Shown here: in pieces, positions 1 to 43,939 of the stretch | How the letters are laid out: every line of letters starts with the position of its first letter | Position numbering within the stretch: the first letter of the stretch is position 1 | IMG/VR virus record: IMGVR_UViG_3300048014_000044 | Coordinates: 1-43,939 of that record | Origin: a virus | DNA: 43,939 bases | Reading direction: 5' to 3' (one strand) | Translations under genes and position numbers: made by a program | Notes under the pieces: model-generated | Database searches by the model: none | Told to the model about the DNA's origin: nothing | The model's input: only the letters and a program-made list of their open reading frames with translations

Positions 1-3000
1 CTTCTCCGTCCCCGAGAGAGCGTTCTCAATCGTGGCGATAGGTCCAGCGCTCGGGTCCGTGAGGTACGTGATGCGGGCGTTGACCTGAGCGAGCCGGTTC
101 GAGAGGTCCGTGCCCTGGAGAGCGTTGGCCTTCGCGGAAGCGTCTCCGTCGACGGCCACAGTAGTCGCCAAGAGGGCGGCCCACGCCGTCGTCTCCGTGT
201 TGAAGGTCGTGTTGGCCGTGAGGATGCCGTAGAGCGCCGCGAGCGTCGTGTACGACACACTGAAGGCCGAGACGATCGTGTAGCTCATGCTCGCCTGCGA
301 CGCCGGCCACGTCTGCTGGATCGTGAGGTGGTGGGCGTCCACGATGCTCGCGATCTGGTAGATGCCCGTGTTTGCGCCCGACTGAACCCACACGAAATCG
401 CTCGTCGTCACCCCCGACGTCTGGAAGTCGTGGCCCGTATCCGTGAGTGTGCTCTGGCCGCTCGTCACGCTGCCCGTGAAGCTCGTGATGATCGGCAGGC
501 TGAAGACCTCGTTGAAGAACGCTTGGATCGCGGCGTTCTCGTTGCCGCCCGACGCAAGCTCCGTGGCGGCGTCCGCCTCGAGCTGCGCGATGAGGTACCC
601 CGTGTACGTGTTGAGCGGGTTGTCGATGTTGTAGGCGTAGGAGCCGTTGAGCGGCAGCGCCGAGTCGAGCATGAGGTGCGTACCGTCCGTGACCGAGGCC
701 ACTTGGCGGCGGACGTAGGCGTTCGAGCCCACGGCGGTCTGGACGACGACCGTGAGGCCCACCATGGCTTGCGTGAACGGCGTATTGGGGGTCGTGTCGT
801 GCAAGGTCGTGCCCGAGAACGTCACGTTGCCCGTCACCGTGGAGTGACAAACCGTGTTCTTGACCGCAGCCTGGAAGGTGAAATTCGAGTCGAGGGTGGC
901 GAACGGCTCGTTGACGATGAGAGTGCTCGCACCCGCACTCGTGATGTGTCGCCACGAAGAGTTGGCATTCGCTCCGGTCAGGATGCGCACAAGGTCGAAC
1001 TGAGCGGGGAACGGCGCGGGGAACGTGCCCGCGTTGAGCTGGATCGTGTTGAGCGCCGTGAGACTCCCCGTCCCGACGAACGGGGTCGTCACGAGCGGCG
1101 GAAGAGTCGTCGAGAGGATGGTCTTCTCGTCTTGGAGCGCGCCACCGCCCGCGGGTGTTGTCTCACCCGTGAAGAGGGGGCCGACCATCGGGACCGCCTG
1201 GTCGCCGTCGTCGTTGAGCTGCTTGCCGTCGAGCGCCGGGAACCTGTACGGGGCCGTGTTGGTGACGGCGACGCCCGCCCCGTTGACCTGGAAGATGTCG
1301 CCCGACGTCGTGCCGAGAGGCGGCGGGTAGATGAGCAGGAACTTCGGGATGATCGCCGTGGGGAGCGTGCCGTCGAACGGGAACTTGCGGTTCTTGTAGA
1401 GGATCTCCCCGGTCGACAGGTTGCAGTCCACGTCCTTGCCGAACTGGTAGACCATGTTGTAGCCGCCCGAGCCGGGCGGGTCTGACCCGTTCGAGAGCAT
1501 CGAGTTGGCATCTTGCGGAGAGACCGTGATGGTCGCACCGGCAGGGATGACGCCGCCGTAGGGGTTGCCGCTGAGGACCACGGTGTCCGGCGGCCCTGGG
1601 GTGACGCTCGACACGGTGATGTTGGCCGAAGCTGGGATGTACGAGTTGCCGAGGGTCTCGTTGTGCGTCGGGTCCTCGACGACGACCTTCATCGGGGCGT
1701 TGTTGCCGCTCGTGGGGAACGCCGGACGTTGCAGCTCGTCGTTAGTGCCGGTCGCGTTGTCCACGAGAAAGGTCGCGCTCCCAGGCTGGACGTTGAACTG
1801 GATTTGCGCTCGAGGTGCGCGACGCGCGACGGTGCTCGGGAGCGATGTCAGGTTCTTCCAGTTGAACTGCGCGATCGGGTCGCCGTCCTTGGCCGGACTG
1901 TTGATCGTGTCGTTGGCCGGCGAGGTCGAGAAGATGTTGCGCCGATTCTTGAAAAACCGGCTGTACGCGCCCTGCTGGTAGATCGGCTGGTACATGCCGT
2001 TCGGAAGCGGGAACGGTGACACGAACACGATGTCGTCGATCTGGTTCTGGATGACCGAGATCGGGACCGGGAACGAGCCGACCACGCGGTCCACCACGCC
2101 GTCGAACTGGAACCGCCCATCCGAGTCGCCAACGACCCGCCCATCCATGGCCTGGAGCGCGTCTTCGAGGTCGTTGATGATGTCGTTGAAGAACTTGAGG
2201 TTGAGACGCGCGACGTAGTCCTCGTTGGCGTCGTGGCCTTCGTCGAAGTAGAGGCTCGGGCGCCCTTGCGTGTAGAGCGGGCCTCCGCCCGAGTTACTCG
2301 TGACAGGACCCGCGGTCGGAATGCTCGACTGCGCCTGCGACTGGATGGCCTGCGCGACTTCGCCGGTGAAGTTCGTGAGGGTCTCGACGCGGAAGAAGAA
2401 CGTGTCCGGCGAGAACAGCGAGTAGTTCGCCTGGAGGACTTGGTTGAGGAGCCCATTGGTCTCACTCGGCACGGTGAGGGCCGTGTACGAGGCTTTGAGG
2501 TTGAGACCCGCTGGCTGGATGACGTGCCCCGTGTAGAAGATGGAAATCTCCTCGTTCGGGGTGAGCGGAGGCGCGAACGTCACGACGCCCGACGAGTCGA
2601 GCGTGTAGTCCACCTGATTGATGAGAAGCGTGCCGATCTGTCCCTCGACGCGGCGGAAGACCTTGAACCCCTGCTGGGGCACGGGGTTGAGGGACGTCTG
2701 AACCTGCTTCGCGCCGTCTTGGAGGATGGGTCGGACCGAGTACTGGAGCGTCGGACCACCGGGGCCATACGTGTACTGCTGGCGCGTGTTCGAGTTGAGC
2801 GTGAGGACCGTGCTGCCGTTCGGATCGAGTGCCGCCTGCGTGACCGCGTAGAAATGCTGGTAGGTCGCGTTGTCTGTGAAGAGGATGACCGTATTCGTCT
2901 TGTACGAAGATGTCCGGTCGCCCGCGATCGTGACCGTGTTCATCCCCCGAGGCACCGTCGTGTACGGCGAAAGTTCGATCGGGAAGTAGCTCGGGAAGAA

Positions 3001-6000
3001 CAGCGACGAGGTGAGGCGCGTTGGACCGCTCGTCACGTAGAGCGTCGGGTTGTTCGGGTAGTTGTCGAGGAAGCTGTCCCCGAGGCCGAGCGTGACCGTC
3101 GTCGAGTTCGCCACCGGGTCGTAGCTCGACGACCCGATCATGTGGATCTCGTAGTTCTGGACGTTGAGGAGAAACCCGGCCGGGAACGCCTCCGTCTGGT
3201 TGCCGAGCACGACGAAGCTCGACGAGCCCTCCGTCAGCATGACCTGCGCGGTGGACATCGGCGGCTGCAAGACCGTGATGGTCTGCTCGCCGCCCATCGC
3301 GTTGTAGATGTAGTAGTCGATGTAGACGTTCTCACTCGGCTGAATCGGGATGCCGCTCGGAAGCGCGGTCTGCTTCTGGGGGTCCGGCAGGAACGTGATG
3401 GTCGAGTTGGCCGCGTTCACCGAACACTGGGCCGGTATGCGCTGGGGACGCCCGCCACGCCACACGCGCGGAGCGGGGTTGGTCGCGACCGACTTGCCGA
3501 GCGGGTTGAACGTGAGTGTGGAAGTCGGCGTCGGATGCGGCTGGGTCAGCTCTTTGCGGACGATGAACGTCGCCCGCTCGACCAGCGGGACGTAGTTCTT
3601 CGTCGTCGGGTCCGTACCGAGATACGTGATGAGGGCCTCCTCGTTCTGGAGCATCCTCGTCACGAACGTGATCGTCCCCGTGAGCGGATTGATGTTGTAG
3701 TCCGTCACGTTCTTGCAGAGGCGGACCGCGTAGACAGTGACTCCGCTCGTCACGTCGCTCGGGTTGAAGTTCAGGTTCCCCGTCGAAGCCGAGACCTGGA
3801 CCGTGCCCGCGGGAGGGGTCGAGAACGCGCCGTCGTTGGCGACGACTGTGGCAGGCACGTAGGTCGTCTGGCCGAAACGGAAACGGACGACGTTCGCGTA
3901 CTGGATGGGGATGTTGAGCCGTCGAGAAACGGTGAACGACGCGCCGGCCGTGAAGTTCGTGAACGGCGTGGTCGCCACCACGGTCAGCGTGAACTGCTGG
4001 ACCTGCTGGACGCGCCGGAAGCTCCCGCTATCGGGGCCGCTCGTCAGCTCGATCGTGTCGCCAGGCCGGACGCCGGCCGCGATGAAGTCCGTCGTGGACG
4101 TGACCGTGGTCGTGTTGAAGGCCGTGGCCGTGCCCGAGACGATGTTCGCCGCGTTGGCGATGGTGCCGACCGAGAAGATGCGCTCGACCTTCGTGTTCGG
4201 GTCGACGAGTTCGAGCTGCTCGAAGTAGCGGTCCGCCAAGACTTCTTTGCCACGCAGGACCGTGTACCCGACCGGGCTCGCCGTGGGGGCCGCAACATCC
4301 GTCGAGATCGTCGAGGAGTTCGGAACGGCCGCGACCGTGTAGACGCCCGCGTCACCGGGCGAAGGCGCGTCCCATGCGTTGCCAGTGGACACGACGAGAT
4401 AGTCCCCCGGCTGGACGGAACCGAAAGGAGCCGAAGGATCAGTCAGCGTGTTGCCCGAGAACGCGCCCGAGTCTCCCACCGCCTCTTGGAGGCCGATGGT
4501 GTCGATGAACGTGACCTGCCCGCTCGTTCCATCGAAGAGGATATCGGTGCCGGGGTTGAGCGTGACGTAGTTGTTCGTGTTCGGCCCGGTCTCGAGGGCA
4601 AACGTCAGAGCGCTCGATTGAACGAGAGGATCGGGCAGCATGATCGCGCCCGAGGGCTTGAGTAGCGGCACGAGGACGTTGTTCTTGCGGAACGCCCACT
4701 GGAAGAGCCGCTGGTCGTAGTTGATGACGTAGCCGTAGGTCGGCCCGTTGCCGGGAGGAAGCGGGACCGATCCGTCGAGGATCGGCAGGACACCCGGCGT
4801 GAACGTGCCCGTGCCCTGGGACACGAAAATCTGGAGGGACCCGTCGTCCCGAGGGGTGGACGGGAGGAACACCTGCGGCGAGCCCCCGATGGGGTTCGCA
4901 TACGTCGCATTCGTGACGTTGTAGAGGGCCGAGACGTCCTTGGTCCCGCCTTGGGAGATGGGCGTCCCGCTGAGGTTGATCGGCGTTCGGAACAGCCGAA
5001 GGGAGATCCCGCGTTCGATGGGAAGGTCGCCCGAGATGTACGTCACGGGGTCCGAGCCATACGTCTGCTGGTCGGGGACCGAGAACTGGACGAGGAGATT
5101 CCCTCCCGAGGGTTGGAGCTGGACGGTGCCAGGCTGCCCGAACCCGAAGCTCGTCACGTACTCGAAGTTCGGAAACTCCGGCTCGTTCGTGACCGTCTCC
5201 AGGCGGAAGATGAAGTCCCCGCCTTCGATGGGGGCTGGCGAGATAGTGCCCGGCGAGGCAACGGTCCCGAGGGCCTGCCGCGGGAGCTGGACGCCGTAGG
5301 CCATGAGCACGCCGTCGTAGTAGACGGGCTTGCCCGTGGCCGCGTCGGCGGTGCTGAGCTGCACGAGCCCAGTGCCGATCTCCCAGTTGAACGTGCCCGT
5401 GGGCGGCGGCGCTCCGATACTCGGGACGGCGTTCGGGGTAAGCCATGCGCCGTAGCCGAGACGCAGGAGCGGGAACTGGCTCGCATCCGGCAGCGGATTG
5501 AGGATGAGGCCCGCGTCCGTCGAGAGACCGATGCGACCCGAGGACTGCTGGAAGGTGAAGAATGCCTGCTGCTGGAACCGGACCGCCTCCGTGTTGTAGG
5601 TCACGAGGTCGGAGGGGTTCCATGCGATGTCACCGGCCTTGTTGCCGGACATGTCATCGTTGAGGAGAATCCACACCTGGCCGGGCGACGGATTGCCGGA
5701 GAAGGACTCGACGAGCGTGGCCGGGAACGTGATGCCGGCGCCCGACGCTCCCACGGAGACGCGGAAGGGGGCCGGCGCCGAGGGAGCGTTCACCGCCTGG
5801 GGGACCACGCTCACATTGAGGCGGCTTCCTGGCGTGTTGATGGACGGGCCGATCTGCCCGAGGGTCGCGACGGGAGCGCCGGGAAGTGTCTTGAACCGCT
5901 GGTCGGGGCCGCTGTAGTCGAACCGCTGGACGACCTCGTTCTTGGTCCACCCGAACTTGGCGTCGGGCAGGAGCCCGTCGCTCATCACGAGGACCATGTA

Positions 6001-6153
6001 CTCGACCCGCGGGTTCGGCTCCGATCCTTGCGGGAAGTAGATCGCGAACGTCGCCGGGTCACTCTCGACGTCGTTCGGCGTCAGCGTGTAGGCCGAATTC
6101 GACTGCCCTACGCGCGGCGGTTCCAAAACATAGCCAAGAATGTTGAAAGCCAT
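1..6153 (-). CDS. Giant beta-repeat virion protein (baseplate or tail fibre), 3' end outside window
   Basis: The minus frame starting at ATG 6153-6151 stays open to the left edge, giving 2051 codons with no stop; I read most of it codon by codon. An AAGGAGG ribosome site lies 8 bases before the ATG, and the ATG overlaps the TGA of the HNH gene (TGATG). The protein is rich in Val, Thr, Ser, Gly, Pro and Asn, has few Cys, and shows no enzyme motif. It contains related beta modules of the form D-x-x-x-x-F-x-x-x-G-V-x-x-G-D-x-I-x-L-x-S-G, for example near 4137-3950, 4480-4295, 849-660 and 477-290. The last visible part becomes Ala-rich and helical. Its place after hub, spike and spike-companion genes fits a large baseplate wedge or fibre protein. 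Length and repeats resemble giant structural proteins of large myophages. Exact role and host-binding function are unknown. Confidence 0.8.
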   Translation of the reverse strand, partial: MAFNILGYVLEPPRVGQSNSAYTLTPNDVESDPATFAIYFPQGSEPNPRVEYMVLVMSDGLLPDAKFGWTKNEVVQRFDYSGPDQRFKTLPGAPVATLGQIGPSINTPGSRLNVSVVPQAVNAPSAPAPFRVSVGASGAGITFPATLVESFSGNPSPGQVWILLNDDMSGNKAGDIAWNPSDLVTYNTEAVRFQQQAFFTFQQSSGRIGLSTDAGLILNPLPDASQFPLLRLGYGAWLTPNAVPSIGAPPPTGTFNWEIGTGLVQLSTADAATGKPVYYDGVLMAYGVQLPRQALGTVASPGTISPAPIEGGDFIFRLETVTNEPEFPNFEYVTSFGFGQPGTVQLQPSGGNLLVQFSVPDQQTYGSDPVTYISGDLPIERGISLRLFRTPINLSGTPISQGGTKDVSALYNVTNATYANPIGGSPQVFLPSTPRDDGSLQIFVSQGTGTFTPGVLPILDGSVPLPPGNGPTYGYVINYDQRLFQWAFRKNNVLVPLLKPSGAIMLPDPLVQSSALTFALETGPNTNNYVTLNPGTDILFDGTSGQVTFIDTIGLQEAVGDSGAFSGNTLTDPSAPFGSVQPGDYLVVSTGNAWDAPSPGDAGVYTVAAVPNSSTISTDVAAPTASPVGYTVLRGKEVLADRYFEQLELVDPNTKVERIFSVGTIANAANIVSGTATAFNTTTVTSTTDFIAAGVRPGDTIELTSGPDSGSFRRVQQVQQFTLTVVATTPFTNFTAGASFTVSRRLNIPIQYANVVRFRFGQTTYVPATVVANDGAFSTPPAGTVQVSASTGNLNFNPSDVTSGVTVYAVRLCKNVTDYNINPLTGTITFVTRMLQNEEALITYLGTDPTTKNYVPLVERATFIVRKELTQPHPTPTSTLTFNPLGKSVATNPAPRVWRGGRPQRIPAQCSVNAANSTITFLPDPQKQTALPSGIPIQPSENVYIDYYIYNAMGGEQTITVLQPPMSTAQVMLTEGSSSFVVLGNQTEAFPAGFLLNVQNYEIHMIGSSSYDPVANSTTVTLGLGDSFLDNYPNNPTLYVTSGPTRLTSSLFFPSYFPIELSPYTTVPRGMNTVTIAGDRTSSYKTNTVILFTDNATYQHFYAVTQAALDPNGSTVLTLNSNTRQQYTYGPGGPTLQYSVRPILQDGAKQVQTSLNPVPQQGFKVFRRVEGQIGTLLINQVDYTLDSSGVVTFAPPLTPNEEISIFYTGHVIQPAGLNLKASYTALTVPSETNGLLNQVLQANYSLFSPDTFFFRVETLTNFTGEVAQAIQSQAQSSIPTAGPVTSNSGGGPLYTQGRPSLYFDEGHDANEDYVARLNLKFFNDIINDLEDALQAMDGRVVGDSDGRFQFDGVVDRVVGSFPVPISVIQNQIDDIVFVSPFPLPNGMYQPIYQQGAYSRFFKNRRNIFSTSPANDTINSPAKDGDPIAQFNWKNLTSLPSTVARRAPRAQIQFNVQPGSATFLVDNATGTNDELQRPAFPTSGNNAPMKVVVEDPTHNETLGNSYIPASANITVSSVTPGPPDTVVLSGNPYGGVIPAGATITVSPQDANSMLSNGSDPPGSGGYNMVYQFGKDVDCNLSTGEILYKNRKFPFDGTLPTAIIPKFLLIYPPPLGTTSGDIFQVNGAGVAVTNTAPYRFPALDGKQLNDDGDQAVPMVGPLFTGETTPAGGGALQDEKTILSTTLPPLVTTPFVGTGSLTALNTIQLNAGTFPAPFPAQFDLVRILTGANANSSWRHITSAGASTLIVNEPFATLDSNFTFQAAVKNTVCHSTVTGNVTFSGTTLHDTTPNTPFTQAMVGLTVVVQTAVGSNAYVRRQVASVTDGTHLMLDSALPLNGSYAYNIDNPLNTYTGYLIAQLEADAATELASGGNENAAIQAFFNEVFSLPIITSFTGSVTSGQSTLTDTGHDFQTSGVTTSDFVWVQSGANTGIYQIASIVDAHHLTIQQTWPASQASMSYTIVSAFSVSYTTLAALYGILTANTTFNTETTAWAALLATTVAVDGDASAKANALQGTDLSNRLAQVNARITYLTDPSAGPIATIENALSGTEK
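290..4480 (-). repeat. Degenerate beta-sandwich repeats inside the giant protein
   Basis: Several stretches of the giant protein align by eye to one pattern: a T-L-T/H-D start, a Phe about six residues on, then G-V/L-x-P/x-G-D-x-I/V, a beta strand, S-G-x-x-x-G, and a closing strand with V-x-x-V. The clearest copies are at about 4480-4295, 4137-3950, 849-660 and 477-290, with a weaker one at 1030-905. The similarity is at protein level only; the DNA copies have diverged. Long stretches between the copies look beta-rich but were not assigned to the repeat. Confidence 0.5.
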
Positions 6154-6860
6154 CAGGCGCCCTCCTTGTACGGCTGGATACCCAGTCGCTCACGGAGAGT
6201 CCTATCAACCCCAAATTGTCTTGCGAGATGCCGGTCAGAATGCCGGCCGAGCAACGGCAAGGCTTTCTCTCGAAAAATATCCGCGCGACGCCGCCTCTCG
6301 ACTCCCCGAGCGCGCTGTTTCTTGCGCCACTCGGCGTCCTCGAGGCGGCCTGTCGGCCGGCGAGCTGTGGTGCGTTTACGATGGCAGCATGCGCATAGGA
6401 GGTCGCACTTCGCGGCTTCCATCTGCATTTTTTCCCACGTCCACAAATACGAGACCGCCGCCGTCTTGGCTCCCGTGTGGTCGAACTCCATCGCTGCTGG
6501 CGCAAACACCCGAGAGCCATCCATGCACGGCTTCGACTTGAGGGTGTTGAGCTTTCCCATCAGCCACTGACGATGTGGGTTTTGGGACCGGCCCTTCCTC
6601 GATTCCGTCCGCACACGATGGCAGTTCGCGCAAACGAGATCGCATTTAGCGACCTCCGCCAGAATGGTCGCGACGCTGAACCGGCCCATCTGGCTCACGG
6701 GCTTTTTCTTGATCCCGCGAACGTGATCGAAATCCATGCAGAAGGGCGGGTAAGTTTCGCCGCAATCGGCGCAAACGCGACCGACTTTCAGGCCGTTTAT
6801 GAACGCACGGCCCGCATCTTCTGCACGACGATTGTAGTTTCGCTCGGTCTCCGTTTGCAT
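6153..6860 (-). CDS. Double-HNH homing-type endonuclease with C-terminal DNA-binding tail
   Basis: This 235-residue protein has two HNH-like zinc-finger nuclease units in tandem. Unit 1 (about residues 27-87) has CADC, then MDFDHV, then CDLVCANCHRVRT. Unit 2 (about 111-165) has CMDG, MEFDHT and CDLLCACCHRKRT, so its first Cys pair is incomplete (the second Cys is Gly). The C-terminal 35 residues (LARQFGVDRTLRERLGI) look like the helix-turn-helix tail found in many phage HNH enzymes. It starts 7 bases after the Gly-rich gene and its TGA overlaps the ATG of the giant gene. It is probably a free-standing mobile endonuclease in the tail operon, not a tail part. HNH identity is well supported; nuclease activity of unit 2 is doubtful. 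Confidence 0.88.
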   Translation of the reverse strand: MQTETERNYNRRAEDAGRAFINGLKVGRVCADCGETYPPFCMDFDHVRGIKKKPVSQMGRFSVATILAEVAKCDLVCANCHRVRTESRKGRSQNPHRQWLMGKLNTLKSKPCMDGSRVFAPAAMEFDHTGAKTAAVSYLWTWEKMQMEAAKCDLLCACCHRKRTTARRPTGRLEDAEWRKKQRARGVERRRRADIFREKALPLLGRHSDRHLARQFGVDRTLRERLGIQPYKEGA

Positions 6861-6867
6861 CTGGATC

Positions 6868-7437
6868 TCATGTGATTTTGCCGGTGCCCACTCCGGCGGA
6901 GGCGACGATTGACGGTGGGCCGACGATGGGAGTGGGGAGGACGAATTCGGTGAAGGTAAGGTCGAGGGCCATCCCGATCGCCGTGGCCTGTTTGACTGCG
7001 CCAGGGCCGGTCATTCCAGCACTCGCAAAGCCCGAGATCATAGACGGAATCGCAGTCCCGGTGATCTTGATGACCCCCGCGCCCACGCCCACGCTCGGGT
7101 GCGTCGTGACGACGAGGCCCTCCGCGAGGCCGAGGGAGAGCCCGTTGGACAGGCCCACACACTCGAGCGGGGCCATCGGGCCGAGCATCGCCTGGGCGGC
7201 GAAAGCCGTCGTCAGATTCCCGAGGATGAGCGGCGACGGCACGACGAGGGGCACGGCTCCGGCCCCTACCCCGAGCGTCCCGGTGTCCACGGTCGTGACC
7301 ACAGCCCCCGAATTCGCCCACAGAACGACCCCCATGGCGACGCCCTGGGCGAGCTGCGGCATCCCCGGCCCCACGATGGTCGCGGCCGTCAGGGCAGGGA
7401 TGAGGGCGCCGACGAGGCCTGGGGGCGTCAGGGGCAT
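6868..7437 (-). CDS. Gly-rich hydrophobic protein with internal duplication, candidate spike companion
   Basis: I start this 189-residue protein at ATG 7437 (MPLTPPGLVGALIPAL), 2 bases after the spike stop; the frame is open further upstream but would overlap the spike gene. It is rich in Gly, Ala, Val, Thr and Pro, with hydrophobic runs but almost no charged residues. Two halves resemble each other: AVVTT followed by LGVGAG, and LVVTT followed by VGVGAG, each leading to an IxG-type segment and a GP(M/G)A end. No signal peptide or catalytic motif is seen. Its tight position behind the OB-fold/beta-helix spike suggests a spike-tip, spike-sheathing or membrane-contact role; that is inference. 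I do not recognise the family for certain. Confidence 0.72.
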   Translation of the reverse strand: MPLTPPGLVGALIPALTAATIVGPGMPQLAQGVAMGVVLWANSGAVVTTVDTGTLGVGAGAVPLVVPSPLILGNLTTAFAAQAMLGPMAPLECVGLSNGLSLGLAEGLVVTTHPSVGVGAGVIKITGTAIPSMISGFASAGMTGPGAVKQATAIGMALDLTFTEFVLPTPIVGPPSIVASAGVGTGKIT

Positions 7438-7439
7438 GC

Positions 7440-9674
7440 TCAGAGGCTCCGGTTGACGGCACACCCCATGAGCGGGAGGCCCGTGATCCAATCGAGTGAC
7501 GGGGCGCCAGGCGGCATCATGGGCGTTCCTCGAGCGATCCCGAGCACCGCCGCCGGACCGCCGAGAAGGCTCTGGGGCGCCACGAGGGACACCGCCACGC
7601 CCGATGTCACCGTCGCGGCCAAGCCCGCCGTGATGCTCACCGCCGCCCCCGCCGTGGCCGAGTAGGCACCACCCGCCGTCTGGGAGATGGCGCCTCCAGC
7701 CGTGGTCGAAGCAGCCCCGCCCGCCGCCAAGGAGTACGCCGCACCTACGTTGTCCGACATGGCGCCACCCGCCACGTTCGTGACCTGGGCGCCCGCGAGG
7801 ACGTTGCGGATGTACCCGCCCGCGAGGATGGTCTGGATTTTCCCGCCCGCCGCGATGTTCTCGAGCACGACGAGGGCGTAGTTCATCTGGGTCTTGCCCG
7901 AAATCATGTGGTTGTACTCCGCCGCGTTGAGGGAGTAGCCGTAGATCCCGTTGATGAGGACGCGCGTGCCCTGCTGGGTGATCTGCCCGTCCACGATGGT
8001 GTGGTGCGAGCCGTTGACGGTCGTCACCGTGTCGCCCGTGATGGCCCTTCGGTGGTTGCCTCGGATGTTCTCAGAGAGCGCGTTGTTGTCGTTGTCGTTC
8101 CCGCCGAGGTAAGTCGCGTTGACCGAGCAGTGGTAGACGGGCGTGAACCCCTTGCCGCGTGCGTCGGGTCCGAATTCGACGTGGACCGAGCCCTCGCAGA
8201 AGAGGTGAACGCTCTCGCCGGAGAGAGCTTCTTTGCCGATGTACGCCTTGAGGCCGCCTCCGAGGCTCGCTTCGAGGCTGACGTTCTTGGTCCCGTCGTA
8301 GGTGTCCTCGACGGTCGAACCGGGGATGTTGACGAAGGTCTTGCCCTGCTTCGAGACGCAGATCGCAAACGGGTCGTCCTCGGCGTTGCCCGAAGGCGGG
8401 TTGATGCGAAAGAGGTACGCGCCAGCTTGGTTGTTGACTTCGAGGTCGCTCGTGCCAACCGTGCGAGTCGCCTCCAGCATCTTGAAGCGGCCCGGCTGCG
8501 ACGACTGCCAGTTGTCAAAGAGGGACGGCTTGAGGACCCGCCCATAGAGGTTCATCCCGTCGTCGGTGTTCGGGTCGTTGCCGACGACCGTCCCGAGAAC
8601 GTGCTCGATGTAAAGGCGCGGATGGTAGGTATCGACGTTGAAGCCGTCGATCTCGTCGAGGACGTCCTGCACCGCGTCGGTCGTGTGTTTCAGCTCGACC
8701 CGATGCTCGGTGAAGATGTCCGCCGGCGACTTCTGGCTCTCGAAGTTCGCGTTCGGGATGGTGGCGGCGAAGAAGACCTTGCGCCCGTTCGAGTACGTGA
8801 CCGGCGGGAACTCCGCCGTGTTGTTGAAGAAGGCGTTCACGACGCCGCTCTTGTTGCAGTACTTCGTCGGGTCGCCCGTGTTACCGGGTCCGAGCCCTTC
8901 AAGGACGCTCTGGCCGAAGTAGTGCTCTTGGATCTGCGGCGAGATGGAGTTGGGCTTGGCCGGGTTGTCCCCGCCCGGTGCCTCGACGAGAGGCTTGGTC
9001 GGGTCGTTGTTCTGGAAGATGTCGTAGGGCAGGTAGAAGGCCCCGCGACGCGCAGGGCCGTACTGGACCTTCACGCCCGATGACGAGTGGAGCGTGTTGA
9101 TCGACTGCGTGATGAGGGTCCGCTCGGAATCGCGCAGCTCGATGAGGTCGCCCGCGCGGTTGAGCATGACGATGCTGCGGTTAAGCACCAGCTCCGAGCC
9201 GTCCGCGGACATGCCACCGACGTCGCCGGGGCGGAGCTTGAGGCGCTTGACCCGGTAGGTCGGGCTGAAGAGCTGCTTGTAGAGGTCCGCCTCGTCCGAA
9301 CTGACCGTGGCAGGGTCGTCGGGGGCGATCGGGTGGAAGTTGAGCCCACCGCGCGAGGCGACGGGCAGGTAGCCGACGATCATCGGCTCGCGGACGATGC
9401 CCTTGCCGTGCTTCGGCCGGTATGCGAGGACGACGACGCTGTTGACCTCGGGGACGCCACCCCAGAACGAGCGAGGTCCCGACATGGCCTGCGTGAGGTC
9501 CAGCTCGAAAGCGTCTGCGCCACCCGTGATGACACGGATGTCGGCCTTCATGTGAAGCTCGTCGACGCGCGTGATGACGCCGATGCGCAGAGCGCCGGGC
9601 GGAGCGTCTTGGAACTCTTTGCCTCCCCATGTACCGGGGGCGTGTCTCGGGGTCTCGGGGAACTTGTTCGCCAT
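7440..9674 (-). CDS. Baseplate central spike (gp5/VgrG-like OB fold plus beta-helix)
   Basis: This 744-residue protein starts at ATG 9674. Residues about 25-105 form an OB-fold-like unit (GALRIGVITRVDELHMKADI, then VPEVNSVVVLAYRPKHGKG) as in gp5/gpV spike proteins. A middle region (130-530) has mixed beta content. Residues about 540-700 form a striking repeat, first HHTIVDGQITQQGTRVLING and then AGG/TAGGA-type units about every 8 residues, which is typical of a triple-stranded beta-helix needle. The lysozyme domain found in T4 gp5 is absent here; this phage carries one in the protein at 14729-16453 instead. The gene would follow the hub gene directly but is separated from it by the TnpB insertion. 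A weak GGGAG lies about 12 bases before the ATG. The central-spike role is well supported. Confidence 0.87.
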   Translation of the reverse strand: MANKFPETPRHAPGTWGGKEFQDAPPGALRIGVITRVDELHMKADIRVITGGADAFELDLTQAMSGPRSFWGGVPEVNSVVVLAYRPKHGKGIVREPMIVGYLPVASRGGLNFHPIAPDDPATVSSDEADLYKQLFSPTYRVKRLKLRPGDVGGMSADGSELVLNRSIVMLNRAGDLIELRDSERTLITQSINTLHSSSGVKVQYGPARRGAFYLPYDIFQNNDPTKPLVEAPGGDNPAKPNSISPQIQEHYFGQSVLEGLGPGNTGDPTKYCNKSGVVNAFFNNTAEFPPVTYSNGRKVFFAATIPNANFESQKSPADIFTEHRVELKHTTDAVQDVLDEIDGFNVDTYHPRLYIEHVLGTVVGNDPNTDDGMNLYGRVLKPSLFDNWQSSQPGRFKMLEATRTVGTSDLEVNNQAGAYLFRINPPSGNAEDDPFAICVSKQGKTFVNIPGSTVEDTYDGTKNVSLEASLGGGLKAYIGKEALSGESVHLFCEGSVHVEFGPDARGKGFTPVYHCSVNATYLGGNDNDNNALSENIRGNHRRAITGDTVTTVNGSHHTIVDGQITQQGTRVLINGIYGYSLNAAEYNHMISGKTQMNYALVVLENIAAGGKIQTILAGGYIRNVLAGAQVTNVAGGAMSDNVGAAYSLAAGGAASTTAGGAISQTAGGAYSATAGAAVSITAGLAATVTSGVAVSLVAPQSLLGGPAAVLGIARGTPMMPPGAPSLDWITGLPLMGCAVNRSL

Positions 9675-9797
9675 GCTATTTATGCGCTCCCGCGAACTTT
9701 TTGTTTACCAATGATTTCAGTGAGTTCCACGCTGTTCACCAGAGAACGGCTAAGTTGACACTTGACGCCAAGGTTGGCCCCTCGCATCATGTACCTC

Positions 9798-9950
9798 ATG
9801 GTGGCTCCCAAGAAACGGCAGCGCGTCGAGGGGATCAAAATCCACTTCGATCCGCCGTTGCTCGCATGGCTGCGACTCGAAGCAAAGCGACTCGACGTAT
9901 CGATCTCCGAGGTCCTGCGGCGGCTCGTCCGCAAGGAGATGGGCGCGTGA
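9798..9950 (+). CDS. Small ribbon-helix-helix protein upstream of tnpB
   Basis: A 50-residue basic protein (MVAPKKRQRVEG, then IKIHFDPPLLAWLRLEAKR and VSISEVLRRLVRKEM). One beta strand followed by two helices with a polar turn matches the ribbon-helix-helix (MetJ/Arc/CopG) fold. An earlier in-frame ATG at 9789 is possible. Its TGA overlaps the GTG at 9947 (GTGA), which is in the frame of the TnpB N-terminal remnant, so it appears to be coupled to tnpB. It could be an autorepressor of the element or an accessory factor. DNA binding is inferred from the fold only. Confidence 0.68.
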   Translation: MVAPKKRQRVEGIKIHFDPPLLAWLRLEAKRLDVSISEVLRRLVRKEMGA

Positions 9951-10076
9951 TCCTCGGCCAGCGCATCCGGCTCGATCCGAACAACGTTCAAGCAACGTTC
10001 TGCGGCCGGTGGTAAGCCGAACTGGCGGGCGCTCAACGCCGAGCTGAATGTTCGCAAGGCCACGGACCTCACCTGG
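9947..10076 (+). pseudogene. Out-of-frame N-terminal remnant of tnpB
   Basis: From GTG 9947 the frame reads VILGQRIRLDPNNVQATF and then stops at TAA about 10013. The matching continuation (GGKPNWRALNAELNVRKATD) is in another frame, which joins the 10077 ORF without a stop. In related TnpB proteins, as I recall them, a conserved segment containing A-R-F-A-x-N-W-A lies between these two parts. It is missing here. This looks like a deletion of about 60 bases, not a multiple of three, near 10000-10010. Confidence 0.6.
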
Positions 10077-11081
10077 ATGAAGGAGATCCCCTGGGCGGTC
10101 TCGAACAATGCTCTCCAAGATCTCGACAACGCCTTCTCTCACTTTTTCCGGCGGGTGAAGCTCGGACAGAAGCCAGGCTATCCAAGGTTCAAGTCGAAGA
10201 AGCGAAGCACTCCGTCCTTCGCCATCGAAGCCAGAGCCCTCCGCTTCGATGGGCGCCGCATCAAGCTCCCCAAGCTCGGCTGGGTTCGCACCCGGCAGGA
10301 GCTTCGTTTTCCGGGCAAGATTCTCTCGGCACGATTCACGAAGCGCGCCGGTCACTGGTACGTCTCGATCATGGTCGAGATCGATGAGTCCCGCTGGTCG
10401 TATCCCCACCGTTGCGAAACTCAAGCAGCGGTGGGGATCGATCGTGGAGTCGTCGATCTCGCCGTGCTCTCCAGTGGAGAGAAGATCGAAGCGCCCCGCG
10501 TCCTGCGGCAGTACGAGGACAAGCTGCGACAGCTCAACAAGGAGCTGTCGCGGCGCACCAAAGGAGGTCAGAACTGGCAGAAGACCAAGGCGAAGCTCGG
10601 TCGCTTGCACGAGCGGATCGCCAACATCCGGCGCGACGTGACACACAAGCTCACTACGAGCATCGTGCGTCGCTTCCGATGGATCGGCATCGAGGACCTC
10701 TGCGTCAAGGGCATGGCGCGCACCCGGCTCGCCAAGTCGATCATGGATGCCGCGATGGCCGAGGTTGGACGCCAGCTCAACTACAAGGCGCCGCTCGCCG
10801 GAAGCACCATCGTGCGGGCCGACCGCTTCTACCCGTCGTCGAAGACCTGCTCGGTTTGCGGCGTCGTCTACGCTGACCTCGTGCTCGGCGAGCGACGCTG
10901 GACGTGCGACACCTGCGGCGCCGATCACGACCGCGACGTGAATGCCGCGAAGAACCTGGAAGCTCTGGCCGCCGCCCTGGCGGTGACAGCCTGTCGTCAA
11001 GGGAGCGCTGGTCCCGATCTTCGGGTCGGAACGAAACTCCCTCTTGGGCAGGAATCGAGCAGCGCTGTTAACTCCGGTTAG
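10077..11081 (+). CDS. tnpB: TnpB RNA-guided nuclease, N-terminally truncated
   Basis: This 334-residue reading frame carries the complete catalytic half of TnpB, the RNA-guided RuvC nuclease of IS200/IS605 and IS607-type elements. RuvC-I is GIDRGVVDLAVLSSG, RuvC-II is IGIEDLCVKGM, the zinc finger is CSVCG...CDTCG, and RuvC-III is DHDRDVNAAKNL, so all three acidic residues are present. The usual TnpB start (R-x-R-L-x-P-N-N-x-Q) is found upstream in another frame at 9947, after an apparent deletion and frameshift; ATG 10077 is only the first Met of the remaining frame. The protein therefore lacks part of the N-terminal wedge domain and may be inactive or a partial-function derivative. It is antisense to the tail operon. 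Family assignment is certain; function is doubtful. Confidence 0.88.
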   Translation: MKEIPWAVSNNALQDLDNAFSHFFRRVKLGQKPGYPRFKSKKRSTPSFAIEARALRFDGRRIKLPKLGWVRTRQELRFPGKILSARFTKRAGHWYVSIMVEIDESRWSYPHRCETQAAVGIDRGVVDLAVLSSGEKIEAPRVLRQYEDKLRQLNKELSRRTKGGQNWQKTKAKLGRLHERIANIRRDVTHKLTTSIVRRFRWIGIEDLCVKGMARTRLAKSIMDAAMAEVGRQLNYKAPLAGSTIVRADRFYPSSKTCSVCGVVYADLVLGERRWTCDTCGADHDRDVNAAKNLEALAAALAVTACRQGSAGPDLRVGTKLPLGQESSSAVNSG

Positions 11082-11108
11082 CATCGTTCAAGTCTCGAAT
11101 GGGATCGC
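10975..11108 (+). ncRNA. Possible omega (reRNA) at the 3' end of tnpB
   Basis: In TnpB elements the guide RNA overlaps the 3' end of tnpB and runs out past the right end. Here the Arg/Gly/Ser-rich coding end and the short stretch to the hub stop are the expected place. I have no covariance model and did not resolve a firm structure, so the limits are approximate. Confidence 0.3.
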
Positions 11109-14100
11109 TTACCCTGCGTTGCCGCCCGCGTTCGGCGTCTGGGTGCCTTGCGCCTGCTTCGCGCGGAGTTGCTGAAGCTGCAAGCTCTCCGACGCGATCT
11201 TCTGCTGGAGCTTCGTGATCTGTTGCTGGAGGGATGCCACTTGCTGTGGCGTGAGGCTCGCTTGCGTCCGCGTGAGCTGCGCCTGGAGCTGGGCGAGGTC
11301 GTTCTGGTCGCTCGAGAGCTGGGTCGAAAGGGCCGCGATCTGCGTGTTGGCCTGGAGGTTCTGCCCGAAACTGTTCCATGCCTGGCTGATGTTCGCCGCT
11401 GACGTCTCGGCTTGCTGGGCGATGGCGTTTGGATCGCCCGTGGCGAAGCGGCTCGTCGGACTGAACGGCGGCGGGAAATTGCCGAGCGCGGAGTTCGGCC
11501 CGACTTGGAGCGTGCCGTTGGAGCCCGGTTGGGGCGCCTGGTACGAGCCACCTCGAAGCTCCGCCTCGTACTGCTGGTGAGGCGTGTCGAGCGCCATGTA
11601 GAGGTTGAAGAGGAAGTCGTCGATGATGGTCGTGACCTGATCGGGCGAGAGCGAAGCGAGGCTCGGAGATACGCTCGAGCCCGCCTTAGCCGAGGACGCC
11701 TGGAGCGCCTGGTACTGCGAGTTGAGCGAGTCGAACTGGGCTTGATCGGCGGCGAGCGCTTGTTGGGCCTGTTGGATGAGCGCCTGGTCCCCCGACTGCT
11801 GCGCCGCCTGGAGCTGGACCTGGTCGAGTTGGACCTTCTGCTGAGCGGCCGAAATCTGATTCAGCAAGTCGAGCGCTTGCTGCTGCGCTTGGGATGGTTG
11901 CGATGTCCCGCCCGCGATTTGAGGACTCCCCACGGCCGCGAAGGCGTTGGGGTTGTAGAGGGACGTGGGGTCTTCCACCGTGCCGGCGATGGTCGGGAGC
12001 AGTTTGTAGCCCGTCGAGATGAACGCCAGGTCGCTTCGGCCCAGGAGGCACGAGCACTGGGGCTGACCCGAACTCGTGCCGTCTTGCGACCCAAGCTGGT
12101 CGACAACGGTCATCTCCGCGAGCGTGAGGCCCGCAGCCAGCTCGGACGCCTCGACGCTAGGATAGACCCCCCTCTGTTGGGGGGAGCCGAGGACGGGCAG
12201 GTTCGCGAAGTTCGTCTGCGTGTTGCCGTAGCTTGCCTGCCCTAGCCCCGAGGTCCCATCGACGCTGGGCGTCGTGAAACCCGACGTGCGCAGGTCGTCC
12301 GGTTGGAGCTGGGCGAGAGCGTTCACGGGGTTAGGGTAGCTGTACGTGAGCGACGTGAGGCCCTGGGACTGCGCCGTGAGGGACGCGAAGAGATCCCCAC
12401 TCAGGGCGACCTGGATGCTCACGTTCGCCGCCTGATAGTTGTCCTGGCCTCCGACTTGGATGAGCTGCCCATCGCTCAGGCTCAGTCCACGCCCGTATCG
12501 GTAGTGTCCGATGACCTCGAAGCCGCGCTCGTCGGACACGGGGCGGATCATCGTTGTGGCGTTTTTGACCTTCGGCGTCGTGTCCGTCGTGTTCGATGTT
12601 GCAGTGTTGAGCTTGCCCGCGGGTACGAGCACGAGTTCCCCGATGACGCCCTGGGTTTGCGATTGCGTAGCCGGACTGTTCGCTTTGCCGATGTCGTGCG
12701 CATAGACGAACGTGCCCGCGGACGTGAGGCCGAACCACGAACGGTTCGTGAGGTGCTTGTCCGTGATCTTCGAGTAGGCGTCCGCGGTCACCCGCGAGAG
12801 CTGCTGCTGGGCTGCCGTGGTTTGGTTCTCGATGACCTTCTGCCGCTGGGCTGCGTTCACACGCTTCGACGTGTTGCCTACGCCAGCGACGTCCTCCCAG
12901 TCTCCGATGCTCCCGGCGTAGGGCTGCAAATACGCCATGACCACGTTCGGGTAGCCGAGGATTCGACCGCTCTGGGGGTCACGGAGAATGAGCGGCTGGT
13001 ACGGGTTGCTGTTCGGATTGGCGGCCGTGAGGTCCACGGGATAGGCGGGGACCTCAGCCGCATCCCCAGCCTTGAGGAGGAAGGTTCCTCCGTCCGAGAG
13101 CTGGGCCCCCGTGTACTGAATGCCCGCACCGGCAAGGTTCGCCTTGCCAGGGTTCGTCCCCGTGCCGGGCTTGGCGGCGCTCGGGTTGTAGTTCGTGAGG
13201 ACGAGTGTCCCGATGCCCTGTGGCGCCTTGAACTTCTCGCGACGAGCGGTGAGCGTGAGTGTCGTGGTCGCCCGCCCGCCGAACGAGATGTTGTGCGAGA
13301 TGCCCTGGATGTACCAAATCTGATCCTTGGGCGCGATGTAGATGGGGAACCCCATGCGCAGCTCGGGACGGAACGGGATAGTCACCGTGCCCCGGTGGCG
13401 GCGGGAGTTCATTTTGTCGAGCAGGTCGAGCCCGTAATAGAACATGTGCAGGGCGTTGTTGCCCATGAACTCCGAGTTCACCTGCTGCGGACGCCACCCG
13501 TACTTGCGGAGCAGGTGATAGTCCGTGACGTTCGTGAACGGAGTCATCTCCGCCGGCCAACCCCAGTCGGTGTTGCCGGAGTAGTTGCCCTGGATCGTGA
13601 GCTGAGTGACGACCTCGGCCTCGGAGTCGGAGAAATCCCACTCGATGATGTCGATGTCCTGAATCCACGACACCGGCTTGTTCGAGAGGATGTCGAGATT
13701 GTAGAAGGGCGGCTTGAACACGATGTCGCCCGTCGTGTCCATGTAGAACTCGTAGCCGATCGCCTCCTTGGCGGCGTTGGCAATCTCCAGCTTGGTCTGG
13801 AACTCGCTCTGCCAGAAGTTCACGCCGAGGCTTGCGTTGTTGGTGCGGACCGATGTGACGCTCGGGTCGGTCGGGTCGTAGAGGAGTTGGGCGCCTTCAT
13901 CGCCACCGTTCGCCATGCGGACGGTCTTGGACGCGAGTGTGCGCGCGTCGGCTCCGGCATTCTTGCTGTTGAACTGCTTCTCCTGAAGGACGTCGCCCCG
14001 CACCGCGACTCCCGAGGAGCCGTAGAGCATGAGGTTTCGCGAGACCGCTTGGAACCTCTGCGACCAGTACGCCATGATGTCGGAGAGGGCCGCCATGAAG

Positions 14101-14729
14101 ACAGGGCGCTGGGGCGAGTCCGTGGTGAGGGTGACGAGCGACCCGCCTCCGATCACGATGTCGCCGTAGGCCTGCTGGGCGAGCGTCCAGATGATGTCGA
14201 AGGGGTTAGCCCCCGAGAACACGTTGCCGTTGAGCGTGATGCCGAACTTGCTCGGGACCGGCGACGTATACGCCGGGTTCACGTTCATCTTGCACAGCTC
14301 CCACCACTTGAGGATGTCGGAGCAGTGGATGGCGACCGAGTGTTCGCCCGAGGAGTACGAGTCGCTGACCTCGGTCACGAGACCCCAGAAGATGGGATAG
14401 TACTGCGGCAGCCCTTCGACGAGGTAGTACCCCTTGGCGTAGATGTTCACCTCCATCATCGGGGAGATGACCGGCACGTTGTCGAAGTAGAAATCGTCGA
14501 TCGTGTGGCGCGGAACCGAGAGGCTGATGGAAGCCGAGCCGGGCACGCTATCGATCGAGAGATCGACCTGGATGCTCGTGATGTACTTGTTGATGTCGAA
14601 CGAGCTGTTGCACGTGGGGCAGCCGACGACCTGGGTGCTGTTGTTGATGAGCACGATGGCGTCCGGCGCCGTGACCACCACTTGGCGGGCGTTCGGCTGG
14701 AAAGTGCCTTGGAACGGACTACGGGCCAT
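11109..14729 (-). CDS. Baseplate hub protein (gp27/gpD-like) with long coiled-coil C-terminus
   Basis: The 1206-residue product starts at ATG 14729, overlapping the preceding gene's TGA. Residues about 1-500 resemble late-control/hub proteins: a CPTC pair early on, FDINKYITSIQVDLSID, an IPFRPELRMGFPIYIAPKDQ segment and a closing strand (GGRATTTLTLTARREK) typical of the gp27/gpD hub fold. The middle is Asn/Thr/Ser-rich. The C-terminus has two heptad regions dominated by Gln and Ala, one around residues 960-1040 and one around 1120-1195 (SLQQQITKLQQKIASESLQL). Typical hubs have 350-450 residues, so this one is nearly three times as long. It should trimerise under the tube and hold the spike encoded next. 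The hub call is good; the extra length is unexplained. Confidence 0.8.
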   Translation of the reverse strand: MARSPFQGTFQPNARQVVVTAPDAIVLINNSTQVVGCPTCNSSFDINKYITSIQVDLSIDSVPGSASISLSVPRHTIDDFYFDNVPVISPMMEVNIYAKGYYLVEGLPQYYPIFWGLVTEVSDSYSSGEHSVAIHCSDILKWWELCKMNVNPAYTSPVPSKFGITLNGNVFSGANPFDIIWTLAQQAYGDIVIGGGSLVTLTTDSPQRPVFMAALSDIMAYWSQRFQAVSRNLMLYGSSGVAVRGDVLQEKQFNSKNAGADARTLASKTVRMANGGDEGAQLLYDPTDPSVTSVRTNNASLGVNFWQSEFQTKLEIANAAKEAIGYEFYMDTTGDIVFKPPFYNLDILSNKPVSWIQDIDIIEWDFSDSEAEVVTQLTIQGNYSGNTDWGWPAEMTPFTNVTDYHLLRKYGWRPQQVNSEFMGNNALHMFYYGLDLLDKMNSRRHRGTVTIPFRPELRMGFPIYIAPKDQIWYIQGISHNISFGGRATTTLTLTARREKFKAPQGIGTLVLTNYNPSAAKPGTGTNPGKANLAGAGIQYTGAQLSDGGTFLLKAGDAAEVPAYPVDLTAANPNSNPYQPLILRDPQSGRILGYPNVVMAYLQPYAGSIGDWEDVAGVGNTSKRVNAAQRQKVIENQTTAAQQQLSRVTADAYSKITDKHLTNRSWFGLTSAGTFVYAHDIGKANSPATQSQTQGVIGELVLVPAGKLNTATSNTTDTTPKVKNATTMIRPVSDERGFEVIGHYRYGRGLSLSDGQLIQVGGQDNYQAANVSIQVALSGDLFASLTAQSQGLTSLTYSYPNPVNALAQLQPDDLRTSGFTTPSVDGTSGLGQASYGNTQTNFANLPVLGSPQQRGVYPSVEASELAAGLTLAEMTVVDQLGSQDGTSSGQPQCSCLLGRSDLAFISTGYKLLPTIAGTVEDPTSLYNPNAFAAVGSPQIAGGTSQPSQAQQQALDLLNQISAAQQKVQLDQVQLQAAQQSGDQALIQQAQQALAADQAQFDSLNSQYQALQASSAKAGSSVSPSLASLSPDQVTTIIDDFLFNLYMALDTPHQQYEAELRGGSYQAPQPGSNGTLQVGPNSALGNFPPPFSPTSRFATGDPNAIAQQAETSAANISQAWNSFGQNLQANTQIAALSTQLSSDQNDLAQLQAQLTRTQASLTPQQVASLQQQITKLQQKIASESLQLQQLRAKQAQGTQTPNAGGNAG

Positions 14730-16453
14730 CAGCCACCACCGAGCGTGGCCCCAAACTGCTCACGCTCGGCCTCCTGGGTTTGGGTCTCTTGAAGTTGTGA
14801 CACCGGACCGCCGCCGCTTTGCCCGACGTTGGCGCCGTAGGAGATGGAGTTCAACGCCGTGGCCTCGGGGTCGCTCTGCGTGGGGGCCGTTCCCGCTTGC
14901 GGGGTGATGCCCTGTTTCGGCGTGGTGCTCACGGGCGGCTGGAAAGCGAGTTGCGGGTCCTGCTGAGTGTCGAGAACGAACCACGCACGCACCGTGAAGC
15001 TGAACGAGTATTCGAGAGCGTAGGGGGCCTCGTCGGACTCGGTGATGCTGAAGTTGTCGAACGAGCCGATGTAGAGGATGTGGTCGTAGTAGAGGTAGAT
15101 CGAGCCGAGCGTCGCGAGGTTGACCTTCGTCACCTGCGGCGTGCTCGGATTGATGTAGTCCTGCGTCCAGATGCCCGCGTTGCTCTTGTAAAGGAGGTAG
15201 AGCGACAGGAAGTTCTGGTACGAGGTCGAGAAGTTGCGCGCCATGCGCGTGATGCCTGGTCCGGCCGAGGCGCTTCCAGCGTTGTCGAGGCCGGGCGGCG
15301 CGGAGTCGATGGCGTAGAACGCGGCGATCTTGCCGGAGCCTTCGATCTTGTCGAGGTTCTCGCCCCAGTGCTCGATGATGGGACCGTTGCGACCCCAGTT
15401 GCCGTCCGCCGTGATCTTCTCGAGGGAGTTCTTGAAGCTGCGCGGATTGACGAGGAGCCGCAGAGGCGGGGTCGCCGCCATCTGATTGATGCGGTTCGTG
15501 AGGTCCGTGATCTGGGCTTGCTGCTGCGCGAAAAACTGCTGCCCTAGATCCGACTGATTCAGATTCTGGTTGGCAACGGAGTCGTTCTGCTGTGCCGCGA
15601 TCTGGGCGTTCGAGGAGCCGCCTTGGGTGTTCCACGAGTCCTCGTTGGGGACATCCGACTGCACGGACGTTTGCCCATTGCCCGGCGTGTCCGGCTTGCT
15701 GAACAGCACGCCCTCATCTTGGCGCCGAGCGAGGAGCGCCGGATTCACGGCGCCCGTCGTGTCGTGGACGTACTGCCCGAAGAGACCAACTGCCGCGTCG
15801 TAGTTGTTCGAGTTGAGCGCGTTTGCGATGGGACGGGGGACGCTCCCGAGGTTGTAGGCGAGTGATGTCAACGCATCGAATTGATTTTGGGTGAGCGGCG
15901 CCGACACCGACTGCTTGACCCGCTGCTGGTACTTGGCGGTGTCACTCAGCAGAAGCTGCTGGCCTTGGGCGCGGGTGATGGGCGGGTTGAACGACTCCCC
16001 AGGCTGGATCTGATGCCCGTAGCCGATGGAGAACGTCTTGTCCTGACCCGGCGGGTCCGCGTAGGGGTTCGGGCTGAACCCCTCGTGGTTCGCGATGAAA
16101 GTGAGGCCCTTCGGAGAGAGGCTCGTGGCCGTGCCGCCCGCGCCGGAGACGCCAGGATTGAGGCTCGCCAGGCCGCTGCCGGGTGGGGACGTGTTGCTGA
16201 GCGAAGCGACGCTCGCTTCGCGGGAAATGAGCCGGCCCGTAGGAAGCGGCGGGGCGATGAGTCCGACGACGAACGGTAGGGTGTTGAAATTGTCGGGCGG
16301 CTGAACGTCCGTGAGCGGCAGATACAGCGTGCTGTCGCTGTCATTGTTCGTGATGAGCGAGCTGTACCTCGTGAGCAGATCGTAGACGAGCGGCGGGTAG
16401 AAACCGGCCGTCTGCTGAATTTGCTCGTCGATGGAGGGGCTCGTGTTTGCCAT
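14729..16453 (-). CDS. Baseplate protein with embedded T4-type lysozyme (GH24) domain
   Basis: This is a 574-residue fusion. Residues 115-252 are a T4-lysozyme/GH24 muramidase: NHEG with E124, YAD with D133, then SIGYGH. Spacing E to D is 9, as in T4 lysozyme, while the catalytic Thr is replaced by Ser (S142). NQFDALTSLAYNLG and the closing RRQDEG are also family-typical. Residues 330-500 (LVNPRSF, EHWGENL, YDHILYIGSF, FTVRAWFV) are a paralogue of the 256-residue protein encoded next upstream. The lysozyme would cut peptidoglycan during tail penetration, replacing the lysozyme domain usually found in gp5. It starts at ATG 16453, 3 bases past the upstream stop. Fold and position are strong; activity with Ser in place of Thr is likely but not shown. 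Confidence 0.87.
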   Translation of the reverse strand: MANTSPSIDEQIQQTAGFYPPLVYDLLTRYSSLITNNDSDSTLYLPLTDVQPPDNFNTLPFVVGLIAPPLPTGRLISREASVASLSNTSPPGSGLASLNPGVSGAGGTATSLSPKGLTFIANHEGFSPNPYADPPGQDKTFSIGYGHQIQPGESFNPPITRAQGQQLLLSDTAKYQQRVKQSVSAPLTQNQFDALTSLAYNLGSVPRPIANALNSNNYDAAVGLFGQYVHDTTGAVNPALLARRQDEGVLFSKPDTPGNGQTSVQSDVPNEDSWNTQGGSSNAQIAAQQNDSVANQNLNQSDLGQQFFAQQQAQITDLTNRINQMAATPPLRLLVNPRSFKNSLEKITADGNWGRNGPIIEHWGENLDKIEGSGKIAAFYAIDSAPPGLDNAGSASAGPGITRMARNFSTSYQNFLSLYLLYKSNAGIWTQDYINPSTPQVTKVNLATLGSIYLYYDHILYIGSFDNFSITESDEAPYALEYSFSFTVRAWFVLDTQQDPQLAFQPPVSTTPKQGITPQAGTAPTQSDPEATALNSISYGANVGQSGGGPVSQLQETQTQEAEREQFGATLGGG

Positions 16454-16456
16454 GGC

Positions 16457-17227
16457 TCAGCGGGACGTAAGTGCGGCGGCCTGCGCCGCGAGGGCTTGGT
16501 TCGCTTGGTTCTGAGCGATCGTGTTGGCGGCGTTGGCCCCGGTGGCGCTCGCCGGACCCGCGTTGACCTGGATGTTCTGGACCTGGAACGGCGGGTACAC
16601 CCCGACGAGGTTCGTCGAGGTGCCGAGTCCCGTGTTGCCGATGACGCCGGGGATCTGGAGGATGGTCTGCTCGACCTTGAAGTTCCACGAGATGCTGAAC
16701 GTGAACGGCGAGCCGTCCGTCTCTTCGCTCTCGAACGACGAGAAGTACCCGAGGTACAGACCCTTGTCGTACATGAGCATGACGTTGCCCTTGAGCACGA
16801 CGTTGCCGTAAGGGTCGTAGACGTCACCGTTGTTGCGATAGAGGTCGTGCAAGTCGCGGTAGCGGTCCCACGCGATGGTGGACTGCCGGAGCACAGAGGA
16901 CGTGCCCGTGTAGAGGTTCATGAAGGCGCCGGTCGAGCCGTCCGCCGAAATCTCCGTCAGCTCGTCGCCCCAGTGCTGCTCGACGAACCCGCCCCGCGTC
17001 TGAATGACTTCCTTCTTCTTCGTCGCGCTCTCGTTGAAGTTGGCCGGGTTCACGTGCATCACGAGCGCGTGCGGCATGAGCGCCATCATCGCGTTCAAGG
17101 GGCTCGTGATCTGGAACGCCATCGGGATCGTTCCGCTTTTGACCGTCGCCGGATGCCGGTAGAACGGCGATGTGGTCGGCGCCGGGTTGGCCTGGAAGTC
17201 GTAGTTGGCGGACGGGATCGTCGGCAT
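16457..17227 (-). CDS. Baseplate/tail protein, paralogue of the lysozyme fusion C-terminus
   Basis: The 256-residue product starts at ATG 17227, 3 bases after the tape-measure stop. Core residues about 55-195 contain HVNPANF, EQHWGDEL, GAFMN, YDKGLYLGYFSSF and SISWNFKVE. These line up with the C-terminal domain of the 14729-16453 protein, so the two genes arose by duplication of one module. The C-terminus is Ala/Gln/Asn-rich. Position between tape measure and hub corresponds to the gp53/gp48/gp54 or LysM-type baseplate proteins of other myophages, which cap the tube or bind the tape measure. No LysM motif can be seen. A structural role is confident; the exact equivalent is not. Confidence 0.75.
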   Translation of the reverse strand: MPTIPSANYDFQANPAPTTSPFYRHPATVKSGTIPMAFQITSPLNAMMALMPHALVMHVNPANFNESATKKKEVIQTRGGFVEQHWGDELTEISADGSTGAFMNLYTGTSSVLRQSTIAWDRYRDLHDLYRNNGDVYDPYGNVVLKGNVMLMYDKGLYLGYFSSFESEETDGSPFTFSISWNFKVEQTILQIPGVIGNTGLGTSTNLVGVYPPFQVQNIQVNAGPASATGANAANTIAQNQANQALAAQAAALTSR

Positions 17228-17230
17228 GGC

Positions 17231-20200
17231 TTACCGCTTCGTCCTGTTCCGCTCGTGGTTCGCGATCTGATTCTGAGCGCGGGCGTCGATGATGCGGGCC
17301 AGGTCGCCCTTCAACCGCAGCTCGACGACCTGGCCACCTGCGGCTGCGCCGACCGTAGCGCCGCCCGTTCGTGCAACAGGGGCGAGGCCCGCAACGGGGT
17401 TCTGCTGGTAGTACTGCGACGCGACCCGGCTGAAGCTCTTGAGGTCTCCCATCGTGGTGCCTTGCTCGTCAGCCGTCTGCGCCCACTTCGAGACGGCGTC
17501 CGCGTTCGTGAGCATGGCGTAATCGAAAAGGGCGTCGCTCGCGGCGTCGTACACGCCATCCGTGATGACCTTTTTGACGTTGTTCTCGAGGAACGGCCGG
17601 TCGATCTTGATCCCACGGAACCGGAGCGCCCGATAAATGTCATCGAGAGAGCCCCCATGCTCGTCGAGAGCGTCCTGGGTCTCTTCGTCCCGCTTCTCGG
17701 CATGCGTGTCGTGGACGTAGATGGAGTGCGGCGTGAGCATCTTCTGCGCGGCGATAGCCGTCTCAGGCGGATTGGCGTCTTCAATGGCCTTCTGCATCTT
17801 GTCTAGGCCACCCACCATCTGCGCGGCGATAACCGTCTCAGGCGGATTGGCGGCTTCAATGGCCTTCTGCATCTTGTCTAGGCCACCCACCATCGCCTGG
17901 AACGGGAACTGGTTCATCGCCTCCTTCATCGCGTCGCCGATGACGGCGGGGTCGATGCCGGCTTGAGACATCGCGTCCGTGACGTCCCCGGTGAACGCGG
18001 GGTTCTGCTTCAGCTCATCGAGCTTCTTCTGGACCTTGTCGAAATCCTGCTCACTCAGCTTGCCCTTGATGATCTTGAGGGCGTCATCCGAGCTGATGTT
18101 CTTGAGCGTCAGCTTCTTCATTTCGTTGAAATGCGCCTTCGCAAGGGCAAGCTCGGCCGAGAGCTGTGCCTTCTGATCGGCCGGCGTCTTGGGGTCGTCG
18201 AGCTTCTTCTGGAGGTTGGTCATCTTCTCGACCTGCTTGTCGATGGCCTGACCCATCTTGCCGAACGTGCCCTTTTGCAGCTCCTCGCGCATCTTGCACG
18301 TGTCGCCCTGAGCCTTGCCGAAGGCACTGATCAGTTCCGAGTTGCCGGACTTCTGAACCATGCGGCTCTCTTGGAGCTGTTCACGACGGCTCTTGGTGTT
18401 GTCACCCCCGACAACCTTGTCCACCAGGTCCAAGAGGGCGTCATACGTGTCGGACAGGATCTTGTAGAGCTGGTTCATCACGAAATCGACGAGGATGCCG
18501 ATCTTGTCCTGCACGCTCGTCTGGAACTTAGAGGTCTCCTTCTGGAAATCGATTTCCGTTTTGCCGTCTTGGAGCAGGCGCTTCTGGTCGGCCGACATGG
18601 CGTCCCACACCTGCTTGGCCTTAAAGTCGCGTAGCTTCTTAGCCGCGGCGCCGGCAGTGCCGTCGATTTTGAGGGCCTTGAGAGCGTCCGTCTCGGAGTC
18701 AGTAAGCTCGATCCCCTTCTCGAGCTTGTGTGCCAGGTCCGCCTGCATCTGCTCGACGGCCATGTTGAGTTTCGCGAAGGCGTCTTGCTGCTCGTCCGAG
18801 ACGCCCATGGCCTGCTCAGCACCAAGACGCTCGACCCCCTTCAGCTCCTCGAATTTCTTTCCGAACATCTTCATCGACTCGGACTGGAGCTGCTCCATCG
18901 TGTCAAACGGGTCGAGGTTTCCGATGGCGCTGGCCAGGTCCACGGGCGTGCCCGCAACGATCTTGCTCTGCTGGCGGGCGGCTTCGTAGATGGCCTTCTT
19001 CGTGTCGTCGGTCATGCCCTCGCCGTTGTCGGCGATCCACTTGGCGAGTTCCTTGTCCGACTTCTTCAGGACCTGCTTCAGGATCTGCGGGTCCAGCTCC
19101 TGTCCGGTCTCCGCCCCGATACGACCAGCGAGCCCTTCGAGCTTCTTATCGAAGCTCTTCATGTAATCGGCCGAACCGCGACCTCCCATGAGAACGTGCT
19201 TCGTGCGCTCCCCGAGGCCCTGATTCTTGAAAAATCCCGTGACGCCTTGAAGGAACTTCTGAGCATCGCGCGGGCTCATTGCCTTGCCCAGGCCGATCAT
19301 CACCTTCGTGATGTCCTCCATGCGAAGGGTGAACAGCGTGAGGTCGCCGGAAAAACCTCGGATGATGTTGAAGAACTTGTTGGTCGCGATGCCCGCTTCT
19401 TCAGCACCACGGATCATGTACTGGAACGACGTCTCGACATCGACGAGGTTCATACCGAGATCGGTCATCATCTCGCCCTCGAGCTGACCGATCTCTTGGA
19501 GACTCACGCCGAATGCAAGGGAGTACGCGACGGACATCTGCGTGAGCTTGCTCCAATCGGAGGCGTAGCCCGCGGCACCTTTCGAGTCCTTGCCGACCTG
19601 CTTGAACGACTCGTCGAGCTTTTTCAGGCTGACGCCCTCGGCCGTGATGGCGTTGAGGACAGCCTGGTGGGTCTCCTTGTTGATGCCCCAGTCGAGATTG
19701 TCGAGACTCGTCGCCTGGTCACGAATCTTCGTGAGCGTGTCTTCGAGATCCTGCGCGCCTGCCCCGACCGACTTCAGATTCTTGTGGAGGAACTCGGAGC
19801 TGCCAGCGGTCGATAGGATGTTCTTGTTGAACTCCTTTGCGCCCGCTTCGGCGTCGATGAGAAGCTGAACGATGGACGCGATGGCGCCTGCGGCCATCGA
19901 GAGGATCGGCCCGAGCGTTTTGAGCGTGGTGCCGAGTTTGCCGATGATGTCCCCCATCTTGCCCATCGCCCCGCCGCCACCGCCGGCTGCGGACATCTTG
20001 GCCCCGAGCTTCCCGAGACCGCCACCCACCGCCCCGAATCCGCGACCCAGGATCTTGCCCGCGAGCTTCGCCATCGTGGGCACGTCTTTGGAGAGAACCG
20101 CCTTGAGCGGCGCCGAGATCAGGTCACCGATCTCCTCCCCGGCGTCGAGGGCCGCATCGGTGACCTCCTTGGGGTCGAACTCGAACTTCTCTTTGATCTC

Positions 20201-20680
20201 CTCGCTCCCCTCGTGGATCGACTCCTTCTGGTCGGAGATGTCGACGCGCTCATTGGCGAGCTTGCGCAGCTTGCCGCGGGCAGCGTCGATGGCCTTTGCG
20301 AGATTCTCCTTCTCCAGCGGCTCGGTCGCGCTCTTGATGGACTTCTGGAGATGGCGAAGCTCCGCACCCATCTCGCGCATGGCGTGCTTGTTGTTCACCA
20401 TCGACTTGTTGAGCTTGTCGAGACCTTTGCCCTCCTTTTTGAGCTGGTCCATGTAGAGCTTGTGGTACGCCTTATGAGCGCCCGACGCCTTCCACATGGC
20501 CTCTTTGACGCCCTTGAAGACGCCCTTCATCGAGCGGTCGGACGTCTTCTCGATGAGGCGCATCTTCTTCCCCCAGTCGGTCCCCATCTTCCGAATTTCG
20601 GAAGCGACCTGGGAGTAGTCGAATTCGGCGCCAAACTTGGCGAGCATCTCCGTCTTCGGAGCACCGGCAGCGGGAGGCAT
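17231..20680 (-). CDS. Tape measure protein
   Basis: A 1149-residue, Lys/Glu/Ala/Met-rich and mostly helical protein, the usual signature of a tape measure, which sets tail length and passes through the tube into the host. Residues 1-170 are charged coiled coil. About 205-280 is Gly-rich and then hydrophobic (LGPILSMAAGAIASIVQLLI), a likely membrane-inserting segment. The middle and C-terminal parts alternate helix and linker. Near the C-terminal side is a perfect-phase 25-residue tandem repeat (GGLDKMQKAIE, NPPET). The ATG at 20680 follows AGGAGATAGCTAG, where the upstream gene's TAG lies in the ribosome site. By the usual rule of about 1.5 Å per residue, this length predicts a tail near 170 nm. 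The call is strong by length, composition and order. Confidence 0.87.
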   Translation of the reverse strand: MPPAAGAPKTEMLAKFGAEFDYSQVASEIRKMGTDWGKKMRLIEKTSDRSMKGVFKGVKEAMWKASGAHKAYHKLYMDQLKKEGKGLDKLNKSMVNNKHAMREMGAELRHLQKSIKSATEPLEKENLAKAIDAARGKLRKLANERVDISDQKESIHEGSEEIKEKFEFDPKEVTDAALDAGEEIGDLISAPLKAVLSKDVPTMAKLAGKILGRGFGAVGGGLGKLGAKMSAAGGGGGAMGKMGDIIGKLGTTLKTLGPILSMAAGAIASIVQLLIDAEAGAKEFNKNILSTAGSSEFLHKNLKSVGAGAQDLEDTLTKIRDQATSLDNLDWGINKETHQAVLNAITAEGVSLKKLDESFKQVGKDSKGAAGYASDWSKLTQMSVAYSLAFGVSLQEIGQLEGEMMTDLGMNLVDVETSFQYMIRGAEEAGIATNKFFNIIRGFSGDLTLFTLRMEDITKVMIGLGKAMSPRDAQKFLQGVTGFFKNQGLGERTKHVLMGGRGSADYMKSFDKKLEGLAGRIGAETGQELDPQILKQVLKKSDKELAKWIADNGEGMTDDTKKAIYEAARQQSKIVAGTPVDLASAIGNLDPFDTMEQLQSESMKMFGKKFEELKGVERLGAEQAMGVSDEQQDAFAKLNMAVEQMQADLAHKLEKGIELTDSETDALKALKIDGTAGAAAKKLRDFKAKQVWDAMSADQKRLLQDGKTEIDFQKETSKFQTSVQDKIGILVDFVMNQLYKILSDTYDALLDLVDKVVGGDNTKSRREQLQESRMVQKSGNSELISAFGKAQGDTCKMREELQKGTFGKMGQAIDKQVEKMTNLQKKLDDPKTPADQKAQLSAELALAKAHFNEMKKLTLKNISSDDALKIIKGKLSEQDFDKVQKKLDELKQNPAFTGDVTDAMSQAGIDPAVIGDAMKEAMNQFPFQAMVGGLDKMQKAIEAANPPETVIAAQMVGGLDKMQKAIEDANPPETAIAAQKMLTPHSIYVHDTHAEKRDEETQDALDEHGGSLDDIYRALRFRGIKIDRPFLENNVKKVITDGVYDAASDALFDYAMLTNADAVSKWAQTADEQGTTMGDLKSFSRVASQYYQQNPVAGLAPVARTGGATVGAAAGGQVVELRLKGDLARIIDARAQNQIANHERNRTKR
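17743..17892 (-). repeat. 75-bp tandem direct duplication within the tape measure gene
   Basis: Copy A is 17743-17817 and copy B is 17818-17892, exactly 75 bp apart and differing at only a few bases. It adds 25 residues in frame. The near-identity points to a recent duplication. Confidence 0.93.
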
Positions 20681-20684
20681 CTAG

Positions 20685-22001
20685 CTATCTCCTGAACGGT
20701 TTGCCGGGGGTCCGGTCGGCGGGAATGGGGCGAGCGTCGGAAGGATCTCGGTCGGTCTGGCCGACCGAAGTGTCGATGTCGTAGCCAAGCTGCTTCCGGT
20801 TCAACCGCTCGAGGCGTTCGTTGAACTGGGTCTGCACCATCTGCTGGTGGACCTGCTGGGCCTGGAGCTGCTTGCGGCGCTGGATGCGCTCTTGGACTTC
20901 AGCGGGCGAAAGCGGACGGTCGCGGTCCGTACCTCCGACAACCCCGAGCTTCCCGAACTCCTCTTCGTGAGAGGCCGCGAGTTGCTTGAGGTGCTCCTGC
21001 TGCTGCGTCTGTGTCTCGCGAATGTGGCGCTCGTATGCCTCGATCACCTGGTCGTGCCAGTCTTTCTCACCGCGAAGGTCGTGTTCGAGCTGCGCCGACA
21101 GTTCTTCCGTCGTGCGTGCCGCGACGACGACCGCTCGCCCCTGCTGCTGCTTGGCGTCTTTGGGTTCCTCGCCGAAAACCGCCTGCCGGATGATGGCGTC
21201 TTTGCGGGCGATGATGTCTTCCTTGCGCTTGCGTCGTCGGTCGTTGTCCTGGTTGTAGACCTTCTGGATGCCCTTGCCGGCGAAACACGAGCCCACGAAC
21301 TTCGCGTTCTCCCACTCCCGTTCCATCTGCTCATAGAGGTCTTCGTAGTGATTGATACTTCGCCACGTGAGCTGCGCGAAGTTCAGGCCCAGCCGTTCCG
21401 TCCCGGCGATGCCCGTCACGCTCGGGGACATGAGGTCGAGGCCGACAACCTGCGACCACCGGAACCGGGAGAAGCTCTCCGTCGCGAACGCCTCGGTGAG
21501 GATGGTCGCCGCGTTGGCACGGCGGTTCAGCTCCGAGAGGTGCCGGATGACGCGGGCACGAGCGTCGGGCGGGAACACGGAGAACGTCTTGGCAATTTCG
21601 GGGACGCTTCGATCGCGGTCGAGCAAGATGTTCTGCCCATCGACGAGGAAAACGCCGTAGGCGAGGAACAGGTCCCAGAAGTGCGACGTGGGCACCTGGT
21701 CAGGACGGTGCCCGCCAATGAGCCTCACGAGCGAGAACTCGTGGTGGTTGAAGTTCTTGAACACGAAGGGCACGCCGTTGATCTCGGCGGCTTGCGTGAG
21801 GAACCCTCGGTTCACGAGCGGGATGACGTCCCGGTAGATCTCGGGGTTGACCTCCGGCTCCTTGGGCGGCGGGATGCGAATGTCCCGCCGCCGCTGACGA
21901 TCGGAGACCCCGCTGTTCTGCTCCTCGGCGAGCTTCTCCTGGTCGGCGAGCAACTCTCGCCGCTGATTCCAGGCTTCCTTCTCTTCCGTGGAGTACGGCA
22001 T
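20685..22001 (-). CDS. Tail assembly protein upstream of tape measure, charged coiled coil
   Basis: A 438-residue highly charged protein starting at ATG 22001. The N-terminal half has a compact mixed region (VNRGFLTQAAEINGVPFVFK, FNHHEFSLVRLIGG, a FWDLFLAYGVFLVDG segment), and the C-terminal half is a Gln/Glu/Arg coiled coil (RETQTQQQEHLKQL). It lies between the chaperone-like gene and the tape measure, where myophages place tail assembly chaperones or gp51/gp26-like hub factors. It is in the same frame as the gene before it, separated by TGA CGC then ATG. I do not recognise a named family. It probably acts in tape-measure folding or baseplate initiation; that is inference from position. Confidence 0.7.
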   Translation of the reverse strand: MPYSTEEKEAWNQRRELLADQEKLAEEQNSGVSDRQRRRDIRIPPPKEPEVNPEIYRDVIPLVNRGFLTQAAEINGVPFVFKNFNHHEFSLVRLIGGHRPDQVPTSHFWDLFLAYGVFLVDGQNILLDRDRSVPEIAKTFSVFPPDARARVIRHLSELNRRANAATILTEAFATESFSRFRWSQVVGLDLMSPSVTGIAGTERLGLNFAQLTWRSINHYEDLYEQMEREWENAKFVGSCFAGKGIQKVYNQDNDRRRKRKEDIIARKDAIIRQAVFGEEPKDAKQQQGRAVVVAARTTEELSAQLEHDLRGEKDWHDQVIEAYERHIRETQTQQQEHLKQLAASHEEEFGKLGVVGGTDRDRPLSPAEVQERIQRRKQLQAQQVHQQMVQTQFNERLERLNRKQLGYDIDTSVGQTDRDPSDARPIPADRTPGKPFRR

Positions 22002-22004
22002 GCG

Positions 22005-23153
22005 TCAGACTCCGCGGGGCGGTGGCCGGTAGTGCGGGTTGATGCCGCCTTTGGGGGCCGGGTCCATGACGGACATCGCCGCCTTGGGGTCGGCCACAGG
22101 CTGCTTCTTCTCGAGGATCGGGACGTTCGACGGGCGAGCCGGAAGCGCCCCACCCGGTCCGGTGAGGGCGCCCGAGGCGTCGGCCTCGGCTTCGAGGGCG
22201 GCATTCTTCATGGCTCGCGCACCCGCGGACCCGTGGACGGGCGGGCCGGGGATCGCGCCGGGGATGGGCTTCTCCGGTTGCGGCACACGCTGGCCTTGAG
22301 CCGGAACGACGTTTTGCCGAGGCTGCGGCGACACGATGACCGGCTGCGAGACATCGACGGCCGCCGTGTTCATGGGCTGCCGGTTGCGAACGAGGTCGTT
22401 CGGGTCGGGGCCCACGGGCGCGGGGGCGGCGGCTGCCGCGACCGGAGGAGCGGGCGGGGCTGCCGGGGGCGGCGCGGGACTCGGGGGAACCGGAGGCGCT
22501 CCAGCTCCACCGCCTCGGGCCTGCTGCTGCTCACGGGCGAGCTTGTCCGCCGCCCCCATGGCGCGCTTGACCTCTTCGGCCGTGGACTTGCGCATGTACC
22601 CGGCGTCGTCGAGAACGTTGTCGACGAGCTTCTGGGGGAGGCCCTCCTCCAGTTCCTTCACCTCACCCACGAGGCGACGGAAACGGTCCTCGCTCGTCTC
22701 GTCGGGCGTGAGGAAGGTGATTCCGTCCTTCGCCTTCTTCTCGGCTCGCTCGACGGCATCCTCCACCTTGCGGTAGACGATGAACACCGCCTCTTTGCCC
22801 CACGTCGAGATGTAGTTCTTGAGGAGCCAGTCGGGCAGTTCGAGCTTGATCGTCTTGGTCTGCCCCGGCTTCTTCGGATCGTCTTCCTCGTCCTCGACGT
22901 ACTGGACGCCGCGGAGGTCGACGCCGTTCATCTCGACGATGGCCCGCTTCACATGCGCGAGCTGAAAGCCGTAGAGGTAGTCGACGTCCTCCAGGCCCTT
23001 GCACTCGGCGTAGATGGCCTCGTACTCGTCCGGCCGTAGGTTGCGGACGATGACCTCTAGCGTGTCGAAGAGCGTGACACGCTCCTCGATGATGCCGATG
23101 TTCTCGGCCTTTTTGAGTGACTCTCGGAGCGCGCGTGCGGACAGGGTGCCCAT
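22005..23153 (-). CDS. Candidate tail assembly chaperone with Pro/Ala-rich tail
   Basis: I start at ATG 23153 (MGTLSARALRESLKKAENIG), preceded by AAGAGGAAG; the frame is open further upstream through non-coding sequence, but that stretch has no protein-like composition. The 382-residue product has a folded N-terminal part of about 225 residues (VIVRNLRPDEYEAIYAECKG, LPDWLLKNYISTWGKEAVF) and then a long Pro/Ala/Gly-rich disordered tail. The size of the N-terminal part, its acidic character and its place after the tube and before the tape measure fit a tail assembly chaperone (the position of lambda gpG or T4-like equivalents). No slippery site leading to a -1 frame extension is needed, since the next gene is in the same frame. 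Confidence 0.68.
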   Translation of the reverse strand: MGTLSARALRESLKKAENIGIIEERVTLFDTLEVIVRNLRPDEYEAIYAECKGLEDVDYLYGFQLAHVKRAIVEMNGVDLRGVQYVEDEEDDPKKPGQTKTIKLELPDWLLKNYISTWGKEAVFIVYRKVEDAVERAEKKAKDGITFLTPDETSEDRFRRLVGEVKELEEGLPQKLVDNVLDDAGYMRKSTAEEVKRAMGAADKLAREQQQARGGGAGAPPVPPSPAPPPAAPPAPPVAAAAAPAPVGPDPNDLVRNRQPMNTAAVDVSQPVIVSPQPRQNVVPAQGQRVPQPEKPIPGAIPGPPVHGSAGARAMKNAALEAEADASGALTGPGGALPARPSNVPILEKKQPVADPKAAMSVMDPAPKGGINPHYRPPPRGV

Positions 23154-23225
23154 TCTCTTGATCTTCCTCTTTGTTTGAGGCCGACCCCGGGAAGGGCGAC
23201 GAAGACGAGAGCGCAGAGGGGCTAC

Positions 23226-23243
23226 ATCTGGATCTGGATCTGG
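23226..23243. repeat. Three tandem ATCTGG units
   Basis: Plus-strand ATCTGG occurs three times in a row in the tube-chaperone gap, with looser relatives nearby. Related CTGGGTCTGG words occur in the gap before the sheath gene (near 34911). The function is unknown. Confidence 0.6.
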
Positions 23244-23315
23244 CGAGTCGAGAAACGGCCGGAGCCGATCTGGGTCTTGGTATGATCTGATTCCATCTGC
23301 ATCTAGGGACTTCGT

Positions 23316-23334
23316 CGCCGACCAAAGGTCGACG
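23316..23334 (-). terminator. Hairpin directly after the tail tube stop codon
   Basis: The bases CGCCGACC-AAA-GGTCGACG can form an 8-bp stem with one G-U pair and a 3-base loop, 1 base beyond the tube gene's TAA. There is no U-run, so it is more likely a partial terminator or 3'-end protector than a full rho-independent terminator. Confidence 0.45.
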
Positions 23335-23335
23335 T

Positions 23336-24073
23336 TTACAGGCCAGTGACCGCCGGAGCGACACCGCCCGTGAACCGGAGAGAGAAGCCGTTGCCCGCCG
23401 AGCCGTTCGTGCTCGTGGGGGCGAGGCCGGAGTTGATGAACTCGCCGTAGGTCGAGAGACCGTCGATGATGTCCGTGACCGTCACGGAGCTGTTCTCCGC
23501 GACCATGGCCGCGTCCGACGTGTAGCTCGCGGAGTAGCTGTTGAACCAGCAACCCTCGAAGTACGTGTAGAGGGCCTGGATGTTCGAGATGCCGTCGCCC
23601 GGCCCGGCCCCGTTGGAGCCCGGCTGCACGATGGCCGGCTGGTTCTCGACGCCGCCGCTCGAGCCACCCGACGCGAGGCCGGACGACCCGATCAGCTCGG
23701 ACATGACGATTTCCTGGCGGATGTCGAACGGCCAGCGGTGGTGCCGGAGCGAGCGCACCAGGCCGTCGATGCCGCCGAGGTAGCCCACCTCTTGGAAGAG
23801 GTTTGCCGTGTAGAGCATCGTCTTGTTGAGCGTGAGCGTCATCGGCTCCGTCACGGACGGGACGAGTTCCGCGATCTGGTCACCGAACCCGACTCCACGC
23901 ACCGGGTCGATGGTGCGCGACTCCTCGTGGCTGAACTCGGAGATCGCGCCGATCTGCTGGAACCTGCCCGCACCCACGGCGTAGCCGTAGACCTTGTTCT
24001 TCTGGGAGATGACGGCCCGCGTGTTCGGGGCCGTGCCCATGCGGTAGATGTAGTTGCTGTTGTCGACGGGCAT
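23336..24073 (-). CDS. Tail tube protein
   Basis: A 245-residue protein starting at ATG 24073, with GAGGAGAGATC just before it. The sequence MPVDNSNYIYRMGTAPNTRA, the segment HEESRTIDPVRGVGFGDQIA, EPMTLTLNKTMLY and the Ser/Thr-rich C-terminus (SYSASYTSDAAMVAENSSVT) are typical of contractile-tail tube proteins (gp19-like fold: one beta sheet set that stacks as hexameric rings). The size fits a tube with a small insertion. It is well separated from the sheath gene by the helicase and other genes, whereas sheath and tube are neighbours in most myophages. A hairpin follows its stop. The tube role is inferred from sequence character and its position before the chaperone and tape measure. Confidence 0.75.
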   Translation of the reverse strand: MPVDNSNYIYRMGTAPNTRAVISQKNKVYGYAVGAGRFQQIGAISEFSHEESRTIDPVRGVGFGDQIAELVPSVTEPMTLTLNKTMLYTANLFQEVGYLGGIDGLVRSLRHHRWPFDIRQEIVMSELIGSSGLASGGSSGGVENQPAIVQPGSNGAGPGDGISNIQALYTYFEGCWFNSYSASYTSDAAMVAENSSVTVTDIIDGLSTYGEFINSGLAPTSTNGSAGNGFSLRFTGGVAPAVTGL

Positions 24074-24106
24074 CTGATCTCTCCTCTAAGGGCTCGGGTC
24101 GAACGC

Positions 24107-24955
24107 TCAGACCTTGGCGGGGGCGAAGACACCGTGGAGGCGCTTGGCCTCCTCGTCGAGCTTCGTCAGCTCGCGCGTGGCGGCCGGCGTGGCGATGTTC
24201 CCGGCGACCACATCCTTGACCGCGTTCGCCACCTTGAGCAGGTCGCCCTTGGCGCGAGCGCTGTCGAACTTCTTGCCCGCCGTGACGAGCAGGTCGATCT
24301 TGTTCGAGGTCGACTCGAGGCGCGAGAGCGTCGCGTCCGCGAGGAGCGTGTTCTCCGAGACGAGCTGGTAGGACGCCTGCTTGGCGCTTCCGCCGACCAT
24401 CTGCTCGGGGAGGCCGTAGTACGTGTTGTTCTTCGACTGGTCCCCGTAGGGAGACCCGCGGCGAAGCCATGCCGCGAGGTCGCGGAGCTTGGCCACTTCG
24501 TCCTTCTGGATGTCCTGGCCGATGGAGCCATGGCTAGCTTCACTCGCGTGAGAGCTGATGAGCGCGATCTGCTGCTCGATGCGCCCCACGAGGTTCGAGA
24601 TCGCCTGCTGCTGCGCCTTGTCCGCTTGCGAGACTTCGTTCGCCATGACTCCTGGTCTCCCTGATCCGGTCGTAGATGCCCGATCTTGCACCGCTACAAG
24701 TGGACTATCGGACCCCCACCGGACCTTGGGAGGGGCCGTCAGCTCGGCAAGACGGTCCAGGTCGAGGGGGATCATCGCCTCCCCCGTCTTCAGGTACTCG
24801 TTCAAGGCCCGGCGGGCTTCCCGGCCGTTCCGGCAGCACTCGGAGACGAGTTTCGCCATGCCCACCTGCCCGACCATGACCTTGAGGCCATCGGGCAGCG
24901 TCACGAAGTCGCGAAGCCCGTCCGTGCTGATTGTGACCGTCTTGACCGTTCCCAC
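24107..24955 (-). CDS. Hypothetical helical protein with possible internal start
   Basis: The full frame from GTG 24955 gives 282 residues. The first 100 residues have a beta-type start (VKTVTISTDGLRDFVTLPDG) and a small helical part with an ECCRNGREARRAL segment. The rest is helical, with many Ala, Lys and Ser residues (DKAQQQAISNLVGRIEQQIA, KLRDLAAWLRRGSPYG). A strong AGGAG lies 4 bases before an in-frame ATG at 24646 (MANEVSQADK), which would give a 179-residue protein. Both forms may be made, or a fusion of two ancestral genes may be seen here. It directly precedes the tube gene. No known motif was recognised; it may be a virion or chaperone-type protein. Confidence 0.65.
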   Translation of the reverse strand: MGTVKTVTISTDGLRDFVTLPDGLKVMVGQVGMAKLVSECCRNGREARRALNEYLKTGEAMIPLDLDRLAELTAPPKVRWGSDSPLVAVQDRASTTGSGRPGVMANEVSQADKAQQQAISNLVGRIEQQIALISSHASEASHGSIGQDIQKDEVAKLRDLAAWLRRGSPYGDQSKNNTYYGLPEQMVGGSAKQASYQLVSENTLLADATLSRLESTSNKIDLLVTAGKKFDSARAKGDLLKVANAVKDVVAGNIATPAATRELTKLDEEAKRLHGVFAPAKV

Positions 24956-24980
24956 TCGTCAGGAGCGGCATACGAAAGGA

Positions 24981-25205
24981 TTACTCGTCGTCCAGGTGCT
25001 CGGAGGCGAGATCGAAACCCGGAGGGATGGTGGACGGCGGAATGACCACTTCGGGTACTGCGTCGCTCGGTGGAGGGCACGGCGTGGTGTCACGAGGTGC
25101 GGCTTCCACCGCGCGCAGGAGCACCTCGGAGATAGGGTCCTCCCACAGCTCGTCCGCAAAAGGCACGGGCGTAGCGGCCATGTTGTCTACTTCAAGCCCG
25201 TTCAT
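24981..25205 (-). CDS. Small acidic hypothetical protein
   Basis: A 74-residue protein starting at ATG 25205, 2 bases past the upstream TAG. It is acidic and Pro-rich (DELWEDPISEVLLRAVEAAP, then PSTIPPGFDLASEHLDDE). There is no Cys motif beyond a lone Cys and no membrane segment. The frame is open further upstream, but that part overlaps the next gene in a different frame and looks like noise. Its function is unknown; its compact operon position supports a real gene. Confidence 0.6.
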   Translation of the reverse strand: MNGLEVDNMAATPVPFADELWEDPISEVLLRAVEAAPRDTTPCPPPSDAVPEVVIPPSTIPPGFDLASEHLDDE

Positions 25206-25207
25206 AA

Positions 25208-26053
25208 CTAGACCCTCAAGAAGATTTCCAGCATGTGCGGGATCGCGAAAGTTGTTCCTTTTGAGGGACTGAACAACCAATCTCCCCGACACTCCCATTG
25301 AGCCGGCTCCCCCATTGCCGCTTCGACGTCGTTGAGGAGTTTCGTGGCGAGAGTCAGGTCGAAAGACACGAACCCACTCTTTCGCGTCGCGACGACTTGC
25401 CTTCGCCCTTCCTTCTCGGGACTCACGAGCACTCCGCGCACGAAACCCTCGGAAAAAAGAACGACCCATCCTTCGACGAGATCGCCCGAAGTTTCAGCCA
25501 GGGCAAAGCCTCCCGTCCCGCGGTCGAGCACGTTGACATCGGGCAGCCCTGAGCGGATTGCCGGGTAGGCGCCCTCGGTGACGAGATCACGAATCCACAT
25601 GCACGCGGTCTCGATGCGACCCCCCATGTCCCTCTTCGCGAGGCTCTCCGGAAAGTAGCTCCGCAGGAGTTTGATGAACCCGACCATAAACGGGTCGAGA
25701 TGCGCCATCATCGAGACCCCACGCCGATGCACGAGATCGATCTGCGCCACGAGGTTCACCATGCCCGGCACGAGAACGAGGTCTCGGTTGAGGAACAGGG
25801 TGATGGCAAACATTGTGTCCACGTCGCGCATCGATCGCGTCGCGAACGTCGTCGGCATCCGGCGACCGAGCGAGAGGTCCTCAAAGAAGCGCGTGAGCGA
25901 GCCTTGATGGATGACGGTGAATTCGTCTCCGTGGTGTTCGTAGACGAACTTGCTCGCGTCGGTTGCGTCCGCGAGAGTAGCGCCTGTCTCGAACGAGATG
26001 GCATCCGGCACGATGGCCGGAAGCGTCGACTCGACGACGACTCTCAGATCCAC
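25208..26053 (-). CDS. Conserved-looking hypothetical protein
   Basis: A 281-residue protein with a GTG start at 26053, preceded by AGGTGG about 10 bases upstream. It has a balanced globular composition: VYEHHGDEFTVIHQGSL, FFEDLSLGRRMPTTFATRSM, VDTMFAITLFLNRDLVLVPG, a VHRRGVSMMAHLDPFMVGFI helix and a beta-rich C-terminus ending with SKGTTFAIPHMLEIFLRV. No motif known to me matches. It sits in the group of genes between the helicase and tube genes. It may be an assembly factor or virion protein; the role is unknown. Confidence 0.7.
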   Translation of the reverse strand: MDLRVVVESTLPAIVPDAISFETGATLADATDASKFVYEHHGDEFTVIHQGSLTRFFEDLSLGRRMPTTFATRSMRDVDTMFAITLFLNRDLVLVPGMVNLVAQIDLVHRRGVSMMAHLDPFMVGFIKLLRSYFPESLAKRDMGGRIETACMWIRDLVTEGAYPAIRSGLPDVNVLDRGTGGFALAETSGDLVEGWVVLFSEGFVRGVLVSPEKEGRRQVVATRKSGFVSFDLTLATKLLNDVEAAMGEPAQWECRGDWLFSPSKGTTFAIPHMLEIFLRV

Positions 26054-26071
26054 GAAGGACCACCTACACCG

Positions 26072-26563
26072 TCAGGGGCACGGATTCGGGGGGCAGTTGT
26101 TCGTCGGAACCGTCGCATCGTAGGGAATGTCGGGGAAGATGCGGATGGTGCGGGGACGGAGGTCCACAGTGGGGAGAGCCGTCCACGTGATGCCCGCCCG
26201 CTGATCGGCTTGCGCCGCCTGGTCCGCGAGAACCTGCCACGACGTGACCGGCACGGGCGTCGTGCCGTCCTCCCAGTCCGTGATCTCGCTCTCCATAACG
26301 CCGCAGAAAGCCGCCGCTTGGGCCACGCTCATGTTCTGGGCAAGGCGGATGAACTGGAACGTCTGCCCGTTCACGAGCGACATGTGCGCCAACGTGGAGG
26401 CTGCACGGCGATAGGCGGCAGCCACCGCACCTGGGATGAACTGGGCGGTCCCATCGGACTCGCGGAACCCCGTAAGGCCCGCCACGAAAACGATGCCCGT
26501 GTTGCCGACCGGCATCGAGAAGTCGATGAGGTCGTACAGCTCGATGTCGGGGCTGTAGCTCAT
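26072..26563 (-). CDS. Protein with XRE/Cro-like helix-turn-helix in the tail operon
   Basis: The 163-residue protein starts at ATG 26563, overlapping the previous stop as ATGA. Residues about 70-115 (RLAQNMSVAQAAAFCGVMES, then EITDWEDGTTPVP) match the XRE/Cro helix-turn-helix pattern: a helix, the S-x-A-Q-A-A/E core, and E-I-x-x-W-E-x-G. The first 60 residues (YDLIDFSMPVGNTGIVFVAG) are beta-like and the last 30 are Pro/Asn/Cys-rich (PTNNCPPNPCP). A DNA-binding domain is unexpected among tail genes. It could regulate late expression, or the fold could have been reused as a structural or adaptor module. HTH assignment is fairly good; regulation is not shown. Confidence 0.72.
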   Translation of the reverse strand: MSYSPDIELYDLIDFSMPVGNTGIVFVAGLTGFRESDGTAQFIPGAVAAAYRRAASTLAHMSLVNGQTFQFIRLAQNMSVAQAAAFCGVMESEITDWEDGTTPVPVTSWQVLADQAAQADQRAGITWTALPTVDLRPRTIRIFPDIPYDATVPTNNCPPNPCP

Positions 26564-26952
26564 TCCCAGCCGACGAAACCGCCCCCAGCAACCGCCGGGT
26601 CGGCGTCGTACTTCTCCATCATGTCCTCGACGCGCTCGCGGAGGTTGTCCTTCCAACCCTGCGTGCGCTTCACGATGGGCCACTTGCCGCTCTTGAGCGG
26701 GCGCCCGTCGCGGTAGAGACCGACGCGGATGGCATCATCCCCGACGCCGGCCGCTTGCTCGGAGCCTTTGTGGACCGACGTGAAGACCTTGATGGTCACG
26801 CGACTGTCGAGCGGGAGGTTGATGATGATCTCCCCGCGCTCCACCGTTTCCTTCTGAGGTTCGAGCGCGTGAAACGCCCGCTTGAGGAAGGTCCGCATGT
26901 CGTCGAGCGAGACCTCCTGGTACTGCGCGGCCATGCCGACGACGGTGGTCAT
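26560..26952 (-). CDS. Hypothetical protein coupled to the helicase gene
   Basis: A 130-residue protein starting at ATG 26952, overlapping the helicase TGA (ATGA), and overlapping the next gene in the same way. It has a compact alpha/beta make-up: SLDDMRTFLKRAFHALEPQK, RGEIIINLPLDSRVTIKVFT, HKGSEQAAGVGDDAIRVGLY and KRTQGWKDNLRERVEDMMEK. The last segment (R-T-x-G-W-K-x-N-L-x-x-R) looks conserved. It may be translationally coupled to the helicase and could be its partner, but no function can be named. Confidence 0.7.
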   Translation of the reverse strand: MTTVVGMAAQYQEVSLDDMRTFLKRAFHALEPQKETVERGEIIINLPLDSRVTIKVFTSVHKGSEQAAGVGDDAIRVGLYRDGRPLKSGKWPIVKRTQGWKDNLRERVEDMMEKYDADPAVAGGGFVGWE

Positions 26953-29900
26953 CGCGCCCTCCGGTCGTAGCTCATCTCGACGTCGCCGTAGCGGCCGATG
27001 ATCTCGTCCAGATCGACAGCCGAGACCTCGAAGGCCACCTTCACCGCCTCGGGCGTCGACTCGGGGTGAACGTTCTGGCCCGGCGCGAGCCCCGCCTCTC
27101 GAACGAACACGCCGAGGGTGGGGGGATCGCCCGGCTTGCGCTTCACGCGCTCTTGCGAGCAAATGACCTGGAGGTCCGTCTTGGCGCGCGTGATCCCCAC
27201 GTAGGCCAGGTTGCGCTCCGAGATCATCCGGTCTTCGATGTGCGTGTGGGCGCGCTTCACCGCGTACTCACGCTCGTCCGGCGGCCACGGGATGCGAGCC
27301 CCGAGCTTCTGGAGTTCGGTCTCGAGGAGCGTGCTGTCGTCCTTCTTCTTCCCAGGGAAGAACCCGTAGGAGCAGCACAAGGCCACGTGATCCCACTGGG
27401 CGCCCTTGACCGAGTGAACCGTCGAAAGCGAGAGCTGGTCGGGGTTCAGGTTCTTGTCTTGGAGCTTGCGGGATTCGGTCTTGTAGCGATCGAGCTTGCG
27501 GTAGAAACCTGTCGCCTCGCCAGGGTTGACCCCGAGCGCCTGGTCCTTCGAGTTCGGACGAGCGATGTCGAAGAGGTAGCGCACGGTTCCGAGACCAGCG
27601 AGCGGGTCCGGCTTCTCGCTCGCTGGCGCACCTTCGCCGGGAGGGGCGTTGGGATCGGTGAGGTGCGTCCCGTGCTCGTCGATCGTGACCTTCTTCTCCG
27701 AGTCGGGCGCAGGCTCGTCGTCGTCGGGATTGCGGTTGAAGGCGATCGATTCCTTGATGGACTGCTTGAGCGAGACCGTCTTGCGCGTGTCCTGCTGCGT
27801 CTTCTTGTTGTAGTAGCCGACCTCGGTCGTGATGCCGTCGAGGATGCGGTTGAGCAAGTCCTCGGTCTTGACATTGCTTCGCATCTGTGTGCGAAGGTCC
27901 ATCACCTGTCGGCCCATTTCGAGGAGCTTGTCGGTGAGCTTGTCGACGTCCTCCCACCACATCCAGTCTTCGCCCTTGTAGCGAATCTGGTCGGCAAACC
28001 ACCCACCACGCTCGCGTTCGAGCTTGCGCGCCGCCGCGATCTTGGCGGCCCGGTACGGCTCCTTGAGGTCCGCGGCGAGCTTCTTCGCGATCTGCGGCCG
28101 GGTGAGGCAGTCGAGCGGGTTGAAGCTGCGGACGTCCACGCCCTCGGCTTGAGCGATGCCCTTGAGGGAGTCCTTGACGATCCGTTCGATGGCCTCGTCC
28201 CCGAGGAAGATCTCTCGGTTCGGCGCATTGACCGTGTGGACCAAGGCTTCCGTCAGCTCCTCGTTGTCCGAGGAGAGCGCGAGGTCCATGTAGCCGAGGA
28301 CGGCGTTGGACTCCGTGCTTTCGAGGAATCCCTTGCCCTTGCTACGGCGGTACGGGATCTCGTGGATGATGCACTGGTCCTCGAACGCATTCAGCTCGTT
28401 GTTGGTACGGCTGAGGACCGCGAAGCCCTTGGCCCACGTCGAACCCTCGACGGCCTTGGTCTTCTCGAAGGACTCGATGATGTCGCCCGCGATGCCCACG
28501 TAGCTCGGCGGGGTCTCGACCACGATGCTCGCGCGCCCCCGCGGCTTCTTCGGGTCGGGCCGCGCCTGCATCTCGATCTGGCCCGTGTTGTGGGCCGTGA
28601 CCTTGTTTGCCGCCTCGACGATCTCGGGGTCGCAGCGGTAGTTCGTCTGGATCTTCCGCGTGACCCAGCCTTCCTTGCCGTCGAGGGCCGAGAAGAGGCC
28701 CGGCCGCGCGCCGCGGAACTGGTAGATCGCCTGCTTGTCGTCGCCGACGATCCAGAAGCTCTTGCCCGACCCCGGCTGCACCTGGTCGGTCATCATGCGG
28801 AAGATGTCGTGCTGCACGACGTTGAGGTCCTGAGCCTCGTCGACGAGCACGTGGTCGAACATCTGGTTGGCGGCCTTCCGAGCCGCCGGGTCACGCTCCA
28901 AGATGTCGCGGAAAATGAGGAGCATGTCGTTGAGGTCCGCGAGCCGGCGTCCATCGGCGCGGAAGTCGCGCATGAACTTCTGGAATGCGGCGGAGGGGCG
29001 CGGCGGCTTCCAGTCGGGTCCACGGTCGCCCTTGAGGCCGGCGTAGACCTCCATCCACACGGCGCCGTAGACCTCTTCCACGGTCTCCGCGCCCTTGAGC
29101 GCGGTCTCGAAGTCCACGTCGTTGCCGAGCCAGTTCTCCTTCAACTGGTTGCAGAGCTTCGCCGGAGGGGCGCCCCCAAAGAGCTTCTCGGGCAAGCCGG
29201 TCATCGCCGCGAGACCCCCAGGGCCGATGTCGCGGATGACGGCGCGAACCGCCGCGGTCATTTGGCGCGGCGTCGGGGCCTTCTTCTTTCCGCGATCTCC
29301 GACTCTCTCGCCGGTCTCGTCGATGACGAAACCTTCCTCGCCCTCGTCCTCGTTTTTCTTGCCGCGAGGCGTGGCGATGAGGCTCCCGTCCGAGAGGGCC
29401 GCGCGCTCGGCATCGTTGCCGAACCCCTTCTTCCCGTTCGTCCCGATGAAGTTGCGGAAGACGGAGTGCATCGTTCCGCACGTCACGGAGTCCCCAGCCG
29501 AGCCCAGCTCTTTGCCGATGCTCGCCCGCAGGTCTTCGGCCGCTCTCGTGTTGAACGTCGCCACGAGAATGCGCGACGGCGACTCGTGCTTGACCTGGAT
29601 GAGGTACTTGAGCCGGCCCACGAGCGTCGTGCTCTTGCCGGCACCTGCACCGGCCGCCACGAGCACCTTGCCGTCCGTGAGCGCCGCCGCCCGCTGCTCC
29701 TCGTCGAGCGGGTACCCGCCGACCGTGAGGGCCGCCTTCATCGCGGGGCTATCGGGGTCGGTGGCGATGGCTGTAGCAACGGCCGTGGCGATGCCGGTGG
29801 CCTCGCTCCGCGTGACCGGCCGGTCCGGCGCCTTGACCATGTCGAGCGCCGCTTTGGCCGCGTCCGTCGCGTGGTTCTCGATGCGGGCGAGGGTGTTCGC

Positions 29901-30566
29901 CTGCGCCGCCTGAGCCTCGGCGTGAACTTCGGAGGAAGCGACCGCCCCCTCCTGCGTCACCTTCTGGTCGAGAAGGTTCTGGGCGTCCTCCCCGACTTGT
30001 TTGACCGCCTCGTGAACCGGGTTGACCGCCACGACGGGCTTGCCCGCCGCGTCGGCCGCATGGCCTATCCAGCCCTGGAGCCGCTTGTTCTTGAGGGAGA
30101 TGGTCGAGAACTTGACGAGGGCTTCGGCCGACGCACCCGAAGTGGACGCCTCGATGGCATCCGAAACTTCCTTGCGGGCGCGAATCGAGGTCCCGAAGAC
30201 ATGCTTGAGGGACGACGGGCCCCCGCGTGTGAGGACCGTGCGGAGCTTGAGCGCCCGCATCGAGCACCCCTTGGCGCTCGTCGGGTACTTCATCGACGCT
30301 TCGAGCATCTTCAGCGCGCCAGGGGACTTGACGCCCGCTTCGATGACGGAGCGCACCTTGTCGAGGTGATCGCGCTCCATCATCTTCGCGAGCATGCCTC
30401 CGCGCATGAACAGCGCGTCGGCCTTCTGTCCGGTCTCCTTGAGCCAGCGGAAGTAGGTGTCGAAAGCGAGGAGGAAGACGAGGTAGTCCGCGACTTCCAG
30501 CTCGCTGAACGCCTCTTCCTGTGTGGCCTCGTCCGCGAGGAAGTGGCGCTGGTACTCGAATGCCAT
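26949..30566 (-). CDS. UvrD/Rep-type superfamily 1 helicase with extra N-terminal domain
   Basis: A 1205-residue protein with all SF1A helicase motifs. Q motif LDEEQRAAAL (about residue 287), Walker A GAGAGKST (306-313), motif Ia ATFNTRAAEDL, motif II VDEAQD (575-580), motif III WIVGDDKQAIYQFRG, motif IV QTNYR (640-644), motif V TVHSVKGAQWD and motif VI YVGITRAKTDL. These support an active 3'-5' DNA translocase. The first 280 residues are not helicase-like: helical, with Ala/Thr/Glu-rich repeats near 200-270, and might be a docking or virion-targeting domain. The start is ATG 30566, 26 bases after the sheath stop. The gene is embedded between sheath and tube genes and stop-start coupled to the next. 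Possible roles are repair or replication with late timing, DNA handling during packaging or ejection, or a defence-related function. Confidence 0.93.
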   Translation of the reverse strand: MAFEYQRHFLADEATQEEAFSELEVADYLVFLLAFDTYFRWLKETGQKADALFMRGGMLAKMMERDHLDKVRSVIEAGVKSPGALKMLEASMKYPTSAKGCSMRALKLRTVLTRGGPSSLKHVFGTSIRARKEVSDAIEASTSGASAEALVKFSTISLKNKRLQGWIGHAADAAGKPVVAVNPVHEAVKQVGEDAQNLLDQKVTQEGAVASSEVHAEAQAAQANTLARIENHATDAAKAALDMVKAPDRPVTRSEATGIATAVATAIATDPDSPAMKAALTVGGYPLDEEQRAAALTDGKVLVAAGAGAGKSTTLVGRLKYLIQVKHESPSRILVATFNTRAAEDLRASIGKELGSAGDSVTCGTMHSVFRNFIGTNGKKGFGNDAERAALSDGSLIATPRGKKNEDEGEEGFVIDETGERVGDRGKKKAPTPRQMTAAVRAVIRDIGPGGLAAMTGLPEKLFGGAPPAKLCNQLKENWLGNDVDFETALKGAETVEEVYGAVWMEVYAGLKGDRGPDWKPPRPSAAFQKFMRDFRADGRRLADLNDMLLIFRDILERDPAARKAANQMFDHVLVDEAQDLNVVQHDIFRMMTDQVQPGSGKSFWIVGDDKQAIYQFRGARPGLFSALDGKEGWVTRKIQTNYRCDPEIVEAANKVTAHNTGQIEMQARPDPKKPRGRASIVVETPPSYVGIAGDIIESFEKTKAVEGSTWAKGFAVLSRTNNELNAFEDQCIIHEIPYRRSKGKGFLESTESNAVLGYMDLALSSDNEELTEALVHTVNAPNREIFLGDEAIERIVKDSLKGIAQAEGVDVRSFNPLDCLTRPQIAKKLAADLKEPYRAAKIAAARKLERERGGWFADQIRYKGEDWMWWEDVDKLTDKLLEMGRQVMDLRTQMRSNVKTEDLLNRILDGITTEVGYYNKKTQQDTRKTVSLKQSIKESIAFNRNPDDDEPAPDSEKKVTIDEHGTHLTDPNAPPGEGAPASEKPDPLAGLGTVRYLFDIARPNSKDQALGVNPGEATGFYRKLDRYKTESRKLQDKNLNPDQLSLSTVHSVKGAQWDHVALCCSYGFFPGKKKDDSTLLETELQKLGARIPWPPDEREYAVKRAHTHIEDRMISERNLAYVGITRAKTDLQVICSQERVKRKPGDPPTLGVFVREAGLAPGQNVHPESTPEAVKVAFEVSAVDLDEIIGRYGDVEMSYDRRAR

Positions 30567-30592
30567 CGTCGGGGCCTACACCTGGATGTGGC

Positions 30593-33500
30593 TCAGATTT
30601 GAGCGCGCAGATTGAACGTCAGGACGAGGTACTCCAGGGGGAAGATCGGCTGGTAGTACGCCTCGAAGAGGAGGACGGTGGGGTCGTCGGGGCTGATGCT
30701 CGAGGAGATCCCCGTGAACGCTCCGACGATCTCCGCTTGGACGAGCTGCTTGAACAGCGCCGTCATCGTGACGTTGACTTCGTTCGTGCGCGTCGAGAGG
30801 AACTTCGTGCCCACGAACTGGTCGAGGGCCTGACGCGACTGCTGCTGAACGAAGTCCGCGATCTGCGTGACGGTGGGCAGCCGGGTGAGAACCGACTGCA
30901 TGTTCGTCGTCAGACCCTGACGGATGCGGACGAGGTTGGTCAGGGCCTCGATGAGAGTGACGCCCGCGACCGCGGTCTGGTTCGCCGTCACCGGGTCGAG
31001 CGTCCGCGGGATGCTCGTGAAGCCCTGGAGGCGGCGGCGCGTGTACGGGGTCGCGACGTCGACGGACGGGCTCACGACCGCTCCGGCCACCGCGGCGGCG
31101 AAGAAGGTGCCGTCCACGACGGATTCGGTGGCGTTCCCGAGTTCGTCCGTCAGCGTGATGATGGAGCTGTCGGGGTAGAACGCGACGATGCGGCTCGAAA
31201 CGAGGCTCTGAGCCACAGACTGTGCGGTCTGCGGCGTCGTGCCCGACGCGAACCCGATGAAGCCCATCCGCTCCGACTGGTTCTGGATGAGGCTCATCGT
31301 CTCGCAGCTCTGCGTGAGGTACGAGTAGACGGCCGTGCTCGTAGCGAGCGGCACGATGATGTCGGGCTTGATGTTGCCGGGGAGCGGCGTCTGGAGGCCC
31401 TGGATGGCGTTGATGAACGACGTGTCGCTCGCTTGGTTCGTGTTCGGAACCTTCAGCACCTGCTGGATGCCGACGAGGAGCGACCCGTTGAGGATCGCGA
31501 GGTACGCCGCGAGGGACACGCGGTTCGACGCCGAGACCGTACCGAACGCAGCCTCGATGGACGAGAGCTGGCGGTAGATCGCCGGGGAGAAGTCCTGCTT
31601 CATGTACTGGTAGGACAGGAAGTAGAAGTCCCCGATCCCAGGCGCGACGCCCGAGGGGTTGAACGTCTGGATGGTCCCGGTGTCCGCGACGTTGACGCCA
31701 ACGGTGTTCGAGACCGTCGTCTCGAGGCCGGGAATCGCGTACCACGGACGAGCCGGGTTCACCTGGAAGGTCTGCGAGACCGTCATGGTGAAGCTGCCGC
31801 CGAGGTCGTAGCTCCCCGTCTGGGCCGGGAGAACCGTGAACCGGAGACCCGTCTGGGCCGCCGTGAACGTGACGCCGGGGATACCCGTGCCGGACGAACC
31901 CGCGGCCCCCGCGCTAGAGGTAACCGTGTAGTTCTCCAGCACGTCCTCGCCGTTGTCGCCGTCCACACCGGGGGTGAGCCCGATGTTCGTGCTCGTGTTG
32001 AACGCGCTGCTGTTGAGGAACGAGATGCTCGAGGCGGCAGCACCCGTCGTGAGCGACTCGAACGTGATGTAGTTCGCGCCGTTGATGGCGTCCACGTAGG
32101 CGACCCCACCGGCCGCGACGAGGCCCTGCGAGAGCAGTTCGTCCACGACCTCCTGGGCCTTGACCTGCTGCTGGCTCGCCGCCGTGTTCGTCGTGAACCC
32201 GAGGACCGCGTTGGCCGAGCCGTTGCCGATGAGGAGCGCCGACTTGGCGTCGTTGCTCGGGCTCGTCAGGCGGAGCTTGCCCGCGTTGCCGAGAGTTCCG
32301 TCCGACGCGACACCCGAGAGACCGGGCACCGCGTTGATGGCACCCACCACCGCCGAGATCGTCACCGATCCGCCCGGCAGCGTCACCGTGTACTGGATGC
32401 CGTTGACGCTGAGGACGAACTGGTCGTTGAGACCCGTCGTGATGTTGAACGGACCGGCGATCGAACCGAGGAGCGTCGCCGGCTTGTTCACCGCACCGGG
32501 GGTGCCCGCCCCGGACTGGAACATCGTGAAGCCGAGGAACGTGTTGGTTCCCGGCTCGTTGCTGGTCGTGACCGTCGTGGCCGAGTTGACCTTCACCGCC
32601 GAGACCGCATCGAACCCGCCCGGCAACGCACCGGGGGCCGTGTAGCTCTTGACGATGAAGAAGACGTCGCCCGTGGACCCGCCGATCTGCGCGAACGACG
32701 CGAGGTTGTTCGGTGCAGTGCCGCTGAACGCCGCGTTGGCGTCGATGGCTGCGTTGATCGCGGCCACGATGGCGGTCGGAGTATGCGCCCCCGCCGTGAG
32801 GGTCACCTGGACATCGACGCCGTCGATGAGAAGGTCGAGGACGTTGTTCGGCGAAGCGTCCACCGTGATGTGACCGCCGCTGTCGGGCGTCAGGTGGCCG
32901 CTCACGATGTAGCCGTGAGCCGCAGCGTCGAGGTTCGCCGTGAACGGCGTCCCGTTGACGCCCATCGACCACGTGGCCGAGTACGGCGAGAAGAAGTTGT
33001 ACGGCTCGGCGCTGCGGTTCGTGAACGCCGCGTTGGCCGCGGGCTCCTGGCCGAACGTCACCGTGACTGTCTCGGAAACCGGCGTTCCCGAGCCCGTGTG
33101 GAACGCATCGGGGATCGTCTCCGACCCGCGCGGCCACTGGATGGTCTCCGATATGCCCGTCTTGGTCCCGAAGAGAACCTGGTAGAGGTTCTGACCGGAC
33201 GCCGAATCCGTGACCGTGTACTGGCCCGTGCCCACCGGGCCGGGGACCTGGCAAGCCAGGACATACGTGTCGTCGCTGACGTGGTTGTAGTAGAACGTCG
33301 CGAAGACGGTCCAGTCCGGCGGGATCGGGTTCTGGAGCGTGATGGTGCGGTTCACGCCGTCGACGACCGTGACCGTCTGCTTCGGACGGTTGAGGGCGTC
33401 GCGGAGGCCGCGGCCCGCGTAGACCTGCACGAGGTCGGGCCGATTCGTCACGAGGTCAAGACGGCTGTTCGTGACCGTGTTGAACAGGGTCTGGCCGAGC

Positions 33501-34882
33501 GTCGTGTCGCGACCGTTGCCCGTGGTCGGGATCTCGGGGAGCACGAACTGCGTCGCCGAGACCTTGGCCGGGATGACCGTCGTGTCCGTGACCGGGTTGC
33601 AGGTCGCGAGGTAATACTTCGCGTCCACCAGGAGCCCGGTGATCTGGGAGCTGTTGAACTGCGTGCCGCCCGTCGAGGTCGAGCCAGCGGCGACCGTGAA
33701 GCTCGTACCCCACGAGATGATGCTCGTGTCGGCCGTGGGGTTCGAGACCACGAAGTCGACGTTCTGGATGTAGTCCGCGCGACCCGGCGAGATGCCGCAC
33801 CGGAGGACCGTCGTCACGAGGCTGTTCGGCAGGTAGTCGAACGTGTTCTGCCAGGTGTTCGCGAAGTACTGGATCGTGACCGTCGTGCCAGGCGCCGGAG
33901 CGTAGGGCAGCGTCACGATGCCGTTCGAGCCGTCCACGGCGCTCGCGATGACCTGGGCGTTGTTGACCTTGACGACGACCTTGCTCGGGTCCGTCGTGGT
34001 GACGCCGCCGCCCGTCCCGTCCACGATCGGACGCTGGAACACGCGGAACTGCGTGTTGCGGTTCGTCTGCGTGTTGGCCGTCCACCCGAGAACCCCGTTC
34101 GCCGTGCCCGATCCGATCTGGAGGGACGACGGAGCCGTGAGCTGGAGGTGGTTGAGGCCCTGGCCGTCCGTGTAGACGGACGCCTGGAGGTTCGCGATGG
34201 ACGCCGCGTTGAGCGCCGTAGCGAGGTTCGACGCGGTGATCGCCGTCCCGGCCGGGAACGTCACGGTGCTTGAGACACCGTTGACGAGCACCGTGAACTG
34301 GTCGTTCGAGCCCGCCGTGATCGCGAACGGCTCGTACCCTGGCGAGATGAGCGAGGCTTGCGCCTGCGTCACCTGCGCCGACACGTCATCCGTGAAGCTC
34401 GTGTCGCCGCGGTGGAAGTAGTACGTGCAGAGCACGTGATCGGTCGGCTGGGTCGGCACCTGGAGGGTGACGATGCCCTTCGCACCGTTGACCGCCCCGA
34501 CCGAAACCGGCACGCCGTTGACCGTGACGGTCACCGTCTGCGGGTTGTTGGTCACGCGGCCGATGCCCGTCCCGTCCGTGACCGGGAAGTTGCGGACGAC
34601 GAACTGCGTCAGGGTGCCGGTTTGGGCGCCGAGCACGAGGTTGTTCGGGTTCGTCGCGTTGACGACCCACTGGAGGCTCACGTCCTCGTTGACGATCTGC
34701 TGGTCGAGGGTCGCCGACGACCCGCGGACCAGTTCGAGGTCGTCTTGCTCCAGCGTCTCCTGCCCAACCCCGATGACAAACGGGATGCGAAGCCCGGCGA
34801 CGATGTTCGCGACGTTGGCTTCGGTCAGCGTCCTCGTGTAGACGCCGGGCGGGACGTAGGTGATGAACGGTCCGAGCGACAT
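30593..34882 (-). CDS. Tail sheath protein, greatly enlarged by beta-repeat insertions
   Basis: This 1429-residue protein starts at ATG 34882 with GAGGGA upstream. The N-terminus (GPFITYVPPGVYTRTLTEAN) and the C-terminal 400 residues carry the conserved contractile-sheath core: MKQDFSPAIYRQLSSIEAAF, a SVVDGTFFAAAVAGAV segment, RRRLQGFTSIPRTLDP and a closing LVLTFNLRA strand, all typical of sheath subunits whose neighbours interlock by terminal extensions. Typical sheaths have 380-700 residues. Here about 1000 residues lie between the N-terminal arm and the core. They include three flagellin-IN-like repeats (about residues 183-267, 670-786 and 810-895) and a second module repeated near 93-165, 277-352 and more weakly 488-545. 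Such insertions should project from the sheath surface. Sheath identity is strong. Confidence 0.9.
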   Translation of the reverse strand: MSLGPFITYVPPGVYTRTLTEANVANIVAGLRIPFVIGVGQETLEQDDLELVRGSSATLDQQIVNEDVSLQWVVNATNPNNLVLGAQTGTLTQFVVRNFPVTDGTGIGRVTNNPQTVTVTVNGVPVSVGAVNGAKGIVTLQVPTQPTDHVLCTYYFHRGDTSFTDDVSAQVTQAQASLISPGYEPFAITAGSNDQFTVLVNGVSSTVTFPAGTAITASNLATALNAASIANLQASVYTDGQGLNHLQLTAPSSLQIGSGTANGVLGWTANTQTNRNTQFRVFQRPIVDGTGGGVTTTDPSKVVVKVNNAQVIASAVDGSNGIVTLPYAPAPGTTVTIQYFANTWQNTFDYLPNSLVTTVLRCGISPGRADYIQNVDFVVSNPTADTSIISWGTSFTVAAGSTSTGGTQFNSSQITGLLVDAKYYLATCNPVTDTTVIPAKVSATQFVLPEIPTTGNGRDTTLGQTLFNTVTNSRLDLVTNRPDLVQVYAGRGLRDALNRPKQTVTVVDGVNRTITLQNPIPPDWTVFATFYYNHVSDDTYVLACQVPGPVGTGQYTVTDSASGQNLYQVLFGTKTGISETIQWPRGSETIPDAFHTGSGTPVSETVTVTFGQEPAANAAFTNRSAEPYNFFSPYSATWSMGVNGTPFTANLDAAAHGYIVSGHLTPDSGGHITVDASPNNVLDLLIDGVDVQVTLTAGAHTPTAIVAAINAAIDANAAFSGTAPNNLASFAQIGGSTGDVFFIVKSYTAPGALPGGFDAVSAVKVNSATTVTTSNEPGTNTFLGFTMFQSGAGTPGAVNKPATLLGSIAGPFNITTGLNDQFVLSVNGIQYTVTLPGGSVTISAVVGAINAVPGLSGVASDGTLGNAGKLRLTSPSNDAKSALLIGNGSANAVLGFTTNTAASQQQVKAQEVVDELLSQGLVAAGGVAYVDAINGANYITFESLTTGAAASSISFLNSSAFNTSTNIGLTPGVDGDNGEDVLENYTVTSSAGAAGSSGTGIPGVTFTAAQTGLRFTVLPAQTGSYDLGGSFTMTVSQTFQVNPARPWYAIPGLETTVSNTVGVNVADTGTIQTFNPSGVAPGIGDFYFLSYQYMKQDFSPAIYRQLSSIEAAFGTVSASNRVSLAAYLAILNGSLLVGIQQVLKVPNTNQASDTSFINAIQGLQTPLPGNIKPDIIVPLATSTAVYSYLTQSCETMSLIQNQSERMGFIGFASGTTPQTAQSVAQSLVSSRIVAFYPDSSIITLTDELGNATESVVDGTFFAAAVAGAVVSPSVDVATPYTRRRLQGFTSIPRTLDPVTANQTAVAGVTLIEALTNLVRIRQGLTTNMQSVLTRLPTVTQIADFVQQQSRQALDQFVGTKFLSTRTNEVNVTMTALFKQLVQAEIVGAFTGISSSISPDDPTVLLFEAYYQPIFPLEYLVLTFNLRAQI
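32200..34336 (-). repeat. Flagellin-IN-like and second-type beta repeats in the sheath
   Basis: Type 1 copies, about 34336-34084, 32875-32527 and 32455-32200, share x-N-D-Q-F-x-x-x-V-N-G-x-x-x-T-V-T-x-P-x-G, then an Ala-rich helix with A-I/L-N-A, then L-x-L-T-S/A-P-S and a final V-L-G-F/W. This matches the Flagellin_IN motif of hook-filament proteins. Type 2 copies (about 34606-34390 and 34054-33827) share VDGTG, V-x-V-N-x, V-x-G-x-x-G-I-V-T-L. The copies alternate and are related only at protein level. Confidence 0.7.
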
Positions 34883-35014
34883 GGAGTTCCCTCAGAGGTT
34901 GAAAGTCGTCTGGGTCTGGATTTGATGAGGGACCGGCAAGGTATCGGATATGGATCGGGGTCTGAGTCCTCGGGGCCGTACTCCAGCCTCCTACCGAGAG
35001 GGGGTATCGAAAGA
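34883..35014 (-). promoter_or_regulatory. 132-bp gap upstream of the sheath gene
   Basis: There is no gene here. The gap is a natural place for a late promoter of the sheath-to-baseplate transcript and includes GATCC/CAGACCC words that recur loosely in the tube-chaperone gap. A weak CCTC/GAGG pair near 34990-35005 may form a small hairpin after the FmdB-like gene. No convincing promoter boxes can be assigned. Confidence 0.35.
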
Positions 35015-35455
35015 CTAGCGGCCCTCTCGAGTCTCCTTGGCCGCCTGGAGCCGGGAGAGGGCGGTTTTCGCCAGATTGCGGCGGGCTTCCCGGCCGGCGG
35101 GGTTCAGGCCCTCGTACTCCACGTAGTTGTCGCCCGTCCGGCGCATGAGCGCCGGGCTACCACCTTGCGCCCGCACCTGCTGCTTCACCTTGTCCCGTTC
35201 GGCGTAGTGCGCCCACCTCCGCTCCGCATCCCGGCCCACCGCGTGGTCGGCGGTCGGGTAGTCTTCCTTGTGAACGCCCGAGTTGCCCTCTTTGGCCGGG
35301 TCGCCCTTGAACCCGAAGGCGAAACCCTCGAGGACGCGCGGGGCAAGTTCCCCGCAAGCCGGACATTCGAAGCTCGGCCAGTTTTCCTGCTTGAGCGTGC
35401 GCTCGAAGCGAAGGTTGCACCCGTCGTGCTGGCATTCGAACGTGTACTTCGGCAT
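35015..35455 (-). CDS. FmdB-like zinc-ribbon protein
   Basis: A 146-residue protein starting at ATG 35455. Its first 45 residues match the FmdB/CxxC zinc-ribbon start: MPKYTFECQHDGCNLRFE, then FECPACGELAPRVLEGF, with Cys at 8 and 13 and a CPAC pair. The rest is charged and helical (RRWAHYAERDKVKQQVRAQG). FmdB-type ribbons are common single genes in phage late regions and usually lack a known role; they may bind nucleic acid or act as small structural zinc proteins. It is the last gene before the sheath gap. The zinc-ribbon call is good. Confidence 0.82.
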   Translation of the reverse strand: MPKYTFECQHDGCNLRFERTLKQENWPSFECPACGELAPRVLEGFAFGFKGDPAKEGNSGVHKEDYPTADHAVGRDAERRWAHYAERDKVKQQVRAQGGSPALMRRTGDNYVEYEGLNPAGREARRNLAKTALSRLQAAKETREGR

Positions 35456-35464
35456 GGCCCATCC

Positions 35465-36613
35465 TCATTTGATCTTCTCGAAGGCCGAGTTCCGGCCCGC
35501 GAGTACAGGTACGGTCGCGAAGAAAAGGTCGGAGGCTGGCTGCTGGTCCGGCCTCGGAATCGTCTGCTCGATGCGCTGGATCGTGAGCGGCAGCGGGATG
35601 TGGATTTCCCAGTCGGCGCGTAGCTGCACCGAGACGGTCGAGTTGTAGTACATGAGGTCGGCCGTCTCGTCGTAGGTCTCCTCGACTTCTCCGCCCATGG
35701 ACACGTCGAGGATCTCGATGCCCTCGAATTCGAGGATGGGTTTCTTGACGCCCCAAAGGGACATCACCGTGAAGTCCGTGACCTCCTCCATTTGAACCGG
35801 GTCCTGGGAGATCACGTTCAGCTCGAACGTCAGCTCGTACTTCCCGCCGTAGGCGTTGGCCGCGTCCACGCGGTCGGGGTAGACGACCACGGCCACCTTG
35901 TCGCCTTTCTTGGCGCGCTTCCCGAACGCGAGCACGACGCCGGGAAGCGTCGTGAAGTCCGCTTGGTTCCACTGGAACTTGATGGGCTGCGTCGAAGGCT
36001 GCGGGTAGCGATAGTCGGCGTTGAGGACAGTCTCCGGCGCGAAGTTGCGGAGGAGCGAGATGCTCCCGTTCTCGTAGTTCACCGAGAAGTCGGTCCCCTC
36101 GACGAGCTGGACCCGGTGGTTTGCCCAAAGGCGGACCGTGCCCTTGAGGGGCACGTTCTGTAGCTGGGCTTCACGCTCGACCCCGGTCACGAACTGGAGC
36201 AAGGCTTCGTCCGTGACCGTGAGGAGCGGGTCGATGACGTACCATCCGTACTCGCTCGCGTTCTCGGGCGCGTGGAGGATCTCGATGTAGTAGACGCCGG
36301 CCGCCGTGGGAAAGTACCCGTGCTCGGCGACGCACCGAAGATCCTCGCGTACCCACTCCAGCGGGTACGTAGGCGTTCCGATGTACGCGAGCATGACGTG
36401 GCTCTGGACCGTGCCGATGAAGTTGTCCCCGGCGAGCGCTACCTTGTTCGCCGAACTCCCTTTGACGACGATCCCGTACTGCGGACGCTCCGTGAAGACG
36501 AACTTGTTTTCGATGAACGGAACGATCTTGTTGTAGACGGGATGCCGCTCGAAGCTGTCCTTCAGCTCCAAGATGAGGCGTCGCTTGAGGGAGTTGACGA
36601 GGTAGTAGTACAC
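35465..36613 (-). CDS. Virion-type protein of unknown role, possible tail terminator region
   Basis: A 382-residue protein with a GTG start at 36613 (MYYYLVNSLKRRLILELKDS), a few bases after the preceding stop. It has beta-rich repeats of hydrophobic and charged residues: FERHPVYNKIVPFIENKFVF, VKGSSANKVALAGDNFIG, a VEGTDFSVNYENGSISLLRN stretch, and VNEGS-like strands. The opening helix followed by a beta protein recalls neck or tail-terminator proteins placed before the sheath in myophages. No motif proves this. It is likely a capsid-tail joining or virion protein; confidence in a specific role is low. Confidence 0.68.
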   Translation of the reverse strand: MYYYLVNSLKRRLILELKDSFERHPVYNKIVPFIENKFVFTERPQYGIVVKGSSANKVALAGDNFIGTVQSHVMLAYIGTPTYPLEWVREDLRCVAEHGYFPTAAGVYYIEILHAPENASEYGWYVIDPLLTVTDEALLQFVTGVEREAQLQNVPLKGTVRLWANHRVQLVEGTDFSVNYENGSISLLRNFAPETVLNADYRYPQPSTQPIKFQWNQADFTTLPGVVLAFGKRAKKGDKVAVVVYPDRVDAANAYGGKYELTFELNVISQDPVQMEEVTDFTVMSLWGVKKPILEFEGIEILDVSMGGEVEETYDETADLMYYNSTVSVQLRADWEIHIPLPLTIQRIEQTIPRPDQQPASDLFFATVPVLAGRNSAFEKIK

Positions 36614-36615
36614 GC

Positions 36616-36954
36616 TCAGGTCCCGACTTTTTCGTCAGTCCCGTCCCACACGAACTCGCCGTCCTCGCCCACGGGGAAGTGCGTGCCGCACGCGCAGCAG
36701 AACGTGCCGTTGTAGAACTTGGGGTTGCGAGCGTAGGTCTCCGCGAGGGCCGTGCCCATGGTCGTCACGGAACCGCACTTGAGGTGGATGTACGACCGTC
36801 GCACCGGACGGACGAAACCCTTGGCGCGCTCCTCGGCCGTGAGGACGAGGTAGTCGACCTGCTGGCCGTCGGGACGGAGTTTCGTGTGCTCCCCGTAGGG
36901 GGTGCCATGGATGGTCTCGGCTTCCCCTTGCCCGGTGACGATCTTGCTGCTCAT
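36616..36954 (-). CDS. Small Cys-containing protein coupled to the actin-like gene
   Basis: A 112-residue protein starting at ATG 36954 and overlapping the actin-like gene's TGA (ATGA). It contains HLKCGSVTTMG and FCCACGTHFP, so Cys and His pairs could bind one zinc. The first 45 residues have DYLVLTAEERAKGFVRPVRR. The frame is open further upstream but overlaps the actin gene there and reads as shadow. Its coupling suggests a functional link to the actin-like protein. The family is not recognised. Confidence 0.72.
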   Translation of the reverse strand: MSSKIVTGQGEAETIHGTPYGEHTKLRPDGQQVDYLVLTAEERAKGFVRPVRRSYIHLKCGSVTTMGTALAETYARNPKFYNGTFCCACGTHFPVGEDGEFVWDGTDEKVGT

Positions 36955-37970
36955 CCGGCGTGCTCCTCCATCGCGAGGACGAGGAGACCTTCGGCCACGG
37001 CCGTCATCGGGTCCTTGGCCATGCGGATCTCGGAGATCTGGATGGGAAAGCCCTTCTTCTTCACCTGCTCGAACTCGTCCTTGAAGACGGCCTCGAACCC
37101 GATGGCGCGAGTCGTTCCGCCCGAGATGATGAACGGGATGGGCTCGGGGAGGCTGATGGAGTTCTGGACCTTGCGGAACTGCACCGCGATGTTGTCGAGG
37201 CAGTACCGAATGAGGGCGCGGATGTAGAGCGCGATGGCCTCGGCCTCGCGGTCCCCGCCCGTGTGCGCGAGGTCCACGCCCTTCTCCTTGGTCGCGCACA
37301 CGCGGGCGGCCGTGCTCCCGAGGGCCTTGGCCGCATGCTGGTCGATCCAGTCGCCTCCGCGGGCGAGCGAGAAGTCCATGCCCTTGACGGTCTGGAACGA
37401 GAGGGCGACGTTGCACATGCCCGAGCCGAACGACACGGCGAGGCCGGAGAAGTTCGTGTCGGCGCACTGCGAGTAGATGATCGCCATCGACTCGTTCATC
37501 GGGTGCGGCGTGTACCCGTGCTCGGAGATGATCTTGCGGAACACCTCCTGGTGGTAGATGACGTCCTGGTCGGGGTCGTCGATGGGGCTCGCCGGAACCG
37601 AGTAGAAGCAGTGCTCCTTTTCCACGGTCGGCTCTTGGAGGACGTGGAAGACAAGGAGGCTCAGGATCTGCTGGGCTTCCAGTTCGCCAGCGGAGATCAC
37701 ACCGCGCGAAAGCGGCCGGCGAACCTCGCGCTTGAAGAGGTTCGCCATGTTGAGGGCGCTATCGCCGAGGACGACGAGATTGCCGTCCTTCTCAACGTAG
37801 TTCACCTTCGAGAGCCGGAGCGTCTTCTTCGCCTCGAGGTCGAGGTCGATGAAGGCGTCACGGATTCGCGAGGTCTCGACGCTATCGCCCTTGAGGGTGC
37901 TACGCGCCGAAACGATGTTCATGGTTCCGACGTCGAGTCCGACGCCGGGCTTGTACTTGGTGTCTCCCAT
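36951..37970 (-). CDS. Actin/ParM/MreB-like ATPase
   Basis: A 339-residue protein starting at ATG 37970 with GGAGATGAAAG upstream. The actin-fold signatures are clear: phosphate-1 loop GLDVGTMNIV (11-20), a NESMAIIYSQ segment with E159 at the place of the catalytic Glu of MreB, phosphate-2 loop LAVSFGSGMCNVALS (about 177-191), and adenosine loop IPFIISGGTTRAIGFEAVF (278-296). The length fits ParM/MreB relatives. It should bind and hydrolyse ATP and may polymerise. Phage actin-like filaments are known for DNA segregation or organising replication sites, but such genes normally lie outside the tail cluster. Here it lies between a Dps-like ferritin and a coupled small Cys protein. Actin-family identity is strong; filament formation is inference. 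Confidence 0.88.
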   Translation of the reverse strand: MGDTKYKPGVGLDVGTMNIVSARSTLKGDSVETSRIRDAFIDLDLEAKKTLRLSKVNYVEKDGNLVVLGDSALNMANLFKREVRRPLSRGVISAGELEAQQILSLLVFHVLQEPTVEKEHCFYSVPASPIDDPDQDVIYHQEVFRKIISEHGYTPHPMNESMAIIYSQCADTNFSGLAVSFGSGMCNVALSFQTVKGMDFSLARGGDWIDQHAAKALGSTAARVCATKEKGVDLAHTGGDREAEAIALYIRALIRYCLDNIAVQFRKVQNSISLPEPIPFIISGGTTRAIGFEAVFKDEFEQVKKKGFPIQISEIRMAKDPMTAVAEGLLVLAMEEHAG

Positions 37971-37992
37971 CTTTCATCTCCGTTTTCATCTC

Positions 37993-38010
37993 GAAGGCCG
38001 ACCGGCCTTC
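37993..38010 (-). terminator. Perfect hairpin between Dps-like and actin-like genes
   Basis: GAAGGCCG-AC-CGGCCTTC is a perfect 8-bp inverted repeat in the 50-base gap, about 10 bases after the Dps-like stop. No U-run follows. It may stabilise the upstream mRNA or reduce read-through, allowing different expression of the two genes. Confidence 0.5.
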
Positions 38011-38020
38011 CCTGAGGGCC

Positions 38021-38824
38021 TCACCCAGACTTCCACCGGGGGTCGTTCGAGCCGACCTTCTGGCGGTCGTAGGATTCGGCCGTCTTCTGCGAGGCACGCT
38101 GCTTGAGGAGGTAGACGTGTTCCTCGTGCTTGTCGGCCACGCCCTGGAGCAGGTTGTCCATGCCGTGCGAGAGCAGGCCGTGCTGCTCGAGGGCGCCGTA
38201 GACCAGCTTGAGGACGATGAGGGTGCGCAAAACCGCTCGGAGCGAGAGAAGCGCATGCTCGTCGGGGGTCGGGTTCGGCGGGGCGTCGGCGTAGAACGAC
38301 TGGACGACGGCGGACACGTGCTTGGCGTGAAGCACCGGGTGCGCGAGAATCGTGTTGCCCGCGCCCACCATGCGCTCGGCCACCTTGTCGATGTCCTCGA
38401 CCACGCCCTCGTAGAGCCGGTCGAAGAGGAGGTGGTCACCGTAGTAGTTCGGGCCCTGGGACTGCCAGTGGTGCGCCTGGTGGATGAGAGACTCGCCGCG
38501 GAGGAACGCGAGAAGCACGGAGAGGAGGCTCATCGGCATGTCGCCAAAGTCCGCCTTGATGTGCTGCATGATGACGAGGAGCGTCGTCGCCGCATCGGCG
38601 CCCGTCTTCTCCACAAGAGGGCGAACCTCGTCCTTGAGGGTCTTACGGTTCGCCGCGACCTTCGTCGCTTCGTCGGGCAGGTACGGCGGCCCGTGACGCA
38701 GAAGATCATAGGTCGTCGGGTCGTGCCAGATCGCGTACACGGCGTCGGCGTGCAAACCGGAGTAGGGGTCTTCGACCGGGACCCCGCCCTCGCGCAGCTT
38801 GTCCTCATCGGTCGGCATGCTCAC
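38021..38824 (-). CDS. Dps-like ferritin with complete ferroxidase centre
   Basis: A 267-residue protein starting at GTG 38824 (overlapping the previous TGA as GTGA) or ATG 38818. Residues 112-156 match Dps: IHQAHHWQSQGPNYYGDHLL, then EDIDKVAERMVGAG. By alignment with E. coli Dps, H119, H131, D135, D146 and E150 fall on H51, H63, D67, D78 and E82, with W120 on W52, so all five ferroxidase ligands are kept at the same spacing. The C-terminal helix DNLLQGVADKHEEHVYLLKQ also fits. About 80 extra N-terminal residues precede the usual Dps start. The protein ends with a basic tail closing in NDPRWKSG. Dps binds DNA and detoxifies peroxide and iron, usually as a 12-mer. Its position among virion genes suggests packaging, protection of phage DNA, or protein-cage use. 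Confidence 0.9.
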   Translation of the reverse strand: MSMPTDEDKLREGGVPVEDPYSGLHADAVYAIWHDPTTYDLLRHGPPYLPDEATKVAANRKTLKDEVRPLVEKTGADAATTLLVIMQHIKADFGDMPMSLLSVLLAFLRGESLIHQAHHWQSQGPNYYGDHLLFDRLYEGVVEDIDKVAERMVGAGNTILAHPVLHAKHVSAVVQSFYADAPPNPTPDEHALLSLRAVLRTLIVLKLVYGALEQHGLLSHGMDNLLQGVADKHEEHVYLLKQRASQKTAESYDRQKVGSNDPRWKSG

Positions 38825-39372
38825 GCCTTCCAGGCCGGATCGTCCGATGCGTGCTTCTTCTTCGGCTTGGCCTTGGGCGCACTCTGCTTCGGGCCAGGGG
38901 CCGCGCCGGGGCTCTTCTCGACCTGCTTGAGTTCCTTCTGGACTTCCGACATCTGGAACTTCTCGGGACGCTGCGGGACGCTCTTGCCCGAGTAGGGCGA
39001 GTGGACGTTCTGCATGCGAGTCGGAAGGAAAAACTCCTTGCCCGAGTCCTCGTCGACGTACTTCCAGAGGACCGGAGCCGACGCGAGCTTGCTCACGAGC
39101 GCCTGGGCCGCCGCCAGGACCGGCATGGCAGGGCCTTCGACCTGGCGGAGTTCCTTCTGCACCTCGGGGATCTGGTAGCGCTCGGGGTGCTGTGGGGCCG
39201 ACTTGCCCGAGAACGGCGAGTGGACGGTCGGAAGACGAACGGTGAGGAAGAATTCCTGGTTCGAATCGGGGTCCACGTACTTCCAGAGAACCGGCGTTGC
39301 CGCCTCCTTGCCCGCGAGCTTCTGCGTCAGGTTCTCGGCTTGGCTCAGCAAAGCGGCTTGGCGGGGGTGCAT
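38821..39372 (-). CDS. Two-copy domain protein with Lys/Pro tail, partner of the Dps-like protein
   Basis: A 183-residue protein starting at ATG 39372, preceded by AAGGAGA. It holds two copies of one unit at residues about 27-79 and 100-152: VLWKYVDPDSNQEFFL and VLWKYVDEDSGKEFFL, then VHSPFSGKSAPQ and VHSPYSGKSVPQ, then EVQKELRQVE and EVQKELKQVE. The tail is Pro/Ala/Lys-rich and closes with SDDPAWKA. That end resembles the NDPRWKSG end of the Dps-like protein, whose start overlaps this stop. The unit has no Cys, HNH or catalytic motif known to me. It may be a binding module that displays or recruits partners through the shared end. Confidence 0.78.
   Translation of the reverse strand: MHPRQAALLSQAENLTQKLAGKEAATPVLWKYVDPDSNQEFFLTVRLPTVHSPFSGKSAPQHPERYQIPEVQKELRQVEGPAMPVLAAAQALVSKLASAPVLWKYVDEDSGKEFFLPTRMQNVHSPYSGKSVPQRPEKFQMSEVQKELKQVEKSPGAAPGPKQSAPKAKPKKKHASDDPAWKA
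38917..39294 (-). repeat. Tandem duplication of a ~53-residue domain
   Basis: Copy 1 covers about 39294-39136 and copy 2 about 39075-38917, spaced by 73 residues (219 bp). Protein identity is high, with conservative changes (F/Y, R/K), but the DNA has diverged, so the duplication is not very recent. Confidence 0.85.
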
Positions 39373-39412
39373 GAAGACGGTCTCCTTCTCAAACCGGCGG
39401 GAGATAGAACGA

Positions 39413-39955
39413 CTACCGAGTCCCACCCTTGCGGAACTTTCGGAGCGCCGCGCCGGCCCCCGCAACCCCCGACCCTTCCGAGGTTTCGGACTTGACATCC
39501 ACGTGGGCCTCGACGTCCTTCGGCTTGATCTCCGAGGGGATGTACGTCGGAACCTCGATTTCGACGACGTCGGACGCCGGCTTGCCGGACGGCGCGGCAG
39601 CCGGAGAGCCAGGCGCCACCTGACCGCACGCAAGCATCCCGAGGATGGCATCGAGCTTCCCCCCGTGCGTATCGAGGGCCGAGCGGAGCATGCGGTTTTG
39701 CTCGACGAGGTGACGGTTCTCTTCGCGAAGGCGGTCGACTTCTCCGTCCGGCGCCGGCGGCGGGGTCGCTTGTCGAGGCACGTCGCGCGGGTCCAACTGG
39801 AAAAGCATGCCCTGGGCGATGAGACGCCACAGGTCCTTGCTCTTGGCAGCCTTCAAGGCAGGGATGGTCACCGTCGCCCGATGGGGGACGTCCATGGCGA
39901 TGTCCTCGATGAGGACGGTCTGCATCTTGAGACCGAGGACTCGAACGTCACTCAT
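39413..39955 (-). CDS. Hypothetical protein with central coiled coil
   Basis: A 180-residue protein starting at ATG 39955, overlapping the upstream stop (ATGA). An N-terminal beta part (VRVLGLKMQTVLIEDIAMDV) is followed by a Pro linker, a heptad region (VDRLREENRHLVEQNRMLRS) at about residues 73-100, and an Ala/Ser/Pro/Gly-rich tail with basic end (LRKFRKGGTR). No enzyme motif is seen. The coiled coil suggests an oligomeric structural or scaffold-like role near the neck genes. Confidence 0.68.
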   Translation of the reverse strand: MSDVRVLGLKMQTVLIEDIAMDVPHRATVTIPALKAAKSKDLWRLIAQGMLFQLDPRDVPRQATPPPAPDGEVDRLREENRHLVEQNRMLRSALDTHGGKLDAILGMLACGQVAPGSPAAAPSGKPASDVVEIEVPTYIPSEIKPKDVEAHVDVKSETSEGSGVAGAGAALRKFRKGGTR

Positions 39956-40452
39956 CGCCGAGAAATGGCCCTCCTAGCCTGGTTCACGTACTCCCTGTAG
40001 AGCTTGTCCCGCATGAACGCCCGCGCTTCCTGGCGGGCCTTCTCGAGGAAGGTGCTCGGGGTCCGGCCGGGGTGCATCCACTTGCCGTCCGCCATCGACT
40101 TCGGCGTGGCCGAGCGGAAGATGAGTTCCCCCGTCTCCGTGATGATGGGGATGGGCCGCTTGGCCTTGGTGAGCCACGTCATCTGCCCGGCGCGCTGCCC
40201 TCCGACGATGTACCGGAACGCCGGGTGCTTCGCGATGATGAGGAGGCTCGACGGCTGAACTTTGATCTCGATGGTCCTCGCGAGGGCCTTCTTCGCACGC
40301 TCCGAGAAAGTTTCTTGTGTGAGCTTGGCCTTGATCCGCTTGAGCATTTCGTTGCGCAGGCGGCGCAATGCGGAGGTCGGATCGATGTTCTTGAAGTCGC
40401 CCGTGAGCGGCCTGAGGTACGTCGTCTTGACCTTGAAGATCGGGCCGGGCAT
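39952..40452 (-). CDS. HK97 gp10-like tail completion/neck protein
   Basis: The 166-residue protein starts at ATG 40452 (MPGPIFKVKTTYLRPLTGDF), 1 base past the upstream TGA. It has a helix with alternating charges (RRLRNEMLKRIKAKLTQETF), a beta pair (LLIIAKHPAFRYIVGG), and a HPGRTPSTFLEKARQEARAF segment. The H-P-G-x-x-P-x-x-F-L-x-x-A pattern is typical of HK97 gp10-like/tail-completion proteins that join tail and head. The frame is open further upstream but that part is shadow of the next gene. The position just downstream of the neck-type gene supports the call. Confidence 0.72.
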   Translation of the reverse strand: MPGPIFKVKTTYLRPLTGDFKNIDPTSALRRLRNEMLKRIKAKLTQETFSERAKKALARTIEIKVQPSSLLIIAKHPAFRYIVGGQRAGQMTWLTKAKRPIPIITETGELIFRSATPKSMADGKWMHPGRTPSTFLEKARQEARAFMRDKLYREYVNQARRAISRR

Positions 40453-40453
40453 C

Positions 40454-41848
40454 TCAGTACTCGATGTTCTCCCACACGGGGGTACGGCCTCGGAGCTGCT
40501 CCTCGACGGGGACGTCTGGCTTGTTGGTGATCGCCGTCGAGGCTTCCTGCTCGGGGCCTGACGGCTTGAACTCGACGTAGGTGTACTTGCGCGGCTGGTC
40601 CATCGGCACGCGGTAGCGGATGTCCTTCTCGTCGATGTGCCCGATGGTGAAGTGTTGCTGGAGCACCATGCCGCGGTTCGACGGCAGCCGGACCGCCCCA
40701 ATCGAGTACCTGTCGCCGTTGAGCTTCACGAGGAAGTCCCGGTGGCGAAGTAGCGGCGAGGGACCCGTCCACACCTCATACGAGTGTTCGACGGTCCGCC
40801 CGATGTCCGACTGCCGCACGCGCCGGTCGCCGTCGTCGGGCGCGATGATGGCGTCGAACGGACCGTCGTAGCCGCCGACGAAACCGACGCCGTAGCATAG
40901 GGGGTCATCGTTGATGGGCTGCCCGTGGTAATCGTCGGGGATGCACGGGCAAGGGATGCCGTTCGTCTTCTGGAGAAAGAACTTCACACGCTCGCCTCCC
41001 TGCTCGAGGATGAAGCGGTTGCGACGAACGGCCTCCCGCCAGATGTAGTCGAGCTTCTCGATCTCGTAGTTCGAGACCTGCGTGGCCTCTTCGAGCGGGG
41101 TCTCGATGAGGTCCTGCGGCTGCACGGTCGAGAGCGGCACGTTGATGGGGATGCCGACCGCCGTGATCCGGTAGAAGACACGCACCATGAGGTCCGTGCG
41201 GAGGAGTTTCCTCAGCCGGACATACGAGCACGTGACCCTGCTCCCCGGTTTGGGGATGACGAACTGCTGGTAGGTCTGCGTACCCGGCTCGTAGGTCGCC
41301 TGATTGACCCCGTGCCACGACGGGTCGTAGGGGTAGCCGGCGTCGATCTCGACTTCGCCAGTGCGCCCGTAGACGCGGAGTACCCGAGCTTCCTGCCCAT
41401 CGACGAACACACGCACGTCCTCGGGCTCGTGGGCAAACACGCCCTGCGAGCCCGACTTGATGATGGGGTTGTAGAGCGTCTTGAAGACGTACCGAGGGGC
41501 GTCGGAGCCGGACGCGGAGCACTCCCCGAAGAGGACGAAGTTGTCGCTCACGTCCTCTTCGACGATGCGCTCCGTGTCCGTCCTGTCCCGCCAGAAAGTC
41601 GAGCCCACCGGAACGCTCGTGACGCGCTCGTAGGGACCAAACTCCGAGTCGAAGCTCCGGTAGACGTTCACCCCACAGAGCACGAACCGGCTGTTGAGCG
41701 AGAGCGTCGCCGGGTCATCCCACTGGATGTCGTAGACGCCTGGATGAAACCCGCTCGTGAGGAAGACGTTGAGCGGTGGAGCCGGCCAAGGGGTCTTGGT
41801 CAGCTCCAGCTCGGTCGGGCGGCGGTCCCTGTTGCTCGCGTAGGGCAT
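40454..41848 (-). CDS. Neck/virion structural protein with Fn3-like start and Cys motif
   Basis: A 464-residue protein with ATG 41848 and AGGGAGT before it. Residues about 24-100 look like a fibronectin-III-like beta sandwich (PLNVFLTSGFHPGVYDIQWD, LCGVNVYRS, YERVTSVPVGSTFW). Residues about 300-345 carry IPCPCIPDDYHG, then DPLCYGVGFVGGYDGP, the C-P-C...C-x-G-x-G-x-x-G-G-Y motif I associate with phage head-tail joining proteins; it may bind zinc. The C-terminus holds further beta strands (RDFLVKLNGDRYSIGAVRL). It belongs with the neck or connector proteins. The exact counterpart is not certain. Confidence 0.75.
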   Translation of the reverse strand: MPYASNRDRRPTELELTKTPWPAPPLNVFLTSGFHPGVYDIQWDDPATLSLNSRFVLCGVNVYRSFDSEFGPYERVTSVPVGSTFWRDRTDTERIVEEDVSDNFVLFGECSASGSDAPRYVFKTLYNPIIKSGSQGVFAHEPEDVRVFVDGQEARVLRVYGRTGEVEIDAGYPYDPSWHGVNQATYEPGTQTYQQFVIPKPGSRVTCSYVRLRKLLRTDLMVRVFYRITAVGIPINVPLSTVQPQDLIETPLEEATQVSNYEIEKLDYIWREAVRRNRFILEQGGERVKFFLQKTNGIPCPCIPDDYHGQPINDDPLCYGVGFVGGYDGPFDAIIAPDDGDRRVRQSDIGRTVEHSYEVWTGPSPLLRHRDFLVKLNGDRYSIGAVRLPSNRGMVLQQHFTIGHIDEKDIRYRVPMDQPRKYTYVEFKPSGPEQEASTAITNKPDVPVEEQLRGRTPVWENIEY

Positions 41849-41883
41849 CGAAACTCCCTACAACAGCGACCCGAAAAGAAGAG

Positions 41884-42213
41884 TCACGCCTGGGGTGGCG
41901 CGGCCTCTGGCGCCGGGGCCTCGGGCGCCTGGCCGTTCGGGACGTTGAGCAAGCTGATCTTGCCGGTCTGCGGGTCCACCTCGACCGGGACGTTCGGCCC
42001 GAGCCCGCGGCTCGAGAGAACGGTCGCGAAGAGCTTGGACCGCTCGTCGTCAAGTCTGCGTACTTCCACGAGAACTTTGACCTTCTCCTGCTCGAGGTCG
42101 ACCATCATTTCCCCGAGCTGGAGGCGGCGGGTCTGGATCTCCCCCATGCGCTTGAGCGTCTGGGCGTCCACCGGGTCGTTGATCGTGAGCTTCTTCTCGG
42201 ATTCGGTTCCCAT
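41884..42213 (-). CDS. Small coiled-coil protein with Pro/Ala tail
   Basis: A 109-residue protein starting at ATG 42213, preceded by GGGAGATGAAAA. Residues 15-65 form a charged helix with heptads (RRLQLGEMMVDLEQEKVKVL, then DDERSKLFATVL), followed by a short beta piece (PVEVDPQTGKISLLNVP) and a Pro/Ala/Glu tail. It is probably a structural or scaffold-type protein. The start context closely resembles that of the actin-like gene (GGAGATGAAA(A/G)ATGGG). Confidence 0.68.
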   Translation of the reverse strand: MGTESEKKLTINDPVDAQTLKRMGEIQTRRLQLGEMMVDLEQEKVKVLVEVRRLDDERSKLFATVLSSRGLGPNVPVEVDPQTGKISLLNVPNGQAPEAPAPEAAPPQA

Positions 42214-42291
42214 TTTTCATCTCCCGCGTTGATCGGCGGTGTGGTGGGCGCTTAGCACCCGTAGGGCTACGTCTATGAAAGGAATTTTCCC
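42214..42291. promoter_or_regulatory. Divergent gap between minus-strand operon and plus-strand gene
   Basis: The 78 bases separate two divergently read genes, so they should hold promoters or ribosome sites for both sides. Visible are GGGAGATG for the minus gene and GAAAGGA for the plus gene. I see no clear promoter boxes. Confidence 0.4.
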
Positions 42292-42666
42292 ATGCGTTCG
42301 ACCGTGGAATTCGATTTGGCCGCCTTGCGGATCGCCGTCGACAATGCGACCGAGGGCCGGTACTCGGCCCTCCGGCACGAGTGCGGCGCCAGCGGGTGGC
42401 AGCCTCGCATGTGGGCACAGACACCGGCGGAAGGGGCTCCCCGAGGGACAACGCGCGTTTTCTTCATCGGCCTCGACTCTCTCGGCCGAACGCAGTACTT
42501 CGATACCGCGCTGATCCCCGACAAGTCCATCGGCAAGAAGATCCAGATCTCCGAGACGGTTCAGGAAGCGGCTCGAACCGCGCACCGGCTCGAAGCCGGG
42601 CTCTCGCGACTCGACGCGGGGCTCGACCACGAGCCTCCGGCGCCCGAGGTTAGAGCGCTGAACTAG
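42292..42666 (+). CDS. Plus-strand hypothetical protein
   Basis: A 124-residue protein on the strand opposite to the tail genes, starting at ATG 42292 with GAAAGGAATTTTCCC before it. Composition is normal and globular (VEFDLAALRIAVDNATEGRY, RVFFIGLDSLGRTQYFDTAL, TVQEAARTAHRLEAGLSRLD). It ends 1 base before the stop of the converging gene. It is one of only a few plus-strand genes here and not part of a visible mobile element. The function is unknown. Confidence 0.7.
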   Translation: MRSTVEFDLAALRIAVDNATEGRYSALRHECGASGWQPRMWAQTPAEGAPRGTTRVFFIGLDSLGRTQYFDTALIPDKSIGKKIQISETVQEAARTAHRLEAGLSRLDAGLDHEPPAPEVRALN

Positions 42667-42667
42667 G

Positions 42668-43177
42668 TCACTCGCCCGCGCCGGCCTCGGACAGGAGCTT
42701 CTCGATGTCCTTGGTCGTCTTGCCGAGGTCGGCCACCCAGTCCACGAAGAAGTCGAAGGCGCCCTTGAGGTACTCCCACGCCTTCACGAGCGCGCCCGAG
42801 AGGAAGTCGAGGAGACCCGCCGTGCGCGGGGCCACCGCCGGCGCCTGCTCGGGGCCGGGGACGTCCATGCCCTTGTCGAAGCGCTCGATGGCGTTCTTCA
42901 GGCTCTCCAGAACGGCCTTTTTGCCGAGGTCCTTCTCGGCCACCATCATCATGAACTGGAACTCCTTCTCGAACTCGATGGCGTAGTTCGCGGCCTTGTC
43001 CTTCTTCTCAGCCGCCTTCGTCAGCGCTTCGAGCTGTTCCTTGGCCTTGGCGAGTTCCTTCTCGAACTTCGCCATGTCGCTCTTGGCCTCTTCGAGCCAC
43101 TTCTGCTTCTGAGCGACGCCCTTCTGGCTCTTGGCCTTCGAGAGACCGTACTCGGGAAGTTGCTCAAAGTTGGTCAC
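42668..43177 (-). CDS. Coiled-coil protein with amphipathic C-terminus, just downstream of TnpB
   Basis: I start at GTG 43177 (VTNFEQLPEYGLSKAKSQKG), with AGGTGG 8-13 bases upstream; this overlaps the TnpB TGA as GTGA. The 169-residue product has a long Lys/Glu/Ala coiled coil (WLEEAKSDMAKFEKELAKAK, residues about 25-70), a mid helix, and a Phe/Trp-rich amphipathic segment (DFLSGALVKAWEYLKGAFDF). The in-frame extension upstream lies in the TnpB 3' region and reads as non-coding. Its native start may have been replaced when the TnpB element inserted. It is likely a virion or scaffold-type protein. Confidence 0.7.
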   Translation of the reverse strand: MTNFEQLPEYGLSKAKSQKGVAQKQKWLEEAKSDMAKFEKELAKAKEQLEALTKAAEKKDKAANYAIEFEKEFQFMMMVAEKDLGKKAVLESLKNAIERFDKGMDVPGPEQAPAVAPRTAGLLDFLSGALVKAWEYLKGAFDFFVDWVADLGKTTKDIEKLLSEAGAGE

Positions 43178-43939
43178 TGGGCAACCACCTGATTTGAGGC
43201 TGTGCCGGACCGTAGAGGTACTCCGGTAGTAAGCCTCCGGCTCGACGGTACGAGCGCGTTCTGTACTGACTCTCCCAAGGAACTCGTTCGGCAATGTGCC
43301 CGAAATCGCTCTCTCAGCAGTGTCTTCACTGCGGACGGGTGATCATCAAGACCAACTTGTTTGTCCTCGGAACGTCCGAGCAAGTTGATCCCTCCCACCA
43401 CGTCCGCGTGACTTTTCCTGCCGCATGAGCGGCAGATGAACTTGATCCCTGACCTATTGCTCCTGGAGACGTAGCCGCAGCTAGGGCATGTCTGGCTTGA
43501 GTAGGCGGGGTTGACGACCTCGCAGGGGGCCTTCGTGGCAAGGCTGTGATGCAAAGCTCGATAGGCGAAACGCTTGGCCCCCCGGCAGCCGCGAAGGTCG
43601 AGATCCTCAACGACGAACACGGCGCTGGGGTGAGCTTCCACGAGCTTGTTTGCACACTCACCGGCCACTGTCTTGACCAGCCCAGTGAGCTTGGCTTCAA
43701 GGTAGTCGAGCCTGGGCGAGTTTTCCTTGAATCCTTGTCGTTGTCGGTTCGCTCGAAGGTTGCGAACCTTTTGGTACAAGGTGTCGAACTTCGGTTTCAA
43801 CGAGGCTCCGAGAAGCCTCCCTGACGACGTAGCGGCCATCACGTTGAGGCCAACGTCAATGCCGATCTTGGGGGCATCCAGATCACGCTCCGGCACTTCC
43901 CATTCCTTGCGCTCGACGACCTCGAAGCGCCATCGGCCT
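43174..43939 (-). CDS. tnpB: TnpB RNA-guided nuclease, 5' part outside window
   Basis: The frame is open through the right edge; 254 residues are visible. RuvC-I is KIGIDVGLNVMAATSSG, RuvC-II is FVVEDLDLRGC, the zinc finger is CPSCG...CRSCG, and RuvC-III is HADVVGGINLLGR, so the catalytic acids and zinc ligands are present. It is of a different TnpB lineage from the one at 10077: spacing, zinc-finger loop and ending (DDHPSAVKTLLRERF) all differ. The upstream residues WRFEVVERKEWEVPER continue the wedge region. It reads in the same direction as the tail genes and its stop overlaps the GTG of the next gene. No tnpA is visible. It is probably intact, subject to the missing part. Confidence 0.92.
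   Translation of the reverse strand, partial: GRWRFEVVERKEWEVPERDLDAPKIGIDVGLNVMAATSSGRLLGASLKPKFDTLYQKVRNLRANRQRQGFKENSPRLDYLEAKLTGLVKTVAGECANKLVEAHPSAVFVVEDLDLRGCRGAKRFAYRALHHSLATKAPCEVVNPAYSSQTCPSCGYVSRSNRSGIKFICRSCGRKSHADVVGGINLLGRSEDKQVGLDDHPSAVKTLLRERFRAHCRTSSLGESVQNALVPSSRRLTTGVPLRSGTASNQVVAQ
43174..43939 (-). mobile_element. Right part of a second TnpB element, edge-truncated
   Basis: The tnpB gene and its guide-RNA-like 3' region mark a second insertion of the IS605/IS607 type. Its right end is close to the GTG at 43177 of the downstream gene. The left end is outside the window. Confidence 0.6.
43178..43300 (-). ncRNA. Candidate omega RNA overlapping the TnpB 3' end
   Basis: A hairpin at 43210-43248 has a 7-bp outer stem with one mismatch (CCGTAGA with TCGACGG) and an inner CCGG pair. 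It lies in the tnpB 3' end, where reRNA/omega RNA is encoded. The encoded peptide here (TVEPEAY-type in another frame, Arg/Ser/Thr-rich in the tnpB frame) looks constrained by RNA rather than protein. Limits are approximate. Confidence 0.42.

Follow-up and report, generated by a model that had tools for sequence, protein, structure and literature searches.

The window, by which we mean the whole 43,939 nucleotide stretch of viral DNA that was analysed (IMG/VR record IMGVR_UViG_3300048014_000044), encodes a volactin-type actin, gene C, whose slot is a structural one inside the head-tail/tail module. The gene that precedes it in relatives, g39, ends in a motif that, as judged from profile comparisons, is common to g39 and the partners of cellular volactins in bacteria and archaea. 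We put at roughly 50% the probability that C forms a filament late in infection that g39 ties to a part of the virion, with a Dps-like protein, B, as an accessory.

All four of the minus-strand ORFs that a preliminary description of this DNA had joined into one cluster, A, B, C and D, are present at the coordinates listed here. Its account of their layout is also correct: A and B overlap in GTGA (A stop at 38821, B start GTG at 38824), C and D overlap in ATGA (C stop at 36951, start of D at 36954), and a gap of 50 bases around a perfect hairpin (GAAGGCC-GGTC-GGCCTTC) separates B from C. An ATG at 38818 is as good a start for B as the GTG. The identities given to the four products (a duplicated-domain protein, a Dps-like protein, an actin fold and a small Cys protein, respectively) likewise stand. 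The features of the region are as follows; the neck, tail and sheath labels of the slot genes come from weak profile matches and position.

30593 to 34882, minus strand: g30, tail-sheath-like, conserved, downstream (Phage_sheath_1C E 0.0066, below cutoff)
35015 to 35455, minus strand: FmdB-type zinc ribbon protein, conserved, downstream
35465 to 36613, minus strand: g35, conserved tail-region protein, immediately 3' of the volactin slot
36616 to 36954, minus strand: D, small Cys protein
36951 to 37970, minus strand: C, volactin-family actin, 339 amino acids (profile, AlphaFold2 model, structure matches)
37993 to 38010: hairpin with a perfect 7-bp stem in the B–C gap
38021 to 38818, minus strand: B, Dps-like ferritin, 265 amino acids (profile and solved-structure matches)
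38821 to 39372, minus strand: A, duplicated domain, about 75 residues per copy
39413 to 39955, minus strand: g39, proposed adaptor (fixed position upstream of C in relatives, structure model)
39416 to 39478, minus strand: C-terminal motif of g39, residues 160–180, ending ...SGVAGAGAALRKFRKGGTR, common to cellular volactin partners
39952 to 40413, minus strand: g39b, conserved, upstream of g39, exact start uncertain; probably a tail completion or neck protein, from its sequence pattern alone
40454 to 41848, minus strand: g40, conserved neck/connector-region protein

Elsewhere in the window, a TnpB/Cas12f-like protein is encoded just 5' of the neck genes (43174 to 43896, minus strand; PF07282 E 7e-13, OrfB_IS605 E 1e-4) and a UvrD/AddA-type helicase directly after the sheath-like gene, within the tail module (26949 to 30566, minus strand; PF00580 E 7e-42). 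A 574 amino acid tail-region protein with a phage lysozyme domain (14729 to 16453, minus strand; PF00959 E 1e-23) is probably a baseplate lysozyme.

Gene C encodes a volactin-type actin with an actin fold. It matches the Pfam Volactin family PF25216 with 253.4 bits (cutoff 35) over model positions 3–321 of 321, and at E 1e-20 the sole match to this model among 14 well-known control genomes is in Haloferax volcanii. The AlphaFold2 model of C, made from an alignment of 56 volactins, has a pLDDT of 94.8, and among solved structures it comes closest to the MamK filament (Z 28.7, 295 residues, 2.9 Å), the BeeR filament, MreB and F-actin. Residues D13, G15 and T16 (phosphate 1), E160, and G284 and G285 (adenosine) are invariant across the 56 volactins. 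At phosphate 2, Ser180 replaces the usual acidic residue, and since Ser is present there in 56 of 56 volactins it is a trait of the family rather than a sign that the phage copy has decayed. The H. volcanii volactin (HVO_2015), which makes dynamic filaments whose tips are anchored to the membrane and is alone in the family in having such filaments established in cells, shares with C the Pfam family (well above cutoff), the actin fold, the phosphate-2 Ser and, as seen in its Haloarcula and Natrinema relatives, an upstream gene with the common motif (PMC10869688). The two differ in that C is phage-encoded in a tail-gene operon, whereas the role of volactin in H. volcanii is in cell shape, and in that the adaptor is a soluble coiled-coil protein in the phage and a multi-TM membrane protein in haloarchaea.

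Relatives were gathered by viral contig searches (contigs up to 619 kb, all metagenomic records and possibly incomplete), and removal of near-duplicates at 97% left 71 volactins, 66 of the tail-slot type and five from other phage lineages. The g35, FmdB zinc ribbon and sheath-like genes lie 3' of volactin in 65 of the 66 distinct slot-type relatives, and g39 lies 5' of it in all 62 whose locus extends that far. Among the 45 loci of the close clade that reach g39 (volactin identity at least 59%), the slot contains B in 44 cases and A in 28, in the same order; in the sister group (identity 53–58%, n = 17) neither is ever in the slot (0/17), and volactin mostly follows g39 directly. This pattern indicates that the core is the actin plus g39, and that one clade acquired A and B or the other lost them. 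In a midpoint-rooted tree (the data themselves being unrooted) the slot volactins group together as a single clade with support 0.992, and their sister group is the volactins of Planctomycetota and Omnitrophota. We note that one 297-kb phage record (G025, the contig behind locus L077) carries two volactin genes about 160 kb apart. A second phage lineage (L128, L130, L131 and L133) has a diverged volactin (33–34%) with a Dps gene 2.5–4 kb upstream, a pairing that may be biased, as these loci were found via Dps.

The Dps-like protein B matches phrog_3636, the phage Dps-like family, with E 9e-11 and Pfam Ferritin with 24.1 bits, just under the 24.5 cutoff, and it has many Dps matches among solved structures (e.g. 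2chp, E 2.5e-5). With these proteins it has in common the core sequence and the ferroxidase residues H117, H129, D133, D144 and E148; all but D133 are conserved in every aligned phage Dps protein except one (130 of 131), and D or E is found at 133 in 114. It differs from Dps ferritins in a ~100-residue N-terminal extension and in being kept, in one clade, beside an actin in a tail operon. Iron oxidation and storage is the most likely activity of B, which would thereby protect the DNA pool. Protein A has a real internal duplication that gives two domain copies of about 75 residues; in the relatives read individually A has a single domain or none, and the duplication was not seen. A (S/D)DPxWK-like C-terminus, a pattern that was picked after inspecting the sequences, occurs in 5/28 A proteins and 7/49 B proteins (the window phage included) and in 0/476 products of eight other slot genes, and the two proteins may thereby bind a common partner.

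We give even odds to the reading in which Dps and A are mere passengers, carried in the late operon but functionally unconnected to the actin. The six sister-clade records that bear on this (volactin identity 53–58%; one is the twin of LR745208) all have Dps apart from the actin gene, by about 110–235 kb in five and by 18 kb from the nearer of the two volactins in G025, and many other phages (L121 to L162), like record G030, have a Dps gene with no volactin in the locus or record, respectively, all of which fits passengers. The retention of B in the slot in nearly all close relatives, the presence of a Dps gene in 16 of the 18 huge volactin phages tested, and the C-terminus that A and B have in common in some phages point the other way. 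The Dps-actin link is real in one clade yet not required.

The small gene D has no family match, and in relatives read individually its slot holds unrelated small ORFs or is empty; in L053/L116 a weak match to D lies between g35 and FmdB. As it is missing from the slot in the relatives read, D was rejected as a member of the unit and is judged a bystander. The hairpin was rejected as a conserved element, since stems of at least 6 bp are found downstream of B in 4 of 51 loci, a frequency not above that for other genes. The unit proposed in the preliminary description must thus be redrawn, because it left out g39, the constant partner of the actin, and took in D. Its central point, an actin-like ATPase linked to Dps within the head-tail/tail module, is borne out in the close clade. 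Of the conserved co-occurrence that it had asked of the four genes, that of C with B and, less often, A, in the same order, was found, and that of D was not. The separate homologues that it held would speak against a unit are seen for Dps throughout the six sister-clade records, whereas in the close clade Dps and actin remain linked.

The structure model of g39 consists of a folded beta domain (residues 1–55), a coiled coil (70–109), a disordered linker (110–163) and a C-terminal helix (165–176). As modelled, this is the build of an adaptor, with a head for holding, a tether and a candidate actin-binding helix. The N-terminal domain has no significant fold match among solved structures, and family comparison and the structure model revealed no recognised DNA-binding family or domain. 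Phage Mu gp38 (DUF2635), a candidate homologue of the N-terminal domain because of a weak BFVD match and its position just before the Mu sheath gene, was rejected at a profile comparison probability of 0.2%. The candidate g39 relatives gpFI and YqbF were likewise rejected, as their Foldseek E values of 1.2 and 3.6 are not significant.

The chromosomal volactins of Planctomycetota mostly have an upstream coiled-coil gene whose product has an ESNIxxVxVKxxxxxGGVxxxLxKLRxLRK-like end. An HMM of this motif was made from 25 planctomycete partner C-termini, which were chosen by position and included no phage sequences. Run over 32,977 ORFs of the phage loci, it gave nine best matches that are all g39, each at the extreme C-terminus. 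It placed g39 first among 119–456 ORFs in 34 of 70 distinct loci, which are related and so do not amount to 34 independent tests, and below tenth in 15; for the window phage, scored in the near-identical locus L002, g39 is first of 221 ORFs. Profile-profile comparison of the g39 end with the planctomycete partner end gave P 9e-5, whereas nine other cluster genes used as controls gave P of at least 0.42. An initial test in the reverse direction, with a phage-derived profile on cellular loci, reached E 0.03–0.08 only, and the planctomycete-derived HMM, made with more sequences, is much clearer. The gene before the haloarchaeal volactins (Haloarcula, Natrinema) encodes a multi-TM protein that carries the motif twice; a combined phage-planctomycete HMM ranked it first of 96–97 ORFs. 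In the second phage lineage a small TM protein with the end motif precedes volactin and ranked first in three of four loci. In LR756511 and L179 the protein encoded upstream of volactin has a different end peptide, which the motif profile misses. A search for natural fusions of adaptor and actin in a single chain found none.

Several cellular loci met in these searches deserve mention. The tandem two-motif multi-TM neighbour of haloarchaeal plasmid volactins (L223:1926-2834, L224:1980-2903) is a candidate volactin membrane anchor, and such a protein next to the volactins of relatives fits the anchoring of filament tips in H. volcanii (PMC10869688). Many Planctomycetota genomes (76 of 199) encode a volactin, often preceded by the coiled-coil gene (L182, L195 to L222), and the two are apparently an uncharacterised bacterial volactin system. 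In L179 (5336-7507) the volactin frame is split at the phosphate-2 loop by an intein-like insert of about 340 residues ending ...TIHNC. The Omnitrophota loci L175 and L176 have two or three volactins in tandem without a coiled-coil partner, those of L176 beside response regulators.

We propose the following working of the system. The volactin-type actin C, encoded among the presumably late tail genes, would be worked by the adaptor encoded upstream, whose basic C-terminal helix would bind the actin while the folded N-terminal domain, together with the coiled coil, would grip a part of the virion (neck or tail). That the filament would hold such a part is suggested by the presence of the motif on a soluble protein encoded amid neck and tail genes. 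PhuZ tubulin positions and moves assembling particles in nucleus-forming phages, and a C filament could similarly place, collect or transport heads and tails as they assemble late in infection, with B and A as accessories encoded between adaptor and actin in one clade. This role in late assembly is what C, as proposed, would share with PhuZ of the phiKZ-like jumbo phages, from which it differs in being an actin and not a tubulin. Neither tubulin (PF00091) nor PhuZ (phrog_4733) had a match in 18 huge volactin phage records, all searched with controls that did match (the window itself is a fragment), so actin may do in these phages what PhuZ does elsewhere. The nuclear shell protein chimallin (phrog_4795) had no match in the volactin phages, but none in the control genomes either.

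We consider it unlikely that C is instead a static structural or assembly factor that acts with g39, as a neck or tail part or a tail-assembly chaperone, and makes no cytoplasmic filaments. The slot is strictly among neck and tail genes, and C is about as conserved as the adjacent sheath-like protein (61–81% against 56–68% in the first relatives), as would be expected of such a factor. However, the structures closest to C are those of filament-forming actins, the filaments of the family's studied member are dynamic (PMC10869688), and chromosomal volactins, which have no tail genes, are accompanied by the same adaptor motif.

Less probable still is that C is tied to phage DNA, through g39 or a different protein, in a ParMRC- or AlpAC-like system that segregates the DNA or organises its replication. 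ParR binds ParM through its C-terminal helix, a precedent both for this alternative and for the binding proposed for g39; the g39 system differs from ParM-ParR in its structural slot, in its upstream adaptor and in having no recognised DNA-binding domain in g39. AlpA-AlpC of the Corynebacterium prophage CGP3 is the second precedent for the binding of actin by the helix and, like C and g39, pairs a phage actin with an adaptor whose gene lies immediately upstream (PMC4446434). The alpAC genes are early, however, and AlpA binds phage DNA (PMC4446434), whereas C and g39 lie in the tail module and the g39 model is a small beta domain plus coiled coil in which no DNA-binding part or family was recognised. 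The structural slot and this build of g39 likewise tell against the earlier suggestion that the cluster organises or moves DNA; its companion suggestion, the shielding of DNA, is plausible for the Dps B. It is very improbable that C disrupts the cytoskeleton of a volactin-bearing host, for example a planctomycete, by co-polymerising with or poisoning its volactin: the sister group of the slot volactins is that of Planctomycetota/Omnitrophota, volactin is common in Planctomycetota and the adaptor motif occurs on both sides, but phage and bacterial volactins used here are only 32–44% identical and one would expect a gene for host takeover to be an early gene.

Known phage cytoskeletons are mainly the PhuZ and TubZ tubulins plus a few segregation-type actins such as AlpC. 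The preliminary description knew of no system with this set of genes, and we found no paper on one; our literature searches, made mostly without subscription papers and preprints, also found no volactin title that names a phage and no paper on Dps with jumbo phages. The founding volactin paper never mentions phages (PMC10869688).

The preferred reading, a late volactin filament tied to a virion part by g39, suggests that these huge phages are served in their assembly by an actin filament where the well-studied giant phages use a tubulin. More tentatively, and with the odds somewhat against it, a large undescribed group of huge phages would move or gather its virions by volactin and g39 as a counterpart of PhuZ, and the end helix would be a volactin-binding motif used across archaea, Planctomycetota and phages. 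If true, the volactin fixed in the tail operon of many huge phages would be an actin-based counterpart of the phage tubulins, and the common adaptor motif would offer a concrete way to test how volactins in general, those of archaea among them, are attached to their cargo.
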